Shown here: one piece after another, positions 1 to 64,000 of the stretch
Layout of the letters: each line of letters starts with the position of its first letter
Position numbering within the stretch: the stretch's first letter is position 1
Assembly (NCBI GenBank): GCA_030706735.1
Contig: JAUZNZ010000022.1
Location: forward strand, 1-64,000
Source: Bacteroidota bacterium
GTDB taxonomy: Bacteria; Bacteroidota; Bacteroidia; Chitinophagales; Chitinophagaceae
Reading direction: 5' to 3'
Length of the DNA: 64,000 nt
Notes under the pieces: generated by a model
The model's input: only the letters and a program-made list of their open reading frames with translations
The model's database searches: none
Told to the model about the DNA's origin: nothing
Program-made: the position numbers and the translations under genes

Positions 1-1
1 C

Positions 2-1192
2 ATACGGCTCAACTCCGCACTCTCCGACCGCCTGCAAATGGAGAACCAGGTCTACTATTCGCGCTATTTCTTCCATCTGCACTATGACGAAACCTTCCTT
101 GCCGAAGACTCCCTGCATGGCGACCAGCTGCGTCAGCGCGAATCGAGGGACCTCCTGGGTTATAATGGCAGGGTGACCCAGCACGCTTATTTCGGCGGGA
201 ACCGCGACCTCAGTTCGTCGTTTGGGCTGGGGTGGCAGCTGAACCGCATCCATGGCAGCGAGCTCAGCCACACCACGGATTATGATAACGTATTGCAGTA
301 CTTGCAATATGGGGATGTCCATGAGATGGCGTCGAATGCGTATCTCGACGAGAACTATCGCGCCGGCAGGTGGTTGCTGAATGCCGGCATCCGGCTCGAT
401 CATTTGTATTTCGATTATGTCGACATGCGGAATCCTCCGTCCCCGGCCAGAAGCAAGCTGTTCGCCAGTCCCAAGTTGAATCTTGCCTGGTCGGCCAGTG
501 ACAAGGTTCAGCTGTATATCAAGGCCGGCAGAGGGTTTCATTCCAACGATGCGAAAGTCGTGGCTTATAACCGGGGCATCGATGTATTGCCTTCCGCTTA
601 TGGGACGGACCTGGGGATCAACTGGAAGCCCCTTTCGCATTTGTTCGTCAATGCGGCGGTCTGGACGCTCTATATGCAGCAGGAGTTCGTCTATAATGGC
701 GATGACGGCACGTTCAGCCCTGGCGGGCGGACCCGACGCGAGGGCATCGATCTTTCGGCGCGATATCAGTTTACGAGCTGGCTGTTCGCCAATTTCGACA
801 TCAATCTGTCCAGGGCCCGGAACCGGGATGCTGTCAAGGGCAGCAACTATTTGCCGCTGGCCGTACCCTTGTCCGGAACGGGAGGCCTCTATGTGCGGAC
901 GGCGAACGGCCTGAACGGAGGGATCAGTTACCGGTATATGGGCGATCGTCCTGCCAATGAGGATTATTCGTTGGTGGCGCAGGGCTATTTCGTCACCGAC
1001 CTGACGGCCAATTATACCTGCCGCCATTATGAGGTCGGCGTCGAGATCCAGAACCTCTTCAATACGACGTGGAGGGAGGCCCAGTTCGAGGTTGTATCGC
1101 GATTGAGGGGAGAGTCGCAGCCCGTGGACGATATCAGCATTTCGCCGGGGACCCCATTCTTTGGGCGGCTCAAGTTTGCTGTCTTTTTTTGA
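2..1192 (+). CDS. TonB-dependent receptor, C-terminal part (5' truncated by window)
   Basis: The reading frame is open to the first bases of the window, so the N-terminal signal peptide, plug domain and early strands lie outside it. The visible roughly 396 residues look like the C-terminal half of an outer-membrane beta-barrel: alternating aromatic/polar strands, phrases such as YIKAGRGFHSNDA and GRTRREGIDLSARYQFTSW, and an ending in LFNTTWREAQFEV followed by a terminal strand closing with aromatic FF. These are standard for TonB-dependent receptors, which import siderophores, vitamins or glycans using TonB energy. The substrate cannot be read from this part. The stop codon overlaps the 3' end of the convergent recombinase gene by about 23 bases, which is unusually tight. 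Confidence 0.85.
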   Translation: MRLNSALSDRLQMENQVYYSRYFFHLHYDETFLAEDSLHGDQLRQRESRDLLGYNGRVTQHAYFGGNRDLSSSFGLGWQLNRIHGSELSHTTDYDNVLQYLQYGDVHEMASNAYLDENYRAGRWLLNAGIRLDHLYFDYVDMRNPPSPARSKLFASPKLNLAWSASDKVQLYIKAGRGFHSNDAKVVAYNRGIDVLPSAYGTDLGINWKPLSHLFVNAAVWTLYMQQEFVYNGDDGTFSPGGRTRREGIDLSARYQFTSWLFANFDINLSRARNRDAVKGSNYLPLAVPLSGTGGLYVRTANGLNGGISYRYMGDRPANEDYSLVAQGYFVTDLTANYTCRHYEVGVEIQNLFNTTWREAQFEVVSRLRGESQPVDDISISPGTPFFGRLKFAVFF

Positions 1193-2432
1193 GGGAGGCA
1201 GCGATCAGGCGAATATATTGGAAAAAGGCCCGTTCGGAGGAATGCCCCGTAATGCCCATGAGGTCATGGAGGGGTATCCCCTTGTGGTAATAATGGGCTG
1301 CCAGAGACCTCCCTGCCGTGCCTGAAGTCAGGCATTCCCAAAGCTCTTTTTTGGGAGAGGCGGACAGGCGTCCTTTTTCGGTCAGGCCGGCGAGGCGGCC
1401 CAGCTCCTTGATATATTTATTGAATTTTTGATTGGACAGCGGCCTTGGCCAGGGGGCGCCGCTTTCCCGCCGCTTGTCGAGGATCTCCCTGACCACCGGA
1501 TGACAGGGAAGCCTGATGGTGCCAGACCTTCCGGGCGCCCTGGCCGGAAGGCTAAGGAAGGTCTCTCCGCCACTATGCACCAGCAGCGGTTTGTTATCCG
1601 CCGGCCTCGATCCCCCCGGCCCGCTGACAGGCAGACCGGCCAGGCAGCCCAATACAAACCGGTCCCTGACCTGCTCGAGGCGCGTGTTGCCGGCGCATTG
1701 ACATCGATAGATCGCAAGCACCTCTTTTTCGGTCAGGTGAACGGCCTCGGTCGGGACCTTTTGGGCCTGGAACTTTTTCTGACGAAACTGCATATTGGCT
1801 GTATACCCCAGATCGACCGCCTCGCCCAATACCGTTTTGAGCACGCCGATATCCCTGGCGATGGAATTGGGTTTGAGGCCGAGGTCCTCCTTCAGGTAGG
1901 TCAGGTAACGGCGAAGGAAATCCAGGTCGATATTTTCGAATCCGACATGGTAACGGGTGGCGATGTCGAAGCCCATCAGGTGGGCTCTCGTGGTGGCATA
2001 GTTCCTCAGCGTATTGCGGCTCTTGTCTTTCCCATTATGCCGGATATCCCCGGATATGAAACGTTCAAACAATTCCCAGAGCCCCGGCCGATCCGGTTTG
2101 CCGGCATGCCTTCCGTCCTGTTGCCTGTGAAAGACGTCCAGTCGGAATTTCAGCAATTCGACCGGGGGCGTGCCTTTTGCCAATTCCTCCTGGTAGACCC
2201 GAAGGCAGTGTCGTTCCAGCTTATCCAGGAGATCATTAATGGCGTAGCGGCCATCGAGGATGGTTTGACGGTTGCTTTTTACCCGCTTGTTCACCTTGGA
2301 CCAGTCCGGGGGGTGGATCTTTTGTCCAAAGGAATAGACCAGCTTCCTGCCCTTGTATTTAAACTGCAGGTAGATCAGGGAGGTCGGCGGATTGCCTTCC
2401 GGCTTTTTCAAATAGAAGTTGACTACAGGCAT
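1170..2432 (-). CDS. Tyrosine recombinase (phage-integrase family), probably catalytically dead
   Basis: The 420-residue frame has the layout of Bacteroidota site-specific integrases: an Arm-type N-terminus (PVVNFYLKKPEGNPPTSLIYLQFKY), a SAM-like core-binding domain (about 120-220) and a C-terminal catalytic domain. The catalytic domain is damaged. Where the family has G-[LM]-R-x-S-D for the first arginine, this protein reads LAGLPVSGPGG. Where the family has H-x-x-R (usually HTARRS), it reads GTAGRS, so both His and Arg are Gly. The later ITGH and the tyrosine in FFQYIRL remain. The frame is still open, so decay is by substitution. No attachment sites or transfer genes are seen nearby. The ATG is at 2432. 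Family assignment is firm; loss of activity is inferred from the missing residues. Confidence 0.8.
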   Translation of the reverse strand: MPVVNFYLKKPEGNPPTSLIYLQFKYKGRKLVYSFGQKIHPPDWSKVNKRVKSNRQTILDGRYAINDLLDKLERHCLRVYQEELAKGTPPVELLKFRLDVFHRQQDGRHAGKPDRPGLWELFERFISGDIRHNGKDKSRNTLRNYATTRAHLMGFDIATRYHVGFENIDLDFLRRYLTYLKEDLGLKPNSIARDIGVLKTVLGEAVDLGYTANMQFRQKKFQAQKVPTEAVHLTEKEVLAIYRCQCAGNTRLEQVRDRFVLGCLAGLPVSGPGGSRPADNKPLLVHSGGETFLSLPARAPGRSGTIRLPCHPVVREILDKRRESGAPWPRPLSNQKFNKYIKELGRLAGLTEKGRLSASPKKELWECLTSGTAGRSLAAHYYHKGIPLHDLMGITGHSSERAFFQYIRLIAASLKKRQQT

Positions 2433-2631
2433 GGATTGGCGGGATTATCCAAGCTAAAGATAATCGATTATTCGTTAAGTTGGCTACTTAGTTGGCCCAT
2501 TTTTTATATAGTGTTTTGGTAATATGTTTGTGCTAGTATGGTTATATGATGGCGTGATTTAGGTTCGATTCCATTATCAAGTCGAACTCCATGGTCGGCC
2601 CGATAGCCGGAAAAGGCAGACTCAGGGAGCG

Positions 2632-3003
2632 TTAGCGGGGCAATTCGAAGCGTTCGACGAAGCCCAGGATGTCGCGGAGCAAGGCAGGCGGGAGGGCACT
2701 TACCGATTCGGCATCGAGGGTATAATAGTTCGGGGAGGGATTGGCGGATCGCGTCTTCAGGTAGGCCAGGGAATTGTCCCGGATGGCGGCATACAAATAG
2801 GCTTTCACGGAGGCTTCGTCGCTAAAGTCGGCGATCTTGGACCAAAGTTGAAAGAAGGCGTCCGCGGTGACATTTTTGGCGGAACGGGGATCGTGCAATA
2901 AGTACTCGGCAAAGGAGAAAAACTCAGCGAACCGATGATAGAAAAAAAGACCGAAGGAGGACGGAGAGTCAGGCGGAAAAATAATAGCGTCTGCTTTTTC
3001 AGG
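2632..3003 (-). pseudogene. Remnant of an ECF sigma-70 factor (region 2 only)
   Basis: The conceptual product contains FYHRFAEFF, then DAFFQLWSKIADF and SVKAYLYAAIRDNSLAYLK, which match region 2 of Bacteroidota ECF sigma factors (core-RNA-polymerase and -10 binding). After about 30 more residues the frame stops at 2632, so region 4, needed for -35 recognition, is absent. The frame is open from a TAA at 3004-3006 and has no ATG; the only usual start codon is a TTG at 2898 that would cut into region 2. It sits between the degenerate recombinase and a hypothetical gene, in a stretch that looks eroded. A functional truncated protein cannot be excluded. Confidence 0.5.
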
Positions 3004-3355
3004 TTAGATAATAATTTTCTTTTTGCATGGACGATCCGGGCAAATAGGAATGATAATAATAATTTTCGATGGCCTGGCCGATCGCTTCGGTCAACCCTGT
3101 CGATTCTTTTCCGATGTCGGACCATTCGTCGCGGGTATTATATACCAGCGCCATCGAAGATTCCTCGCCTGCAGGAAAATGGACGAGGAATACAATGACG
3201 TTGCTCACGAGCATGGGTTGAACGACGATATAATTTCCCTGCCCTTTAAAAAAATACTGGACTTCGAAAGCGGTCTCGTTGGCGAGGGCGCGCTGAATGG
3301 CGAAGGCATGGGGGACGCTTTCTAATCCATTGATTCTCAATCTAAAGCCAGACAT
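2999..3355 (-). CDS. Hypothetical protein, 118 aa
   Basis: A soluble protein of 118 residues with no signal peptide or membrane segment. The ATG at 3355 follows an AT-rich intergenic region. The sequence alternates short hydrophobic strands (NYIVVQPMLVSNVIVFLVHF) with a C-terminal amphipathic helix (LTEAIGQAIENYYYHSYL), suggesting a small alpha/beta domain. I do not recognise the family and assign no function. It lies immediately upstream of the sigma-factor remnant on the same strand and its 3' end overlaps the remnant frame by a few bases. Coding is supported by length and composition only. Confidence 0.55.
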   Translation of the reverse strand: MSGFRLRINGLESVPHAFAIQRALANETAFEVQYFFKGQGNYIVVQPMLVSNVIVFLVHFPAGEESSMALVYNTRDEWSDIGKESTGLTEAIGQAIENYYYHSYLPGSSMQKENYYLT

Positions 3356-3582
3356 AAGGCGAATAGTTAAACTGTTACGATCCGGGCAAGGGGGCGAACA
3401 AATGACAAGTCGTCGAAGGAAAGGTTAACAGGTCAATCCACAATAAAAGGTCAAGCAATATTAATTTCTTTCTGTGAAGAAATCGTAGAATTAATTCTAC
3501 CCTTCATTCTTTTTTTTTACTCAATTTAGTACTGGTTACTACTGTAAGTAGAAGCCCTTAGAGCGATAGCGAAAGCGAAAAT

Positions 3583-4194
3583 ATGCAACCTCAAATCTTA
3601 TTGGCCGATGATCACAGCATGATCCGGAAAGGCCTGAAGCTATTGCTGCAACTGCACCTGGGCTTTACAGATATACATGAAGTTCCGACTTGCCACGACC
3701 TGATGAAGGAACTGATCAAAAAAAAATACTCGCATCTTGTACTGGATATCATTTTTTCGGACGGCAGCACGCTCGAGATCCTGCCGAATATCCGGCGACT
3801 GTACCCTGACATGCGGATCATGGTCTTTTCCATGCAACCGGCCGAAGTATACGGGGTCGCCCTCAAGCAATATGGCATTCAGTATTATCTCTCCAAAACA
3901 ACTCCGGAGGAGGATACGATCCGTTTGCTGCGACAATTCCTGCACAATGAGCAACCGGTTCGCGACAGTGCCGGGATCAGGCATCCCAACAATCCCTTTT
4001 CCGCTCTCGCTCCCAGGGAGCTGGAGATCCTTCATTATGTATTGAAGGGAATGGGCACAAAGGAAATCGCTCAATCCCTCAATGTAAAAATGAACACGAT
4101 CTCAACGGTAAAAAACCGGATCTTCGAAAAGACGACGACGGCGAACCTGAAAGAGCTGCTCGAGCTGGCGAGCCTCTATAATGTCAACTATTGA
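3583..4194 (+). CDS. NarL/LuxR-family response regulator
   Basis: A 203-residue two-domain regulator. The receiver domain (1-120) has the acidic pair in LLADDHS, the phospho-accepting aspartate in HLVLDIIFSDG (about D55) and the switch lysine in YYLSKTTPEED. The C-terminal LuxR-type helix-turn-helix (about 138-195) begins LAPRELEIL and contains the recognition segment KEIAQSLNVKMNTISTVKNRIF. It ends 32 bases before a propeller-type histidine kinase on the same strand, so the two probably form a two-component pair controlling transcription. Targets are not evident. About 225 bp of AT-rich sequence upstream presumably holds its promoter. Confidence 0.93.
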   Translation: MQPQILLADDHSMIRKGLKLLLQLHLGFTDIHEVPTCHDLMKELIKKKYSHLVLDIIFSDGSTLEILPNIRRLYPDMRIMVFSMQPAEVYGVALKQYGIQYYLSKTTPEEDTIRLLRQFLHNEQPVRDSAGIRHPNNPFSALAPRELEILHYVLKGMGTKEIAQSLNVKMNTISTVKNRIFEKTTTANLKELLELASLYNVNY

Positions 4195-4226
4195 GCGTAT
4201 ATTGATCGGGGAAAATCCAACCTGAC

Positions 4227-7200
4227 ATGGGGATCTACCGGTCTTTCTTATTGTTCCTTCTCTTTTTCGCACGCTGCGTCCTGCTCCCCGCGCAGTCGAT
4301 GGATCCCGCCCGGACCCAGGGCGGCGACCTTGTTGAGCGTTATACCACCGAAAATGGGCTGCCGTCCAACGGGATCAAGGGATTGGAATGGGATGATGCG
4401 ACGGGTTTTTTATGGATCGCGACCGAAGCGGGCGTGACCCGATACAATGGCGCGGATTTCAGGATCTGGTCAAAGAGTAATACGCCGGGCTTGCTTTCCG
4501 AACGGATGCTGCTGCTGCAAAAGAATAGATCGGGCAGGATCTATGCCGCCGATGAGTCGGGAAGTATTTTTTTCGTGATGCAGAACAGCCTGCAATTCCT
4601 GGTGCATATCAGGCTGGACACGCGCGCATCGACCGCCAAGTTGATCGGGCTTGCCGCATCCGGCCCTCTGTTTCGTCAGTCAGCAGACCTGCCGCCCGGC
4701 AAATTCGGATACGATTGCGGCATGGACGTTCCCCTACCTGCCAGCGATTCGCAAATCCTCATCTACCATAATGATGCCACGGATGGTTATGCCAGCGGCC
4801 TGTACGATTACCGTAAAGGGATCCGCGAGCCGGCGTTCCTCTGCCCGTTGCAGGCGGGATCGAGGCTATTCTCGCTTCATGGAAATCTATTCGTTTTCGA
4901 TAGCCGGCATGCGTTTTCGCAGGTTGATCCCCGGGCCGGCCGTATCCTACCGGTCCGGTTGGGGTTCGATGCCGCGTTATTGAAAGCGCCCGTGGAAGGA
5001 GAGGAACGTTTATACTGGGAGAATGGTATGGACTTTCCGATCCTGATCGTCGGCACCAGGGCCTGGTTACTGGATTACCGCAACAATGCGCTCTCCGCCC
5101 GTCTGATCACGGCCTCGGTTCCCACCGATGTCCCCATTTATTTTGCCCAATACGTCGATAAACATGGCCTGCTCTTTTTGGGCACGGCATCGAAGGGACT
5201 GGTCGTCATCAGACAGCGGCAAGTACAAACGGTTAAAAAAGAGAGAACCTATCTGATCAGGAATTCGGCGTACTACAGCCAACTGGCCCTACCGAATGGA
5301 TCGATACTGACCAGTCAGGGCCATATCCTTGGCGGTCCCCCGCCCCCACCCGACCTGTTGCCCATCAAGACGCCGTTCGACAACTACCTGTACCTGGCGC
5401 CGGACAGCGTGCTCTGGTATAGCTACGGGGAGACGATACACGGATATTCCTACCGAACCCGACGTACGACCGAGATCAAGGCCGGGGCCGGCTCGATCAC
5501 TTCCGGCCTCATCCGGTCCGACGGCATCCTCTATGTGGCCAATGCCATCGGCATCGGCTGTCTTCGGGACCATCGGATCGATTACGGTTACCAGTACCCG
5601 CGGCCGGACGTCAATAATGACGTGCCTTTCGCGATGATGGAATGGGCGCCCGGCCAGTTGCTGGTGGCCACCTGCCAGGGATTGCTGCGTTATGACACGC
5701 ACAGGCAAAAGGTCGACACGATCCTCTCCCTGCCGGGCACCTGCGTTCGCGCATTGTGGAAGTACAAGGGATATCTTTTCATCGGCACGTATGGCAGGGG
5801 GATCTTCCTCTGGAAGAATGAGGTGATGAGACCTATACCCCTGGACCGGAACAATTATCTGCGATATGCGCATTGCTTCCTACCCGACAAGTTGGGCTAC
5901 TGCTGGATCAGCAGTAATAAGGGACTGTTCCGGGTGAAGCCGGAAGACCTGATCGGAGCTTATGAAAAGAATACCCGGGAGGTCTATTACCAATATTTCG
6001 GCAAGGACGATGGGATGGACATTACTGAATTTAACGGAGGCTGTACCCCGTGCGCGCTGACCGTCCGTGACAGCATCCTGTCCTTCCCTTCCATGGACGG
6101 ACTGGTTTGGGTGGATCCTCGGAAGGCGGCGGTGCCTGCGCCCGAGGGGGACCTGTATATCGACGACCTCTATGCGGACAGTTTGCGGGTGAACATGGCC
6201 TCCCTCGCCATGCCGAACCTGCCTTCGAGTACCCGGGAACTGGACTTCCACCTGGCCTTTCCGGCATGGGGGAACAAGGAGAACCTCTATATCGAATACC
6301 AATTGGAACCCTCTTCGCCGGGATGGAAATTCTTCGGGGCGCAAGGTAATCCTACCCTCCGTTTGGATAATCTGGCCGCGGGGAGCTACCGGCTCCTGAT
6401 CCGTCGGCTGACTGGCGGTGCGGACCATCCACCTTCTGTCATTGAAGCCAGGTTCCGGATCATCGCGCCCTGGTATCAGCAAGCCTGGGCCTGGCTCCTT
6501 GCACTCTGCTGTCTGAGTGCAGTGGTCATGTGGATCGTGCGGGTCCGGACCCGCCAGCTCCACGCAAGGGAAAGGAAGCTGCAAAAGGAGATCGAGGGGA
6601 AGACCCGCGAGCTGCAGTCGAAGAACATCGAACTGGAAAGGACGGACCAGATCAAGACCAGGCTGATCTCGATCATCAGTCATGACCTGGTCACCCCTTT
6701 AAAATTCCTTCACCTGGCCGGCAAGAAGCTGATCGAGAAGAAGGGCGAGTTCCCGGAGAACCTGCAGATCGAAACGATCCGGGAGATGATGAATACGGCC
6801 GGAGAGCTCGAATTGCTATCCACGAATATCCTGAACTGGATCAAATACCGGAATGAGGACAGGCGCATGGCCAGGGAGCATTTCCATGTGCATCAACTGA
6901 CCTCGCAATTGTTCCGGATATTCAACTATATGGCCAGGCAAAAGGGGCTTGAGCTGATCAACCGGGTGGACGAAGGGTTGGTGCTCTATCAGTTCATCGA
7001 GCCGGTCAAGATCGTCCTGTACAACCTGATCCTGAACGGGATCAATTTTTCGCAACAGGGCTATATCGAAGTGAGCAGTTCGACGAGCCCGGAAGCGGTT
7101 TGCCTGACCATCCGGGATACGGGAGTAGGCATGACGCCGGAGCAGATCAATAATATCATGGCCGACCGGTTCATCATTTCATCGGCCAATGTTGACAACC

Positions 7201-7328
7201 GAAAGGGCAATGGGCTTGGATACCTGATCATCAAAGACCTGCTGAAGATCATCCGGGGGACGCTGACCATCGGGAGTGAACGGGGCCAGGGCACCATCGT
7301 TTCGATCCGGCTGCCGGTATATGAATAA
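4227..7328 (+). CDS. Histidine kinase with periplasmic two-component propeller sensor
   Basis: A 1033-residue membrane sensor. A signal peptide (LLFLLFFARCVLLPAQS) is followed by a large periplasmic region with propeller-type repeats (FLWIATEAGVTRYNG, LLFLGTASKGLVVI, YLFIGTYGRGIFLW, YCWISSNKGLFRV), then a Y_Y_Y-like Ig domain ending ARFRIIAPWYQQAW, one transmembrane helix (about 753-772) and a coiled coil. The phospho-accepting histidine is in ISHDLVTPLKFL (about residue 819). The HATPase domain shows an N box (YNLILNGINFS), G1 (IRDTGVGM) and G2 (GNGLGYLIIKDLL). There is no fused receiver or AraC domain, unlike hybrid one-protein systems of this group, so it must signal to a separate regulator, probably the upstream one. 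Confidence 0.93.
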   Translation: MGIYRSFLLFLLFFARCVLLPAQSMDPARTQGGDLVERYTTENGLPSNGIKGLEWDDATGFLWIATEAGVTRYNGADFRIWSKSNTPGLLSERMLLLQKNRSGRIYAADESGSIFFVMQNSLQFLVHIRLDTRASTAKLIGLAASGPLFRQSADLPPGKFGYDCGMDVPLPASDSQILIYHNDATDGYASGLYDYRKGIREPAFLCPLQAGSRLFSLHGNLFVFDSRHAFSQVDPRAGRILPVRLGFDAALLKAPVEGEERLYWENGMDFPILIVGTRAWLLDYRNNALSARLITASVPTDVPIYFAQYVDKHGLLFLGTASKGLVVIRQRQVQTVKKERTYLIRNSAYYSQLALPNGSILTSQGHILGGPPPPPDLLPIKTPFDNYLYLAPDSVLWYSYGETIHGYSYRTRRTTEIKAGAGSITSGLIRSDGILYVANAIGIGCLRDHRIDYGYQYPRPDVNNDVPFAMMEWAPGQLLVATCQGLLRYDTHRQKVDTILSLPGTCVRALWKYKGYLFIGTYGRGIFLWKNEVMRPIPLDRNNYLRYAHCFLPDKLGYCWISSNKGLFRVKPEDLIGAYEKNTREVYYQYFGKDDGMDITEFNGGCTPCALTVRDSILSFPSMDGLVWVDPRKAAVPAPEGDLYIDDLYADSLRVNMASLAMPNLPSSTRELDFHLAFPAWGNKENLYIEYQLEPSSPGWKFFGAQGNPTLRLDNLAAGSYRLLIRRLTGGADHPPSVIEARFRIIAPWYQQAWAWLLALCCLSAVVMWIVRVRTRQLHARERKLQKEIEGKTRELQSKNIELERTDQIKTRLISIISHDLVTPLKFLHLAGKKLIEKKGEFPENLQIETIREMMNTAGELELLSTNILNWIKYRNEDRRMAREHFHVHQLTSQLFRIFNYMARQKGLELINRVDEGLVLYQFIEPVKIVLYNLILNGINFSQQGYIEVSSSTSPEAVCLTIRDTGVGMTPEQINNIMADRFIISSANVDNRKGNGLGYLIIKDLLKIIRGTLTIGSERGQGTIVSIRLPVYE

Positions 7329-7351
7329 AAAAAGGTTGACCCTGGTCAACC
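7327..7351 (-). terminator. Intrinsic terminator of the L,D-transpeptidase/small-protein operon
   Basis: Inverted repeat GGTTGACC / GGTCAACC at 7334-7351. Read on the minus strand the stem is followed directly by a run of seven T, matching the end of the minus-strand gene that stops at 7411. On the plus strand only a weak T run follows, so it may also slow transcription leaving the kinase gene. Confidence 0.75.
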
Positions 7352-7410
7352 TCTTTGCAACGTTGCGACGGCTGCTTATAATACGATTTTCGCTTCTGGA
7401 TGGACAGCGT

Positions 7411-7548
7411 TCAGATCAAGCTGAAGAAAAGCAGCCCCGTGGCGGACAATCCCAGCATGAAGCACAGGATCAGGCAGATGACGCCTAAAGAGGAAAGGGC
7501 GCCTCCCTTAGCGACGCTCTGCTCGTCGGTCATCTGCTCATCGATCAT
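7411..7548 (-). CDS. Small single-pass membrane protein, 45 aa, coupled to L,D-transpeptidase
   Basis: The ATG at 7546-7548 overlaps the TGA of the upstream L,D-transpeptidase in an ATGA arrangement, the classic sign of translational coupling. The 45-residue product starts with a short acidic head (MIDEQMTDEQSVAKGG) and continues as one long hydrophobic helix (LGVICLILCFMLGLSATGLL), so it should be an inner-membrane protein. A strong terminator follows 60 bases downstream. A longer frame from a TTG at 7614 exists, but the ATG overlap is the better start. The function is unknown; position suggests a role tied to the transpeptidase at the envelope. Confidence 0.6.
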   Translation of the reverse strand: MIDEQMTDEQSVAKGGALSSLGVICLILCFMLGLSATGLLFFSLI

Positions 7549-8549
7549 ATACTGCTGTTTAAAACAGAAGACCCATTCAGGTATTGCTGTGTCGGGTGAT
7601 AGATGAAAAAACAACTGCCGTTCTTTACCGCGCGAATGATCCTGGGGCTCATGGAATTGGGTACCGCGGGGCAGCCGAGGCTTGTCCCTTCGTTCCCGTA
7701 ATGCGTCTTATACCTCACGCCCACATAGGAGCAACCGTGCAGCACGATATTTCGCTTGCCGGCCAGGTCATTGAAACCTGAATCCAGCCCCTCGATCTTC
7801 AGGGAGAGTCCATTACGGCCAAAATAGGTCCTTGCGGTCAGGTAGAAACCGAGGCTACTCTTCCACGAATCGGGACGATTCGAAAAGGAGTTGGCGAATT
7901 CTGCCCCGGAATTCTGTCCATGCGCCACAAAGGTGCGATAAAGCAACCTCTTATGAGGGATATCGATGACATACAGCCGGCGCCTGTGCGAGGATTGGCT
8001 GAAGTCGCAGATAGACAAGACGTTCTTTTTGCGGATGACGCCTTTTTTGACGAGGTTATGGTATCCTCTCCAGGCATATTCGAAAGCCTGCTCGCTGAGC
8101 CCTGTCTTGCAGAGGTTCATCTCCGAGTACAGGATCGCGGCCTGGTTGATCACCAGGGCCAGTTCGGCGCGATGCGCGGCCGTTCTTTCCTCGGCGCTGG
8201 CGGAGGAATTGGCGTTCACGGTCGTGGCGAGCACCAGGCTCTCCGGCGAAACGAGGGCGACGGTACGCCTGGACAAGTCAACGGCACGATCGGAGACCGA
8301 CCGCTCCACCGTAGGGGAAGGGGAAGGTCGTTCGAGGCTCAATGGCTTGTCGGGAGAAGTCGAAAATACCAGATTGTTGTAATGGACGAAACGTTTTATG
8401 ACCGTAGAGGAATTCCAGGAAACGGGGGTTTCTTTTGCTGTGGCTGATCCATAATTGGCATCCGTATTGCTCCCGGTGCTCATCGCGGGTGCGGTGACAA
8501 TCATAGAAGCCAGGGTGACCTTGTAAAAAAGGTGACTAAGGGCTTTCAT
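7545..8549 (-). CDS. Murein L,D-transpeptidase catalytic-domain family protein (YkuD-like)
   Basis: A 334-residue exported protein. The N-terminus has a hydrophobic segment (LASMIVTAPAMS) consistent with secretion, then about 90 residues of Ser/Thr-rich linker. The C-terminal domain has the features of the YkuD-like L,D-transpeptidase group: GFYLTARTYFG, then NIVLHGCSYVGVRY and, at the active site, GTSLGCPAVP carrying the catalytic cysteine with its conserved upstream histidine. Enzymes of this fold cross-link or modify peptidoglycan through meso-diaminopimelate. It is the first gene of a two-gene unit with the 45-residue membrane protein and is transcribed divergently from the second propeller kinase. 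Confidence 0.85.
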   Translation of the reverse strand: MKALSHLFYKVTLASMIVTAPAMSTGSNTDANYGSATAKETPVSWNSSTVIKRFVHYNNLVFSTSPDKPLSLERPSPSPTVERSVSDRAVDLSRRTVALVSPESLVLATTVNANSSASAEERTAAHRAELALVINQAAILYSEMNLCKTGLSEQAFEYAWRGYHNLVKKGVIRKKNVLSICDFSQSSHRRRLYVIDIPHKRLLYRTFVAHGQNSGAEFANSFSNRPDSWKSSLGFYLTARTYFGRNGLSLKIEGLDSGFNDLAGKRNIVLHGCSYVGVRYKTHYGNEGTSLGCPAVPNSMSPRIIRAVKNGSCFFIYHPTQQYLNGSSVLNSSI

Positions 8550-8603
8550 GAAATTGGATTTTAGCGTGGTTCTTCTTTGTAAATAACGCGAAAAGGGTCT
8601 TCT

Positions 8604-8611
8604 TACCTTTG
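8604..8611 (+). promoter_or_regulatory. Candidate -7 element TACCTTTG upstream of second kinase
   Basis: Matches the Bacteroidota -7 consensus TAnnTTTG, about 104 bases before the kinase ATG, in the spacer between the divergent transpeptidase and kinase genes. No convincing -33 TTG was located. Confidence 0.4.
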
Positions 8612-8714
8612 TGGTTCCTTTAAATACGCATACTAGATAGGACAGCCGAAAATCGTACTTTAATCAGGGCGAGTATCCGTTTTTCGCCTATATTTAAGGC
8701 ATTAAGGTTAAGGC

Positions 8715-11700
8715 ATGATCAAACCATCCATCCGGCTTGCTGTCTTCGTCACCTTCCTTTCCCTGGCCGCCCGGCCCGCTCTCTCCCAAACCGACATGGC
8801 TAATGGTTTTTATGTAGAACATTTCACCGATGAAAATGGCCTGCCGCAGAATAGCATCAATGACCTCCTATTCGATGGCCGGGGGTATCTATGGCTTGCC
8901 TCGCAGGTCGGCCTGATCCGGTTCGACGGCCGATCCTTTAGCTCGTATGTCCCGCCGGGCAAACCGGCCCTCGAATCAAACTTTGTGAGACTGGGCAGAG
9001 ATAGCCGGGGGTTTATTTTTGGCCAGACCGACGACCGGGGCTTGTATGGGTTGTCAGGCGGCCCGGGGGCGCCGGATTCTCATTTGCTGAATAGTCACAA
9101 ACAGCTGGTCGATTTTGGATCCTTCCTGGCGGGAGAAGGCGGAGCCGGCCCTGGCGAAAAGAAGGATAGACGTTTAATATTCAATTATTTAACTACTCAT
9201 ATCGAGGATTTTTTTATGACCTCGCCGTCGCAGTTCTATTACGTATTCCGCGGCGCCTTATGGTATTATTCGGAGGGTGCGGTAACGAGGGCAGGAGGCG
9301 GAGTGGCGGCAGGGGGAGCCGCGGAAGGCGGCCAGGCGGGGGGCATGGGGCAGGTCGTGGCGATCGGGAACCGGCTCTATTTTCTTAAAGGGGATTCGGT
9401 CGCGGCCGCTTACGAAGAAGGCCGGCAGGTTGGCGGGAAATGCCCTTTGCGTGGGGATCTGCGCGGGGACCTGACTGCTCACCGGATATCGGCAGGTGAT
9501 CTGAGACTGTTTACCGGCAGCGGGAACCTGCTCCTGGCAGGGAAACGGCTTTATCAGATCTTCGGGGATCCGGACGGGGGGCTTGATACGCGCTGGCTGA
9601 TCGATCTGGACCCGATCGACAATATTTCGGCGGTCGCCGCGGATACCTTGTCAGGTCTGCTATTTGTCACATCGCAGACCGAAGGATTCTATCTATTGCG
9701 AAAAAGCCGGTTCAAGGGCCCTGCTTTTGCTCCTGCCCTTCGGAAGGAAATGGACCGGTACCTGTTTGGGCCGATGGCGTTGCGGGGTACGGAGGTCATT
9801 ACGGACCGCTTTGTATTCGGGGCATCCGGGGCCTACCGGCTGTTGCCCGACCAAAACCCGCCCTGGCAGCGCTGCCTGTTCCTTGACAAAAGCGGTCGGA
9901 TCTGGGGCGGCTATGGGGATACTCCCCGGGAGATGACCGCGAATATGGAATTGATCCGGTCTTTTCCGGCTTTTGACGGCGAAATTGTCGATTTTGGGGA
10001 AGATTCGGGCGGAAATCTCTATTGTTTGACCGAACGTTCACTTTGGCGCCTGGATCGTTCCGATTTCAGGCGAATTTTTGAAAATGACGAAAAATCGGGC
10101 AAAAACGAGTCTTTTTCCCTGGTCTCCCCCAACCTGTTTTGGGTCGCCACGACCCGGGGTTTGCTGGAATTCAATATTTCCGCGGGTACGGCCAGGCGTC
10201 TCCCGGACCTGGCCGGTTCCCATGTCCGCTCGATCCATAGCTGCAGGGATGGTTCCGTCCTTTTGGGCACCTATGGACAGGGATATGTCTATTACCGGAA
10301 GGGCCAGTTTTTCCACATGCCGCTGGACAAGAATGGGTACCTCATCACCGCGCATTGCTTTTTGGAGGACGACAAGGGCTTCGTATGGATCCCGTGCAAC
10401 AAAGGATTATTCAAGGTTCCGAAACGTGACCTGGATGCCTGGTGCGATTCGCCGGGCGGCCTTCTTTATTATTATTATTACGGCCGTCAGGATGGTTTGC
10501 ACACCAATGAGTTCAATGGGGGTTTTAACGAATCCGGCCTGATTATGCCCGACGGACTGATCACCCTGCTGTCGATGAAAGGGATGGTTTGTTTCTATGC
10601 CGATTCCCTCCGGTCGGACCTTCCTCCCGGCCCGATCGATATGGCCCGTCTCGAGATCGACGGAAGGCCGGAACCGGTCAATGACCTCATCCGTCTGCCA
10701 TCAGGCTATGAAAATCTTTCGCTGGTGATCACCTGCCCATTCCTGGGTGACCGCAACAATCTTTACCTGGAGTATGCCATTTCCGGGTTGAGTGAAGGGT
10801 GGACCGAGCTGGGATCGGACGGCAGCATCAACCTCAGCCGGCTGAGTCCCGGCCATTACCGCTTGCAGGTACGCAAGGTCAATGGATTCGGAAGGGATAA
10901 TTTCTCTTACCGGCATTGGGATATTGTGGTTGTTCCCCGATTTTACCAGACCGCCTGGTTCAAAGGGTTGATCGGCGTCCTGGGCCTGCTATTGATCTTT
11001 CTGCTGGTGCGGTCGCAGTTCATGTTGCGGCAAAAGCGGAGGGAATTGCAGGAGAAGGCTGAAAACCTGGAAAGATCGAGAAGGGCCCTTCTGCAAACCA
11101 ACAAGATGAGGGAAAAACTGATCTCGCTGGTGATCCATGACCTGCGGAGCCCCATCCGCTTTCTAAGCATGATGGCCAATGACCTGCATGAGAACCTGGG
11201 AGAATTAACACCCGAGGAAACCCGTGAGCGGAGCTACTGGATCAGAAAGGGCACCCAGGATCTCTATACCTTCTCGGAGGACCTCCTGCTCTGGGTGACC
11301 AGCCAAAAGAACAATTTCAGTATCAGCAAGAGGCCGGTCCCGATCCAACCTCTGCTCCAGGAGATGGCAGAATTCTTCAGGGAGCAGCTGAACCAGAAAC
11401 GTAATTGCCTGGACATCGAGGCGTCTCCGGGGTTGAGCCTGCATTCAGATCCCCATATCCTGATCACGATCCTGCGCAACCTGGTCGACAATGCCAATAA
11501 ATACACGTCAAATGGAAAGATCAAGATCCGGGCCTATCAGGAGACGGCGCATACGGTATTGTCGGTGGCCGATACCGGCAAGGGAATGACCGCCGCGCAG
11601 ATCGCCGTCTACCTGAACCGCGAAAACCTCGATGGGATCCGTAGCGGGACCCAGCTGGGACACCAATTCATCCTCGATCTGACCTACAGGATGAATGGGA

Positions 11701-11792
11701 CCGTGTCCATAAGCAGCCAGGAAGGCGCCGGAACCATCGTGGTGCTGCGATTCGACAGGGACGCCGCGGAAGTTCCGCAGGCGGGTGCGTGA
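8715..11792 (+). CDS. Histidine kinase with periplasmic two-component propeller sensor (second copy)
   Basis: A 1025-residue paralogue of the kinase at 4.2-7.3 kb with the same order of parts. These are a signal peptide (ending ARPALSQTDM), propeller repeats (YLWLASQVGLIRFDG, SVLLGTYGQGYVYY, FVWIPCNKGLFKV), an Ig-like domain, one membrane helix (about 747-768), a coiled coil, the phospho-accepting histidine in VIHDLRSPIRFL (about 808) and a HATPase domain (LRNLVDNANKYT, VADTGKGM). The G2 box, TQLGHQFI, departs from the usual GxGLG. A Gly/Ala-rich insertion (GGGVAAGGAAEGGQAGGMG) sits in a propeller loop near residue 200. No receiver is fused. Its partner regulator may be the orphan one at 15.4 kb, but this is only proximity. 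Confidence 0.92.
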   Translation: MIKPSIRLAVFVTFLSLAARPALSQTDMANGFYVEHFTDENGLPQNSINDLLFDGRGYLWLASQVGLIRFDGRSFSSYVPPGKPALESNFVRLGRDSRGFIFGQTDDRGLYGLSGGPGAPDSHLLNSHKQLVDFGSFLAGEGGAGPGEKKDRRLIFNYLTTHIEDFFMTSPSQFYYVFRGALWYYSEGAVTRAGGGVAAGGAAEGGQAGGMGQVVAIGNRLYFLKGDSVAAAYEEGRQVGGKCPLRGDLRGDLTAHRISAGDLRLFTGSGNLLLAGKRLYQIFGDPDGGLDTRWLIDLDPIDNISAVAADTLSGLLFVTSQTEGFYLLRKSRFKGPAFAPALRKEMDRYLFGPMALRGTEVITDRFVFGASGAYRLLPDQNPPWQRCLFLDKSGRIWGGYGDTPREMTANMELIRSFPAFDGEIVDFGEDSGGNLYCLTERSLWRLDRSDFRRIFENDEKSGKNESFSLVSPNLFWVATTRGLLEFNISAGTARRLPDLAGSHVRSIHSCRDGSVLLGTYGQGYVYYRKGQFFHMPLDKNGYLITAHCFLEDDKGFVWIPCNKGLFKVPKRDLDAWCDSPGGLLYYYYYGRQDGLHTNEFNGGFNESGLIMPDGLITLLSMKGMVCFYADSLRSDLPPGPIDMARLEIDGRPEPVNDLIRLPSGYENLSLVITCPFLGDRNNLYLEYAISGLSEGWTELGSDGSINLSRLSPGHYRLQVRKVNGFGRDNFSYRHWDIVVVPRFYQTAWFKGLIGVLGLLLIFLLVRSQFMLRQKRRELQEKAENLERSRRALLQTNKMREKLISLVIHDLRSPIRFLSMMANDLHENLGELTPEETRERSYWIRKGTQDLYTFSEDLLLWVTSQKNNFSISKRPVPIQPLLQEMAEFFREQLNQKRNCLDIEASPGLSLHSDPHILITILRNLVDNANKYTSNGKIKIRAYQETAHTVLSVADTGKGMTAAQIAVYLNRENLDGIRSGTQLGHQFILDLTYRMNGTVSISSQEGAGTIVVLRFDRDAAEVPQAGA

Positions 11793-11825
11793 GGCGTGAG
11801 GCGCGAGAAGGCCGGCCGCGGCGGC

Positions 11826-12800
11826 TCAGATGTCCATCTGCTTCTTATACTTACCGGGCGTGATCTGGTAGATCTTCTTGAATGCCAGGATATAATTGCT
11901 GATGCTGGAATAGCCTATCTCGTAGGCGATCTGGCTGATTGACTTCACATTGTCCGCGATCATTTCCTTCGACCTTTCGATCCGTTTGTTACGGATATAT
12001 TCCGAGATGGTCATGCCATGGATGGACTTGAACAGGAAATTGAGCTTATGATAGCTGGTGTAGGTTTTTTTCAGGATCGAATCGACCGTGAAGGTGTCGG
12101 AGCAATAAGACTCGGCGATATAGGATTCGACCTCCCTGATCAGATGCAGGTCCTCTTCGTTGTCCACCGAACCGATGGATTTCGGTCCGAGGAGGCTCTT
12201 ATGGCGGTTGCAAAGGAAGAACTCGAGGAGCGCCAGCGCGTGATTCTGGACTTCCAGCAGGTTGGCGGGATGCGCGCCGGGGGCGGGATGCGCGCCGTGG
12301 GGGGAACGCTCGCGGTGGGCGGCCAGGATGGAATTGAACAGGGCCATCTGGCGTCTGCCCATGCGACAGGAGATAAGGGGTTCCTCGGTCTCCAGCACCA
12401 TTTCGATCTTTTTGAAATTGGCATTGCCTTCCAGGTACTCGTCGACCCACCCGCGCGGAATGAACAGGATGAACGCAGACAGGTTGAGCGGCGACGTCGA
12501 TCCGAAATGAACCGGTTTGCCTGATGCGGAAAGGAGCGCTTGTCCCGGGCCGATGAGCTCGGGTTTTGCGCGGGTCTGGCCGATCGACAGTGCCATTTCC
12601 CCTTTGTAGCTGATGAAGGTCAGCGTAAAGCCACCCTCTCCGAAGGGCGGAATGGTCAGGTCCATGCGGTCGGAGCACTGGTTGATGATCCGGATCGAAA
12701 GGCCGACGGGCAGTTCTTCAGAAATATGCAGCTCCGCGCCGGGCAATGGGTCCGTGTACGCCTGCGCGGGGATGGTGAACGTAGAAGTCTGGGGTCTCAT
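11826..12800 (-). CDS. AraC-family transcriptional regulator
   Basis: 324 residues. The C-terminal 100 residues form the double helix-turn-helix of AraC/XylS proteins: TVDSILKKTYTSYHKLNFLF, SEYIRNKRIERSKEMI, then SISQIAYEIGYSSISNYILAFKK and ITPGKYKK. The N-terminal 200 residues are a cupin-like effector region without obvious ligand motif. Between the two lies an 18-bp tandem duplication encoding a repeated GAHPAP. It is followed on the same strand by nothing and preceded, 38 bases away, by another AraC gene, so the pair may be co-transcribed. Targets are unknown. Confidence 0.9.
   Translation of the reverse strand: MRPQTSTFTIPAQAYTDPLPGAELHISEELPVGLSIRIINQCSDRMDLTIPPFGEGGFTLTFISYKGEMALSIGQTRAKPELIGPGQALLSASGKPVHFGSTSPLNLSAFILFIPRGWVDEYLEGNANFKKIEMVLETEEPLISCRMGRRQMALFNSILAAHRERSPHGAHPAPGAHPANLLEVQNHALALLEFFLCNRHKSLLGPKSIGSVDNEEDLHLIREVESYIAESYCSDTFTVDSILKKTYTSYHKLNFLFKSIHGMTISEYIRNKRIERSKEMIADNVKSISQIAYEIGYSSISNYILAFKKIYQITPGKYKKQMDI
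12264..12299. repeat. 18-bp tandem duplication inside AraC gene
   Basis: Two near-identical copies of an 18-base unit beginning GGCGGGATGCGCGCCG, at 12264 and 12282. The length is a multiple of three, so the frame is kept; it encodes Gly-Ala-His-Pro-Ala-Pro repeated in the linker between the effector and DNA-binding parts. Confidence 0.85.
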
Positions 12801-12838
12801 GGGAGCTATTGGGGTTTAGAACGCGTTTAGGGGGTATT

Positions 12839-13840
12839 CTATTGGGGGTTTAGATAATGCCAGGGCGAAAATCCGTACTCTTTTTTAAAGGCCAGCGTAA
12901 AATGGGAGGGATTTGAATAACCGATCTCTGTCGCAACGACCTTCACGGGCACTTTACCGTCCAGGAGTTTCCTCGCACGTTCGAGCTTGTTCTTCTGGTA
13001 GTAACTGAAAAGGGTCTCGCCATAGTACTTTTTGAATTTGGTCTTGAGGCTGGTGGGGCTCATGGCCGAAACGCGGGACAGTTTTTCGATGCCCGGAAAC
13101 TCCTTTTTATAATTGCTGCAAAGATGCTGTTCGACTCGGGAGAGGCTGCTCATGTCCTGCGTGCTCAGGTAATTGCCATCTTCTTCGAGTTTGTTCATCA
13201 CGAAGAACTGCTGCAGCAGGTATTCCACCAGGACAGACACATTGCGGATCGCGAATAATTCACGGAAAGGATGGTCTACGATCTCCTCCATAAAATCATT
13301 GATCAGGAGGCGATACTTGAAAGTAATGGGCCAGCTCAGGGAAGAATGGCTATTGGCAGAACGAAGGATGGATTGGATCGCGCCCGCGTCAAAATCATGG
13401 ATCAGGCGGCCCAGGCTCGACTTCTGAACGCGCACGATCAGGGAGCGTACCTCTCTGTCCCTGGGATAGACGAGTACCTTTCCATGGTCCGCGTCGGTAA
13501 TGGAGACCGAGGAATGAAAGCGTTCGCCGGGAACGTTGCCGTAGGAATAGGAAGATTCCTGGTCCTCTGCCGGGGGGACTCCGATCTCGTCGAAACTGAG
13601 GATGTAGGATGATGCGTTAGGGGATGGTAAGAAGCTGAAGGTCAGATCGTCAGCCAGCATGGACACATTGACTCCCAGGATTTCGATGCCTGCGGGCAGG
13701 CCAGGCGCCGTAATGAAGCCTTTTCCCGATTTCGCACCCAGGTAAAGCACCGAATCCGTGACCATACAAGACTTGTCCTCTGCCATCACCTCAAAACATT
13801 TCAGAAGGGGCTCTGAATTTTCAAGAGACACATAGCTCAT
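12839..13840 (-). CDS. AraC-family transcriptional regulator
   Basis: 333 residues. The C-terminal HTH region is clear: IEKLSRVSAMSPTSLKTKFK, LFSYYQKNKLERARKLLD, then VKVVATEIGYSNPSHFTLAFKK and FSPWHYL. The N-terminal part shows no recognisable enzyme or ligand motif; AraC proteins of this size in Bacteroidota often have an N-terminal domain of this kind. The ATG at 13840 is followed by the adjacent second AraC gene on the same strand, 38 bases after its stop. The upstream 337-base spacer is AT-rich and should carry its promoter. Confidence 0.88.
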   Translation of the reverse strand: MSYVSLENSEPLLKCFEVMAEDKSCMVTDSVLYLGAKSGKGFITAPGLPAGIEILGVNVSMLADDLTFSFLPSPNASSYILSFDEIGVPPAEDQESSYSYGNVPGERFHSSVSITDADHGKVLVYPRDREVRSLIVRVQKSSLGRLIHDFDAGAIQSILRSANSHSSLSWPITFKYRLLINDFMEEIVDHPFRELFAIRNVSVLVEYLLQQFFVMNKLEEDGNYLSTQDMSSLSRVEQHLCSNYKKEFPGIEKLSRVSAMSPTSLKTKFKKYYGETLFSYYQKNKLERARKLLDGKVPVKVVATEIGYSNPSHFTLAFKKEYGFSPWHYLNPQ

Positions 13841-14177
13841 TGCAAAAAGTTTATTCTGCCATTCGAAAAGAACTTATACAGGCTACTAATCTATATAAGC
13901 TGTTAAATTCCTTCAACTAAGCCGTCGGCAAATCGTCCTGTGTCCTGATGTCCAATATTCGGTCCTGAATGAAAACCCAAGTTATTAACAAGGTCTCCGC
14001 GAAAATATAGAATAAACTTTAAGTATTTGTAGTTTTTTTACTACGTTTCCGGGGAGAGGAGGGTATTTCGCTTGTCCTGTTGCGTAATGGGAAATGAAAA
14101 ATCCAGGCATGAACTCTGCCGATTTCTTGGCATATTTACCGGACGATCCAAACCTCATGAACTAAACGATTTACTCT
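13841..14177. other. Intergenic spacer, 337 bp, divergent promoters expected
   Basis: It separates the AraC gene (minus) from the sigma-like gene (plus). It is clearly AT-richer than its surroundings. One small inverted repeat is visible, GTAGT (14029-14033) and ACTAC (14040-14044) around six T. No exact TAnnTTTG element was found. I see no gene or RNA in it. Confidence 0.6.
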
Positions 14178-14693
14178 ATGGAAGCCCAGAAGAAGAAGCT
14201 CTTCGTGGATGAAGACCCTCGTTCTTTCCTCAAGAACCAGCATCGCAAAGTCTATTCGATCTGCCGCCTTTTTACCAATCATTATAAGGAGCACCAGTCC
14301 CTGGTCGCCAATATTCTTGCGGTCGCCTGCCGATGCATCGGGCCCGGGAAGACGGCAGCCGAGAGGAAAAGCCTCTATATTAAGGCCTGCATCAATATGG
14401 CCGTCCTCCATGCGCTCTCCGAAGGCCTGAAGAAGGACCGGGCCGTGACGGACAAAGAAATTCAGTTCAAATCTCCTGATTATCAAAAAAGTATGCTCGG
14501 CTTTCGCACTGCGGCGCGAGGTATTTCCGACCTGGAAAAGATCCTCCTGTTCCTGCATTTTGAAAAGGTCGCGCCCGAAGACATTCCCGGCCTCACCGGC
14601 CTTGCCCCTTCTCTCGTCCGGCCACAGCAGCCCAGGCAGGCGGTTGGCCAGCGCTTTATACCCTACCTAAAGGAAAAGATCATATGGAGTTAA
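14178..14693 (+). CDS. Divergent ECF-type sigma-factor-like protein
   Basis: 171 residues. The N-terminal half resembles ECF region 2 in layout (FLKNQHRKVYSICRLFTNHYKEHQSLVANILAVA), while the C-terminal half carries a region-4-like pattern (ISDLEKILLFLHFEKVAPEDIPGLTGLAPSLV) ending in a basic/aromatic helix. Conservation is weak compared with canonical sigma factors, so this is a family-level guess. It overlaps the next gene by 10 bases; sigma genes of this type are commonly paired with a membrane protein that may act as an anti-sigma or sensor. It could alternatively be a DNA-binding protein of unknown class. Confidence 0.6.
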   Translation: MEAQKKKLFVDEDPRSFLKNQHRKVYSICRLFTNHYKEHQSLVANILAVACRCIGPGKTAAERKSLYIKACINMAVLHALSEGLKKDRAVTDKEIQFKSPDYQKSMLGFRTAARGISDLEKILLFLHFEKVAPEDIPGLTGLAPSLVRPQQPRQAVGQRFIPYLKEKIIWS

Positions 14694-15319
14694 AACGACT
14701 GGAGGAACATTGGAATCAATTCCCGGAGATGTCCATGGAGGAGCGGCCTGTGTTAAGCACCGACCTCGAGAAGATGGCCCTGCACAATCCTTTTGCCCCG
14801 GATTTTTACCTTAAGACAAAACTGCTTGCCCGCACCTATGCCGGCGCCCTGTTATGGCTCGGCGCGTTATACCAGATCAAGGCTGCGCGTTCCACGGAAG
14901 GCAGCGATCTCGTGCAACCGATCCTGGGGCTGATGCTGCTAACTTACTTCCTATACTTTCACATCCGCTTGCTGTTCTATGCCGATTACCGTTCGCTTGG
15001 TTCGCAACCGCTGATCCCCTTTCTGGAAAAGATCGAAACCATTTTCGACCGGTATATGCACAGCTACCGGATCATCAGTCCCCTTGCCGGTCTGTACCTC
15101 CCGGTCATGTATAACCTGATTGCCGGACTATTCCGTCACGAACCCCATCCCCTTGTTGCCGGTGGCGGATTCTACAGGTGGCTGGTCATTGTCTTCCTAT
15201 CCGTCAGCTGCTATATCCTATTTCTGCACACGCGCATCGGCAAATACAAAAAGCTTTACGCGACCGTGCGTTCCTATCGTCAGAACCTCATCCTGACCAA
15301 CCCGCAAAAGGCCGTTTAG
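14684..15319 (+). CDS. Membrane protein paired with the sigma-like gene
   Basis: 211 residues. A soluble N-terminus of about 45 residues (LKRLEEHWNQFPEMSMEER) precedes four hydrophobic helices: YAGALLWLGALYQI, ILGLMLLTYFLYFHIRLL, ISPLAGLYLPVMYNLIAGLF and WLVIVFLSVSCYILFL. The ATG at 14684 lies inside the last codons of the preceding gene, so translation is probably coupled. The arrangement, a cytoplasmic acidic head on a membrane body encoded behind a sigma-like factor, suggests that it holds or releases that factor. This is inference from context, as no anti-sigma motif is identifiable. Confidence 0.65.
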   Translation: MELKRLEEHWNQFPEMSMEERPVLSTDLEKMALHNPFAPDFYLKTKLLARTYAGALLWLGALYQIKAARSTEGSDLVQPILGLMLLTYFLYFHIRLLFYADYRSLGSQPLIPFLEKIETIFDRYMHSYRIISPLAGLYLPVMYNLIAGLFRHEPHPLVAGGGFYRWLVIVFLSVSCYILFLHTRIGKYKKLYATVRSYRQNLILTNPQKAV

Positions 15320-15356
15320 GGAAATGCAATCCGTTGCGTATTTGCCGTTTTTGGTG

Positions 15357-15364
15357 TAGGTTTG
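15357..15364 (+). promoter_or_regulatory. -7 element TAGGTTTG for response-regulator gene
   Basis: An exact TAnnTTTG match 31 bases before the ATG at 15395. This also supports that ATG over an in-frame TTG at 15362, which lies inside the promoter. Confidence 0.6.
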
Positions 15365-15394
15365 GGCCAAGTTCCCTTATCAACAGAAAACAAC

Positions 15395-16024
15395 ATGCAC
15401 AGTATCTTAATCGCGGATGACCACTCGATCGTGCGGGCGGGCCTGAAAATGCTGATCAACAGCTGCATCCGGGACGTAACGATCGATGAGGCGGAAGATG
15501 GGGAGACTGTGATCAAGAAAATGAAATCGGCTGCATTCGACCTGCTGATCCTGGATATCAACATGCCGCATACCGAATCCTTCAGCCTGACCTCCTATCT
15601 CCTGAAAGAATACCCGTCGATCAAGATCATTATTTTTACGATGAACCAGGAGGTGTTCTTTGCGAAACGCTTCCTAAAGATCGGCGCCCATGGTTATCTG
15701 AATAAATACTCCAAGGAATCGGAGATCAAGTATGCCATTCAGAAAGTATTGAGCGGGAAGAGGTATATCAGCGACAACCTGGCCGAGATCCTGTCGGGCG
15801 AGCTCTCCAAGCGGCTAAAGGATAATCCCTTCGAGGATCTGTCGGACCGCGAGTTCGAAGTCGTCCTTCAAATGCTGAAGGGGAGTTCGGTCTCCGAGAT
15901 CGCCAATACGTTGAGCCTGCATAAATCCACGGTCGGCACGCATAAGACGCGCATACTCGACAAACTGAAGATCTCCAATACGGTCGAGCTGATCAACCTG
16001 GCGCGCCTCTATGAGATCATCTGA
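15395..16024 (+). CDS. NarL/LuxR-family response regulator (orphan)
   Basis: 209 residues from the ATG at 15395. The receiver domain has the acidic pair in ILIADDHS, the phospho-aspartate in LLILDINMPHT (about D54), and the switch lysine in YLNKYSKESE. The DNA-binding domain starts LSDREFEVVLQML and includes SEIANTLSLHKSTVGTHKTRIL. No kinase is adjacent, so its partner is not assigned; the propeller kinase ending at 11.8 kb is one candidate. Its last codons overlap the convergent HAD phosphatase gene by 8 bases. A good -7 element lies just upstream. Confidence 0.92.
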   Translation: MHSILIADDHSIVRAGLKMLINSCIRDVTIDEAEDGETVIKKMKSAAFDLLILDINMPHTESFSLTSYLLKEYPSIKIIIFTMNQEVFFAKRFLKIGAHGYLNKYSKESEIKYAIQKVLSGKRYISDNLAEILSGELSKRLKDNPFEDLSDREFEVVLQMLKGSSVSEIANTLSLHKSTVGTHKTRILDKLKISNTVELINLARLYEII

Positions 16025-16826
16025 TCAGCTTTTCCAGGGCTTTTCTCACTCCGTCGTTATTATTGGAATCGGTCACGTAGTCCGCTACGGCCTTGATCTC
16101 ATCGGGTGCATTGCCCATGGCCACTCCCATCCCGGCGAATTCGATCATTTCGCGGTCGTTGAAGTTGTCGCCGATGGCGATCGTTTGTTCCCTGGGGATA
16201 TTCATCCTGGCTATGAGCATGCGGACCGCATTGGCCTTGGAAGCCGCGGGCTCCATGACTTCCAGGTAGGTAGGTTTGGAAGGATAGATATTGAGGCGGC
16301 GATCGTATAGCGAAAGGAGTTGTTTTTCGATCAGGGCGATCGTCTTCGGCTCGCTCATCACCATCATCTTATTCGGGCCGGCCCCGTCGCCCCGGGCAGA
16401 CCAGCGCCGCATCAGTTCGGGAAATGGCGCGACCTGGAGCCGGACATCCATGATCTTTTGTTCGTGCCGGGTCCAGCTGTCGTCGGTCTCGGCGAACCAT
16501 TCGCGTTGCAGATAATAGGCGATGGTGGCGCCGAAGGGTTGTACCTGCAAGGTGACTCCTGCCGTCGTCGCGAGGTCAATGGAAGACTGAAAAAGGGGCT
16601 TTTCGCCCTGCGTAATATAGCCGCCATTCAGGCTGACCAGTGGCGATCCTGCCAGACCGAGTTGTCTTGCGGTAGGCAGCATGGCATCCAGGGGCCTTGC
16701 CGATACCAGCGTCACCGATATGCCGTTGCCTGTCAGCCCTTTGATCGTCCGGATCGTTTCCTCGCTGACGCTGTGATCCGATCGCAGTAGCGTGCCGTCC
16801 ATGTCCAAGAAAACCGCTGAGTACAT
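16017..16826 (-). CDS. Cof-type HAD-IIB family phosphatase
   Basis: 270 residues from the ATG at 16826; a longer open frame to 16988 exists but lacks family similarity. All four HAD motifs are present: AVFLDMDGTLLRSD (nucleophile and acid aspartates), VTLVSARP (motif II), the lysine in SKANAVRML (motif III) and AIGDNFNDREMIEFAG (motif IV). Between motifs II and III lies a C2 cap typical of Cof/YidA-like enzymes, which hydrolyse sugar phosphates and other small phosphoesters. The physiological substrate cannot be told from sequence. It is divergent from the subtilase gene. Confidence 0.92.
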   Translation of the reverse strand: MYSAVFLDMDGTLLRSDHSVSEETIRTIKGLTGNGISVTLVSARPLDAMLPTARQLGLAGSPLVSLNGGYITQGEKPLFQSSIDLATTAGVTLQVQPFGATIAYYLQREWFAETDDSWTRHEQKIMDVRLQVAPFPELMRRWSARGDGAGPNKMMVMSEPKTIALIEKQLLSLYDRRLNIYPSKPTYLEVMEPAASKANAVRMLIARMNIPREQTIAIGDNFNDREMIEFAGMGVAMGNAPDEIKAVADYVTDSNNNDGVRKALEKLIR

Positions 16827-16935
16827 CGTTCGATCCGGGTTTAGATAAGAATATGTGGGAATGGCCGCAAATCTAAGACATAAACTATTCTGAATCATGC
16901 CTTGCTGCCATAATAAATCGATGGGAAATCCGTTG

Positions 16936-19900
16936 ATGAACGAACGGTTTCGAATCTCAAAAATCCTTCCGATAAATTTGAAAACCAAAACAGCTTACCC
17001 GCGCCTGCCTTCCGGGGCTCCCCTGAAAAGAAAAGGGAGGCTGTTTTGCCTGGTGTCCTGTTCCTTTCTTTTGTTATTCCAGGCGGCCCTTGGCCAGCCT
17101 TCTCCCCGGTCGATCCGTCTGAAGAACGGGAGTCTGTCGGGCGAAAAGAATCTCATCAGCGCGAAGACGAACAGGAGCGCCCTTCTGGCCTTGCGATACG
17201 GCCGGCATCACTATGCCGTCCTCCAGTTCGATCGATTGCCCGACCAAGCCGACCGGCAGGCACTTGCGGGACTTGGCGTCCGTCTTTTCGATTATATTCC
17301 GGGTAATGCCTACCTGGCGGAGCTGCCGGACAGCCTGCCGACGGCCGATCTGCAACGCCTTCATGCGCGCGGCCTGTACCGGCTGCCGCAGGAAATGAAG
17401 ATCGCTCCCGGCCTGCAAGGCCGGGCCGACGCCTATTCCCACGATCCGGCCAGGATGATCGCGGTCAGCTATTTCGGAACGCTCGATCAAAAGGAAGTAG
17501 TTGCCGCTCTGGAGCTGACCGGAGCCAGGGTACTCCACCCCAGGCTACAGCCCAGGCAGGTACTTTTTGTCCAGGCCGGCGAATCTGCCCTGGAAAAGAT
17601 AGCGGCGCTGCCTTTCGTCAGTTATGTGTCGGTTCAACATATGAAGCCCGGTGCGCTTAACCTGGAAGAGCGGGCGGCGCAGGGCGTGGACGCGCTGAAT
17701 TCATCGTCCGGCAGAAACCTGCAGGGAGACGGCATTACCCTTGGCATGGGAGATAATGCGGACCCGTTTACCCATGTGGATTTTACCGGGAGGCTTATCG
17801 ACCGTTATCCCGACACCCCCGACTTTCACGGCACCCACACGACGGGAACCGCGGCCGGGGGAGGCATTCTGGATCCACGCTTCAAGGGTATGGCGCCCCA
17901 TGCGACCATCGTAAGCCAATTCTTCACCGACATCCTGGTCAATTCGCCGATCTACATCGCCGATTACAATATGGTGCTGACGAACGACTCTTATGATGAC
18001 GCCGAACCAGGCTGTACCGGTGAGGGGGAATATGATATACTGAGCAATTATATCGACGATCAGCTGACCGCCAACCCGCATCTGCAGCATGTGTTTGCGG
18101 CCGGCAACGACGGTTTCAATACATGCAATGGATTTCCCCTGTCATTCGGGACGGTAAAGTCCGGTTTTCAGTGCGCGAAGAATACCCTTGTCGTCGGTAA
18201 CTTCAGCAACTATACCGGGATCATCAATCCCGGGTCGAGCCGCGGGCCTGTCAATGATGGCCGCGTAAAGCCGGAGATCGTCGCCGGCGGCAGCTCCCTG
18301 ACCTCCACCTATCCGTTCAATACTTACGGCATGCTGTCGGGAACCAGCATGTCAGCGCCTGCGGTCACCGGATCGATGGCGTTGCTTTATCAGCGTTACC
18401 GCCAGTTGCATGGGGGCGCGGATCCGCCGGCCGCGCTCATTAAAGCGATCACCTGCAACAGTGCGACTGATGTGGGCAACCCGGGACCCGACTTTACTTA
18501 TGGGTTCGGCATGCTGAATGCGCGCGCCGCCGTCGAGGCGATGGAAAATAACCAGTATTTTACCGGCACACTCAGCGCCAACGGGACGGCAAGTTTCACC
18601 ATTCCCGGGGTGGGGGCAGGCGCGCAGCAGGTAAAGATCATGCTCTATTGGGCCGATCCCGCCGCGGCGCCTTTTTCGGGTACGGCGCTGGTCAATGACC
18701 TGGATCTGACCGTTATGTCCCCGGATGCGATCTTGCATCATCCTATGGTCCTCAACCCGGCTCCGACGCACGTGAACGATCCGGCTGCAGAAGGACCGGA
18801 TCATCTAAATAATATCGAGCAGGTTGTCGTCAATAACCCCGCTGCAGGGAGCTATTCGGTAACGGTCAGCGGAAGCGGGATCGCTACCGGGTCCCAGGAT
18901 TTCGTCGTCGTTTACCAGGTCGTTCAACCCTCCGTCGTCGTCGAATCCCCTTATGGGGACGAGACCCTGGTGCCCGGCACCGGACAGTATATCCGGTGGA
19001 GCGCCTTCGGTGGCGGATCCAATCCCTTCACCATCGAATATTCGACAGATAATGGCGGCAGCTGGACGACGCTGAGCAATTCGGTGCCGGCAGCAAGCCG
19101 TTCATTCAGCTGGTTCCCCATTCCGGCGGTACCCAGCAGCCAGTGCCTGGTGCGGATCACACGGAACAGTACGGGGATCAGCGGCGTGAGCCATTCCCCT
19201 TTTACGATACTTGGTCAGCCCGTGATCGCGGTCAGCAATCCCTGCCAGGGATATGCGCAGATCGGGTGGGCGGCCATTCCGGGCGCAAGCAGCTATGACG
19301 TCATGCAATTGAAAGGAGACAGCATGCAGGTGGTCGCCAATACCAGCGCGACGAGCTATTTATTGGGGGGGCTGAACCGGGACAGCAGCTATTGGCTGTC
19401 GGTGCGCGCGCTTTTGGGCGTCAGTCCCGGGAGTCCCGGCATGCGTTCGCTGGCCGCGACGATCCAACCTTCCGGAGGCGCCTGTTCCCTGGCCGCACTG
19501 AACAATGACCTGAGCGTGGATTCCCTGCTGGGGCCGTCCTCGGGCAGGATGTTCAGCTCCTCGCAGTTGTCCGGTTCGACGAAGATCGCGGTGGAGGTCA
19601 GGAACCTCGGCACGGTGGCCACCGGCGGGCCCTATTCGCTCTCCTACCGGATCAATGGAGGAAGCGTTGTAACGGAAACTCCGCCGGCGCTGGCCGGCAA
19701 TACGGCCGCCGGCTATACCTTTTTACAGACAGCCGACCTATCTGCGCCCGGCACCTATGCCTTACAGGTATGGGTAACCAACCCCGGCGATCCACAGGCG
19801 GCTAACGACACGCTTAGCGCGACCATCAAGCAACTGCAGAACGACCCGATCACGTTGAACCCGTCCTTTACGGAAGGATTCGAATCAGCCACGGCGCAAA

Positions 19901-22359
19901 CGTATATTCATCCCGTCATGGGCATCGAGGGGGACGACCGTTGCGATTTCGCCGCCAGCAATGCCAATGGGAGGGCGCGCCCGTTCATCAATACCGGCTT
20001 TGCCCGGACGGGCAACCGCTGCCTGACCCTGGACCAGATCCACTACAGCAAGACGGGGTCTACGGCCGATAGCCTGGTGACGACCTACAATCTTTCCGGT
20101 TATACCCCGAGTGACCAGGTCTGGCTGGACTTTTACTATCAGAACCAGGGAATCGATTTCCTGCAGCCCGGCAATCGCGTTTGGATACGGGGCAATGACC
20201 AGGCCGCCTGGCTGCCCGTTTATACGCTGGATGCGTCGCCGGCCAATATCGGCGTCTATCAACCATCGGCCCATATTGACGTCACAGGACTATTGAAAGG
20301 CGCTGTGCCTGCCCAGTCGGTGAGCAGCAGTTTCCAGGTGAAATTCGGAGAGCAGGGATTCACGTCCACGAACTCGGTCATTCCCGACGGAGACCTGGAT
20401 GACGGTTATTCCTTCGACGATATCACGCTTACGCGCGCCACCAACGACGTCGGGGTCCTGTCTTTGATCAGTCCGGACTTTTCTACGCTTTGCGGACTTT
20501 CGAATGCAGAGACCATCAGCGTGAGCGTGAAGAATTACAGTTCCGCTGCCGCTGCGAATATCCCGGTCAGCTATTCGATCAATGGCTCGACGGTTACGGA
20601 GACCATCCCCTCCATTGCGCCTTTCGACTCCATCGTCTATACGTTTGCGCAAAAGGCGGACCTTTCCGCATTCAAGGCCTATTCGCTGTCGGGATGGGTA
20701 AGCTTTCCGGGAGACAGCTACCGGAAAAATGATACGCTGACGCCTATCGTATTTCAGACCACGCCGCTGATCACCAGTTTCCCTTACCTGGAAGGATTCG
20801 AGAAAGGCACCGGGAATTGGTATAGCGGCGGCATTAACGATACCTGGCAGTGGGGCAGTCCCGGGAAGACGATCATCAACCGCGCGGCGAATGGTCTGAA
20901 TTGCTGGGTAACCAACCTGACGGGCGATTATAACAGCAATGAGTTATCCTATCTTTATTCGCCCTGTTTCGACCTGAGCAGCCTGGACAGTCCCATGTTG
21001 TCGTTCAGTCATATCTTCCGAACGGAGGACGCCTGCGACTGCGACTATCACTGGGTTGAATACAGCACAGATGGCAGGACCTGGGTCAAGCTGGGCGCCA
21101 CCGGGTCGGGAACGAACTGGTATGATAATACGGCGCGCCAGGCCTGGCAGAAATCCGATCCGCTCTGGCATGTTTCCAGCTTCGCGATCCCTTCGCGGGG
21201 GCCGAAGGTCCGGTTCCGGATCGTGATGTACAGCGATCCCGCCACCACTTTCGAGGGAGTGGGCATCGACGATATTCACCTTTTTGACAAGGCGTCCATG
21301 TACAGCGGCACGCCGGCAAGCGTCACGCAAGCGGCCAGCGGCAATGGCTGGATCGACTTCAGCAGCGGCGGCCGCCTCATCGCGTCGATCAATCCCCTCG
21401 GACAGTACCTCGGCCAAACGAAGGTCGGCGTGTTTATCAACAACGGACCCGTTCGCAATGACGGAACCCAATACGAGCTTGACAGGAATATCGTCATTCA
21501 GCCTGCTCATCCTCCGACCGACTCCGTGGCTGTACGGTACTATTTCCTGGACAGCGAGGCAAACAATCTGATCGCCGCGACCGGGTGCCCGTCATGTGCG
21601 CGGATACACGACGCCTACCAGGCCGGCGTCATGCAATACAGCACGCCCGCGCCGGCAGAGGAGGATAGCAGCCTGCTCAATGACAACAAGGGGACCTTCC
21701 ATTTCTTACCCTCGCAAAAGGGCGTTACCATTGTACCATATGACAATGGATACTATGCCGAATATTATGTGAGCGGCTTCTCCGAGTTCTGGATCAATAC
21801 CGGCACCCCCGGCCCCGGCGTTCCCTATCCCCTGGCGCTGCTTTCGTTCACCGCTACGAAGAACGGGAATTCGGCCTTGCTGGCGTGGAGCACGACGGGT
21901 GAAAAGAACAGCAAGCGCTATGTCATCGAGAAGAGCCGGGATGCCAACTCATTTGCGGCGATCGATTCGGTGCCTGCCAACGGCACCGACAGCAATATCG
22001 TGGATCACTACCAATATACGGATACCCATCTCTGGAACGGCATCAATTATTATCGTCTCCGAATGGTGACGAACAATGGGCCGGTCCTCTATTCGCCCGT
22101 CCGCAGCGTCACGGATACCCTTGCGAATTCGGGTCCGGGGGTATATCCCAATCCCGTCGTCGGGGGGATCCTGTATGTCGGCACCTCCGTCAATTGTCAA
22201 AGCATCCGGCTGATGGATGCGTCGGGAAGGACGATCCGTAATCAATCGGCCTTCGGTCTCCTCAATACCGTGTTCGTCCCGGGGCTTGCGACAGGCATTT
22301 ACTTCGTCGACGTGCGGACGGACGATGGCAATGCCGTCTACAAAATATTTGTCAAATAG
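16936..22359 (+). CDS. S8-family subtilisin-like protease with T9SS sorting domain
   Basis: A secreted protein of about 1807 residues. The start is uncertain among in-frame ATGs at 16897, 16921 and 16936; all precede the hydrophobic signal segment (LFCLVSCSFLLLFQAALGQ). The subtilase domain has the triad aspartate in LGMGDNADP, histidine in FHGTHTTGTAAGG, oxyanion asparagine in FAAGNDGF and serine in GTSMSAPAV. Downstream come a pre-peptidase-type beta-sandwich, fibronectin-like and CARDB-like repeats (about 850-950 and 1180-1280) and a MAM-like region. The C-terminus VYPNPVVGG through TGIYFVDVRTDDG to YKIFVK is a type-A T9SS sorting domain, so it is exported by type IX secretion to the cell surface or medium. 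PorQ at 47.9 kb belongs to that pathway. Confidence 0.92.
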   Translation: MNERFRISKILPINLKTKTAYPRLPSGAPLKRKGRLFCLVSCSFLLLFQAALGQPSPRSIRLKNGSLSGEKNLISAKTNRSALLALRYGRHHYAVLQFDRLPDQADRQALAGLGVRLFDYIPGNAYLAELPDSLPTADLQRLHARGLYRLPQEMKIAPGLQGRADAYSHDPARMIAVSYFGTLDQKEVVAALELTGARVLHPRLQPRQVLFVQAGESALEKIAALPFVSYVSVQHMKPGALNLEERAAQGVDALNSSSGRNLQGDGITLGMGDNADPFTHVDFTGRLIDRYPDTPDFHGTHTTGTAAGGGILDPRFKGMAPHATIVSQFFTDILVNSPIYIADYNMVLTNDSYDDAEPGCTGEGEYDILSNYIDDQLTANPHLQHVFAAGNDGFNTCNGFPLSFGTVKSGFQCAKNTLVVGNFSNYTGIINPGSSRGPVNDGRVKPEIVAGGSSLTSTYPFNTYGMLSGTSMSAPAVTGSMALLYQRYRQLHGGADPPAALIKAITCNSATDVGNPGPDFTYGFGMLNARAAVEAMENNQYFTGTLSANGTASFTIPGVGAGAQQVKIMLYWADPAAAPFSGTALVNDLDLTVMSPDAILHHPMVLNPAPTHVNDPAAEGPDHLNNIEQVVVNNPAAGSYSVTVSGSGIATGSQDFVVVYQVVQPSVVVESPYGDETLVPGTGQYIRWSAFGGGSNPFTIEYSTDNGGSWTTLSNSVPAASRSFSWFPIPAVPSSQCLVRITRNSTGISGVSHSPFTILGQPVIAVSNPCQGYAQIGWAAIPGASSYDVMQLKGDSMQVVANTSATSYLLGGLNRDSSYWLSVRALLGVSPGSPGMRSLAATIQPSGGACSLAALNNDLSVDSLLGPSSGRMFSSSQLSGSTKIAVEVRNLGTVATGGPYSLSYRINGGSVVTETPPALAGNTAAGYTFLQTADLSAPGTYALQVWVTNPGDPQAANDTLSATIKQLQNDPITLNPSFTEGFESATAQTYIHPVMGIEGDDRCDFAASNANGRARPFINTGFARTGNRCLTLDQIHYSKTGSTADSLVTTYNLSGYTPSDQVWLDFYYQNQGIDFLQPGNRVWIRGNDQAAWLPVYTLDASPANIGVYQPSAHIDVTGLLKGAVPAQSVSSSFQVKFGEQGFTSTNSVIPDGDLDDGYSFDDITLTRATNDVGVLSLISPDFSTLCGLSNAETISVSVKNYSSAAAANIPVSYSINGSTVTETIPSIAPFDSIVYTFAQKADLSAFKAYSLSGWVSFPGDSYRKNDTLTPIVFQTTPLITSFPYLEGFEKGTGNWYSGGINDTWQWGSPGKTIINRAANGLNCWVTNLTGDYNSNELSYLYSPCFDLSSLDSPMLSFSHIFRTEDACDCDYHWVEYSTDGRTWVKLGATGSGTNWYDNTARQAWQKSDPLWHVSSFAIPSRGPKVRFRIVMYSDPATTFEGVGIDDIHLFDKASMYSGTPASVTQAASGNGWIDFSSGGRLIASINPLGQYLGQTKVGVFINNGPVRNDGTQYELDRNIVIQPAHPPTDSVAVRYYFLDSEANNLIAATGCPSCARIHDAYQAGVMQYSTPAPAEEDSSLLNDNKGTFHFLPSQKGVTIVPYDNGYYAEYYVSGFSEFWINTGTPGPGVPYPLALLSFTATKNGNSALLAWSTTGEKNSKRYVIEKSRDANSFAAIDSVPANGTDSNIVDHYQYTDTHLWNGINYYRLRMVTNNGPVLYSPVRSVTDTLANSGPGVYPNPVVGGILYVGTSVNCQSIRLMDASGRTIRNQSAFGLLNTVFVPGLATGIYFVDVRTDDGNAVYKIFVK

Positions 22360-22392
22360 TTGCAAGCTTGTGACTTGTACCCCGAAGCTCCT

Positions 22393-22400
22393 TATATTTG
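22393..22400 (+). promoter_or_regulatory. -7 element TATATTTG upstream of DUF2723 gene
   Basis: An exact TAnnTTTG match 25 bases before the ATG at 22425, with a TTG at 22368-22370 at roughly -33 spacing. Confidence 0.65.
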
Positions 22401-22424
22401 CCTCCTCCATAAAAGCCATTCTAT

Positions 22425-25400
22425 ATGAAGTTTACCCGTGTGAATAATGTGGTAGGTTGGATCGTGGGAGTGATCGCTTGCACTGTTTATGTGATGACCA
22501 TGGAAGCCACCGGCAGCTTCTGGGACTGCGGCGAATTCGTCTCCAGCGCCTACAAACTGCAGATCCCCCACCCTCCGGGCGCTCCGTTGTTCGTGTTGAT
22601 GGGGCGGTTCTTCATCATTCTCTTCGGGGATAATCCTCATACGGCCGCCAGGGCGGTAAACTTCATGAGCGCCATCGGTTCGGGCCTTTCCATCCTCTTC
22701 CTGTTCTGGACGATCACCCATTTCGCGCGAAAGATCGTTCAAAGTCCCAGTCCGAAAGCTGCGGGCGCCGCGGCCATGCCCATTCCCCTGGATGCGCTGA
22801 CCAGCCAACAGATCTTCACCATCATGAGCGCGGGCGTGATCGGCGCCCTGGCCTATTGCTTCTGCGATTCGTTCTGGTACAGCGCCGTCGAGGGTGAAGT
22901 GTACGCCAGCTCGGCCTTCTTTACTGCGCTGGTCTTCTGGGCCATCCTCAAGTGGGAGCACCAGGCCGACCAACCGGGCTCGGATAAGTGGATCATATTC
23001 ATCTTTTATATGATGGGGCTATCCATCGGCGTCCACCTGCTGAACCTATTGACCATACCGGCCATCGTGATGGTGTATTATTTCAAGCGGTACAAGCCGA
23101 CCTTCTGGGGAACGGTACTGGCCTTCGGGATCGGCTGCGTCATTACGGGATTCGTGCAGAAATTCGTCATCCAGTATACGATCAAGGGAGCGGCGAACTT
23201 CGATATCTTCTTTGTCAACAGTCTTGGCATGCCGTTCTTCTTTGGGTTCGGCGTCTTCCTGGCGCTGCTGGTGCTGGTCATCGCCCTGGGCATCCGCTGG
23301 GCCGTGCGAAAAAAATACTATTACCTCAAGCTGGGGTTATGGTCTGCCGCGTTCATGCTGCTGGGCTACTCCACCTATTTCACCACGATGATCCGGTCGA
23401 ATGCGGATCCGGCCGTGGATATGTACAATGTCGATAATCCCGTGAGCCTGGTGGGCTATCTGAGCCGCGACCAATACGGCGACTGGCCCATCGTGTACGG
23501 TCCCGATTTCACGGAGCCTCCGGAGCGCGTGGCCAGCGGCGACATGTATGTGAAGGGGAAGGACAAATATGAAGTAGCCGGGAAGGTTTGGGGTTATGAT
23601 TGGAATACCCCGAACGCGCACTGGTTCCCGCGCATGTACAACACCAGTAACGATCGTCATGAGATCGACGTCTACCGTCAATTTTCCGGCCTGGCCGAAG
23701 GAGACAATCCGACTATGGCGGACAATATAAAATACTTCATGAGATATCAGTGCGGCTGGATGTACCTGCGGTATTTCATGTGGAATTTCTCCGGCAAGCA
23801 GAATGACCTGGAAGGATTCGGGAACCCGAGGGACGGGAATGGCATTACGGGGATCCCCTTCGTAGACAATTACTTCCTCGGCGACCAGAGCAAGATGCCC
23901 GATAGCATTCATACCAATAACAAATCGTATAACCGGATGTTCATGCTGCCCCTGATCCTGGGGCTGATCGGGCTTGTGTACCAATATTACCGGAACCGGA
24001 GGGACTGGCTCGTTACAGGTCTTCTTTTCTTTTTCACGGGATTCGCCATCGTCATCTACCTGAATCAGTCGGGGCAGCAGCCGCGTGAGAGGGACTATGC
24101 CTTTGCGGGATCTTTCTATGTGTATGCGATCTGGATCGGGCTCGGTTATCTGTGGGTAAAGGAGAAGTTCGAAGGCCTGTTCAAGGGAGCATCCGCGGCG
24201 AACTATGCCGCGGCGGGATTATGTTTCCTCGCCGTTCCGGTTCTTATGGGCAGCCAGGAATGGGACGACCATGACCGGAGCAAAAAGACGCTGGCCAGGG
24301 ACCTGGCCAAGGACTATCTGGAAAGCTGTCCTCCGAATGCGATCCTCTTCTCTTTCGGCGACAATGACACCTATCCGCTCTGGTATGCGCAGGAGGTGGA
24401 GGGCATCCGGCCGGACGTGCGCGTCATGGTCAATACCCTGCTTGGGACGGACTGGTACATGAATGAGCTGCGATACAAGATCAATCAGAGCGCTCCTTTC
24501 GACATCATTTTCACGCCGGAGCAGATCATGGGTGAGAAGAAGAGCGTAGTCTATTATACCAACCAGGTTCCCGGTTTCGACAAGAATAAGTACTATGACC
24601 TGTACGGCATGCTCAAGGACGTGATCGCGCCTGACGATGACCGATACAAACGGGCGACGAATAATGGCGACTCCGTGCAGGTATTCCCGGTCAAGAAATT
24701 CTCGATCCCGGTGGATACGAATACCGTGAGGAGCAATGGCACGGTGCATGCCGGTGACAGCGTGGTGAGCGAGCTGCGGATGGACATTGCGGAGAACAAG
24801 AGCTTCCTCACAAAAAGCGACCTGGCTATGCTGGCCGTCATTGCCGGCAATAAATGGAAGCGTCCCATTTGTTTCACATCGCTGCAGGATCTGGGCGATC
24901 TGGGTCTGGCGAAGTATACGCGTCTGCGCGGCCTCTCCTACCAACTGGTGCCGATCAACAACGGAAATGTCGATATCGATGCGGCCTATCAAACGATCAT
25001 GCAAAAATTCGGTTATGGCAATGCGGAAAAGGCCGGCGTCTATTATGATGAGGAGAACCGCCGGCACCTGAACAGCATCCGGTTGGCGCATGCGCAGGTC
25101 GCCATGAGCCTGATCGATGCCGGCAAGAAGGATTCTGCGCGAAAGGTGCTCGAGCATTTCGATCAGAACGTGCTGCCATCGAACTTCCCGTATGGCATGA
25201 CCTCGAACCTGGGCAACCTTCATGACCGGTTCTCGCTTATGTTCCTTGAGGCCTGTTATATGTCCGATGACCTCCCGCTGGCCAAAAAAGTGGCCGCCTC
25301 CCTGAAAAAGGATCTGGAACAGCAAATGCGTTATTATAAGTCCCTGGGCGACAATATGACAGACGAACAACTGGCCATTAATGCCCAGATGATCCTGCAA

Positions 25401-25571
25401 AATAAGGGGGGCAACCTGTCCGATAAGCAGGCCTATTTTGCCCAGGATATCCTGTCGAGCTACCAGTTCCTGATGCAGATGGCGGAAATGGAGCGGCGGT
25501 TTGTGAAGCCGGCCGCCGGGGCCGGGGCGTCTCCGGGTAAGGATAGCCTGCTGGGAATGCCGGCCAAATGA
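22425..25571 (+). CDS. DUF2723 / glycosyltransferase family 117 membrane protein
   Basis: 1048 residues. The N-terminal portion has the hallmark opening of this family: a membrane helix followed by EATGSFWDCGEFVSSAYKLQ and IPHPPGAPLFVLMGR, with acidic residues in the first periplasmic loop as in protein O-mannosyltransferase-like GT-C enzymes. About ten further helices follow, including GVIGALAYCFCDSFWYSAVEGE and the later QSGQQPRERDYAFAGSFY. The C-terminal 350 residues are largely soluble with helical repeats. The family is thought to transfer sugars from lipid donors to exported proteins; the direct substrate is unknown. The gene stands alone with its own promoter. Confidence 0.88.
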   Translation: MKFTRVNNVVGWIVGVIACTVYVMTMEATGSFWDCGEFVSSAYKLQIPHPPGAPLFVLMGRFFIILFGDNPHTAARAVNFMSAIGSGLSILFLFWTITHFARKIVQSPSPKAAGAAAMPIPLDALTSQQIFTIMSAGVIGALAYCFCDSFWYSAVEGEVYASSAFFTALVFWAILKWEHQADQPGSDKWIIFIFYMMGLSIGVHLLNLLTIPAIVMVYYFKRYKPTFWGTVLAFGIGCVITGFVQKFVIQYTIKGAANFDIFFVNSLGMPFFFGFGVFLALLVLVIALGIRWAVRKKYYYLKLGLWSAAFMLLGYSTYFTTMIRSNADPAVDMYNVDNPVSLVGYLSRDQYGDWPIVYGPDFTEPPERVASGDMYVKGKDKYEVAGKVWGYDWNTPNAHWFPRMYNTSNDRHEIDVYRQFSGLAEGDNPTMADNIKYFMRYQCGWMYLRYFMWNFSGKQNDLEGFGNPRDGNGITGIPFVDNYFLGDQSKMPDSIHTNNKSYNRMFMLPLILGLIGLVYQYYRNRRDWLVTGLLFFFTGFAIVIYLNQSGQQPRERDYAFAGSFYVYAIWIGLGYLWVKEKFEGLFKGASAANYAAAGLCFLAVPVLMGSQEWDDHDRSKKTLARDLAKDYLESCPPNAILFSFGDNDTYPLWYAQEVEGIRPDVRVMVNTLLGTDWYMNELRYKINQSAPFDIIFTPEQIMGEKKSVVYYTNQVPGFDKNKYYDLYGMLKDVIAPDDDRYKRATNNGDSVQVFPVKKFSIPVDTNTVRSNGTVHAGDSVVSELRMDIAENKSFLTKSDLAMLAVIAGNKWKRPICFTSLQDLGDLGLAKYTRLRGLSYQLVPINNGNVDIDAAYQTIMQKFGYGNAEKAGVYYDEENRRHLNSIRLAHAQVAMSLIDAGKKDSARKVLEHFDQNVLPSNFPYGMTSNLGNLHDRFSLMFLEACYMSDDLPLAKKVAASLKKDLEQQMRYYKSLGDNMTDEQLAINAQMILQNKGGNLSDKQAYFAQDILSSYQFLMQMAEMERRFVKPAAGAGASPGKDSLLGMPAK

Positions 25572-25650
25572 GCCATGTCCTCTCTGTTGCCAAACCACAG
25601 CCGTTCCGCTGCGGTTTGTGGATCGATCCCCTGCCGGGCGCGCCGCGGGT

Positions 25651-25660
25651 TAGTCCACTA
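25651..25660. promoter_or_regulatory. Sulfur-regulon palindrome TAGTCCACTA (site 1)
   Basis: Perfect half-sites TAGT and ACTA around a 2-base centre, preceded by T. Its centre is 54.5 bases upstream of the -7 element of the cysH-operon promoter. It is one of five related sites in the sulfur cluster. Confidence 0.55.
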
Positions 25661-25685
25661 TTTCCATGGAGAAATACCAAAAAAT

Positions 25686-25717
25686 ATTGTTTAATTCCCA
25701 TTTCCGAACTATCTTTG
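25686..25717 (+). promoter_or_regulatory. Promoter of the cysH leader/operon
   Basis: -33 TTG at 25687-25689 and -7 TATCTTTG at 25710-25717 with a 20-base spacer, which fits the Bacteroidota consensus. The predicted start, near 25722, is about 20 bases before the leader-peptide ATG. Confidence 0.65.
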
Positions 25718-25727
25718 TCCATCATAA

Positions 25728-25737
25728 GAGTAGACTA
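25728..25737. promoter_or_regulatory. Sulfur-regulon palindrome GAGTAGACTA (site 2)
   Basis: One mismatch from TAGTAGACTA. It lies just downstream of the predicted transcription start, between promoter and leader peptide, a place where a bound protein would block or modulate elongation. Confidence 0.5.
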
Positions 25738-25741
25738 TATA

Positions 25742-25810
25742 ATGAACACCCTTTCGGCGCCCATATTGGAACTTTCTTTTTCCTGTTGCAACACGTGTTG
25801 TTGTTGCTGA
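25742..25810 (+). CDS. Cysteine-rich leader peptide, 22 aa, upstream of cysH
   Basis: A short ORF starting 5 bases after the palindrome at 25728. It encodes 22 residues beginning MNTLSAPILELSFS and ending Cys-Cys-Asn-Thr-Cys-Cys-Cys-Cys before TGA. Six cysteines in the last eight codons, directly ahead of the cysteine-biosynthesis operon, is the signature of an amino-acid-responsive leader: ribosome stalling at Cys codons when charged tRNA-Cys is scarce would change expression of the genes downstream. The cysH ATG is 55 bases after its stop. I found no convincing classical terminator in that gap, so the mechanism might be translational or Rho-linked rather than hairpin attenuation. Confidence 0.75.
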   Translation: MNTLSAPILELSFSCCNTCCCC

Positions 25811-25865
25811 TGCCTGTCTCCTCCAATAGTTCCCTCAGACCTATTTTTCCCTTTCAAACGCCAAT

Positions 25866-26609
25866 ATGGACCAACGAATACCGATACAAGAACAGCTTCC
25901 CGGATTACTCGACCAAGTAAGTAGATTAACCATCCGTGGGGCCCTGGAGCTATTGTCCTCTGCCTTTCCCGGGCAGGTGGTCTTCTCTACGAGCTTCAGC
26001 GCCGAAGACCAGGTCGTCGCACACGAGATCCTATCGGCCGGGCTGCCCATCCGGGTCTTCACGCTGGATACGGGGAGGCTGTTTGCGGAAACATATTCGG
26101 TATGGACGGGCACGAATGAGAAATATGGTACGCGCATCGAGGCCTATTATCCGGACAGGGCGTTGTTGGAGCCCTACCTCAATGAGCGGGGGCCGAACGC
26201 CTTCTACGAGTCGGTTGCGAACCGAAAGGACTGCTGCCATATCCGGAAGGTCGAGCCATTGAAGAGGGCGTTGAGGGGGAATGCGGTTTGGATAACCGGG
26301 CTGCGGGCCGAGCACTCTCCCGAGCGGCGGGATCATCGCGTGCTCGAGTGGGACGAGGGCAATGGGGTGATCAAATACAATCCCCTGTTGGACTGGGACA
26401 CGGCGGCCGTCCGCGCCTTCATCGACCGGAACGATATCCCCTACAATACGCTGCATGACCGGGGTTTCGTCAGCATCGGGTGTGCTCCCTGTACGAGGGC
26501 GATCCGGGCCGGCGAGGATTTCCGTGCGGGCAGATGGTGGTGGGAGGACAGCGCCGGAAAGGAATGCGGATTGCATGTCACGGAGGAAAAGGCGACGAGC
26601 CATTCATGA
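25866..26609 (+). CDS. cysH: Assimilatory adenylyl-sulfate (APS) reductase, 4Fe-4S type
   Basis: 247 residues. The PP-loop nucleotide motif is in VVFSTSFSAEDQVVAHEI. The cysteine pattern is decisive: KDCCHIRKVEPL (Cys-Cys) and, some 80 residues later, GCAPCTRAI (C-x2-C), which bind a 4Fe-4S cluster in enzymes that use APS directly. The catalytic cysteine is in the C-terminal KECGLH. The enzyme reduces APS to sulfite with thioredoxin or glutathione. No APS kinase gene (cysC) is seen in the operon, which agrees with APS rather than PAPS as substrate. It is the first enzyme gene of the operon cysH-cysD-cysN-cobA-cysJ-cysI. Confidence 0.92.
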   Translation: MDQRIPIQEQLPGLLDQVSRLTIRGALELLSSAFPGQVVFSTSFSAEDQVVAHEILSAGLPIRVFTLDTGRLFAETYSVWTGTNEKYGTRIEAYYPDRALLEPYLNERGPNAFYESVANRKDCCHIRKVEPLKRALRGNAVWITGLRAEHSPERRDHRVLEWDEGNGVIKYNPLLDWDTAAVRAFIDRNDIPYNTLHDRGFVSIGCAPCTRAIRAGEDFRAGRWWWEDSAGKECGLHVTEEKATSHS

Positions 26610-26633
26610 AGCGCAGGCGAACAAAGAAATAAA

Positions 26634-27548
26634 ATGACTATGAGCAAGTATCATACGGATTACCTGGATCAGCTGGAATCGGAATCGATCCACATCTTTC
26701 GCGAGGTGGCGGGTCAGTTCGAGCATCCGGCTTTGTTGTTCAGCGGCGGAAAGGATTCCATTACCCTGGTGCACCTGGCCCTGAAGGCCTTCAGGCCGGG
26801 CAAATTCCCGTTCCCCCTGGTGCATATCGATACGGGACATAATTTTCCCGAAGCCCTGTCCTTCCGGGACGAACTGGCGGCCAGCATCGGCGAAAAGCTG
26901 GTGGTGCGCAAGGTCGAGGACACGATCAGGAAGAGGCACCTGACGGAGCCTACCGGAAAGTTCGCGAGCCGCAACGCCTTGCAGACATTCACGCTGCTGG
27001 ATACCATCGAGGAATTCGGATTTGACGCCTGCATTGGCGGGGCCAGGCGGGATGAAGAGAAGGCGAGGGCCAAGGAGCGCATTTTTTCCGTGCGCGACGA
27101 GTTCGGAGGCTGGGACCCGAAGCGGCAGCGGCCCGAGCTTTGGAACACCTATAATGGAAGGATCCGCAAAGGCGAGAATGTGCGGGTATTTCCTATCAGC
27201 AACTGGACCGAGCTGGACATCTGGAACTATATCCGCCGGGAACAGATCGCCCTCCCGTCCATCTATTTCGCGCATGACCGCGAGGTGATCGATTACCAGG
27301 GGCAGCTGGTGGCCGTGTCCCCGTTTATACGGCTCGATCCAGCGGATGAGGTGCTGAGCCGGAGGGTTCGTTACCGCACGGTCGGGGATATGACCTGTAC
27401 GGCGGCTGTCGAGTCCAGCGCTTCGGGCATCGACGACATCATCCGGGAGATCACCGCCACGCGCACGAGCGAGCGCGGGGAGACGAGGATCGATGACAAG
27501 GTATCAGAAGCAGCGATGGAGGACAGGAAAAAGAACGGATACTTCTAA
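26634..27548 (+). CDS. cysD: Sulfate adenylyltransferase subunit 2
   Basis: 304 residues; the ATG at 26634 and a second ATG two codons later are both possible. The PP-loop is in LLFSGGKDSITLVHL, followed by VHIDTGHNFPEALSFRDEL and CIGGARRDEEKARAKERIFSVRDEFGGWDPK, all diagnostic for CysD. It ends with ERGETRIDDK and a short basic tail. It catalyses ATP + sulfate to APS, driven by GTP hydrolysis in its partner CysN, encoded 4 bases downstream. It is cytoplasmic, the first committed step of sulfate assimilation. Confidence 0.96.
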   Translation: MTMSKYHTDYLDQLESESIHIFREVAGQFEHPALLFSGGKDSITLVHLALKAFRPGKFPFPLVHIDTGHNFPEALSFRDELAASIGEKLVVRKVEDTIRKRHLTEPTGKFASRNALQTFTLLDTIEEFGFDACIGGARRDEEKARAKERIFSVRDEFGGWDPKRQRPELWNTYNGRIRKGENVRVFPISNWTELDIWNYIRREQIALPSIYFAHDREVIDYQGQLVAVSPFIRLDPADEVLSRRVRYRTVGDMTCTAAVESSASGIDDIIREITATRTSERGETRIDDKVSEAAMEDRKKNGYF

Positions 27549-27551
27549 ACA

Positions 27552-28799
27552 ATGACTATGGACCTATTACGATTTATAACGGCGGGCAGCGTGGATGACG
27601 GGAAGAGTACCCTGATCGGGCGTCTACTGTATGACAGCAAGAGCATTCTGACCGATCAGCTGGAAGCGCTGGAAAGACAGAGCCGGAACAAGGAAGACGG
27701 AGAGATCGACCTGGCCCTGCTGACGGACGGGCTGCGTGCAGAGAGGGAGCAGGGCATTACCATTGATGTCGCCTACAAATATTTTTCGACGCCGAAGCGC
27801 AAATTCATTATCGCCGACGCGCCGGGTCATATCCAGTACACGCGCAATATGGTCACGGGCGCGTCGAACGCCAACCTGATCATCATCCTGGTGGATGCGC
27901 GAAACGGCGTCGTAGAGCAGACCCGCCGCCATTCGATCATTGCGGGCCTGCTGAACATTCCGCATGTGGTCGTGGCCATCAACAAAATGGATCTGGTGGA
28001 CTATTCGCAGGATACCTATAACAATATTGCCATCGACTATGCGGAGATCGCACGCACGCTGAACCTGAAGGACGTGACCTATCTGCCGATCAGCGCGCTG
28101 AAGGGCGACAATATCGTAGAACGTTCGGCCAATCTGCCCTGGTATGAGGGCGACACTTTGCTGGAGCTCCTGGAAAGAACGGAGGTGGAGAAAGACGTCA
28201 ACCTGAGCTATGGCCGTCTGCCGGTGCAATATGTCATCCGTCCGCAGACGGATGAGCTGCATGATTACAGGGGCTATGCGGGAAAGATCATCAGCGGCAT
28301 TTATAAGAAGGGCGATGCCGTGACCATCCTCCCGGCGGGCCTCAGGAGCCGGATCAAGGCCATCGAGCGGGGAGGCGAGCAAGTGGAGGAGGCCTTTGCG
28401 CCGCAGAGCGTGGTGCTCCATCTTGAAGACGACCTGGACATCAGCCGTGGCGACCTGATCGCGAAGGACGACCATCTTCCGCGCGTCGAACAGGAAATGG
28501 AGGTGCTGCTCTGCTGGATGGACAGCAAGCCCCTGGTTGGCGGCAATAGATATCTGTTGCAGCTGGGCAGCCGGACGGTGCGCAGCGTCGTGAAGGAGAT
28601 CGAGTACCGGCTCGACGTGAACAGCCTGGAGAAGGACTATTCGACCCAACAGGCGGGGTTGAACGATATCGTCAAGGCCCGCATCCGGACGGCCACTCCC
28701 CTGCCCTACGACTCCTATGCGGAATTGCAGGTGAACGGCGGAGCCATCCTGATCGACGAAACCAGTCATGTTACGGTGGGGGCCTGCATGATACAATAG
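27552..28799 (+). CDS. cysN: Sulfate adenylyltransferase subunit 1 (GTPase)
   Basis: 415 residues of the elongation-factor-Tu-like GTPase family. The P-loop is TAGSVDDGKSTLIGRLLYDSK; switch I/II segments are EREQGITIDVAYKYFST and IADAPGHIQYTRNMVTGAS, and the base-recognition motif is VAINKMDLV. Two beta-barrel domains follow. It has no C-terminal APS-kinase extension, unlike CysNC fusions in other bacteria, again consistent with direct APS reduction. It works with CysD as a complex. The start at 27552 could be two codons later (ATG at 27558). Confidence 0.96.
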   Translation: MTMDLLRFITAGSVDDGKSTLIGRLLYDSKSILTDQLEALERQSRNKEDGEIDLALLTDGLRAEREQGITIDVAYKYFSTPKRKFIIADAPGHIQYTRNMVTGASNANLIIILVDARNGVVEQTRRHSIIAGLLNIPHVVVAINKMDLVDYSQDTYNNIAIDYAEIARTLNLKDVTYLPISALKGDNIVERSANLPWYEGDTLLELLERTEVEKDVNLSYGRLPVQYVIRPQTDELHDYRGYAGKIISGIYKKGDAVTILPAGLRSRIKAIERGGEQVEEAFAPQSVVLHLEDDLDISRGDLIAKDDHLPRVEQEMEVLLCWMDSKPLVGGNRYLLQLGSRTVRSVVKEIEYRLDVNSLEKDYSTQQAGLNDIVKARIRTATPLPYDSYAELQVNGGAILIDETSHVTVGACMIQ

Positions 28800-28805
28800 T
28801 GAACC

Positions 28806-29651
28806 ATGGAGAAGACAGTCAAATATAGCGGAAAAGTGATCCTTGTCGGCGCCGGACCGGGCGACCCGGAGCTGCTTACGGTGAAGGCCATGCGCTGGCT
28901 CCGCCAGGCCGACGTGGTCATTACGGACAGGCTGGTGAGCGACGCCATCCTGGAGGAATATGTGAATGAGCGGGCGGTCGTCCTGCATGTCGGCAAGGAG
29001 TGCAGAAAAGGCGCCTCGACGCCACAGTCCACGATCAACGAACTGCTGGTCGACTATGCAGGCCAGGGCAAGCTGGTCGTCCGGCTCAAAGGCGGCGATG
29101 CCTCCTTATTCTCCAACATCCTGGACGAGCTGCAGACCCTGACCTACCATGGGATCGCCTACGAGATCGTGCCGGGGGTGACCGCCGCATTGGGGGCCGC
29201 CGCCTATGCGGGGATCCCGTTGACGGCCCGGGGCTATTCGACGGCCTTGCGTCTGCTGACGGGGTACAAGCCGGACCTGTTGGACGCGGCGTACTGGGAG
29301 GACCTGGCAGGAACCGGGGATACACTGGCTTTTTATATGTCGGCTGCGCCGCTTGACGACATGGTGGAGAAGCTGCTGAAGCATGGCATCGGCCGGGACA
29401 AATGGCTGGCTGTGATCGAACAGGCGACCACCCCCATGCAGCGCGTCCGTTGCTGCCCGATCCATGAGTACCGCGGGAGTTCGGCGGGCCGGGAGAGTTC
29501 GGGCGGTTATGTTTCGCCGACCCTGATCATTATAGGCAAGGTAGCGGCCTTGCACGAACGATTCAAGTGGCTGCCCGACAGCGACAGCGGCGAGCTGTAT
29601 TTTAAACCGGTAGGCGACAACCATAAGATCAACGCGGAGGAGCGGGCCTGA
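28806..29651 (+). CDS. cobA: Uroporphyrinogen-III C-methyltransferase
   Basis: 281 residues. The N-terminal signature KVILVGAGPGDPELLTVKA and the second block VVRLKGGDASLFSN are characteristic of SUMT enzymes. The enzyme methylates uroporphyrinogen III twice with SAM to give precorrin-2, the first step to siroheme, the prosthetic group of the sulfite reductase encoded downstream. It lacks the dehydrogenase/ferrochelatase half found in E. coli CysG; that half is encoded at 38.1 kb as part of a fusion. A product-binding C-terminal region (SGGYVSPTLIIIGKVAALHE) is present. Confidence 0.94.
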   Translation: MEKTVKYSGKVILVGAGPGDPELLTVKAMRWLRQADVVITDRLVSDAILEEYVNERAVVLHVGKECRKGASTPQSTINELLVDYAGQGKLVVRLKGGDASLFSNILDELQTLTYHGIAYEIVPGVTAALGAAAYAGIPLTARGYSTALRLLTGYKPDLLDAAYWEDLAGTGDTLAFYMSAAPLDDMVEKLLKHGIGRDKWLAVIEQATTPMQRVRCCPIHEYRGSSAGRESSGGYVSPTLIIIGKVAALHERFKWLPDSDSGELYFKPVGDNHKINAEERA

Positions 29652-29679
29652 AGGTCCTTTCCTTGTGCCATAAAATACC

Positions 29680-31449
29680 ATGACCATGTTAACAGCACCG
29701 AAATTAAAGCTCATCCAGGAACTCGTCGAAGGGGCAACGCGCGAAGAGTTGATCTGGCTGAACGGCTATCTTGCCGGTCTCGTCGCCCAGGACGGGGAGC
29801 TGCCTTACTCCACATCGGCGGTTCCGGCGCCCGCCGCGCCCCTGGTGAACAAGATCACGATCGCCTACGGGACGGAAACGGGCAACGCGAAACGGCTCGC
29901 TACCGACTTTGCGGCCAAGGCGAAAAAAAATGGCATCAACGCCAAATTGGTCGGCCTGGAACAATACCGGTTGACCGATCTGCCGAAGGAAGAATACTTT
30001 TTCACGGTCATCAGCACGCAAGGCGATGGAGAGCCCCCCCTTGCAGCCAAGAAATTCTACGACCATATCCATAAAGAAGGCGGCAAGCTGGACAAGCTGA
30101 AATTCAGCGTCCTTGCGCTTGGAGATACGGCCTACCCGCTGTTTTGCAAGGCGGGCGAAGACGTGGACCGACAGTTGCAGGCGCTGGGCGGAGAGCGCGT
30201 CGTCACGATGCGGAAATGCGACACGGATTACGAGTTGGACTCGGCGCATTGGTTCGACGAGGTCCTGCAACGGCTCAAGGGCGGCCATCCGCAGCATGGG
30301 AATGGATCGGCGGCGGGGAATGGGACGACGACAGGGAATGGGTCGGCGACGGGTGTCGGATCGGTGGCGCCGGTCAGTCGAAAAACATCCGGGAAAAAGG
30401 TATATGCCGGCACGGTGCTGGCGAACATCAACCTGAACGACCGCGGGTCGGGAAAGCGAACGCACCACCTGGAGATCGTTGCCGACGAGCTCGATTACCA
30501 GCCCGGCGATTCCATCGGCATTGTCCCGGAAAACCCGTCGGTCTATGTGGACGGCATCCTTTCCCTGACGGGTATCGATCCGGTGCGTACCCTGCCCTAC
30601 CGGCATGATCAGTTACCGGTCTCGGAACTGCTGCGTAAGAAATTAAACGTTGTGTATCTCCCCGAGCGGGTGGTAAAGAAATATGCGGCGATCGTCAAGC
30701 AGGACATCCCCGAGACGAAGATCGGGCTGCTCGACCTGCTGAAGATCTATCCCGTGAAGGATACGGCGCAATTCGAACAGGTGATCGGCATCCTGGAACC
30801 GATCGCGCCCAGGCTCTACTCCATCTCCTCTTCTCCGGAAGCCCATTCGGGCGAGGTACATATCACGGTGGCCAGGGACAGCTTTCTCGTCAACGGCGAA
30901 CTGAAATACGGGCTGTGCTCCGACGGTCTCTCACAGCTGTCCGTCGACGAGTCCCTTGAATTCTATGTGCACCGCAATGCCCAGTTCAAATTGCCTGCCT
31001 CCGACAAAGATATCATTATGATCGGGCCCGGCACGGGGATCGCGCCGTTCCGTTCCTTTCTCGCGGAAAGGGATGCCACCGGTGCGAGCGGAAGGAACTG
31101 GCTGTTCTTCGGCGACCAGCATTTTACGACGGATTTCCTTTATCAGACCGAGATACAGAATTGGATCGAAACGGGCGTCCTTACCCGGGTCAATACTGCC
31201 TTTTCCCGGGATCAGCAGGAAAAAGTTTACGTTCAGCATAAGATCGCCCGGCATGGCGCCGACTTCTTCGAATGGTTGGAAGGAGGCGCCTTTGTTTACC
31301 TCTGCGGGGCGAAGGACCCGATGAGCGAGGACGTGGAAAAGGCCCTGCTGGACGTGATCCGGCAGCATGGCCGGCGCACCGGGGCACAGGCCCTGGCTTA
31401 CCTGGACGAGCTTCGCGAAGCGGGCCGATACCTAAAAGACGTTTATTAA
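29680..31449 (+). CDS. cysJ: Sulfite reductase flavoprotein subunit (diflavin reductase)
   Basis: 589 residues. The order is flavodoxin domain (about 50-190; ITIAYGTETGNAKRLATDFA, STQGDGEPPLAAKKF), a Gly/Asn/Ser/Thr repeat linker (about 205-230), the FAD-binding domain (RLYSISSSPEAHSGEVHITV) and the NADPH-binding domain (IGPGTGIAPFRSFLAERDATG, FFGDQHFTTDFLYQTEI). It ends in the family-typical aromatic YLKDVY. It passes electrons from NADPH through FAD and FMN to the hemoprotein subunit encoded 2 bases downstream. The linker is an 18-bp in-frame tandem repeat. Confidence 0.93.
   Translation: MTMLTAPKLKLIQELVEGATREELIWLNGYLAGLVAQDGELPYSTSAVPAPAAPLVNKITIAYGTETGNAKRLATDFAAKAKKNGINAKLVGLEQYRLTDLPKEEYFFTVISTQGDGEPPLAAKKFYDHIHKEGGKLDKLKFSVLALGDTAYPLFCKAGEDVDRQLQALGGERVVTMRKCDTDYELDSAHWFDEVLQRLKGGHPQHGNGSAAGNGTTTGNGSATGVGSVAPVSRKTSGKKVYAGTVLANINLNDRGSGKRTHHLEIVADELDYQPGDSIGIVPENPSVYVDGILSLTGIDPVRTLPYRHDQLPVSELLRKKLNVVYLPERVVKKYAAIVKQDIPETKIGLLDLLKIYPVKDTAQFEQVIGILEPIAPRLYSISSSPEAHSGEVHITVARDSFLVNGELKYGLCSDGLSQLSVDESLEFYVHRNAQFKLPASDKDIIMIGPGTGIAPFRSFLAERDATGASGRNWLFFGDQHFTTDFLYQTEIQNWIETGVLTRVNTAFSRDQQEKVYVQHKIARHGADFFEWLEGGAFVYLCGAKDPMSEDVEKALLDVIRQHGRRTGAQALAYLDELREAGRYLKDVY
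30298..30351. repeat. 18-bp tandem repeat in the cysJ linker
   Basis: GGGAATGG recurs at 30298, 30316 and 30334, giving three in-frame 18-base units that encode Gly-Asn-Gly-(Ser/Thr) blocks between the flavodoxin and FAD domains. Confidence 0.8.
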
Positions 31450-31450
31450 C

Positions 31451-33163
31451 ATGGCAACACCTACGAACGCGCAAACCCCGGCGGCCGACGCCAGGAACCT
31501 TTCCCCGACCGAACGGATCAAGCAACGGAGCGATGCCTTGAGAGGCACGCTGGTAGCCAGTCTTGAGAATGAGATCACCGGCGCCATCAGCGAGGACGAT
31601 ACGGCCCTGCTGAAGTTCCACGGCATGTACCAGCAGGACGACCGCGACCGGCGCGAGGAGCGCGCGGAGAAGAAGCTGGAACGCCTCTATTCCTTCATGA
31701 TCCGTTTGCGCCTGCCGGGCGGCTTCATGACCCCGGAGCAATGGATCGCGACCCATCATATCGCGGGCGAGTATTCGACCGGCACCATCAAGATCACGAC
31801 GCGCCAGACCTTGCAACTGCACGGGCTGCTTAAGTCGAAGATCAAGCCGACGATCCAGTCCTTCAGCAAGATCCATCTGGATTCGATCGCCGCCTGCGGG
31901 GACGTCAACCGGAATGTCGTTTGCGCGGCCCATCCGATGCAATCGGCGATCCATGAACAGGTTCATGCCTATGCGGCGCGCCTCAGCCAGTACATGCTGC
32001 CCAAGACGCGAGCCTACTACGAGATCTGGCTGGATGAAGAAAAGCTGACGGACAAGCAGGAGGAGAACGATCCGCTGTACCAGGACCGGTATTTGCCGAG
32101 AAAATTCAAGATCGCCCTCGGTATCCCGCCTAATAACGATATCGATGTCCTGGCCAATGACCTGGCGCTTATCGCGATCATCGAGAACGATGAGCTGAAG
32201 GGTTTCAATATTGCCATCGGCGGTGGATTGGGAGCGACCCATGGCAATCCGGACACCTACCCGAGGCTGGCGTCCGTGATCGGCTATTTATCCGTGGCGG
32301 ACGGGGACGAAAAGCTCTTCAAGGCGGCGTACGAGATCATTACGATACAACGTGACTATGGCAACCGGACGGACCGCAAGCTGGCCCGGCTGAAATATAC
32401 GATCGACAAATATGGCCTGGACTGGTACAAGCAGGAACTGGAGAAGCGGACGGGGTTTGCGCTGGAGGCGGCTCGTCCTTTCGAGTTCACCGACCGTGTG
32501 GACTATTACGGCTGGGAGCAAAACCACCAGGGACTGTGGTACTATACCCCCTTCATCGAGAGCGGTCGCATCCTGGATGACGAGCGGCTTCCGCTGAAGA
32601 CGGCCCTGTTGGAGATCGCCCAAACCGGGAAGGCGAACTTCCGGTTCACCTGCAACCAGAACCTCATCCTGGCGGATATCCGGAAGAAGGACAAGGCCTC
32701 GATCGAGAAGATCCTGCACAAATACGGCATTATCGCACATACCGAAGCGGCATCTGCCATCCGCAAGAACTCGATCGCCTGCGTGGCCTTGCCCACTTGC
32801 GGTCTGGCGCTGGCCGAGGCGCAGCGATATCTGCCCTCGCTCATCGGGAAGATCGAGCCCTTGCTGGGACAGCATGGATTGAGCGAAGAGAAGATCATCA
32901 TCCGGATGACGGGTTGTCCCAATGGCTGCGGGCGCCCCTATACCGCGGAAATAGGCCTGGTCGGCACGGCGCCCGGGCGTTACAATATGCACCTGGGCGC
33001 GGATCACGAGGGAACGCGTCTCAATCGCCTCTATAAGGAGAACCTGGATGAGGCGACGATCCTTTCGGAGTTGGATCTGTTGTTCCGGCTGTATAAGAAA
33101 GAGCGTGCGACGGGCGAGACCTTCGGGGATTTCGCCCTGCGGCAGCGCTGGTATAAATGGTAG
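31451..33163 (+). CDS. cysI: Assimilatory sulfite reductase hemoprotein subunit
   Basis: 570 residues. The siroheme and 4Fe-4S ligands are visible near the C-terminus: CVALPTCGLALAE (C-x5-C) and RMTGCPNGCGRPYTAE (C-x3-C). Earlier blocks TTRQTLQLHGLLK and CGDVNRNVVCAAHP are also classic for NAD(P)H-type sulfite reductase. The enzyme reduces sulfite to sulfide in the cytoplasm with six electrons from the CysJ partner. It is the last gene of the operon; a hairpin with a T-run follows directly. The size is normal for the family. Confidence 0.96.
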   Translation: MATPTNAQTPAADARNLSPTERIKQRSDALRGTLVASLENEITGAISEDDTALLKFHGMYQQDDRDRREERAEKKLERLYSFMIRLRLPGGFMTPEQWIATHHIAGEYSTGTIKITTRQTLQLHGLLKSKIKPTIQSFSKIHLDSIAACGDVNRNVVCAAHPMQSAIHEQVHAYAARLSQYMLPKTRAYYEIWLDEEKLTDKQEENDPLYQDRYLPRKFKIALGIPPNNDIDVLANDLALIAIIENDELKGFNIAIGGGLGATHGNPDTYPRLASVIGYLSVADGDEKLFKAAYEIITIQRDYGNRTDRKLARLKYTIDKYGLDWYKQELEKRTGFALEAARPFEFTDRVDYYGWEQNHQGLWYYTPFIESGRILDDERLPLKTALLEIAQTGKANFRFTCNQNLILADIRKKDKASIEKILHKYGIIAHTEAASAIRKNSIACVALPTCGLALAEAQRYLPSLIGKIEPLLGQHGLSEEKIIIRMTGCPNGCGRPYTAEIGLVGTAPGRYNMHLGADHEGTRLNRLYKENLDEATILSELDLLFRLYKKERATGETFGDFALRQRWYKW

Positions 33164-33166
33164 GGG

Positions 33167-33198
33167 CGCGGGTTTCGGGAGCCCGCGAAAATTTTTTC
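33167..33198 (+). terminator. Intrinsic terminator after cysI
   Basis: Stem CGCGGG (33167-33172) with CCCGCG (33182-33187), extended by a T-G and a T-A pair, followed by AAAATTTTTT. It separates the reductase operon from the transporter operon. Confidence 0.8.
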
Positions 33199-33200
33199 CT

Positions 33201-33214
33201 ATTAGTCTACTAAT
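33201..33214. promoter_or_regulatory. Sulfur-regulon palindrome (site 3), perfect 6-bp arms
   Basis: ATTAGT and ACTAAT around a central CT. The centre lies 23.5 bases upstream of the -7 element at 33231. There is no -33 TTG; the palindrome occupies that position, which fits an activator site. Confidence 0.65.
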
Positions 33215-33230
33215 TTAATAGAGAATAATA

Positions 33231-33238
33231 TATATTTG
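33231..33238 (+). promoter_or_regulatory. -7 element TATATTTG of the transporter operon
   Basis: An exact TAnnTTTG match. The predicted transcription start falls at or beside the ATG at 33243, so the first short ORF could be translated from a leaderless or nearly leaderless message. Confidence 0.6.
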
Positions 33239-33242
33239 CGCC

Positions 33243-33323
33243 ATGAACAAGAATCAGACAGGCCTTTACGTAGCAGTTCGTCTTCCCAAGCACTATTGTC
33301 CTGCGGGACATCTCACCGACTGA
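33243..33323 (+). CDS. Putative leader peptide, 26 aa, upstream of porin/ABC-transporter genes
   Basis: A 26-residue ORF beginning MNKNQTGLYVAV and ending YCPAGHLTD, 5 bases after the -7 element and 67 bases before the porin ATG. It has a single cysteine, near the end (tyrosine-cysteine-proline). By analogy with the Cys-rich leader at 25.7 kb it may sense cysteine supply or a related signal. A small hairpin (TGTCC/GGACA, loop TGCG, 33297-33310) overlaps its Cys-Pro codons, and a T-run starts at 33332. Whether it is translated is unproven. Confidence 0.45.
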   Translation: MNKNQTGLYVAVRLPKHYCPAGHLTD

Positions 33324-33357
33324 CGACGCTATTTTTTTGTCCATATACTCTATCATT

Positions 33358-33369
33358 TTAGTAGACTAA
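33358..33369. promoter_or_regulatory. Sulfur-regulon palindrome (site 4) just upstream of porin
   Basis: TTAGT and ACTAA around a central AG, 21 bases before the porin ATG and downstream of the predicted promoter and leader ORF. Confidence 0.6.
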
Positions 33370-33390
33370 TAAACCAAGCCATTTCATTTT

Positions 33391-34584
33391 ATGAGATCGA
33401 AAATACTGACCTTTTTTGCCGCTACCCTGCTATTCGCCGCCGCCGTCAGGGCCCAGACGCCCAATGATGTGTTGAACATCCTGGTCCAGAAGGGCACGAT
33501 CACCCGGGAGGAGGCGGATTCGATTCGGGCCGACTATGCGATCAAACAACAGGATGCGCTCGCCAAAGCCCGAAGCTTTCCCCTTGGCTCCAGCCGTCTG
33601 CTGCAACTGAGTGGTTACACCCAGGTCCGCTACAATTCGTTCCAACAGAAAGGGAAGGCCGACGGCTTCGATATCAGGCGGGCCAGGCTGGACTTCCAGG
33701 GAGATTTCACAAAGAAGTGGGGCTATCGCCTGCTGATCGATTTTGCAGGGAACTCCGGTGCGAACGGTAGTGCGGCCACGGGAGGGGCCCTGGTCTCTCC
33801 CTTGCTGCTGGACGCCTTCGTCGCCTACAAGCCGGGGGACTATCTGAAGGTCACGGCGGGCCAGTTCACCATTCCCTTTTCGCTGGAGAACCTGACCCAG
33901 GACCGGTTGCTGGAAACGGCTGACCGTTCGCAGGTGGTGAGCGCACTCGTGTCGCGGAAGGGTGACGGCTCGAACAATATCGTCGATTCGGTAGGGAACC
34001 AGAATGGCCGCGACCTCGGCCTGCAGTTCAGCGGCAGCTTGTTCGGCAGCGGGGATCGAAAGATCGTCGATTACTACCTGGCCCTTCTGAACGGGGCGGG
34101 CATCGACGTCGTTGACAATAACGAATTCAAGGACTTCGTCGGACGGCTTGCCTTCCATCCCGTCAAGGCCCTTTCCATTGCCGGTAACTATTATAATGGC
34201 TTCGACCGGTTCAGTTCTTCCCCGACGAAGGATCAAAATCGCATCCGCTGGGGAGGCGACCTGTTGCTCGATCTGAACCGTTTCACCGCCCGGGCCGAAT
34301 GGTTGAAGGGGGAAGACGGCAATGTCAATCCCACTGTGCACGAGGGATGGTATGCGCAGGGCAGCTATTTCGTGGTGCCGAAGATCGTTCAGCTTGTCTT
34401 CCGCTATGATACGTACAACCCGAATAAGGACAAGGTGCACGTCACCAATACCTATTATGTGTTCGGAACCAACCTGTATTTTAATAGCTGGACGAAACTG
34501 CAGCTGAACTACTCCCGGAGGACGGAGTCGGGTGCGGACGTCAACAACGACCTGCTTACGGCCCAATTACAAATCTCCTTTTAA
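33391..34584 (+). CDS. Porin_O_P family outer-membrane oxyanion porin
   Basis: 397 residues. A signal peptide (ILTFFAATLLFAAAVRAQT) is followed by a short coiled N-terminal segment (LVQKGTITREEADSIRADYAIKQ) and then the barrel opening LQLSGYTQVRYNSFQ and FDIRRARLDFQGDFTKKWGYRL, characteristic of the OprO/OprP group of anion-selective porins. It ends in a terminal strand LTAQLQISF with the C-terminal Phe expected for barrel insertion. The family is named for phosphate and polyphosphate, but the gene lies under sulfur-regulon palindromes and leads an ABC-transporter operon, so sulfate is the likelier substrate here. Confidence 0.88.
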   Translation: MRSKILTFFAATLLFAAAVRAQTPNDVLNILVQKGTITREEADSIRADYAIKQQDALAKARSFPLGSSRLLQLSGYTQVRYNSFQQKGKADGFDIRRARLDFQGDFTKKWGYRLLIDFAGNSGANGSAATGGALVSPLLLDAFVAYKPGDYLKVTAGQFTIPFSLENLTQDRLLETADRSQVVSALVSRKGDGSNNIVDSVGNQNGRDLGLQFSGSLFGSGDRKIVDYYLALLNGAGIDVVDNNEFKDFVGRLAFHPVKALSIAGNYYNGFDRFSSSPTKDQNRIRWGGDLLLDLNRFTARAEWLKGEDGNVNPTVHEGWYAQGSYFVVPKIVQLVFRYDTYNPNKDKVHVTNTYYVFGTNLYFNSWTKLQLNYSRRTESGADVNNDLLTAQLQISF

Positions 34585-34608
34585 ACTCACTGACTAAACG
34601 CACTGACC

Positions 34609-35556
34609 ATGAACCTCAGCAAGAACAGTATGACCTGGATCGCGGCCGGCCTTTGCTGGGCGGCGCCGTTCGTCCAGCCGGGAGGCGCTCCGCGGGACGC
34701 GGGCAGCATCAGTATTTCCGGCGCTTTTGCGCTATATCCTCTGACCGTGAAATGGGCGGGGGAATTCCGGAAGATCCATCCGGAGATCAAGATCGACATT
34801 TCCGCCGGGGGCGCGGGGAAGGGCATCACGGATGTGCTATCGGGGGTGACCGATATCGGCCTTGTCTCCCGCGACCTGACTCCGGAGGAAACAAAGAAAG
34901 GCGCATTCCCGATCGCGGTCACCAAGGACGCTGTGATCCCTACGATCAGCGCCGGCAACCCCTTTCTGAAAGAATTACAGGCCAGGGGGCTAAAGAAGGC
35001 GGCACTTAACGGCATCTTCATAACCGGACAGATCACGAGTTGGGGCCAGGCTGGCCTGGCTACCCATGCTCCCGTTCATGTATATACGCGATCGGATGCG
35101 GCGGGCGCTGCCGAAACCTGGGCGCTTTATTTTGGCAAGAAGCAGGAAGATCTGCAAGGCGTGGCGGTCTATGGGGACCCCGGCCTGGCGCTTGCGGTAA
35201 AGAAGGACCCGGCAGGCATCGGCTACAATAATATCGTCTACGTCTATGATGCGCAGACCAGGCAACCGACGAACGGCGTGGTGCCTTTGCCGATCGATCT
35301 GAACAATAATGGCCGGATCGATCCGGACGAGCAGTTCTACGGCAATATCGATCAACTCACCGGCGCGATCGCGGCAGGGAAATATCCCGCCCCGCCGGCC
35401 CGGGACCTCTATTTTGTCACGAAGGGCGGGATCCGGAACCCGGCCGTCAAATCATTCATCCAATGGGTATTGACCGAAGGGCAGAAATACGTCAAAGAGG
35501 CCGGGTATATCAATCTGTCCGCGGAGAAGATCAACGCGGGATTGAAAAAGCTGTGA
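34609..35556 (+). CDS. PstS-like periplasmic oxyanion-binding protein
   Basis: 315 residues with a short signal segment (WIAAGLCWAAPFVQP). The mature protein opens ISISGAFALYPLTVKWAGEF and carries SAGGAGKGITDVLSG and DIGLVSRDL, the layout of PstS-type PBP domains. The anion-binding loop departs from the usual PstS wording (GSTF / SGGG), so phosphate specificity is not given. The gene is 24 bases after the porin and its stop overlaps the permease start (GTGA). Location within the sulfate cluster suggests that it binds sulfate or another oxyanion; this is inference. Confidence 0.85.
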   Translation: MNLSKNSMTWIAAGLCWAAPFVQPGGAPRDAGSISISGAFALYPLTVKWAGEFRKIHPEIKIDISAGGAGKGITDVLSGVTDIGLVSRDLTPEETKKGAFPIAVTKDAVIPTISAGNPFLKELQARGLKKAALNGIFITGQITSWGQAGLATHAPVHVYTRSDAAGAAETWALYFGKKQEDLQGVAVYGDPGLALAVKKDPAGIGYNNIVYVYDAQTRQPTNGVVPLPIDLNNNGRIDPDEQFYGNIDQLTGAIAAGKYPAPPARDLYFVTKGGIRNPAVKSFIQWVLTEGQKYVKEAGYINLSAEKINAGLKKL

Positions 35557-36449
35557 CCCGGGTCCGCCTGATCAAGGACAGGATCAGCGGCAAGCTGTTC
35601 CTCGCGTTCACTCTCTTGTCGATCCTGTTGGTCGTATTTGTCGGGATCGGGCTATACGGAAAATCGGTCCCGATCCTCCGACAGTCCTCGCTAAGCCATC
35701 TGCTGTTCAGCCGGGAATGGAAACCGTTCAAGAACCGGTTCGGGTTCCTGCCCTATATCGCGGGTTCGGTACTTGTTACCGGCCTGGCCATCCTGATCGC
35801 CTTGCCACTTTCGCTGATGACGGCGGTCTTCATTTCGGAATACGTGCCGAATCGTATTAAACGCCTGCTCGTCCCGTTCATCGATCTGCTTTCGGGTATT
35901 CCGCCGGTGATCTATGGCGTATGGGGGGTACTGACCATCGTGCCGTTCATACAGGACCGGATCGCCCCGCATTTCGTCGAGTTCTCCTCCGGTTACAGCG
36001 CCCTTGCCGGAGGACTGGTGCTGGCGGTGATGATCTTTCCGCTGATCATCAGCATTCTGTTGGAAGTATTCGGGACGGTTCCACAGGAGTTGCGTGACGC
36101 CTCCTTATCCCTGGGCGCCAATCAATGGGAAACGGTTTATCGCGTCGTGCTGCGGAAATCGGCGCCGGGCATCCTGGCGGCAACGGTGCTTGCGGTATCC
36201 CGGGCGCTGGGCGAAACGATCGCCGTGCTCATGGTCTGCGGCAATCAGACGGCATTTCCCCATTCGGTGCTGGATCCTGTTTATCCGCTGCCGGCGCTGA
36301 TTGCCAATAATTATGGGGACATGATGTCGATCCCGCTGTACGACTCCGCGCTGATGCTGGCGGCGCTGATCCTGTTCGTCATCATCCTGCTATTCAACGG
36401 GCTGTCGCGGGTCGTTCTGTACCGCCTGGAAAGGAGGAACAACGAATGA
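35553..36449 (+). CDS. pstC: Pst-type ABC transporter permease (PstC family)
   Basis: 298 residues from a GTG at 35553 that overlaps the TGA of the binding-protein gene; no ATG is suitably placed and the longer upstream frame would run through that gene. The protein has six hydrophobic helices, and the inner-membrane permease signature is intact: FGTVPQELRDASLSLGANQWETVYRVVLRKSAPGI (EAA loop), and FIDLLSGIPPVIYGVWG earlier. It forms the membrane channel with the PstA partner, whose ATG overlaps its stop. The symbol reflects family, not proven phosphate transport. Confidence 0.88.
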   Translation: MTRVRLIKDRISGKLFLAFTLLSILLVVFVGIGLYGKSVPILRQSSLSHLLFSREWKPFKNRFGFLPYIAGSVLVTGLAILIALPLSLMTAVFISEYVPNRIKRLLVPFIDLLSGIPPVIYGVWGVLTIVPFIQDRIAPHFVEFSSGYSALAGGLVLAVMIFPLIISILLEVFGTVPQELRDASLSLGANQWETVYRVVLRKSAPGILAATVLAVSRALGETIAVLMVCGNQTAFPHSVLDPVYPLPALIANNYGDMMSIPLYDSALMLAALILFVIILLFNGLSRVVLYRLERRNNE

Positions 36450-37288
36450 GCAGAAAATTCAAGGCAGCCCTTTTCAAGATCTTGATGATCTTGTCGACCC
36501 TGATCATTTCCGGGTCGCTTATCCTGATCCTATGGACCATTGCCTCCAGAGGGGTCCATGCCTTGACCTGGGAGCTGGTTTCCAGGCTACCCGAAGGCGG
36601 ATTTTATATCGGTAAGGGAGGTGGACTATTGAATGCGATCCTCGGCTCGCTCTATATCACGGTAGGGTCTACCCTGTTGGGCCTGCTGATCGCCGTGCCC
36701 GTCGTCCTCTACCTGAACGTGTATTCCAGGGAAGGCTCCAGATTGGCGACGGTCGTACGCTTTACCTTCGACGTGTTGTTTGGCATCCCGTCGATCGTCT
36801 ATGGAGCCTTCGGTTTTACCATCATGGTTTGGTTGGGCCTGCGGGCCTCGCTATTGGCGGGCATCGTGACCGTGACGCTGGTGATCATCCCGATCCTCGC
36901 CCGGGCTATGGATGAAGTAATGCGCCGGACGCCGGGAGAGCTATCGGACCAGACCTACTCGCTGGGCGCGACGCGATGGGAGACGTCGCTCGTTTTTTTG
37001 CGGCAATGCGCGCCGGGCATCATGACGGCCATCCTATTGGCTTCCGGCAGGGCGATCGGAGATGCCGCCAGTGTATTGTTCACCGCGGGGTATACCGACA
37101 ACCTGCCCGGCTCGCTCACCCAACCGGCGGCCACCCTGCCGCTGGCGATCTTTTTTCAACTGAGCAGTCCCATAGCGGAAGTCCAGGACCGGGCCTACGG
37201 CGCCGCCCTGATCCTGACGGCGATCGTGCTGCTGTTCAGCCTTAGCGCCCATTATTTCAGCAAACGTTTGTCAAAGAACAAAATATGA
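36446..37288 (+). CDS. pstA: Pst-type ABC transporter permease (PstA family)
   Basis: 280 residues starting in an ATGA overlap with the previous gene. The family blocks are GGLLNAILGSLYITVGSTLLG, FDVLFGIPSIVYGAFGF and the EAA loop VMRRTPGELSDQTYSLGATRWETSLVFL, with six membrane helices in all. It pairs with the PstC-family permease as the heterodimeric channel. Its own stop overlaps the ATPase start (ATGA), so the whole transporter is translationally coupled. As for its neighbours, sulfate is the proposed substrate from context. Confidence 0.88.
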   Translation: MSRKFKAALFKILMILSTLIISGSLILILWTIASRGVHALTWELVSRLPEGGFYIGKGGGLLNAILGSLYITVGSTLLGLLIAVPVVLYLNVYSREGSRLATVVRFTFDVLFGIPSIVYGAFGFTIMVWLGLRASLLAGIVTVTLVIIPILARAMDEVMRRTPGELSDQTYSLGATRWETSLVFLRQCAPGIMTAILLASGRAIGDAASVLFTAGYTDNLPGSLTQPAATLPLAIFFQLSSPIAEVQDRAYGAALILTAIVLLFSLSAHYFSKRLSKNKI

Positions 37289-38049
37289 CCTTCGAAGCTC
37301 CGCATATCCGCGTACAAGACCTGAACGTCCATATCGGCGATCATCATATCCTGAAAAATATCAGCCTGGACATTCCCGACAAAAAGATCACCTCCTTCAT
37401 CGGTCCTTCCGGCTGCGGCAAGACCACCCTGTTGAAAACCTTCAACCGGCTGCTCGACCGCAACAAGGAGGTCCGGATCGGCGGGAGGGTCCTTGTGGAC
37501 GGAGAGGATATCTATGGCAAAGACGTCGAAGTGACGGGCATGCGCAGGAAAATGGGATTGTTGTCCCAGCGGCCCTTCCCGCTGCCGATGAGCATTTATG
37601 ACAATATCGCCTATGGTCCGCGCATTCACGGCACGCGAAGGAAAAAGGAGTTGAACGGGACGGTCGAGCATTATTTGCGCGCTACCGGCCTGTGGGAGGA
37701 GGTGAAAGACCGGCTGGGCAGTCCGGCCACGCGATTGTCGATCGGCCAGCAGCAGCGGCTCTGCCTGGCCCGGGGCCTGGCCGTGGAGCCCGAGATCATC
37801 CTGGGCGATGAGCCGACGTCGGCCCTTGACCCGCTGTCCACGCAACGCATCGAGGAATTGTTCCTGCAGTTGAAAGACAGGTATACCATCGTCCTGGTGA
37901 CGCATATCCTGCGTCAGGCCAGGAGGCTGTCCGACTATATCGTGTTCATATATATGGGCGAGATCATCGAATTCGGGCCAACGGAAGAAGTGCTGCTGGA
38001 CCCAAAGGAAAGACTGACCAGGGAATATGTAAAAGGGTACATTAGCTAA
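37285..38049 (+). CDS. pstB: Pst-type ABC transporter ATP-binding protein (PstB family)
   Basis: 254 residues. Walker A is GPSGCGKTT (residues 40-48), the Q-loop region LLSQRPFPLPMSIYDNIAYGPRIHG is the classic PstB phrase, and Walker B is ILGDEPTSALDP. The ABC signature reads LSIGQQQR rather than LSGGQQQR, and the residue before the Walker B aspartate is Gly instead of the usual hydrophobic. It powers import through the two coupled permeases. No phoU or phoBR follows, unlike many phosphate operons; the next gene belongs to siroheme and sulfite handling. Confidence 0.9.
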   Translation: MTFEAPHIRVQDLNVHIGDHHILKNISLDIPDKKITSFIGPSGCGKTTLLKTFNRLLDRNKEVRIGGRVLVDGEDIYGKDVEVTGMRRKMGLLSQRPFPLPMSIYDNIAYGPRIHGTRRKKELNGTVEHYLRATGLWEEVKDRLGSPATRLSIGQQQRLCLARGLAVEPEIILGDEPTSALDPLSTQRIEELFLQLKDRYTIVLVTHILRQARRLSDYIVFIYMGEIIEFGPTEEVLLDPKERLTREYVKGYIS

Positions 38050-38055
38050 CTAAAA

Positions 38056-38065
38056 TAGTAGACTA
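38056..38065. promoter_or_regulatory. Sulfur-regulon palindrome TAGTAGACTA (site 5)
   Basis: TAGT/ACTA half-sites around AG. The centre is 33.5 bases upstream of the -7 element at 38094, exactly 10 bases more than at the transporter promoter, that is about one helical turn. Confidence 0.65.
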
Positions 38066-38093
38066 ATTCCGGCGGATTCCGGCTGAATATCGC

Positions 38094-38101
38094 TAATTTT
38101 G
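38094..38101 (+). promoter_or_regulatory. -7 element TAATTTTG of the siroheme/TSUP gene
   Basis: An exact TAnnTTTG match 10 bases before the ATG at 38111, implying a very short leader. No -33 TTG is seen, in keeping with activator dependence. Confidence 0.6.
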
Positions 38102-38110
38102 CGGCAAGTC

Positions 38111-39694
38111 ATGCAGTCTGACCATCCCATATCGCCAAATTCCGCGGACCCTGGGGAAAGACCTGCGGACCTTGCGGCAGGACACAATAATCTGTTCCCG
38201 GTCTTCATCAAGCTCGAGCAATTGCGGTTGCTGATCGTAGGCGGCGGAAATGTGGGATTGGAGAAGCTGCAGGCCGTCCTGCAAAACTCTCCGGCCACCC
38301 GCATCAGGCTGGTGGCGTCTTCCATCAGTGAAAATGTGAGGGAATTGGCGGCGGGCTATCCGGGTGTCGAATTGCTCGAACGGCCTTACCTGACCGAAGA
38401 CCTGGATCAGGCCGACCTGGTGATCGTGGCGGTCAATGACCGTGAGATCAGCCGGACCATCGGCTGCGAAGCCAAGGGCAGGGGGAAGCTCGTCAACGTA
38501 GCGGACACACCGGACCTCTGCGATTTTTATCTAAGCTCCATTGTCAGGAAGGGAAACCTCAAGATCGCCATTTCGACGAATGGCAAATCCCCCACCATCG
38601 CCAAGCGGCTGAAAGAAGAGATCAACGAGATGATCCCCGACGAGATCGAGGGTGTCTTGCAGAATATGCAGACCATCCGGCAGCGGATGAACGGCGATTT
38701 TTCCGAAAAGGTCCGGCAACTCAATGACCTGACGAAGGTATTGGTCGCCAAACAGGCGACTCCGGATCCGCTCCTGCCCGTCAAACGGAAGGAGAGCAAG
38801 TGGCAGAAGGTGGTCAAGTGGTGTCTGTTCGCGTTCTTCTTCATGATCCTCGGGCATGGCCTCCTCTCCTATCTGCCTTTACACCGTTTCGGGGAGCTGA
38901 CCGACGACATCTGGCATGATGTGACCACACCCTCCTTTCTCATGATGGTGATGACGGGTTTCATTGCGCAAATGGTAGACGGCTCGCTGGGCCTGGGTTA
39001 CGGCACCATTTCCACGACCTTCCTGTTGGCCAATGGCGTGAGCCCGGCGATCGTGAGCAGCCGCGTGCATTCGGCGAGGGTATTTTCATCCGGCGTTTCG
39101 GGATACAGCCATCACCGGTTCGGGAATATCAACAAAAAATTATTCAAGGCGTTGGTAGTCCCCGGGATCGTCGGGGCAGTCATCGGGGCGAGCCTCGCCT
39201 ATTTCGGCAAGGCTTATGCGGACCAGGTACGCATACCCGTTTCCCTCTATACGGTATACCTTGGCTATTATATCCTGCGGAAGGCGTTCAGGCGGAGGCA
39301 GCATGGAGACAAGGTCAAGCGGGCGGGGTGGCTGGCGTCTGCGGGAGGCTTTGTAGATGCGTTTGCGGGAGGTGGCTGGGGCACCCTGGTTACGAGCACG
39401 TTGATCTCGAAGCGGCGCAATCCGCGGTATGTCGTCGGATCGGTATGCCTCGCCGAATTCTTCGTCGTGCTTGCCAGCTCGATCACCTTCTTTATCTTCC
39501 TTAAAGATATTCCCCTGCGGGATGTGGCGGGTCTGATCGCAGGCGGCCTGATCGCCGCGCCTATCGCGGCCAGGCTGGTCGGCAAGTTCCCCATCAAGAC
39601 CATGTTCATCGCCGTCGGTTTGCTCGTGATCATTACCAGCTGCAGCACCTTATGGAAGGCCGTGTCGCACGTGCTCGCGCAACTACATCACTAG
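38111..39694 (+). CDS. Fusion of precorrin-2 dehydrogenase/ferrochelatase domain with TSUP (TauE/SafE) permease
   Basis: 527 residues from the ATG at 38111 (the in-frame TTG at 38099 lies inside the -7 element). The N-terminal part (about 25-215) is a siroheme-synthase NAD domain: LRLLIVGGGNVGLEKLQ, LVIVAVNDREISRTIG, LVNVADTPDLCDFYLSSIVRKGNLKIAISTNGKSP. A linker with basic residues leads to a membrane part (about 235-525) of eight or so helices with the TSUP pattern GFIAQMVDGSLGLGYGTISTTFLL and, in the second half, GFVDAFAGGGWGTLVTSTLI. The first domain would convert precorrin-2 to siroheme for CysI; the second probably moves sulfite, sulfate or another sulfur anion. The 3' end overlaps the convergent acyl-protein synthetase gene by 12 bases. 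Confidence 0.9.
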   Translation: MQSDHPISPNSADPGERPADLAAGHNNLFPVFIKLEQLRLLIVGGGNVGLEKLQAVLQNSPATRIRLVASSISENVRELAAGYPGVELLERPYLTEDLDQADLVIVAVNDREISRTIGCEAKGRGKLVNVADTPDLCDFYLSSIVRKGNLKIAISTNGKSPTIAKRLKEEINEMIPDEIEGVLQNMQTIRQRMNGDFSEKVRQLNDLTKVLVAKQATPDPLLPVKRKESKWQKVVKWCLFAFFFMILGHGLLSYLPLHRFGELTDDIWHDVTTPSFLMMVMTGFIAQMVDGSLGLGYGTISTTFLLANGVSPAIVSSRVHSARVFSSGVSGYSHHRFGNINKKLFKALVVPGIVGAVIGASLAYFGKAYADQVRIPVSLYTVYLGYYILRKAFRRRQHGDKVKRAGWLASAGGFVDAFAGGGWGTLVTSTLISKRRNPRYVVGSVCLAEFFVVLASSITFFIFLKDIPLRDVAGLIAGGLIAAPIAARLVGKFPIKTMFIAVGLLVIITSCSTLWKAVSHVLAQLHH

Positions 39695-40654
39695 CAGGCT
39701 GCAGCCCCGGATATCGCTGTTGTCCATTCGCCCCGACACGTCAAAATTCCCATCCGGATAGACCTTGCCCACGTCATCCGTCGCGAGAAATGAGCAGGAC
39801 CAGACATTCGCCAGATCGACGATATTCAGCACCCCCTCCCCGACCTCCTTGACCTCGAACGGGTCATCTTCGCTTCGGACCAGTACTTTCATCCAGGGCA
39901 CGGGCGTGAAAAGGCCATTCCCTTTGGAATAAGCCTGCGAGAGCAACTCGGTCATTCCATATTCTGCATGGATCAGCGGGACGCCAAGCCGGCTGGCCAG
40001 GATAGCATGCAATTCCTCACGCACCAGTTCCCGTCGGCGGCCCTTCATTCCCCCTGTCTCCATGACGACCGTATGCCGCAAGGCGAGTGAATATTCCTCT
40101 GAAAAGTCGAGCAGCGCAAAACTTACCCCGATCAGCAGGGTCTTTTGTCCGGCCGCCTCGAGGCGGCTCAACAGGGCGAATAATTTTTCGTGATCGTAGA
40201 GATAGAAGCCGCTATCGGCATGGCCGCTCTTTCGGATCAGTTCGTCCACCATGAAGACCAGTGAAGAATGGGAACGCTCCAGGTAAGAAGGCAGCAGACC
40301 GAGGATGCACCAGCCCGCCGTCGGACCGTAGTTCAATTCAAATCCTTTCAAACAGCTGTTCCTGTACAGGGACAGATCTTTCACCTCATGGCGGCTGTTG
40401 ACGGAACCGGTAGTGCCGCTGCTCTCGAAGACGGCTTCGGGAATAAAATCCGTGGTCCGGACCGGCCGCTCCTTGAATAGGCGCACGGGCAGGAAGGGGA
40501 TCCGGTCGAGTGCGGTAACCGCGGCGGGATCGACGCGCAGGGTATCCAGGAATTCACGGTATACGGGGTTATTTTGGGCCTGGAACCGGAACAGCTCCAG
40601 GGCCTGCTGCGTAAAACCTTGTCCTTCAATTTCAAATGGAGAGAATGGGTTCAT
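39683..40654 (-). CDS. LuxE/PaaK-like acyl-protein synthetase family protein
   Basis: 323 residues from the ATG at 40654. The adenylate-forming core is recognisable: AVFESSGTTGSVNSRH (ATP-binding loop), a C-terminal block HAEYGMTELLSQAYS, and VDLANVWSCSFLATDDVGKVY. These match the LuxE domain, which activates acyl groups for transfer. In non-luminous Bacteroidota such stand-alone proteins are widespread and their acyl substrate and acceptor are not established. There is no luxC or luxD nearby. It is convergent with the siroheme/TSUP gene and divergent from the lipoprotein gene. Confidence 0.82.
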   Translation of the reverse strand: MNPFSPFEIEGQGFTQQALELFRFQAQNNPVYREFLDTLRVDPAAVTALDRIPFLPVRLFKERPVRTTDFIPEAVFESSGTTGSVNSRHEVKDLSLYRNSCLKGFELNYGPTAGWCILGLLPSYLERSHSSLVFMVDELIRKSGHADSGFYLYDHEKLFALLSRLEAAGQKTLLIGVSFALLDFSEEYSLALRHTVVMETGGMKGRRRELVREELHAILASRLGVPLIHAEYGMTELLSQAYSKGNGLFTPVPWMKVLVRSEDDPFEVKEVGEGVLNIVDLANVWSCSFLATDDVGKVYPDGNFDVSGRMDNSDIRGCSLLVM

Positions 40655-40717
40655 GGTCGGTTTAGTCAACGAATTGCAAAAATTCAAACAATAGTGGCCA
40701 TTTTACGCAAAAATAGG

Positions 40718-40725
40718 TAGGTTTG
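40718..40725 (+). promoter_or_regulatory. -7 element TAGGTTTG upstream of lipoprotein gene
   Basis: An exact TAnnTTTG match 20 bases before the ATG at 40745; no clear -33. Confidence 0.5.
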
Positions 40726-40744
40726 CATATAACTATTCAGCCTC

Positions 40745-41182
40745 ATGAATCGTGTGCCCATACTCGTCGCGGCTTCGTTGTTCCTCCTGGTCTCCTGCAG
40801 CAAAGATAAGTTCGCCACCAAGCCTTCGTTAAGCATCAAATCGATCAACACCACGGTAGAGGTGCAAGGGATATTGGACGTCTTGTTCCAATATACTTCG
40901 AAAAAGGGGAACCTGGGCCAGGGCACATTCGTCGTCATTCGCAATCGCCTGAACCAGGAACCGGTACCCATCAATAGCGCCAATACGGATACGCTGACCG
41001 GTCCCATCCCGTCCTACCCGGATAATTCTTCAGCGGAGTTCGAGTTGAAGCTCGATTGGAATACGCTGCATGAGACTGACGACCAGGACGATTCGGTCAT
41101 CATGAAGTTCGCGGCCATCGATCGCGACGGTCATTCGAGCGATACGATCCAATCCCCACTGATCATCATCAAGCACCCATAA
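40745..41182 (+). CDS. Lipoprotein of unknown function
   Basis: 145 residues. The signal peptide ends in a lipobox, LLVSCSKDKF, with the cysteine at about residue 19, so the mature protein should be lipid-anchored. The remainder is a beta-rich domain (INTTVEVQGILDVLFQYTSKK, AEFELKLDWNTL, VIMKFAAIDRDGHSSDTI) that resembles an immunoglobulin-like fold. No function can be assigned. The lysine/aspartate residues following the lipid cysteine do not match a clear Bacteroidota surface-export signal. The next gene starts 20 bases downstream. Confidence 0.75.
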   Translation: MNRVPILVAASLFLLVSCSKDKFATKPSLSIKSINTTVEVQGILDVLFQYTSKKGNLGQGTFVVIRNRLNQEPVPINSANTDTLTGPIPSYPDNSSAEFELKLDWNTLHETDDQDDSVIMKFAAIDRDGHSSDTIQSPLIIIKHP

Positions 41183-41202
41183 ATCCTCATTTTTATCGCG
41201 GC

Positions 41203-42042
41203 GTGTTCAGAAAAATATTCGATCTCTTTATTTTCAGCAGTCTGTACATTGCGCTTTGCGCGGTGTTGATGGTCGATCAAACCAGCCGCCTGCTGATCGG
41301 CGTGCCTTCGCCGTTGGATCTGAACGGTTTCGTCTTCTTCTCCACGATCTGCAGTTATAATTTCCATTGGTACCTGACCCCTCACTCCGTGACGGCTTCG
41401 CGACGGGTAGAATGGACGCAGGGACACAAGGCCCTCCACATGGTTCTTTACCTGGCGGGCGCGATCGGGGCGATCGTCTGCTTCGTCCAACTCCGCGCAT
41501 TCTGGCCGGCCTTATGTTTCGGAGCCTTCCTCACCTTTCTGTATAGCGCGCCGAAGCTGCCCCAGACCTGGTTTTCTGCCCTGAAGAAGATCGCTATAGG
41601 CAAGACCGTCTTCCTAACCCTGGTCTGGACCTATGTGACCACGGTGCTGCCGCTCGTTGTCGCGCGTGCGTCCTGGACGGCGCCCTGCACCCTTTTTGTT
41701 TTGAGCCGTTTCACGCTGATCTATGCCATCTGTATCCTCTTCGACTACCGTGACCGGGAGGACGACAAGGAAGAAGGCATACGCAGCCTGATCACTTACC
41801 TGAACGAGCGGGGGATAGATATCACTTTCTATGTGTGTCTGGCCGCCTTTGCCGGGTGTACGATCGCGCTGATCCGCTATGATCATCCGGCCTTCCTGAT
41901 CTTGCTGTTGCTGGTCCCCGGCATGATCGTGGGAGGGATTTACCGGCATGCGAAGACGAATTTTTCCGATTACCTGTATTATTTCGTCCTGGACGGGCTG
42001 ATGATGTTTTCCGGGCTGCTGATGCTGGTCTTCCGGATTTAG
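41203..42042 (+). CDS. UbiA-like membrane protein, first aspartate motif missing
   Basis: 279 residues from a GTG start at 41203. About eight hydrophobic helices are visible. One acidic loop, ILFDYRDREDDKEEGIRSL, matches the second D-x-x-D motif of UbiA prenyltransferases. The first motif, N-x-x-x-D-x-x-x-D in active enzymes, is replaced by SYNFHWYLTPHS, with no aspartate. The protein is thus a UbiA-fold homologue that may be inactive or use other chemistry. There are no quinone or chlorophyll biosynthesis neighbours. Fold assignment is moderately sure; activity is not. Confidence 0.7.
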   Translation: MFRKIFDLFIFSSLYIALCAVLMVDQTSRLLIGVPSPLDLNGFVFFSTICSYNFHWYLTPHSVTASRRVEWTQGHKALHMVLYLAGAIGAIVCFVQLRAFWPALCFGAFLTFLYSAPKLPQTWFSALKKIAIGKTVFLTLVWTYVTTVLPLVVARASWTAPCTLFVLSRFTLIYAICILFDYRDREDDKEEGIRSLITYLNERGIDITFYVCLAAFAGCTIALIRYDHPAFLILLLLVPGMIVGGIYRHAKTNFSDYLYYFVLDGLMMFSGLLMLVFRI

Positions 42043-42078
42043 TTATTTTTACGTCTAAACAGATCAAACCCATCCATT

Positions 42079-43209
42079 ATGGCAAAGAGCAGCAAGGCAG
42101 ATAGCAAGAAAAGAACGAAAGAACCATCCATCCTTACTCCACGGTCCCTCGAATTCCTGAAAAAATATATCGACAACGCTTCGCCCGTCGGTTTTGAAAG
42201 CAGCGGCCAGCGTCTCTGGCTGGATTATATCAAGCCTTATACCGACACCCAATTTACGGACCCCTACGGTACGGCCGTCGGTGTGATCAATCCCGACGCC
42301 CCATTCAAGATCGTGATCGAGGCGCATGCCGATGAGATCAGTTGGTTCGTAAACTACATCAACCCGGAAGGACTGCTGTACCTTAAGCGAAATGGCGGAG
42401 TGGATCACCAGATCGCCCCCGGGCAGCGCGTCCAGATCCATGGGAAAAAAGGGCCTGTGACCGCGGCCTTCGGCTGGCCTGCGATCCATACGCGACTCGG
42501 CAATCCCGAAACGAAGGAGCCGCAGCCCAGGGTAGACAACCTTTTCCTGGATTGCGGCGCGAGGAACAAGAAGGAGGTGGAGGACCTGGGCGTGCACATC
42601 GGCGCCGTGGTCACCTATAAAGACGGGTTTGAAGAACTGGCCTACGACTACTATATGGGACGTGCCTTTGACAACCGGGTGGGCGGGTTCATGATCGCGG
42701 AGACGGCGAGGCTGCTGAAAGAAAATAAGCGCAAGCTGCCCTATGCCCTGTATGTCGTCAATGCGGTGCAGGAGGAGGTCGGTCTGCGCGGAGCGGAGAT
42801 GATCGCCAGGCGTATCCGTCCAAATATCGCCATCGTGACCGACGTTACGCACGATACCGCCACGCCCATGATCAATAAGATCATCGAAGGGGATGTGGTA
42901 TGTGGCAAAGGACCTTCGCTAGCCTTCGGGCCGGCCGTCCACAACAAATTGCTATCGCTGGTACAGGATACGGCGGAGAAGAACAAGATCCCGGTCCAAA
43001 TGCGGACCGTTTCGCGGAGCACGGGCACTGATACGGATTCTTTTGCCTATGCCAATGACGGGTGTCCGTCCGTGCTGATCTCCATACCGCTCCGGTACAT
43101 GCATACGACGGTCGAGATGCTGCACAAGCGGGATATCGAGCAAACCATCCGGCTGATGTACGAAACTTTGCTTATCTTGACACCGAGAACCAATCTCAGT
43201 TATCTGTAA
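42079..43209 (+). CDS. M42-family metallo-aminopeptidase
   Basis: 376 residues. The di-metal ligand set of M42 enzymes is visible in order: IEAHADEISWFV (His), GRAFDNRVGG (bridging Asp), NAVQEEVGLRGAEM (catalytic and metal Glu), VTDVTHDTATP (Asp) and YMHTTVEMLHKRD (His). These cytoplasmic enzymes form tetrahedral dodecamers and trim peptides from the N-terminus. It is preceded by 36 bases of spacer after the UbiA-like gene, and its TAA shares a base with the next ATG (TAATG), suggesting coupled translation of the small membrane protein. Confidence 0.92.
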   Translation: MAKSSKADSKKRTKEPSILTPRSLEFLKKYIDNASPVGFESSGQRLWLDYIKPYTDTQFTDPYGTAVGVINPDAPFKIVIEAHADEISWFVNYINPEGLLYLKRNGGVDHQIAPGQRVQIHGKKGPVTAAFGWPAIHTRLGNPETKEPQPRVDNLFLDCGARNKKEVEDLGVHIGAVVTYKDGFEELAYDYYMGRAFDNRVGGFMIAETARLLKENKRKLPYALYVVNAVQEEVGLRGAEMIARRIRPNIAIVTDVTHDTATPMINKIIEGDVVCGKGPSLAFGPAVHNKLLSLVQDTAEKNKIPVQMRTVSRSTGTDTDSFAYANDGCPSVLISIPLRYMHTTVEMLHKRDIEQTIRLMYETLLILTPRTNLSYL

Positions 43210-43385
43210 TGTCCCATTTGCTGCTCTATATCGATCCCGGCAGCGGAAGCTACCTGGTGCAGGTGATCATCGCCGGCCTTCTCGGCGTCGCTTTTTATTT
43301 TAAAACCCTTTGGTCAAAAGTCCGGTCCTTTTTTTCCAGGAATAAAACCGAAGATCAGACAAAGAATGAAAAGGAACGCGCCTGA
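43209..43385 (+). CDS. Small membrane protein, 58 aa, with IDPGSGS motif
   Basis: The ATG at 43209 uses the last base of the upstream TAA. The product starts LLLYIDPGSGSYLVQ, continues with one hydrophobic helix (VIIAGLLGVAFYFKTLW) and ends in a charged tail (NKTEDQTKNEKERA). Short proteins with this head and helix commonly occur next to methyltransferase and sulfatase-fold genes of surface-polymer clusters, as here. The next gene starts within its last 20 bases. Function unknown; probably inner-membrane. Confidence 0.7.
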   Translation: MSHLLLYIDPGSGSYLVQVIIAGLLGVAFYFKTLWSKVRSFFSRNKTEDQTKNEKERA

Positions 43386-44799
43386 GCCGGTCCAGCATCC
43401 TGCCAGTTTCCGGGATCCGTCGGGATTTATCGTGCGCGCCGGCACCATGTATTACCGACAGGTCGACCAGGCCGGCGCGCAGGATTATGAGCAGCTCATG
43501 CGGTCGGGCCTTTATGACCGACTTATTGCCAGAAAATTACTGATCCCGCATACCGAGGTTGACGAGGACCTGACCGGCTCGGCGAAGCGATACAAGACGT
43601 TGCTGCCCCGGCAGCTCCCGTTCATCAGCTATCCTTCCGAGTGGTCACCCGACCAGCTGAGGGATATCGCGTTGCACAGCCTGGACGTCCTGGAACTGGC
43701 GCTTGACCATGGCATGATCCTGAAGGACGCCAGTCCGATGAACGTTCAATTCGACGGCGGTGCTCCGGTATTCATCGATACCTTGTCGTTCACGTCCTAC
43801 GATGAGACCAGGCCCTGGGTCGCGTACCGGCAGTTCTGCGAGTGCTGCCTTTTTCCGCTTTATCTGCATCGCTATGCCGGCGACGGCGTCCACCGGATCT
43901 TTGCGGCCTATCCCGCGGGTATTCCGGCTGCAGTGACTGCGAGGCTTCTGCCCGCGAAAAGCAGGCTGAGCAGCGGGGTCTGGATGCATGTCCTGCTGCA
44001 AAGCAAGATCAGGAGCGATGGAGAGCCCGGCGGCAGGACCCTCTCCTTCAGCAAAGAAAAGCTGCTGCGTTTGGTACATCACCTGCGCCATATTATTAAA
44101 CAGATGAACCTGGTTGGGCGGGCGGGTACGGCCTGGAGCGGGTACTACGGGGAAGGGCAAGCGATGTCGGGCGATGGTTATCTTAAAGCGAAAGAAAAAT
44201 TATTCCTTGAATTGACCGGGGAGATCGAAGCGGCGACCTGGCTGGATCTGGGCGCGAATGACGGCCATTTCACGCGTCTGTTGGCGGGCAGGCTGCCGGC
44301 GGGCAAGGGGAAGCGCATCGTCGCCGTCGATGCCGACTGGCTGTGTATCGACCGGCTGTACCTGGCGACCCGGAAGGCCGGAAAGGCCCGGGAAGACGCC
44401 GGGGACCCGACCATTTTCCCTCTTTGCGTGGACCTGTGCGAACCCACGCCGGCTGGGGGTTTTCGCAACGAAGAACGGGCGGCATTCAGCGATCGCGCGA
44501 GGTCGGAGGCGGTTGTCGCCCTGGCGCTGGTGCACCACCTGGCGCTTGGACGGAGTATTCCGCTCGCGGGCATCGCGCAATATTTCGCGGAACTGACGGA
44601 GTCCTGGCTTATCGTGGAATTCGTTCCACTGACCGATGAACGGGCGCATGCGTTGATCCGAAACAAGGCGCTCTGGCATATCCCCTATGACCGGGCGGCG
44701 TTCGAGAGCGCTTTTGGGAACGCCTTCCTAATCGAGCGGTGCGAGATCATCCCCGGCACGGAGAGAATACTGTACCGGATGAAAAAGAAGAATGCATGA
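43366..44799 (+). CDS. NoeA-like SAM-dependent methyltransferase
   Basis: 477 residues. The N-terminal half (about 20-250) has a kinase-like look: LDHGMILKDASPMNVQFDG and PVFIDTLSFTSYDETRPW resemble catalytic and metal loops of small-molecule kinases. The C-terminal half holds a Rossmann methyltransferase with motif I WLDLGANDGHFTRLLAG (about residue 290), an acidic binding residue in IVAVDADW and ALALVHHLAL after it. This two-part design is that of NoeA-type nodulation and surface-glycan methyltransferases. It overlaps both neighbours, so small protein, methyltransferase and sulfatase-fold enzyme are translated together. Confidence 0.82.
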   Translation: MKRNAPEPVQHPASFRDPSGFIVRAGTMYYRQVDQAGAQDYEQLMRSGLYDRLIARKLLIPHTEVDEDLTGSAKRYKTLLPRQLPFISYPSEWSPDQLRDIALHSLDVLELALDHGMILKDASPMNVQFDGGAPVFIDTLSFTSYDETRPWVAYRQFCECCLFPLYLHRYAGDGVHRIFAAYPAGIPAAVTARLLPAKSRLSSGVWMHVLLQSKIRSDGEPGGRTLSFSKEKLLRLVHHLRHIIKQMNLVGRAGTAWSGYYGEGQAMSGDGYLKAKEKLFLELTGEIEAATWLDLGANDGHFTRLLAGRLPAGKGKRIVAVDADWLCIDRLYLATRKAGKAREDAGDPTIFPLCVDLCEPTPAGGFRNEERAAFSDRARSEAVVALALVHHLALGRSIPLAGIAQYFAELTESWLIVEFVPLTDERAHALIRNKALWHIPYDRAAFESAFGNAFLIERCEIIPGTERILYRMKKKNA

Positions 44800-46352
44800 A
44801 GCGCTCTCTTTCCCATATCCCCTACTTCGTGCTCCTGCTGCCGGTATTCTTCGTGCTGCATGGATACCTGGAAAACTTCGGCTGGATAGAACCGGGAGCC
44901 TGTGCCCTCCTGGCGGGAGAATACATCGGTGCGGCGGCCCTTTGCTGCGGGGTTGCTTACCTCTACTACCGGGACCTGGTGAAAGCGGCCATGATGACGG
45001 TTTGTCTTTTCGCCATCTATTTCTTTTTCGGCGCGGTGCACGATTTCCTTTACAACCATTCGATCTTCCTTCATCGTTATGCCATCCTGCTGCCCTTGCT
45101 CGCGGGCTTGCTGATCTTTGTATTCGTCGCGCTGAAACGGGCGGGTGGCGCGGGGGGTACGGAGGGCACGGAGCGGGGGGCGCGGGGCGCGGGCCGGGCG
45201 AGGCAGACCTTTCCGCGGATCACGCTCTTTCTGAATACCCTGTTGATCCTCTATATCCTGACAGACGGGGCCAGGATTGTCTGGAAGGCGATCCATCCCG
45301 ATCCGGACAAGCTATCCGTCTACAACCTGTTGCCGGCGGCCGGGTACCGCACCTGCGACACGTGCGCCAACCCGGACATTTACTTTCTTCTATTCGATGA
45401 ATATGCCAGCTCCGCGGCGCTAAAGCAAGTCTATGGATACGACAACAGCGCTTTTGACCGCTGGTTGGAGGGCAATGGGTTCCATATCGTGACCGGCAGT
45501 CGCGGGAATTACAACTACACCCCTTTTTGCATGGCGTCGATCCTGAACATGTCTTATCTGCACGGGTTCAGAACAGGCGCCGGCGTGGACGTCCGCGATT
45601 TCGCCAGCTGCAATACGCTTATCCGCCACAACGAGGTCCTGCGTTACCTGGGTTCACGGGGATACGAGGTGGTCAACCTGTCCATCTTCGATCTCGCAGG
45701 CAATCCTTCTCCTTTCAACCAATTCCTTCTGCCGGTCAAAACGAACCTGATCACGGAAAGGACCCTATTCTATTCGGTGTACCGGGATCTCGGATGGCAT
45801 CTGTATACCCTCCCTGCCCCGATCAGCAAGGTTTTCGGCAACATCACCTACAAATCCCTGAAGGACAATAATGCGATCCTCGAGCAAACGGAAGAAGCCG
45901 GCATGCACAAGGGCTCCACGCCCCGGTTCATTTATTCGCACTTCGAGATGCCCCATTCTCCGTTCTATTACGACGCGCAGGGGCATAGCAAACCTGAGCA
46001 GCAGCTGGTAAAAGAAATGTTCCAGACGGGCGACCCGAAACCTTACCTCGGGTACCTGCCGTATACCAATCGAAAGATCATGGAACTGGTCACGAGCATA
46101 CGCCGGCATACGCATGATTCGGCAGTCATCATCGTGATGGGCGACCATGGCTTCAGGGACAATATTCCGGACTCGGGCTATGCGCATCATTTCCAGAACC
46201 TGAATGCCGTATTTATCCCGGACAGGGATTATCATTTGTTCTATGACAGCATGACCGGCGTCAATCAATTTCGCGTCCTATTCAACAAATTGTTCGGGCA
46301 GAATTTCCGTTTGTTAAGCGACTCTACTATAACTTTGCGGGACAACAGATAA
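44796..46352 (+). CDS. Sulfatase-fold membrane enzyme (LTA-synthase/EptA-like)
   Basis: 518 residues, ATG at 44796 overlapping the previous TGA (ATGA). The first 170 residues hold about five membrane helices, then a Gly/Arg/Glu-rich low-complexity cytoplasmic or loop segment (GGAGGTEGTERGARGAGRAR) and a further helix. The periplasmic catalytic domain has the metal-binding opening DIYFLLFDEYASS, the likely nucleophile region NYTPFCMASILNM, and IIVMGDHGFRDN for the second metal site. Enzymes of this layout transfer or remove phospho- or sulfo-groups on envelope polymers. The actual substrate is not evident; the coupled methyltransferase suggests a surface glycan. Confidence 0.85.
   Translation: MKRSLSHIPYFVLLLPVFFVLHGYLENFGWIEPGACALLAGEYIGAAALCCGVAYLYYRDLVKAAMMTVCLFAIYFFFGAVHDFLYNHSIFLHRYAILLPLLAGLLIFVFVALKRAGGAGGTEGTERGARGAGRARQTFPRITLFLNTLLILYILTDGARIVWKAIHPDPDKLSVYNLLPAAGYRTCDTCANPDIYFLLFDEYASSAALKQVYGYDNSAFDRWLEGNGFHIVTGSRGNYNYTPFCMASILNMSYLHGFRTGAGVDVRDFASCNTLIRHNEVLRYLGSRGYEVVNLSIFDLAGNPSPFNQFLLPVKTNLITERTLFYSVYRDLGWHLYTLPAPISKVFGNITYKSLKDNNAILEQTEEAGMHKGSTPRFIYSHFEMPHSPFYYDAQGHSKPEQQLVKEMFQTGDPKPYLGYLPYTNRKIMELVTSIRRHTHDSAVIIVMGDHGFRDNIPDSGYAHHFQNLNAVFIPDRDYHLFYDSMTGVNQFRVLFNKLFGQNFRLLSDSTITLRDNR
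46330..46337 (+). promoter_or_regulatory. -7 element TAACTTTG for bioB
   Basis: An exact TAnnTTTG match located in the final codons of the upstream gene, 38 bases before the bioB ATG; a TTTG at 46310 could serve as -33. Confidence 0.5.
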
Positions 46353-46374
46353 CTTCACCAATAAATGATCCATC

Positions 46375-47358
46375 ATGGTTCGAAATAACTGGACGATCGG
46401 GGAAATACAGGAGATCTATCATTCGCCGTTGCTGGAGCTTGTCTATCGGGCCGCCACGGTCCACCGGGAGTTCCAGGATACGGGTGAAGTGCAGGTATGT
46501 ACCTTATTGTCCATCAAGACCGGGGGTTGCCCGGAAGACTGCGCCTATTGTCCGCAGGCTGCCCGCTATGATACGGGCGTCGGCGTGCAGTCCCTGATGA
46601 AGAAGGAAGACGTGCTGGCCTATGCGGAGAAGGCCAGGCGAGCCGGTTCCACCCGGTTCTGTATGGGTGCGGCCTGGCGCGAGGTGAGGGACAATAAGGA
46701 CTTCGACAGGGTACTGGACATGGTCAAAGGAGTGAATGAGATGGGCATGGAGGTCTGCTGCACCCTGGGAATGCTCACGGAAGAGCAGGCCAGGCGCCTG
46801 GCGGATGCCGGTCTATATGCCTACAATCATAACCTGGATACTTCTCCGGAATATTATAATGAGATCATATCGACCCGCACGTACGGGGACCGGCTGAAGA
46901 CGCTGGACAATGTGCGCAGGGCTGGCGTTACGGTTTGTTGCGGCGGCATCATCGGATTGGGCGAGACCCATGAGGACCGGATCGGCATGCTGCATACCCT
47001 GGCCAATCTTCCCGAGCATCCGGACAGCGTGCCCATCAACGCCCTGGTCAGGGTGAAGGGAACGCCGCTCGAAGACAACCCCAAGGTAGATCATTGGGAC
47101 ATGGTGCGCATGATCGCCACCGCCAGGATCCTGATGCCCAAAACGATGGTCCGGTTAAGCGCCGGCCGGACGGAAATGAGCCAGGCTGAACAAGCTTTTT
47201 GCTTCCTGGCCGGAGCCAATTCGATCTTTGCCGGGGAAAAGCTGCTTACCACGCCGAACCCTTCTTTTGAAGAGGACATGCAGATGTTCGACCTGTTGGG
47301 ACTGAAACCGCGGGAAGCCTTTAAGGATGAGAAGGAATTGACGGTTCTTAATCCCTAA
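46375..47358 (+). CDS. bioB: Biotin synthase
   Basis: 327 residues. The radical-SAM cysteines are in [18 protein letters not shown] (C-x3-C-x2-C). The second, sacrificial 2Fe-2S cluster is served by downstream conserved cysteines ([25 protein letters not shown]), and the closing blocks [18 protein letters not shown] and [18 protein letters not shown] are typical. It inserts sulfur into dethiobiotin. Other bio genes are absent from the window. The 3' end overlaps the convergent response-regulator gene by 11 bases. Confidence 0.97.
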
Positions 47359-47788
47359 CCGATATTCGGGAGAAAGGGTTACCATCTTCCCTGAATTGGC
47401 CGACCTCCTCGCAGAGATAGGTATTGCCGGCCAATACTTCATGAATGGCATTGACCATTTCCGTGCTGGACGAATTCTTGGTTACATATCCATTGGCGCC
47501 GTTCCGGAGCATCTGGTGCACATAAGAGCGTTCGGCCCGAACGGATATGGCGATGATCTTGATGCCGGGCAGGGACTCCCTGATGACACGGGTGGCCTCC
47601 AGCCCGTTTATTGGCTCCATATGTATATCCATGAGGATGATATCGGGCTGAAGCTGACGGGCCGCCTCGATGGCTTCCCGTCCATTGGTGCATTGGGCGA
47701 TCACTTTGACTTCAGGAACCTGGTTCAATACCCAGCTCCAGGCCTCGCGAACATGAAAATGGTCATCTGCAATAACAAGTTTTACCAT
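47348..47788 (-). CDS. Stand-alone receiver-domain protein, lacking its LuxR DNA-binding domain
   Basis: 146 residues. The receiver domain is complete: [14 protein letters not shown], phospho-aspartate in [13 protein letters not shown] (about D54), switch lysine in [12 protein letters not shown]. After the usual linker it stops at [10 protein letters not shown], which is exactly where a NarL/LuxR DNA-binding domain begins (S-x-R-E-x-E). The expected 60 further residues are missing, and the DNA beyond encodes the end of bioB on the other strand. It could be a genuine single-domain phosphate sink or the product of a truncation that placed it against bioB. Confidence 0.85.
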
Positions 47789-47915
47789 GGATTGGGTCTT
47801 TGATCAGTGCTCTCCAAAGTTAACATTTAGGGAATAAAAAGGAAACAAAAGAGCGGATTACCCGCAATGAATACCCAAATCCCTTAGGTTATACGCGGGA
47901 TTTTTTAGTCAATCC

Positions 47916-48986
47916 CTAATCATTTAGACTTAGATTTAATCCAAACTGATTATAGGCGGTGCTGTTCTGGTAATAACTGCGGGCATATCGCAATTGCCAT
48001 TTTTTAAGGAGGACGCCGACGCCCATGGAAAATCCGGTCAATCCGTTCATGGCGTCACCGATATTCAGCTCCTTACGGCGAAGGTAATTGTAGGCCACGG
48101 TGATCTCCACCTTGTCTTCGGGGAAGGCCTGAGCGGCCAGTACGAGGTGACGAAAGATCTTATCCACCGTAAAATTCGAGCCCCTGTTGCCCTGATCGAA
48201 GCCATTATCGTTGTTAAAGGCCGTATCGTCATAGCGGATATTGAATGCCTGCAGGTGAGTCGCCGTGACGGAGAACTGCAAGGGCGCTTTGGCGAGGCGT
48301 TTGGTAATGCCCAGTTCCATATCGAAGGGCAATTCCCCTTTTTTAGTGCCCGCATAGGCCTTGAATTGCATGCCCATATTGCGCGCGGTAAGCGCAACCT
48401 GCAAGAGCCGGGCGCTGTCGTAATAACTTATCCCGATATCCATGGCGGCGCCGGTGGACCGGTAGGGTCCATAGGCGGAGTGGATCAGTTTTAGCGCCAC
48501 CCCATAAAACCACTTCTTTTCATATTGCCTCGACGCCGCCGTCTGTATGACGTAATCTGCCGGGCGGAGGTCGCCGAAGACATTTCCGGACGCATCGGTT
48601 TGGGTGATGTGGCCGTAGTCGAAATAATTCACGCCTGCCGCGAGGTTGGTCTGCCATTTTTTGTTGTAAGCGGCGGCCCAAAGGCTATAGTGGTCGATGC
48701 CGGCATAGAGGGACGTAAAGGCGGCGTTGAGCTGACCGTGCATGGACTTCCTGAGCATGGAGGGATTTGAAAAAGAGAGGCCGACGTCATCGGACATGTC
48801 GGAAATATTGACCCCGCCGAGGGCCGTCAGTTGCGGCGTGCCGGGGAGGGTTAGGAAACTATAGACGGTGCTGCCGCCGAGGGTTTGCGCGGAGAGACGA
48901 CTTAGCGGCAAGCTGGAAGCCAGAAGGAGCTGCAAGCTGCAAGCACCAAGCTTCAGGTGGCTACTGAAAAGTCGTTTAAGGCGCAT
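47916..48986 (-). CDS. porQ: Type IX secretion system protein PorQ
   Basis: 356 residues. The signal region is followed by the family opening GGSTVYSFLTLPGTPQLTALGGVNIS, then SDDVGLSFSNPSML and a repeated outer-membrane beta pattern ending LNLSLND. PorQ belongs to the group that, with PorU, PorV and PorZ, handles cargo carrying T9SS sorting domains at the cell surface, such as the subtilase at 16.9-22.4 kb. The start at 48986 gives a signal segment encoded by an imperfect GCTTGCA repeat (LKLGACSLQLLLASSLPLS), which is unusual and leaves the true start a little uncertain. Confidence 0.88.
   Translation of the reverse strand: MRLKRLFSSHLKLGACSLQLLLASSLPLSRLSAQTLGGSTVYSFLTLPGTPQLTALGGVNISDMSDDVGLSFSNPSMLRKSMHGQLNAAFTSLYAGIDHYSLWAAAYNKKWQTNLAAGVNYFDYGHITQTDASGNVFGDLRPADYVIQTAASRQYEKKWFYGVALKLIHSAYGPYRSTGAAMDIGISYYDSARLLQVALTARNMGMQFKAYAGTKKGELPFDMELGITKRLAKAPLQFSVTATHLQAFNIRYDDTAFNNDNGFDQGNRGSNFTVDKIFRHLVLAAQAFPEDKVEITVAYNYLRRKELNIGDAMNGLTGFSMGVGVLLKKWQLRYARSYYQNSTAYNQFGLNLSLND
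48908..48953. repeat. Imperfect GCAAGCTG repeats in porQ signal sequence
   Basis: GCAAGCTG or close variants recur at 48908, 48932 and 48939, with a degenerate copy near 48948. On the coding strand they read as GCTTGCAGCTTGCAGCT-like units encoding the Leu/Ala/Ser-rich signal peptide. Confidence 0.6.
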
Positions 48987-49052
48987 ATTTACGGCAACCC
49001 CTAAGGTACAGCTAAAATCGTAGCGACGGATTTGGCGAAGTCCGGCCCGCGG

Positions 49053-51455
<2,403 letters not shown>

Positions 51456-51541
51456 GTGTGTTAATGGTTCGTCGTTGACAGGTTTCAGGTGACAAAATAG
51501 CACCTGTAAGGGAAAAATCCTACTGTTTTCCTGCTGATCGG

Positions 51542-51557
51542 GGCCCTGTAAAGGGCC
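51542..51557. promoter_or_regulatory. Inverted repeat in the lon upstream region
   Basis: GGCCCT and AGGGCC separated by GTAA, 87 bases upstream of the lon ATG. No T-run follows, so it is not a terminator; it could be an operator. Confidence 0.35.
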
Positions 51558-51594
51558 GAAATATATGGGTCAATATTGATACCAAAGAAGAAGA

Positions 51595-51626
51595 CCCTCC
51601 AGATTGTCAGGAGGGCCGTCTTTTTT
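51595..51626 (-). terminator. Intrinsic terminator after beta-barrel gene
   Basis: Stem CCCTCC (51595-51600) with GGAGGG (51610-51615), flanked by GAC/GTC. Read on the minus strand, a T-rich tail follows; read on the plus strand a run of six T is also present, so it may work in both directions. Confidence 0.6.
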
Positions 51627-51651
51627 GTCTTAACTCGTTGAAATAAAGGCG

Positions 51652-52242
51652 TCAGAAGATGCGAAATCCGGCATAAATCTGCCATCCCTGGTTCTTCCAT
51701 GTCTGGGAATTGCCCAGGTCGTTGATGTCGTTGAGCCCGACTGCGTACCTCGCTCCCAGCTTGAGCGCCATCAGGTTAAGTTGAACGCCCCCGATCATGG
51801 AGAAATCCCCCTTCTTGAATGCACTTTGGCCATTCTGGAGCAAGGTCTGATCGCCGCTCATCAGGATCCCGAACTGCGGGCCAGCCATCAGGCTGATCAG
51901 CTTTATCGGCCTGTAACTCAATAGGATAGGCATACTGAGGTAATTCAATTTACCCTTGAAGTCGTTCGGGCCTTCAGGAAAGACGTCGCTGAACTTTGCG
52001 CCTGTGCGGTAATTGGTTTGATTGAACATGACTTCGGGCTGGATACCCCAGCGGCTGCTGAAGTTCAGTTCTGCGAAGGCTCCGGCATTGTACCCGAACT
52101 GGAATCCCTGATCAAAGGATTGTCCGTTCACCTTGAAAAGATTGGCGCCGGCCTTTATGCCGAGATGAACGCCCTGTGCCTGCGTATTGACGGCGGCGAA
52201 GCTGAACAATACCAGAGATAAAGCAACTGCTCTTGTGTTCAT
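51652..52242 (-). CDS. Outer-membrane beta-barrel protein (PorT-like family)
   Basis: 196 residues. A signal peptide (LSLVLFSFAAVNTQAQG) is followed by the family opening VHLGIKAGANLFKVNGQSF and strands such as FGYNAGAFAELNFSSRWGIQPEVMF and LISLMAGPQFGILMSG, ending in IYAGFRIF. This is the small barrel family often labelled porin family or outer membrane beta-barrel; PorT of the type IX system is a member, but this protein cannot be assigned to that role. It is a paralogue of the next gene upstream, with about the same strand order. Confidence 0.85.
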   Translation of the reverse strand: MNTRAVALSLVLFSFAAVNTQAQGVHLGIKAGANLFKVNGQSFDQGFQFGYNAGAFAELNFSSRWGIQPEVMFNQTNYRTGAKFSDVFPEGPNDFKGKLNYLSMPILLSYRPIKLISLMAGPQFGILMSGDQTLLQNGQSAFKKGDFSMIGGVQLNLMALKLGARYAVGLNDINDLGNSQTWKNQGWQIYAGFRIF

Positions 52243-52365
52243 AGTAGGTGGTTTTTTAATGAATGACTATATAAAGACCGAACTCTGAATGTTTCTTCAA
52301 CTCATGTGCCAACCGTGCCGTACCCTATCCGCATGAAGATCATCCGTCACTTCGATCCTTCGTCA

Positions 52366-53052
52366 TCATTTCACCCGGTACGTCAGGTAGGCCTGAAATC
52401 CATGCGTCTTCCATGAGTCCACGTTATCGTCGATATTGTTCAACTGTGTATATTGGACGGCATAGCGGACGCCAAGTTTAATTTTCCTGCTAATATCCAG
52501 TTGACCGCCAAAGAGAACCGAGAAATCATTTTTAGTAAAAGCGTCTTTTGGTCCATATGGCTGCTGTGAAACTCCCGGGGTCTGGTAGAACATATATCCG
52601 TATTGCGGACCGAGAAGGATCGTCAGTGCGTCGGTGGCACGGAAGGTGACCAATATCGGCAGCGATATATAATTCAGGGTCAGATTCTGGTAGCTGACCC
52701 CGATCCCCGGATAGAGCTGGTTGAATTCCGGAGAGGTCCGGGCAACGGTCTCATTGACGTCGAGTTCCGGCTGCAAGCCCCATCTGCGTGAGATCGGCCA
52801 TTCCACGTAGATGCCTCCGCTGTATCCAAATTTGAAATTATTATCGAACGACTTACCGGTCAATTTGTAAAAATCGGTGCCCGCCCTAAGGCCGAAATGA
52901 ATGGTCTTGTCGAAGGGCGCGGATGCCGGCTGGATGGCCGGGCTGATCGAATTGTTCGTCGCCGGCGACGTGGAAGGCGTCGTCGTTTGCGAATACGCGG
53001 TTACAGCAGTAATGGTTAAGAGGACAAATGAGAGTACAATTGATCGTTTCAT
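52366..53052 (-). CDS. Outer-membrane beta-barrel protein (paralogue of neighbour)
   Basis: 228 residues from the ATG at 53052, which gives a proper signal peptide (SIVLSFVLLTITAVTAYSQT). A Thr/Ser/Pro-rich segment of about 35 residues precedes the barrel, which starts IHFGLRAGTDFYKLTGKSF and shares strands RRWGLQPELDVNE and LTILLGPQYGYMF with the gene at 51.7 kb, ending FQAYLTYRVK. The two are adjacent tandem paralogues on one strand, 123 bases apart. The function is unknown; it presumably sits in the outer membrane. The roughly 290 bases upstream hold no gene that I can support. Confidence 0.85.
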   Translation of the reverse strand: MKRSIVLSFVLLTITAVTAYSQTTTPSTSPATNNSISPAIQPASAPFDKTIHFGLRAGTDFYKLTGKSFDNNFKFGYSGGIYVEWPISRRWGLQPELDVNETVARTSPEFNQLYPGIGVSYQNLTLNYISLPILVTFRATDALTILLGPQYGYMFYQTPGVSQQPYGPKDAFTKNDFSVLFGGQLDISRKIKLGVRYAVQYTQLNNIDDNVDSWKTHGFQAYLTYRVK

Positions 53053-53342
53053 TTGCTGATTCTGTTTTTTTTGGTTCAAAATAATGTTGAATTTACAGGT
53101 CATTCGCTTACTTATCTGTTAAAATGCTTTAACGTATCGTTAATGCTTTTATAAAGCCAGCGCAAAAGTAAAACCTTTTACGGTAGGCACCGCGTGTAAT
53201 CGAAAGGTATTGGATAGAATGTGGGGAAGGAACAGGTTCGGGCGTAGGCTTCGCATAGGCAAGACCGGTAGTATTCCGGCCGGTGAGGCCTTGTTTGTAT
53301 AACGTGAAAACCAAAGGGAAATTGTGTCCGGCGAGGGGATGG

Positions 53343-54587
53343 TCATACCAATTCGATGACAGTGATCTCCGGAAGGATGCCCACCCTTCCGGGGTAGCCG
53401 ATGAAGCCGTAGCCGCGATTAACATATAGTTTTTGTCTGCCCTCTTCATACAGTCCGGCCCATTCCTTATACACATATTGGACGGGGCTCCACTTGATGC
53501 CCGGGATCTCGACGCCGAACTGCATGCCGTGGGTATGTCCTGCCAGGGCCAGATCGATGTCCGGATATTTCGACCGGACCTCGGCATCCCAGTGGCTGGG
53601 GTCATGGCTCATCAGGATCTTGAAGGGATAGTTCTCCGCACCGGCATAGGCCTGGGCCATTTTGCCATATTTCGGGAACCGCGCCTTGGCGCTCCAATTC
53701 TCGATCCCTATGAGCGCGATCTGCTGGCCTCCTTTCTCGAGGGCGACGTGCTCATTCATCAGGAGCCGCCATCCCATCGCTGCCTGGATCCGTTTCAGGT
53801 GTTCGAGATTGGCCCTCTTGGCCTCGGGCGTCTCCCACCAATGATAGTCCCCGTAGTCATGGTTACCAAGGGTGGAGAAGACCCCCATCGGAGCCTGGAG
53901 GCGGCTGAACACGTCGATATAATCGTTCATTTCGATAGCCAGGTCGTTTACGAGGTCGCCGGTGAACAGGATCAGGTCGGCATTCTCCTTAAGCACCATG
54001 TCGACGCCTCGGGCCACCGCGGCCTTGTCGGTGAAGCTGCCTGAGTGAATATCAGAGAGTTGGACGATCTTTATCCCCTTGAAGGCGGGGGGAAGGTTAT
54101 CGAAAGCGAGCCGCATCCGGCGGACCTTGTAGTTATATTTATTACTGAAGCCATAAAGGAGGGAAGAGAACAGGGTTCCCCCCACCCCGAGACCCAGCCA
54201 GCTCAGGAACACGGACCGCGAAATGCCTCCGTCGCCGGCATCCGGTCCTTTGGTATTTCGGGAGAACAGCGCGGCGATGATCCACTGGATCAGGCGGCGG
54301 ATATCGTCCACTAAAAGGAATACCGCGGCAAAGAGTTTGGCGATGAACAGACCCAGTAGGGTTGCAAAGAGGTAATTGCGGAGCCTGGGCCACTGGTCGG
54401 CGTTGATAAAGGGGAGCAGGGCGAAAAGGATGAGGGCGGTGACCGATATCCCCCAATAGCTAAAGAAGATGATCGTCCTGGTGCGGGCGGTTGCCTCCTG
54501 GCTAACGGTCTTTATGGCCTGGAAGACATAGAAATCCAGGATGATGACGATAGCGATCACAATCGAGATAAACCGCCAATTACGCAT
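53343..54587 (-). CDS. Membrane-anchored metallophosphoesterase
   Basis: 414 residues. The first 130 residues carry about four hydrophobic helices (RFISIVIAIVIILDFYVFQ, GISVTALILFALLPFI, LFATLLGLFIAKLFAAVFLL, SWLGLGVGGTLFSSLLYGF). The catalytic domain has the complete calcineurin-type set: IVQLSDIHSGSF, ILFTGDLVND, STLGNHDYGDY, ILMSHDPSHW and LALAGHTHGMQFG. Members hydrolyse phosphodiesters such as UDP-diacylglucosamine or cyclic nucleotides; the target here is unknown. It lies 60 bases from the FMN-reductase gene on the same strand. Confidence 0.92.
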   Translation of the reverse strand: MRNWRFISIVIAIVIILDFYVFQAIKTVSQEATARTRTIIFFSYWGISVTALILFALLPFINADQWPRLRNYLFATLLGLFIAKLFAAVFLLVDDIRRLIQWIIAALFSRNTKGPDAGDGGISRSVFLSWLGLGVGGTLFSSLLYGFSNKYNYKVRRMRLAFDNLPPAFKGIKIVQLSDIHSGSFTDKAAVARGVDMVLKENADLILFTGDLVNDLAIEMNDYIDVFSRLQAPMGVFSTLGNHDYGDYHWWETPEAKRANLEHLKRIQAAMGWRLLMNEHVALEKGGQQIALIGIENWSAKARFPKYGKMAQAYAGAENYPFKILMSHDPSHWDAEVRSKYPDIDLALAGHTHGMQFGVEIPGIKWSPVQYVYKEWAGLYEEGRQKLYVNRGYGFIGYPGRVGILPEITVIELV

Positions 54588-54647
54588 GATTCATTCGTTT
54601 AGTTTGCAAAGTTGAGCTATTCGGCATATCGTTCCTACGATTCGTTC

Positions 54648-55148
54648 TTAAAATTCAATGAATTCAGCCAATTGCGCATGGATACTGTCCAGCGTACGCT
54701 TGTCGTGGATGCGGCCGTCCCGGTCAATGAGGGTATTCACTACCGAGATCGGCAACTTATTATGATGCACCGTCACTCTCATATAATTGAGGATACCCGT
54801 CAGGTGTTCCATGCCCCGGAGGTTGCCTGCACGGCCGGTGCTGACGCCGGTCAGCAAGGCCCGTTTTCCCCACCAGACCTGCTCTATCTTCGAGATGTCG
54901 AACATCGCCTTCAGTACGCCGGGGATGCTGCCGTTGTATTCGGGGGAGATAAAGATAAATTTGTCGGCGGGGATAAGCAGTTCCCGTTCGATCTCCTCAT
55001 ATACCGGATTGCGTTCCAGCACATTGAGACCCTCGAGCGACAGGAGAAAGGCGTTCAGGCCTTTCTGCCGCAGAATCTGCTTGTATACCTCCGCGATCTT
55101 GAGGGTATTGCTGTCAGGACGGTTCGTTCCCGAAATGATTGTAATCAT
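54648..55148 (-). CDS. NADPH-dependent FMN reductase family protein
   Basis: 166 residues with a flavodoxin-like fold. The FMN phosphate loop is ISGTNRPDSNTLKIA at the N-terminus and the central segment FISPEYNGSIPGVLKAMFD is characteristic of the NADPH-dependent FMN reductase / azoreductase group. The protein probably binds FMN as a dimer and reduces quinones or flavins in the cytoplasm. It is divergent from parA, with 183 bases between, and lies upstream of the metallophosphoesterase gene on the same strand. Confidence 0.9.
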   Translation of the reverse strand: MITIISGTNRPDSNTLKIAEVYKQILRQKGLNAFLLSLEGLNVLERNPVYEEIERELLIPADKFIFISPEYNGSIPGVLKAMFDISKIEQVWWGKRALLTGVSTGRAGNLRGMEHLTGILNYMRVTVHHNKLPISVVNTLIDRDGRIHDKRTLDSIHAQLAEFIEF

Positions 55149-55210
55149 CGATGAATTGACTCCTTAACAGCAAAGGTGATGGAATGTTCCAATTAATTAC
55201 CGCGAAACTG

Positions 55211-55218
55211 TAAATTTG
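55211..55218 (+). promoter_or_regulatory. -7 element TAAATTTG in the parA upstream region
   Basis: An exact TAnnTTTG match 114 bases before the parA ATG. A short GGGG/CCCC inverted repeat follows directly (55218-55230). Confidence 0.45.
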
Positions 55219-55331
55219 GGGTTATTCCCCGATGGGCAAAACTAAATTTTGTCGTTTTGCCGATTGGTGACAATTTTACCGGTGAACTATCAACATTCTT
55301 ATTGCCCCGGTCGCCGGGGCGTTATTTAATT

Positions 55332-56132
55332 ATGGCTAGAACAATCGGAGTCGCGAATCAGAAGGGAGGAGTGGGTAAGACCACTTCGGCGATCAACCTG
55401 GCAGCCAGTCTGGCCGTGCTCGAGTTCAGAACCCTGCTGGTGGATGCAGATCCCCAGGCGAACAGCACCACGGGGCTCGGTTTCGACCTGCACAATATCA
55501 CCCAGAGCCTTTACGACTGTATGGTGAACCATGTTCCGGTGAGGGACGTGATCCTGAAGTCGGAGATCACGCACCTGGATATCGTTCCATCTCATATCGA
55601 CCTGGTGGGCGCGGAGATCGAAATGATCAATTACCCCAACCGGGAGAGCGTGCTTAAAGGCATCCTGGCGCCGGTGAAGAGCGAGTACGATTTCATCATT
55701 ATCGACTGCTCCCCTTCCCTGGGACTGATGACGGTGAATGCGCTGACGGCGGCGGACTCGGTGATTGTGCCGGTGCAAACGGAATTCTTCGCGCTGGAGG
55801 GCCTTGGCAAATTGCTGAATACGATCAAGATCATCCAGAGCCGATTGAACCCGGACCTGGTGATCGAGGGTATCCTGATGACCATGTATGACGGGCGTTT
55901 GCGCCTTTGCAACCAGGTCGTCAGTGAAGTACGCAGGCATTTCGACGAGATCGTGTTCAATACGATCATCCACCGCAACATCAAGATCAGCGAGGCTCCG
56001 AGTGTGGGCAAGCCGGTGATCCTGTATGATGCCTACAGCAAAGGATCCGTGAATTACCTGAACCTGGCCAAGGAGATCCTGCAAAAGAACAACATGACCC
56101 GGATCAAGCAGGAGGAACGCATCCTGGAATAG
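55332..56132 (+). CDS. parA: ParA-family chromosome-partitioning ATPase
   Basis: 266 residues from the ATG at 55332; the longer frame to 55257 has no family similarity. The deviant Walker A is [19 protein letters not shown], with [12 protein letters not shown] for Walker A' and [18 protein letters not shown] for Walker B. It dimerises on DNA with ATP and positions replication origins with its partner ParB, encoded 7 bases downstream. It starts the conserved Bacteroidota order parA-parB-DUF5683-dapB. No obvious parS site was identified in the region by eye. Confidence 0.96.
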
Positions 56133-56139
56133 CTAAATT

Positions 56140-57060
56140 ATGACTACGCCCAATAAGAAAGATAAGGAAGCGCTGGGTAAGGGGATCAGGTCCTTGCTGC
56201 AAAGCATCGACGCGGACCTCAAGACGACCTCCGGCGAATTGAAGACCTCTGTCGTAGAGGCTGTCACCAACATGCTTCGCATTCCGCTCGAGCAGATCGA
56301 GACCAATCCGAGGCAGCCCCGGCATGATTTCGACGAAGGCGCGCTGCAGGAATTGGCCCAGTCCATACGCATGCATGATATCGTCCAGCCGGTGACGGTG
56401 TCCAAGCTGCCTACGGGCAGGTACCGGCTTATTTCCGGCGAGCGGCGCTACCGGGCCGCGAAGATCGCGGGATTAAAGGATTTACCGGCCTACGTGCGGT
56501 TGGCCGATGACCATCAGCTCCTGGAATTGGCTTTGCTGGAGAACCTGCAACGCGAGGACCTGAATGCGATGGAGATCGCCCTAAGCTATAAGCGGATGAT
56601 GGAGGAGTTGAACTATACGCAGGAGCAGGTGGCCGAGCGCATGGGCAAGGAGCGGAGTACCGTCGCCAATTATATCCGTTTGTTGAAATTGCCTCCGGAT
56701 ATCCAGGTGGCCGTACGGAGCAATCTCCTTTCGATGGGGCATGCACGCGCGCTCATCAATGTCGACACGGTAGACAAGCAGCTCTATCTCTTCGGCGAAA
56801 TAAAGAACAAGGGGCTCTCCGTCAGGCAGACGGAGGAGTTGGTGCGCCGCCTTTACAAGGAAGGACACTCTGTTAAAAATTCGGTAAAACCCGCGTTGCC
56901 CGAAGGTTTCAAGAGAATTGAAGATAATTTAGCCTCTCATTTCAGCACCCGGGTAAGACTCAATCACAACAAGAAAGGTCAGGGCAATATTTCCATTGAG
57001 TACTACTCTCTCCAGGAATTGAACAAGCTGCTGGACCAATTGGGTGTTTCAATAAACTAG
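56140..57060 (+). CDS. parB: ParB/Spo0J-family partition protein
   Basis: 306 residues. The ParB N-terminal CTPase/clamp domain is visible in IPLEQIETNPRQPRHDFDE and LISGERRYRAAKIAGL, followed by the helix-turn-helix NYTQEQVAERMGKERSTVANYIRLLKLP that reads parS and a C-terminal dimerisation part (NISIEYYSLQELNKLLDQLG). It loads on parS near the origin and stimulates ParA. The short N-terminal extension of about 45 residues before the clamp domain includes LGKGIRSLLQSIDAD, the usual ParA-stimulating helix. Confidence 0.95.
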   Translation: MTTPNKKDKEALGKGIRSLLQSIDADLKTTSGELKTSVVEAVTNMLRIPLEQIETNPRQPRHDFDEGALQELAQSIRMHDIVQPVTVSKLPTGRYRLISGERRYRAAKIAGLKDLPAYVRLADDHQLLELALLENLQREDLNAMEIALSYKRMMEELNYTQEQVAERMGKERSTVANYIRLLKLPPDIQVAVRSNLLSMGHARALINVDTVDKQLYLFGEIKNKGLSVRQTEELVRRLYKEGHSVKNSVKPALPEGFKRIEDNLASHFSTRVRLNHNKKGQGNISIEYYSLQELNKLLDQLGVSIN

Positions 57061-57070
57061 ACATCCGGTC

Positions 57071-57778
57071 ATGAATAGGGTCAAGCATTTATTTTCCATA
57101 TTGCTACTGTCTGGTTTGCCTGCCATCGTCTTTTCACAGCAGCCCGATTCCGTTTCGAAAAAGGATACTATCCCTGCGTATATCAAGGGCGTTACGCCAA
57201 ACCCGAACGTCAAGCCTGCCAGGCCCGCCGATTCGCCCTACAAACCCGATTCAGCAGCGCGGAAGCATCACGACCCGCGAAGGGCCACACTGTATTCTAC
57301 CTTCCTTCCCGGACTGGGCCAGATCTATAACAAGAAATACTGGAAGGTGCCGCTGGTGGCAGCCGCATTGGGCATTCCCGCCTATTTATATTTCGACAAC
57401 AAGAGATCCTATCAGAAGGCGCAATTCGCGATTGCGGTGATCCTGGATCATCCCGACTCGATCCCGGGCTCCCTCCTGGCCCAGGTGGACCCCCTGTTCC
57501 AGCATGCCGTGGAGGGGCGCAACGACCAGGGGATTCGCAGCTATCGCAACCAGGTGCGGCAGTACCAGGATTATTCGGTTATCTTCTTCATTCTTTTCTG
57601 GGGATTGCAGATCGTCGACGCGACGGTAGACGCCCACCTGAAAGAATTCGACGTAACCGACCAGTTGAGTCTCCGGATCGCGCCCTCCTCGCAGGATATG
57701 CACCTCTCCGGCGGAGGCGTCAGCCTGGTGATCGATATGCACCAGACCCGGCCGCATCGTCTCTACCCCAATCCCTGA
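57071..57778 (+). CDS. DUF5683 membrane protein
   Basis: 235 residues. A signal peptide (FSILLLSGLPAIVFSQQP) is followed by a Pro/Lys-rich stretch and the family core RATLYSTFLPGLGQIYNKKYWKVPLVAAALGIPAYLYF, then a helix DYSVIFFILFWGLQIVDATVDAHL and the end LSLRIAPSSQDM. It lies 10 bases after parB, as is usual for this family in Bacteroidota. The repeated association with parAB and dapB suggests a role in envelope growth or cell cycle, but no activity is known. Confidence 0.88.
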   Translation: MNRVKHLFSILLLSGLPAIVFSQQPDSVSKKDTIPAYIKGVTPNPNVKPARPADSPYKPDSAARKHHDPRRATLYSTFLPGLGQIYNKKYWKVPLVAAALGIPAYLYFDNKRSYQKAQFAIAVILDHPDSIPGSLLAQVDPLFQHAVEGRNDQGIRSYRNQVRQYQDYSVIFFILFWGLQIVDATVDAHLKEFDVTDQLSLRIAPSSQDMHLSGGGVSLVIDMHQTRPHRLYPNP

Positions 57779-57841
57779 TGGCGGAGCGCGATTTTGCTCC
57801 GATTCGCGCATTTATCTTAATTTCGCCCCGAAATTCACGAC

Positions 57842-58558
57842 ATGAGAATTGCCCTGATCGGTTACGGAAAAATGGGAAAGGCCATCGAGGGGATTGCCTT
57901 GACGCGCGGGCATGAGATCGTTCTGCGTACCAATATCGACAACCTGGAGGACAACATTCCGGAAAACATACGAAAGGCGGATGTCGCCATTGAATTCACC
58001 GGCCCGGAGAGCGCCTTCGACAACATCATGCTATGCATGGAATCGGGGGTTCCGGTGGTCAGTGGTTCGACGGGATGGCTGGACCGGTACGATGAGGCCG
58101 CGAAATATTGCCGGGCCCATGGGAAAGCTTTTTTGTATGCCAGCAATTTCAGCATCGGCGTAAATATCTTCTTTGAACTGAACAAGTACCTGGCGACGCT
58201 GATCGCTCCCCATCCGGAATATAACGTGAGCCTCACCGAGATCCATCACACGCAAAAGAAGGATGCGCCGAGCGGCACGGCCATCACGCTGGCCGATCAG
58301 GTGCTGGAAAGAATCCGAAGCAAAAAAAGTTGGGTAAATCATATTAGTGATAACTTAGATGAACTGGAGATCATCAGCCAACGGACCGATCCGGCGCCGG
58401 GGACGCATATCGTCAAATATCAATCCGCCATCGATGATATAGAGATCGTGCATACGGCGCACAGCCGCGAGGGGTTTGCCACCGGGGCCGTGCTGGCGGC
58501 TGAATTCATACGTGGAAAGAAAGGAGTATTCAGCATGAAGGACGTGCTGGGTTTTTGA
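57842..58558 (+). CDS. dapB: 4-hydroxy-tetrahydrodipicolinate reductase
   Basis: 238 residues. The NAD(P) loop is IALIGYGKMGKAIE; the catalytic region reads TEIHHTQKKDAPSGTAITLADQVLE, with the catalytic histidines and lysine, and the C-terminal block HTAHSREGFATGAVLAAEFI closes the fold. It reduces hydroxy-tetrahydrodipicolinate on the way to diaminopimelate and lysine, supplying peptidoglycan. Length is slightly short for the family, as is usual in Bacteroidota. It is the last of the parA-parB-DUF5683-dapB series; the next gene is an Rrf2 regulator 30 bases downstream. Confidence 0.95.
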   Translation: MRIALIGYGKMGKAIEGIALTRGHEIVLRTNIDNLEDNIPENIRKADVAIEFTGPESAFDNIMLCMESGVPVVSGSTGWLDRYDEAAKYCRAHGKAFLYASNFSIGVNIFFELNKYLATLIAPHPEYNVSLTEIHHTQKKDAPSGTAITLADQVLERIRSKKSWVNHISDNLDELEIISQRTDPAPGTHIVKYQSAIDDIEIVHTAHSREGFATGAVLAAEFIRGKKGVFSMKDVLGF

Positions 58559-58588
58559 AATCCAAGAACTATTAAAAAGGATCAGAAG

Positions 58589-58999
58589 ATGCTGTCTAAA
58601 AAAACGCAATATGCTTTCCAGGCGCTGATGTACCTGGCTGAAAAAGAAAAAGAGGAGCCGGTGCTGATCGCTGAGATTGCCAGGAAGAAGAAGATCCCCC
58701 TGAAATTCCTGGAGAACATCCTCCTGGAGATGAAGAATGCGGGCATCCTGGAAAGCAAGAAAGGAAAGGGAGGAGGTTATTACTTTGCCAAGAACCCCAA
58801 GGAAGTGCAGTTAGCGACCGTCATTCGTTTGCTGGATGGCCCCATTTCGCTGCTGCCCTGCGTCAGCCTATACTTTTATGAGCGTTGCAAGAACTGCGAT
58901 GAAAAGCACTGCGGACTGAACGCCGTGATGGCGCAGGTACGCGATGCAAACCTCCGGATATTGGAAAAAAAGACGATTGCCGACCTGGCCAGGCGATAA
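58589..58999 (+). CDS. Rrf2-family transcriptional regulator with cysteine cluster
   Basis: 136 residues. The winged helix is that of Rrf2 proteins: KKTQYAFQALMYLAEKE, LIAEIARKKKIPLKFLENIL and the wing SKKGKGGGYYFAKNP. A cysteine group at C91, C100, C103 and C108 (LPCVSLYFYERCKNCDEKHC) matches the position where IscR-type members bind an Fe-S cluster, although the spacing differs from E. coli IscR. Family members sense Fe-S status, cysteine or nitric oxide. It is a reasonable candidate for controlling the sulfur genes at 25-39 kb, but no palindrome of that type was seen at this gene. Confidence 0.92.
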   Translation: MLSKKTQYAFQALMYLAEKEKEEPVLIAEIARKKKIPLKFLENILLEMKNAGILESKKGKGGGYYFAKNPKEVQLATVIRLLDGPISLLPCVSLYFYERCKNCDEKHCGLNAVMAQVRDANLRILEKKTIADLARR

Positions 59000-59050
59000 A
59001 CCGGCCATGCGTTAGACCGGCCATGCGGTCCATGCGAACCCATTCGGGAA

Positions 59051-59926
59051 TCAGGCCAGGAAACCGGCCTTCTCCATCTTTCCCAGGCTGGTCAGCCGGT
59101 TCCTGCAGATGCGCGCGGTTACGGACAAGAGATCGGCCAGGCGGCCGATCAGGATGTCCACCTCGTTTTCGGTGATCGCATACTCCTCTTTATAACGGGC
59201 ATCGACATAGGCGATGAGCAGTAAGCGGAAGAGATATTCCTCCCCGGGGTTATCGCAGGGAAATACGAGCGTCAGCGCCAGCGAGAACCGGCTTGTATAC
59301 CTTCGAAGCTTATCGAGGTTATGGGTACAGGGTTTATAGCCGGTAAATGTCAATAATACGGCCTGGTAGGCGCTTTCGGCGGCCTGATGCAGCAGGAAGG
59401 CAGCCAGTTTCCATTCCTTCCCCTGCCTGTTGAACAGGGCGCTCCGGTAATAGGCTTCCGCCTTTGACCACCATGCTCCAAAGTCCTTTTCGGCCCTGAT
59501 GCGGATAGCGGCCAGATCGGGCGGCGATCCTTTTGCGATGGGTACGGTGCGGGCGTCGAAAAGAAGAATGCCTTCTACGCGCAGCATGGAAAAGAAATAT
59601 CCTCCCTGCGACAGCTGTTCGTTCATATAGTCCATATCATGTACCAGCACGGTTACCGGGACGTGGGCGCGGCAGCGGTTCTCGATGAGGTCCTGTACCT
59701 CGTGTTCATACCGTCGCTCCCCCCTGCGGGTGATCACCAGGAGATCGAACCCGCCAGTCGGCGGAAGGGAATTATCGTGCCAGGAGAGGCGCGGCACGCC
59801 AGTTGTAGCGGCATACCTGCCAAAGAGAATGATCTTTTCGGGACGGATGGCGGCGACGATGATCTCCGTGATCTTCTTTAGTTGCTCCCTGCCGGGCGTG
59901 GGCAGGTGTTCCAGGGAAGTATTCAT
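59051..59926 (-). CDS. Nucleotidyltransferase-HEPN domain protein with degenerate nucleotidyltransferase site
   Basis: 291 residues. The N-terminal part (about 10-110) has the nucleotidyltransferase layout EKIILFGRYAATTG followed by GGFDLLVITRRGE. Active enzymes have G-S and a D-x-D; here the serine is Arg and only one aspartate remains, so transfer activity is doubtful. The C-terminal HEPN helices (about 160-290) include AAFLLHQAAESAYQAVLLTFTGYKPCTHNLDKL, with a histidine in the place of the HEPN RNase motif. This pairing is widespread in Bacteroidota and similar to MNT-HEPN toxin systems. It is divergent from an XRE gene, with 127 AT-rich bases between. Confidence 0.82.
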   Translation of the reverse strand: MNTSLEHLPTPGREQLKKITEIIVAAIRPEKIILFGRYAATTGVPRLSWHDNSLPPTGGFDLLVITRRGERRYEHEVQDLIENRCRAHVPVTVLVHDMDYMNEQLSQGGYFFSMLRVEGILLFDARTVPIAKGSPPDLAAIRIRAEKDFGAWWSKAEAYYRSALFNRQGKEWKLAAFLLHQAAESAYQAVLLTFTGYKPCTHNLDKLRRYTSRFSLALTLVFPCDNPGEEYLFRLLLIAYVDARYKEEYAITENEVDILIGRLADLLSVTARICRNRLTSLGKMEKAGFLA

Positions 59927-60016
59927 AGTGCTCAGGTTGAATTCGGTTTAGCAATTATTTTGATTTAACTTTGATGTGGCATCGAATTAAGGGTAAAATT
60001 ACTCCAAAAAAATGAT

Positions 60017-60037
60017 AATACTAATTTTATTAGTATT
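60017..60037. promoter_or_regulatory. Perfect 9-bp inverted repeat in front of the XRE gene
   Basis: AATACTAAT and ATTAGTATT separated by TTT, ending 16 bases before the XRE ATG and inside the spacer shared with the divergent HEPN gene. The position fits an operator for autoregulation by the XRE protein. Confidence 0.7.
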
Positions 60038-60053
60038 GTAAAATTCGGTCATT

Positions 60054-60449
60054 ATGCATTATCTGGGCAGGAACATCCGGTACTTGCGCAAGAGATTGTC
60101 CAAGAACCAGGGCGAGATCGCCGCATTGGTGGACAAGGGACAGACGACGGTGGGCAATTGGGAGAAGGGCGTCAGCGAACCCAGCCTGGGGGATCTGCTG
60201 ATCCTTAGTAATTATTTCGGCATTTCGGTAGACGCGCTGCTACGCACCGACCTGGCGGAGTCGGGTCGGAAGGAAGCGGTTCGGGAGGAAGTGGGTCGGG
60301 AGGAGGATAGGCCGGACTATCACCATGAGGCCGAGCATGGGCCGTCCATGGTCATGGAGAGATCGGAGGACCTGTTGATCCCGATCCTGAAAGAGATCGA
60401 ATCCATCCGGCAGGAGATCAATGAAATGAAGGAGCGCCTGGGGTCGTAG
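60054..60449 (+). CDS. XRE-family helix-turn-helix regulator
   Basis: 131 residues. The HTH domain covers residues 1-65 (LGRNIRYLRKRLSKNQGEIA, KGQTTVGNWEKGVSEPSLGDLLILSNYFGISVDALL). It is followed by a Glu/Arg-rich stretch encoded by a 15-bp in-frame repeat (AESGRKEAVREEVGREEDR) and a C-terminal coiled coil (LLIPILKEIESIRQEINEMKERL) that probably dimerises. It is divergent from the HEPN-nucleotidyltransferase gene and has a perfect palindrome directly before its start, so it probably controls both. Confidence 0.9.
   Translation: MHYLGRNIRYLRKRLSKNQGEIAALVDKGQTTVGNWEKGVSEPSLGDLLILSNYFGISVDALLRTDLAESGRKEAVREEVGREEDRPDYHHEAEHGPSMVMERSEDLLIPILKEIESIRQEINEMKERLGS
60266..60310. repeat. 15-bp in-frame repeat in XRE gene
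   Basis: Three units of 15 bases (TCGGAAGGAAG-like) starting at 60266, 60281 and 60296, encoding the acidic/basic linker between the HTH and the coiled coil. Confidence 0.7.
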
Positions 60450-60450
60450 A

Positions 60451-61635
60451 TCATTGCAGGTTCTCGATCACCATGGCCGAGGCGCCTCCCCCGCCGTTGC
60501 AGATCCCGGCGGCTCCATACTTTGCCTTGTGCTGTCGTAGGATATGCGTCAGCGTGACGATGATCCGGGCGCCGCTGCAGCCCAGCGGATGACCGATCGA
60601 TACGGCGCCGCCGTTCACGTTGACCCTGGCGGGATCCAATTCCATCCGACGCGTATTTTCGATGCCTACCACGGCAAAGGCCTCGTTCAATTCCCAATAG
60701 GCTACGTCTTTCATTTTCAGCCCTGCCCGGGCGACCGCCTTCGGAACGGCAATAGCCGGGGTCGTCGTAAACCATTCCGGCGCCTGTTCCGCATCGGCAT
60801 GGGCGAGGATGCGGGCGATGGGCGTCAGGCCAAGTCGCGAAGCCGTTTCCCTGCTCATCAGCAGGAGAGCCGCCGCGCCGTCATTCATGGTGGACGCGTT
60901 GGCCGCTGTTACGGTACCTTCCTTTTGAAAGGCAGGTTTCAATTCGGGTATCTTTTCGAACTTTACATTAAATGGCTCTTCGTCTTTAGCGAACAGGATC
61001 GGATCGCCCTTGCGCTGCGGGATGCCGACCGGCACGATCTCGTCGCTGAACCTGCCTTCGTTCCAGGCGGCCTGCGAGCGCCGGTAGCTGTCCACGGCAA
61101 AAGCGTCCTGCATGTCGCGCGTGATGCCGCATTCGGCGGCGCAAAGTTCCGCGGCATTGCCCATGGCCTTATGGTCATATGCGTCGGTCAGACCGTCCCT
61201 GGCCAGGCCATCGATCAGCGTGCTATTGCCATACTTATTTCCCCATCGCATATTTTCCACGTAAAAGGGTGTGTTGCTCATGCTCTCCATGCCGCCGGCT
61301 ATCGCGATATCGATATCACCCAGGGCGATGCCCTGGGCTGCCTGCGCGACAGCCTTCATACCGCTGGCGCAGACCTTATTGACCGTCGTGCAGATCGTCT
61401 CGTCGCGAAGTCCTGCCTGCCTGGCTGCCTGGCGGGCGGGCGCCTGACCCAGGTTAGCCTGGAGCACGCAGCCCATAAGGACCTCCTGGACTTGTTCAGG
61501 CCTGACGCCTGCCGCCTCAAGCGCCCCTTTGATGGCGATGGCGCCGAGCGCCGTAGCGGAAAACTCCCTCAGGGCGCCGCCGAAGCTGCCGATGGGGGTG
61601 CGTACTGCGGAGACGATGACGACTTCTTTATTCAT
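60451..61635 (-). CDS. Acetyl-CoA C-acetyltransferase (thiolase)
   Basis: 394 residues from the ATG at 61635; the longer upstream frame is unrelated sequence antisense to the next gene. The nucleophilic cysteine is in [14 protein letters not shown], the general-base histidine in [16 protein letters not shown] and the second cysteine in [15 protein letters not shown], giving a complete thiolase II active set. It condenses or cleaves acetoacetyl-CoA. Its stop lies next to the convergent XRE gene stop. No beta-oxidation or ketone-body partners are adjacent. Confidence 0.95.
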
Positions 61636-61734
61636 ATGCCGGGTTTGTCGGTTTACTTGATGTCGCAAATATACGAAACTAACGGTTGTTAGCTTGCATG
61701 GCCTTTGCATCCGGGCATCGTAACTTCGCCGCTT

Positions 61735-62214
61735 ATGAAACCAGCCACCATCCACGAGATCAAGCAGGAATTGGGTACCCTCCCGGCTTCTGCGCTGATG
61801 GAGCTCTGTCTTCGTCTGGCGAAATTCAAGAAGGAGAATAAGGAACTGCTGACCTACCTTTTGTTCGAAGCCTCGGACGAGGCCGCGTTCATTGCGGCTG
61901 TGAAAAAGGAAATGGACCTGGAGTTCGACGAGTTGCCGAAATCCAACCACTATCTCACCAAGAAGTCCCTTCGAAAGATCCTTCGCGGCACGGCCAGGCA
62001 GATCCGGTATATGGGCTCGGCCCAGGCGGAAGTTGAATTGCTGACGCATTTCTGTTTAATGGTCCGGCGGCGGCGCATCCCATTGGAGAGCAGCGCGGTC
62101 ATGAACAACCTTTACCGCCAGCAAATGAAAAAGATCAGGGCCGCCATCGCGACGATGCATGAGGATCTGCAATATGATTATTTAAGGGACCTGAACGGTT
62201 TGGACGGGAAGTAG
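61735..62214 (+). CDS. Conserved hypothetical protein, 159 aa
   Basis: 159 residues from the ATG at 61735. The sequence is all-helical and charged: TIHEIKQELGTLPASALMELCLRLAKFKKENKELLTYLLFE, then DLEFDELPKSNHYLTKKSLRKILRGTARQIRY and a C-terminal helix NNLYRQQMKKIRAAIATMHEDLQYDY. There is no signal peptide or membrane segment. I do not recognise a functional family. It sits between the thiolase (divergent) and the GH3 gene (same strand, 107 bases downstream). A weak TAACTTCG -7-like element lies 14 bases before the start. Confidence 0.7.
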   Translation: MKPATIHEIKQELGTLPASALMELCLRLAKFKKENKELLTYLLFEASDEAAFIAAVKKEMDLEFDELPKSNHYLTKKSLRKILRGTARQIRYMGSAQAEVELLTHFCLMVRRRRIPLESSAVMNNLYRQQMKKIRAAIATMHEDLQYDYLRDLNGLDGK

Positions 62215-62321
62215 CCGCCGAAAGATAAATTAGTACAAGAAATAAGCAAAAGTTCATCGGCCCATGGAGGCCCTTATCCCTAATTTTAAATTTTCCTAAA
62301 AGCCGACCTAACCCAATTACA

Positions 62322-64000
62322 ATGAAGAAGTTCGCTATTTTCCTTGCCGTCCTGACCCTCTCCGCCCCTGCCCGATCCCAAACTGCTGCCGACCGCCAGA
62401 AGGCGGACGCCTTGCTGAAGCAAATGACCCTCGACGAAAAGATCGGCCAGATGACCCAGGTCAGCCTGGGCGTGGTAGGTACGGAGCAAGACGGGGTCCT
62501 CAACCCGCAGGCGTTGAAGAAGGCCATCCAGGATTATAAAGTGGGCTCCATCCTGAATGTCACGAATCATGCCCTGACCGCCGGACAATGGCGCGGCCTG
62601 ATCAAGGAGATGCAGGATGAGGCCCGGCAAACCCGATTGAAGATCCCCATTATTTATGGCCTGGACGGGATTCACGGCCAGACCTATACGCTGGATGCGA
62701 CCTTATTCCCCCAGAATATCGGCATGGCGGCGACGCGGGAGCCTGAACTGGCGGCAGCCGCAGCGAGGGTCACCGCCCTGGAACTCCGCGCCTCCGGTGT
62801 ACGCTGGAATTTTGCGCCGGTATTGGAGTGCGGTCGCCAGCCCTTGTGGTCAAGATTTGCGGAAACCTATGGAGAAGATGTATATATCTGCAAGACGATG
62901 GGCGTCGCGTCGATCCGGGCCTATCAGGCGGACGGACTGCGGAGCCCCACGGCCGTGGCCGCCTGCATGAAACATTACCTCGCTTACAGCGCCTCCCGCA
63001 CCGGCAAGGACAGAACGCCGATCTATCTGCCGGACAATGAAATGAGAGAATACTACCTGCCGCAGTTCCGTGCGGCCGTGCAGGCAGGTGCGGCTACCCT
63101 GATGGTCAATTCAGCGGATATCAACGGGACGCCGGTACATGCCAGCAAATATTTGCTGACCGACGTGTTGCGAAAGGAACTCGGCTTCGAGGGCGTCGTG
63201 GTTTCGGACTGGGAAGACATCATCCGGCTGCATACCAGGCATTTTGTAGCCGCCACGCCCCGTCAGGCCGTGGTTCTGGCGGTAAATGCCGGCGTGGATA
63301 TGAGCATGGTGCCCAGCGATTTCTCCTTTTTCGATCTATTGAAGGAAGCGGTTCAAAAAGGTGAGGTGTCCGTCAGTCGCATCGACGAAGCGGTTCGGCG
63401 GATATTGATCCTGAAGCTGCGTTTGGGCCTCTTCGAGAACCCGTATGCGGAAGATGCGGCGGCGGCCAACTTCGGGAAACCCGAATACCAGGCGCTGGCC
63501 TTGCGGGCCGCCCGTGAAGCCATGACCCTGCTGAAGAATGACCATGAAGCGCTGCCCTTGTCCAGAAATGCGAAAATACTGGTCGCGGGGCCGGCAGCCC
63601 AAAGCATCAGCGCCCTGAACGGCTGCTGGAGTTACACCTGGCAGGGGAAGGAAGAGCAGTGGTATCCCAGGGACAGCCGAACCATTCTGCAGGCCGTCAG
63701 CGACAAGCTGGGAGCGGGTCATGTCGTGACCAGCACGGGACCGGGCTTTGACAACCCCCTGAACTACGATACGGCCAGGCTGCGTGCGGCCGCGGCGGGC
63801 GTGGATGCGATCGTCCTTTGCCTGGGTGAGAATGCCTATGCCGAAAGTCCGGGAGTGATCCCCGACCTCGCGTTGGCGGATAATCAGGTGATCCTGGCGA
63901 AGGTGGCAGTCTCCACGGGCAAGCCGGTCATCCTGGTCTTGTCGGAAGGCAGGCCCCGCCTGATCTCTGGCATCGCGCCGGAGGCCTCAGCCATCCTCAT
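62322..64000 (+). CDS. Glycoside hydrolase family 3 (beta-glucosidase-like), 3' truncated by window
   Basis: At least 559 residues; the frame is open at the window end. A signal peptide (MKKFAIFLAVLTLSAPARS) precedes the GH3 N-terminal barrel: TLDEKIGQMTQVS, IPIIYGLDGIHGQTY, FAPVLECGRQPLWSRFAETYGED, and the nucleophile aspartate in FEGVVVSDWEDIIRLH. The C-terminal alpha/beta domain starts around ALRAAREAMTLLKNDHEALPL and continues through IVLCLGENAYAESPG. The predicted product is a periplasmic or surface beta-glucosidase-type enzyme acting on plant or microbial glucans. The gene is monocistronic as far as seen. Confidence 0.93.
   Translation, partial: MKKFAIFLAVLTLSAPARSQTAADRQKADALLKQMTLDEKIGQMTQVSLGVVGTEQDGVLNPQALKKAIQDYKVGSILNVTNHALTAGQWRGLIKEMQDEARQTRLKIPIIYGLDGIHGQTYTLDATLFPQNIGMAATREPELAAAAARVTALELRASGVRWNFAPVLECGRQPLWSRFAETYGEDVYICKTMGVASIRAYQADGLRSPTAVAACMKHYLAYSASRTGKDRTPIYLPDNEMREYYLPQFRAAVQAGAATLMVNSADINGTPVHASKYLLTDVLRKELGFEGVVVSDWEDIIRLHTRHFVAATPRQAVVLAVNAGVDMSMVPSDFSFFDLLKEAVQKGEVSVSRIDEAVRRILILKLRLGLFENPYAEDAAAANFGKPEYQALALRAAREAMTLLKNDHEALPLSRNAKILVAGPAAQSISALNGCWSYTWQGKEEQWYPRDSRTILQAVSDKLGAGHVVTSTGPGFDNPLNYDTARLRAAAAGVDAIVLCLGENAYAESPGVIPDLALADNQVILAKVAVSTGKPVILVLSEGRPRLISGIAPEASAIL

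Follow-up and report, generated by a model that had tools for sequence, protein, structure and literature searches.

A predicted two-layer sulfur switch in Chitinophagaceae: candidate Rrf2 operators and a poly-cysteine leader upstream of cysH

Cysteine-responsive attenuation in mycobacteria was reportedly described by Canestrari in 2020. In actinobacterial cys operons, a short ORF carries Cys codons near its stop, no terminator hairpin is present and Rho has been suggested to act, according to the accessible part of the source (PMC1262725). In Rhodobacterales, the accessible part of another report describes the uORFC-8-2 motif before cysS, in which the tandem Cys codons of a uORF serve as the attenuation signal (PMC8632094). 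At the level of DNA binding, the Rrf2-family repressor CymR controls cysteine and sulfur genes in Bacillus and Staphylococcus, the role proposed here for another Rrf2 protein (PMC2869319, accessible part), and the operator of the Rrf2 protein RsrR is likewise long, an inverted repeat of 11-3-11 bp (PMC5015018, accessible part). In the literature searched, with most subscription journals outside its scope, we saw no description of the control of cysteine synthesis in Bacteroidota.

We analysed a window of 64 kb from a Chitinophagaceae genome of 5.05 Mb, and propose that its sulfur genes are governed by a two-layer switch, in which an Rrf2-family protein would repress transcription via 27-bp operators and a leader would attenuate cysH. 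From sequence comparison we give this reading a probability of about 0.7. It was built on a dyad that is conserved before cysH and is found mostly in the sulfur cluster, where it overlaps the -7 elements of the cysH and porin promoters or lies directly beside them. The original prediction held that five short palindromes mark a sulfur regulon, and this was borne out by their location in the sulfur cluster and their conservation upstream of cysH in relatives. All five sites exist. Scanning the window gave four exact copies of TAGTNNACTA and no others, at 25651, 33203, 33359 and 38056, versus 0.05 expected (none of 100 shuffles of the 64 kb gave four), and a variant, GAGTAGACTA, lies at 25728. 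Every one is located between sulfur-cluster genes: before cysH, in the gap between cysI and the porin gene (two), and between pstB and the siroheme/TSUP gene. No copy outside the cluster had been noticed, which holds for the rest of the window but not for the genome, where 12 of the 16 exact copies lie outside the window. Four of these 12 fall inside ORFs of 120-578 aa. Only one of the 12, on contig C35, is part of a full dyad; the surroundings fetched for the other 11 contained no matrix match of 10 bits or more.

The 10-mer turned out to be a half-site, as the window copies of TAGTNNACTA each form one half of a larger operator, ATTAGTCTAC-N7-GTAGACTAAT, with a symmetric consensus of 27 bp that fits the long inverted repeat of Rrf2 proteins (about 23-27 bp). 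A search for cysH matched 95 of 147 genomes, and 90 were used after five weak matches (28-34% identity) were excluded. In the 90 family cysH upstream regions a spacer of 7 alone was enriched, with 28 instances of at least 14 of 18 matching positions versus 0-3 for each other spacer. The window contained six matrix matches, all in the sulfur cluster (centres 25662, 25726, 25917 within cysH, 33214, 33357 and 38054), and resampled windows reached at most 12.1 bits. Using a leave-own-out model, trained on the sites of relatives only with the own genome excluded, we found that the top-ranked places in the 5.05-Mb genome were the contig C35 site, both porin sites and the cysH core site (E<0.4), followed by a place at E 2.1. 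In 53 of the 90 family genomes, the own genome counted, the 450 bp before the cysH match contained a site of at least 15 bits. Conservation before orthologous sulfur genes, named as a test in the original prediction, was also observed for the siroheme/TSUP gene, whose orthologs in two relatives carry a strong operator upstream. The operators are probably the landing sites of a repressor of sulfur-uptake and cysteine genes. Some operator-bearing genes in relatives had no evident sulfur role.

All features described here are on the forward strand. Operator O1 (25649..25675, 13.7 bits, weak), which contains the 25651 palindrome, lies upstream of the cysH promoter and did not appear among the leave-own-out matches at E<=10; similar upstream sites, 42-64 bp from the core site, occur in seven other genomes. 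The predicted cysH -7 element TATCTTTG (25710..25717), judged by the flavobacterial sigma-A consensus TAnnTTTG (PMC9723704, accessible part), is overlapped by the core operator O2 (25713..25739, 20.3 bits, leave-own-out E 0.35), which contains the 25728 palindrome. The cysH-cysD-cysN-cobA-cysJ-cysI operon spans 25866..33163. Operator O3 (25904..25930, 15.5 bits) is within cysH at about codons 13-22; 60 synonymous recodings peaked at 6.3 bits, and 18 of 90 genomes have a site scoring above 12 bits where cysH begins. The porin O/P-like gene and the Pst-like ABC transporter genes (33391..38049) are preceded by O4 (33201..33227, 27.6 bits, leave-own-out E 0.007), which ends 3 bp 5' of the predicted -7 element TATATTTG (33231..33238), and by O5 (33344..33370, 27.4 bits, leave-own-out E 0.012), immediately 5' of the porin start. 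Between them is a possible leader ORF, MNKNQTGLYVAVRLPKHYCPAGHLTD (33243..33323), a candidate with a single Cys codon; the porin gene of one relative is likewise preceded by a one-Cys ORF. Operator O6 (38041..38067, 17.0 bits) lies 5' of the siroheme/TSUP gene, a siroheme-synthase N-domain fused to a TauE/SafE (TSUP) domain (38111..39694; we chose the ATG at 38111, and the listed ORF starts with TTG at 38099), with a predicted -7 element TAATTTTG at 38094..38101. O6 had E 0.26 under a model that contains O6 itself, and was not recovered leave-own-out at E<=10; O6 and O1 score weaker than the porin and cysH core sites.

Between the core operator and cysH lies a leader ORF, MNTLSAPILELSFSCCNTCCCC (25742..25810), which had escaped the original prediction, as had the operator inside cysH. 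ORFs before cysH with at least three Cys in their last eight residues were found in 36 of 90 genomes, whereas ten shuffles gave 0-2, the reverse strand 2 and a control stretch 1. A short upstream ORF rich in Cys codons is what marks a leader-peptide attenuator, and the leader is probably a second sensor of cysteine. The spacers from leader to cysH contained more C than G in 34 of 35 cases versus 16 of 35 controls, although a low G content could be usual for leaders in Bacteroidota; the genome encodes Rho. Pairing between leader and cysH start codon was slightly stronger than chance (mean z -0.62, p 6e-4, 37 genomes), a small effect with 6 of 37 at z<-1.5, and was absent at three control targets. 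Two doubtful leaders were dropped from the spacer and pairing analysis, and for genome G034 the second ORF was used. A classical attenuator with intrinsic terminator and antiterminator was rejected: scanning 25550-25950 revealed no intrinsic terminator, and the cysH leader of the window folded no more strongly than shuffles (z 1.13). Rfam gave zero matches in 22-42 kb. Of nine operator-bearing TonB receptor genes examined in relatives, four were preceded by a poly-Cys ORF and five were not.

Could the dyads be a chance product of an AT-rich word common in intergenic DNA? The 11 exact genome copies that are not full operators would fit this, but the excess of copies in the window, the enrichment of spacer 7, the matrix matches in the sulfur cluster, the leave-own-out ranking and the conservation before orthologous genes make it barely conceivable. 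Activation, the mode originally proposed, would have an Rrf2 or other activator at the dyads recruit polymerase from helically phased positions. O1 and O6 do sit upstream of their promoters, and the distances of 54.5, 23.5 and 33.5 given from the palindromes to TATCTTTG (25710), TATATTTG (33231) and TAATTTTG (38094) were correct. However, measured from the true operator centres the distances are 48, 17 and 40, and with differences of 31 and 23 the phasing coincidence is lost. In relatives, 20 long spacings showed no phase (R=0.07, p=0.91). Eight short spacings above 30 bp, a subset picked post hoc that includes close relatives, lay close to full helical turns (R=0.83, p=0.004), and six others of 26-27 bp did not. 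Strictly phased looping is disfavoured, since the long spacings lack phase; flexible looping may still occur. Moreover, in 27 of 90 genomes the operator at cysH covers part of the -7 element in near-fixed register, which favours repression over activation and renders an activator quite improbable.

The candidate operator binder is an Rrf2-family regulator at 58589..58999 (PF02082, 124.3 bits versus a curated cut-off of 30), the sole match of this domain in the genome and located in the same window. Binding by another factor, with the Rrf2 neighbourhood an accident of clustering, would suit the position of the gene here, next to dapB and some 20 kb away from the closest operator, and two genomes that carry sites without an Rrf2 match (other genomes of their genera have one). 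We nevertheless consider it improbable, as no more than 1.8 kb separates cysH from the Rrf2 gene in at least 22 of 90 genomes (same strand in 21), a lower bound since distances were compared for the 29 genomes judged worth comparing; in one of these neighbour genomes, G101, the Rrf2 is only 44% identical. Of the 76 genomes that have an Rrf2 ortholog, 51 carry a site of at least 15 bits and 25 have none of that strength near cysH; among the 14 that lack the ortholog, 2 carry one (Fisher 6e-4). We examined 17 of the 22 Rrf2-neighbour loci, those where the Rrf2 ORF was located in the fetched stretch; 16 of them had an operator-like site further upstream of cysH, no more than 900 bp past Rrf2, and 12 had it within about 100 bp, counts that are not wholly independent because sites from this clade partly trained the matrix. 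The dyad size also resembles the RsrR repeat. Autoregulation of rrf2 was rejected: none of 30 loci (L051-L080) had an operator of at least 12 bits, so there is no sign of it where Rrf2 lies elsewhere, and beside cysH the site mostly follows rrf2. Four cysteines (C91, C100, C103, C108; C-x8-C-x2-C-x4-C) were invariant in all 44 Rrf2 sequences collected, a set limited to ORFs that matched a start motif plus GGY and missing three loci, and our guess is that they point to a metal or Fe-S sensor. This similarity to Fe-S Rrf2 proteins would suit a scheme in which cysteine is sensed mainly or solely by the poly-Cys ORF and the operators read another signal, for example iron, Fe-S status or redox, as would six genomes, G101 among them, with a leader but neither a full Rrf2 ortholog nor a site of at least 15 bits. 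The operators in this genome, however, concentrate on sulfur genes, and we regard that scheme as unlikely, though less so than a different binding factor.

For the two-layer switch, we infer binding, signal and mechanism as follows. When cysteine or sulfur is plentiful, an Rrf2 dimer would occupy the operators and block RNA polymerase; sulfur limitation would release it. As a second layer, transcripts already started would carry the leader ORF ending in its string of Cys codons. A shortage of Cys-tRNA would stall a ribosome there and allow cysH expression, the stalled ribosome freeing the cysH start codon, masking the C-rich Rho-loading stretch, or both. The extra operators, in cysH and just 5' of the porin gene, are possibly roadblocks or cooperative sites. 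A fuller joint reading is more tentative: the four-Cys Rrf2 would sense sulfur via a metal or Fe-S cluster, operators would bracket promoter and leader with one inside the cysH coding sequence, the leader would read Cys-tRNA, and the Pst-like ABC transporter, the O/P porin and the TonB receptors of relatives would be co-regulated importers of sulfur compounds. We found no description of such two-tier control in Chitinophagaceae in the literature searched. In the wider class, cysH matched at E<=1e-50 in 36 of 198 genomes; 27 loci examined contained a poly-Cys ORF in four (L284 doubtful) and a site of at least 11 bits within 1.5 kb in five. The combined system looks mainly confined to Chitinophagaceae. 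The operator model predicts a regulon that can be tested throughout a large family, and points to possible sulfur roles for uncharacterised transporters, TonB receptors and the unknown contig C35 gene.

Compared to known systems, the regulator shares the Rrf2 fold family with CymR, the cysteine-metabolism repressor of Bacillus and Staphylococcus, but is from a different phylum. CymR works with CysK, and the accessible part of its description (PMC2869319) mentions no poly-Cys leader. Neither closest solved relative, 4cic or CymR (2y75), has a Cys where the four invariant residues lie; a C-terminal part free of a cysteine cluster, which we read as a mark of CymR, is not seen in the regulator. 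The regulator shares a conserved C-terminal group of cysteines with IscR, RirA, NsrR and RsrR (Fe-S or redox), where IscR-like Fe-S proteins use at least three conserved cluster-ligating Cys; the four of the regulator, candidate ligands, differ in spacing, and its predicted targets are sulfur assimilation genes. The uORFC-8-2 motif regulates a tRNA synthetase and closes with an intrinsic terminator, whereas none was found at the cysH leader. The actinobacterial poly-Cys leaders resemble the MNTLSAPILELSFSCCNTCCCC type, both being short ORFs before a cys gene without a terminator hairpin. Poly-Cys leaders here would bring that mode of control to a second phylum and to genes for uptake across the outer membrane, with the addition of a promoter-overlapping operator and a possible start-codon pairing signal.

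We further investigated the sequence defining the predicted operator. Among the 147 family genomes searched, 95 had a cysH match, and the upstream regions of 90 of these were scanned with the pattern TTAGTCTAC-Nx-GTAGACTAA while the spacer was varied. Only a spacer of 7 stood out, giving at least 13/18 in 41/90 regions (shuffles 2, other spacers 1-14) and at least 14/18 in 28/90 (shuffles 0, other spacers 0-3). A symmetric matrix built on 55 sites, including this genome's own cysH site, gave the consensus ATTAGTCTACCAAATTGGTAGACTAAT. With this matrix, six places in the window reached at least 8 bits, at 33201 (27.6 bits), 33344 (27.4), 25713 (20.3), 38041 (17.0), 25904 (15.5), and 25649 (13.7); 30 resampled windows reached 12.1 bits at most. 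A second model, R2, was trained on 40 sites from relatives only, which kept the genome's own cysH site out of training. Its whole-genome ranking was headed by a site on another contig (C35:126678, E = 5e-5), 33201 (0.007), 33345 (0.012), and 25714 (0.35), with sites on contigs C70 (2.1) and C18 (2.8) next. Sites 38041 and 25649 were not recovered genome-wide at E≤10 and are claimed less firmly. For 38041, support comes from strong sites preceding the orthologs of its gene in two relatives (G126 and G034).

The original prediction had taken short palindromes for the sites of a sulfur regulon. These proved real, as four exact copies of TAGTNNACTA occurred in the window, all intergenic and in the sulfur cluster, with 0.05 expected; the copy at 25728 has one mismatch. 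Within the window, no exact copy lay outside the sulfur cluster, in line with that prediction; genome-wide, 12 of the 16 exact copies in 5.05 Mb lay outside the window. Since 11 of these 12 had no matrix match of at least 10 bits in their fetched surroundings and 4 lay within ORFs of 120-578 aa, the bare 10-mer is not specific.

The genome has a single Rrf2 match, at 58589-58999 within the window. Its product shares 88-90% identity with Puia dinghuensis records and 88% with Flavitalea sp.; judged by this one protein, the organism is probably a Puia-like member of the Chitinophagaceae. Rrf2 homologs, paralogs included, were present in 121/147 family genomes, and an Rrf2 gene lay within 1.8 kb of cysH in at least 22/90, on the same strand in 21; one such neighbor (G101) was only 44% identical. 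A site of at least 11.5 bits was found in the 900 bp after Rrf2 at 16 of 17 neighbor loci examined (shuffle maximum 10.5), within about 100 bp at 12 of them, a result not wholly independent because the matrix training set included some of them; the plain consensus pattern, without the matrix, found a site at 15/17. Sites of at least 15 bits near cysH occurred in 51/76 genomes with an Rrf2 ortholog (178 bits or more) versus 2/14 without (Fisher 6e-4). We infer operator binding by Rrf2, and likewise its ligand and the sign of regulation. In the clade with rrf2 adjoining cysH (L116, L117, L119, L126, and L135), the operator drifts to ...CCTAC-N7-GTAGGG..., perhaps having co-evolved with its Rrf2 protein. 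At another locus (L263, genome G116), two operators are flanked on one side by a 45%-identical Rrf2 paralog and on the other by genes for a DUF2490 protein and a PstS-like protein.

The cysH operator (25713-25739) overlaps the promoter element TATCTTTG at 25710-25717, and the porin operator (33201-33227) stops 3 bp before TATATTTG. Across the family, TAnnTTTG overlapped the left operator half in 27/90 genomes, in register -3 (23) or -4 (4). Judged from sequence, this placement on or at promoters suggests occlusion of polymerase and hence repression, instead of the activation originally proposed. An additional operator above 12 bits lay at the cysH start, within or just 5' of the coding part, in 18/90 genomes, and 17 of the 18 were not reached by any of 60 synonymous recodings (exception G039, p 0.02). 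A second site shortly 5' of the start was likewise present at the porin gene and at several TonB genes. The proposed helical phasing was not borne out, as 20 long operator spacings had no common phase (R=0.07, p=0.91). Eight short spacings >30 bp, a subset picked post hoc, did share phase (R=0.83, p=0.004); six more short spacings were 26-27 bp.

Between the cysH operator and cysH lies a short poly-Cys ORF, MNTLSAPILELSFSCCNTCCCC (25742..25810). When the 330 bp 5' of cysH were scanned for ORFs with at least 3 Cys among the last 8 residues, 36/90 genomes had one (ten shuffles 0-2, reverse strand 2, control stretch 1). Six genomes (G004, G104, G062, G144, G026, and G101) kept the leader without a full Rrf2 ortholog or a site of at least 15 bits, and the operator and leader layers are therefore separable. 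C exceeded G in the leader-to-cysH spacer in 34/35 genomes versus 16/35 upstream controls. Pairing of the leader with the cysH start region was above expectation (mean z -0.62, p 6e-4, n=37), reaching z<-1.5 in only 6/37 genomes; three control targets gave no significant effect. The terminator scan of the cysH leader region showed no intrinsic terminator, the local fold was ordinary, and Rho is encoded in the genome. Rho-dependent attenuation and translational attenuation both remain as candidate modes.

The operator-associated units in this genome were the cysHDN-cobA-cysJI operon, the porin/Pst-like operon (33391-38049), the siroheme/TSUP gene (38111-39694), and a gene on C35. The C35 operator (L018:4979-5005) is the genome's best at 34.2 bits and lies 5' of a 366-aa gene (5114-6214) without Pfam match; in G029 (L264), a relative with 61% identity has an operator at a distance of about 1.2 kb. 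The porin/Pst-like operon, an O/P-type porin with a Pst-like ABC transporter, is located within the sulfur cluster under predicted operators. Its PstS scored 105 bits, below the phosphate-family cut-off of 206.6, a second PstS-like match lies on C90, and the transporter may carry sulfate. The siroheme/TSUP gene is one 531-aa ORF joining a siroheme-synthase N-domain and a TauE/SafE (TSUP) domain, which are separate neighbor genes in G126 and G034 (L253, L267) and fused in G029, G002, G036, and G071. A LuxE-like acyl-protein synthetase gene (39683-40687, opposite strand) is located where the sulfur cluster ends.

R2 was applied to 15 chosen relatives. Operator neighbors at the loci inspected included cysH, siroheme/TSUP, TonB receptors, luciferase-like monooxygenase, and fatty-acid-hydroxylase-like genes, among others, several without evident sulfur role. 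Genes for an ATP-grasp-like protein and a luciferase-like monooxygenase (PF00296) follow operators in G055 (L269, 1851-4016) and may serve in the use of sulfonates or sulfones. Nine operator-downstream TonB receptor loci were read for small ORFs; four (L252 in G035, L253 in G126, L254 and L267 in G034) had a poly-Cys ORF between the promoter-side operator and the TonB gene, and five (L257, L258, L259, L261, and L262) had none. The window's porin is preceded by a one-Cys candidate leader ORF, as is that of G127.

Among known systems, actinobacterial cys leaders are described as terminator-free, with runs of Cys close to the stop and Rho suggested (PMC1262725), and a Cys uORF with a terminator is described before cysS (PMC8632094). 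An 11-3-11 bp repeat is reported for the Rrf2 protein RsrR (PMC5015018), and CymR, the cysteine Rrf2 repressor of Firmicutes, is described as working with CysK (PMC2869319). The closest solved structures to the regulator here were the BadM/Rrf2 protein 4cic and CymR 2y75, and neither alignment had a Cys in the region of its four-Cys cluster. The regulator was not assigned to CymR because of this cysteine cluster of its own: Cys in the region are absent in 2y75, whereas four are invariant across the 44/44 Rrf2 sequences collected.
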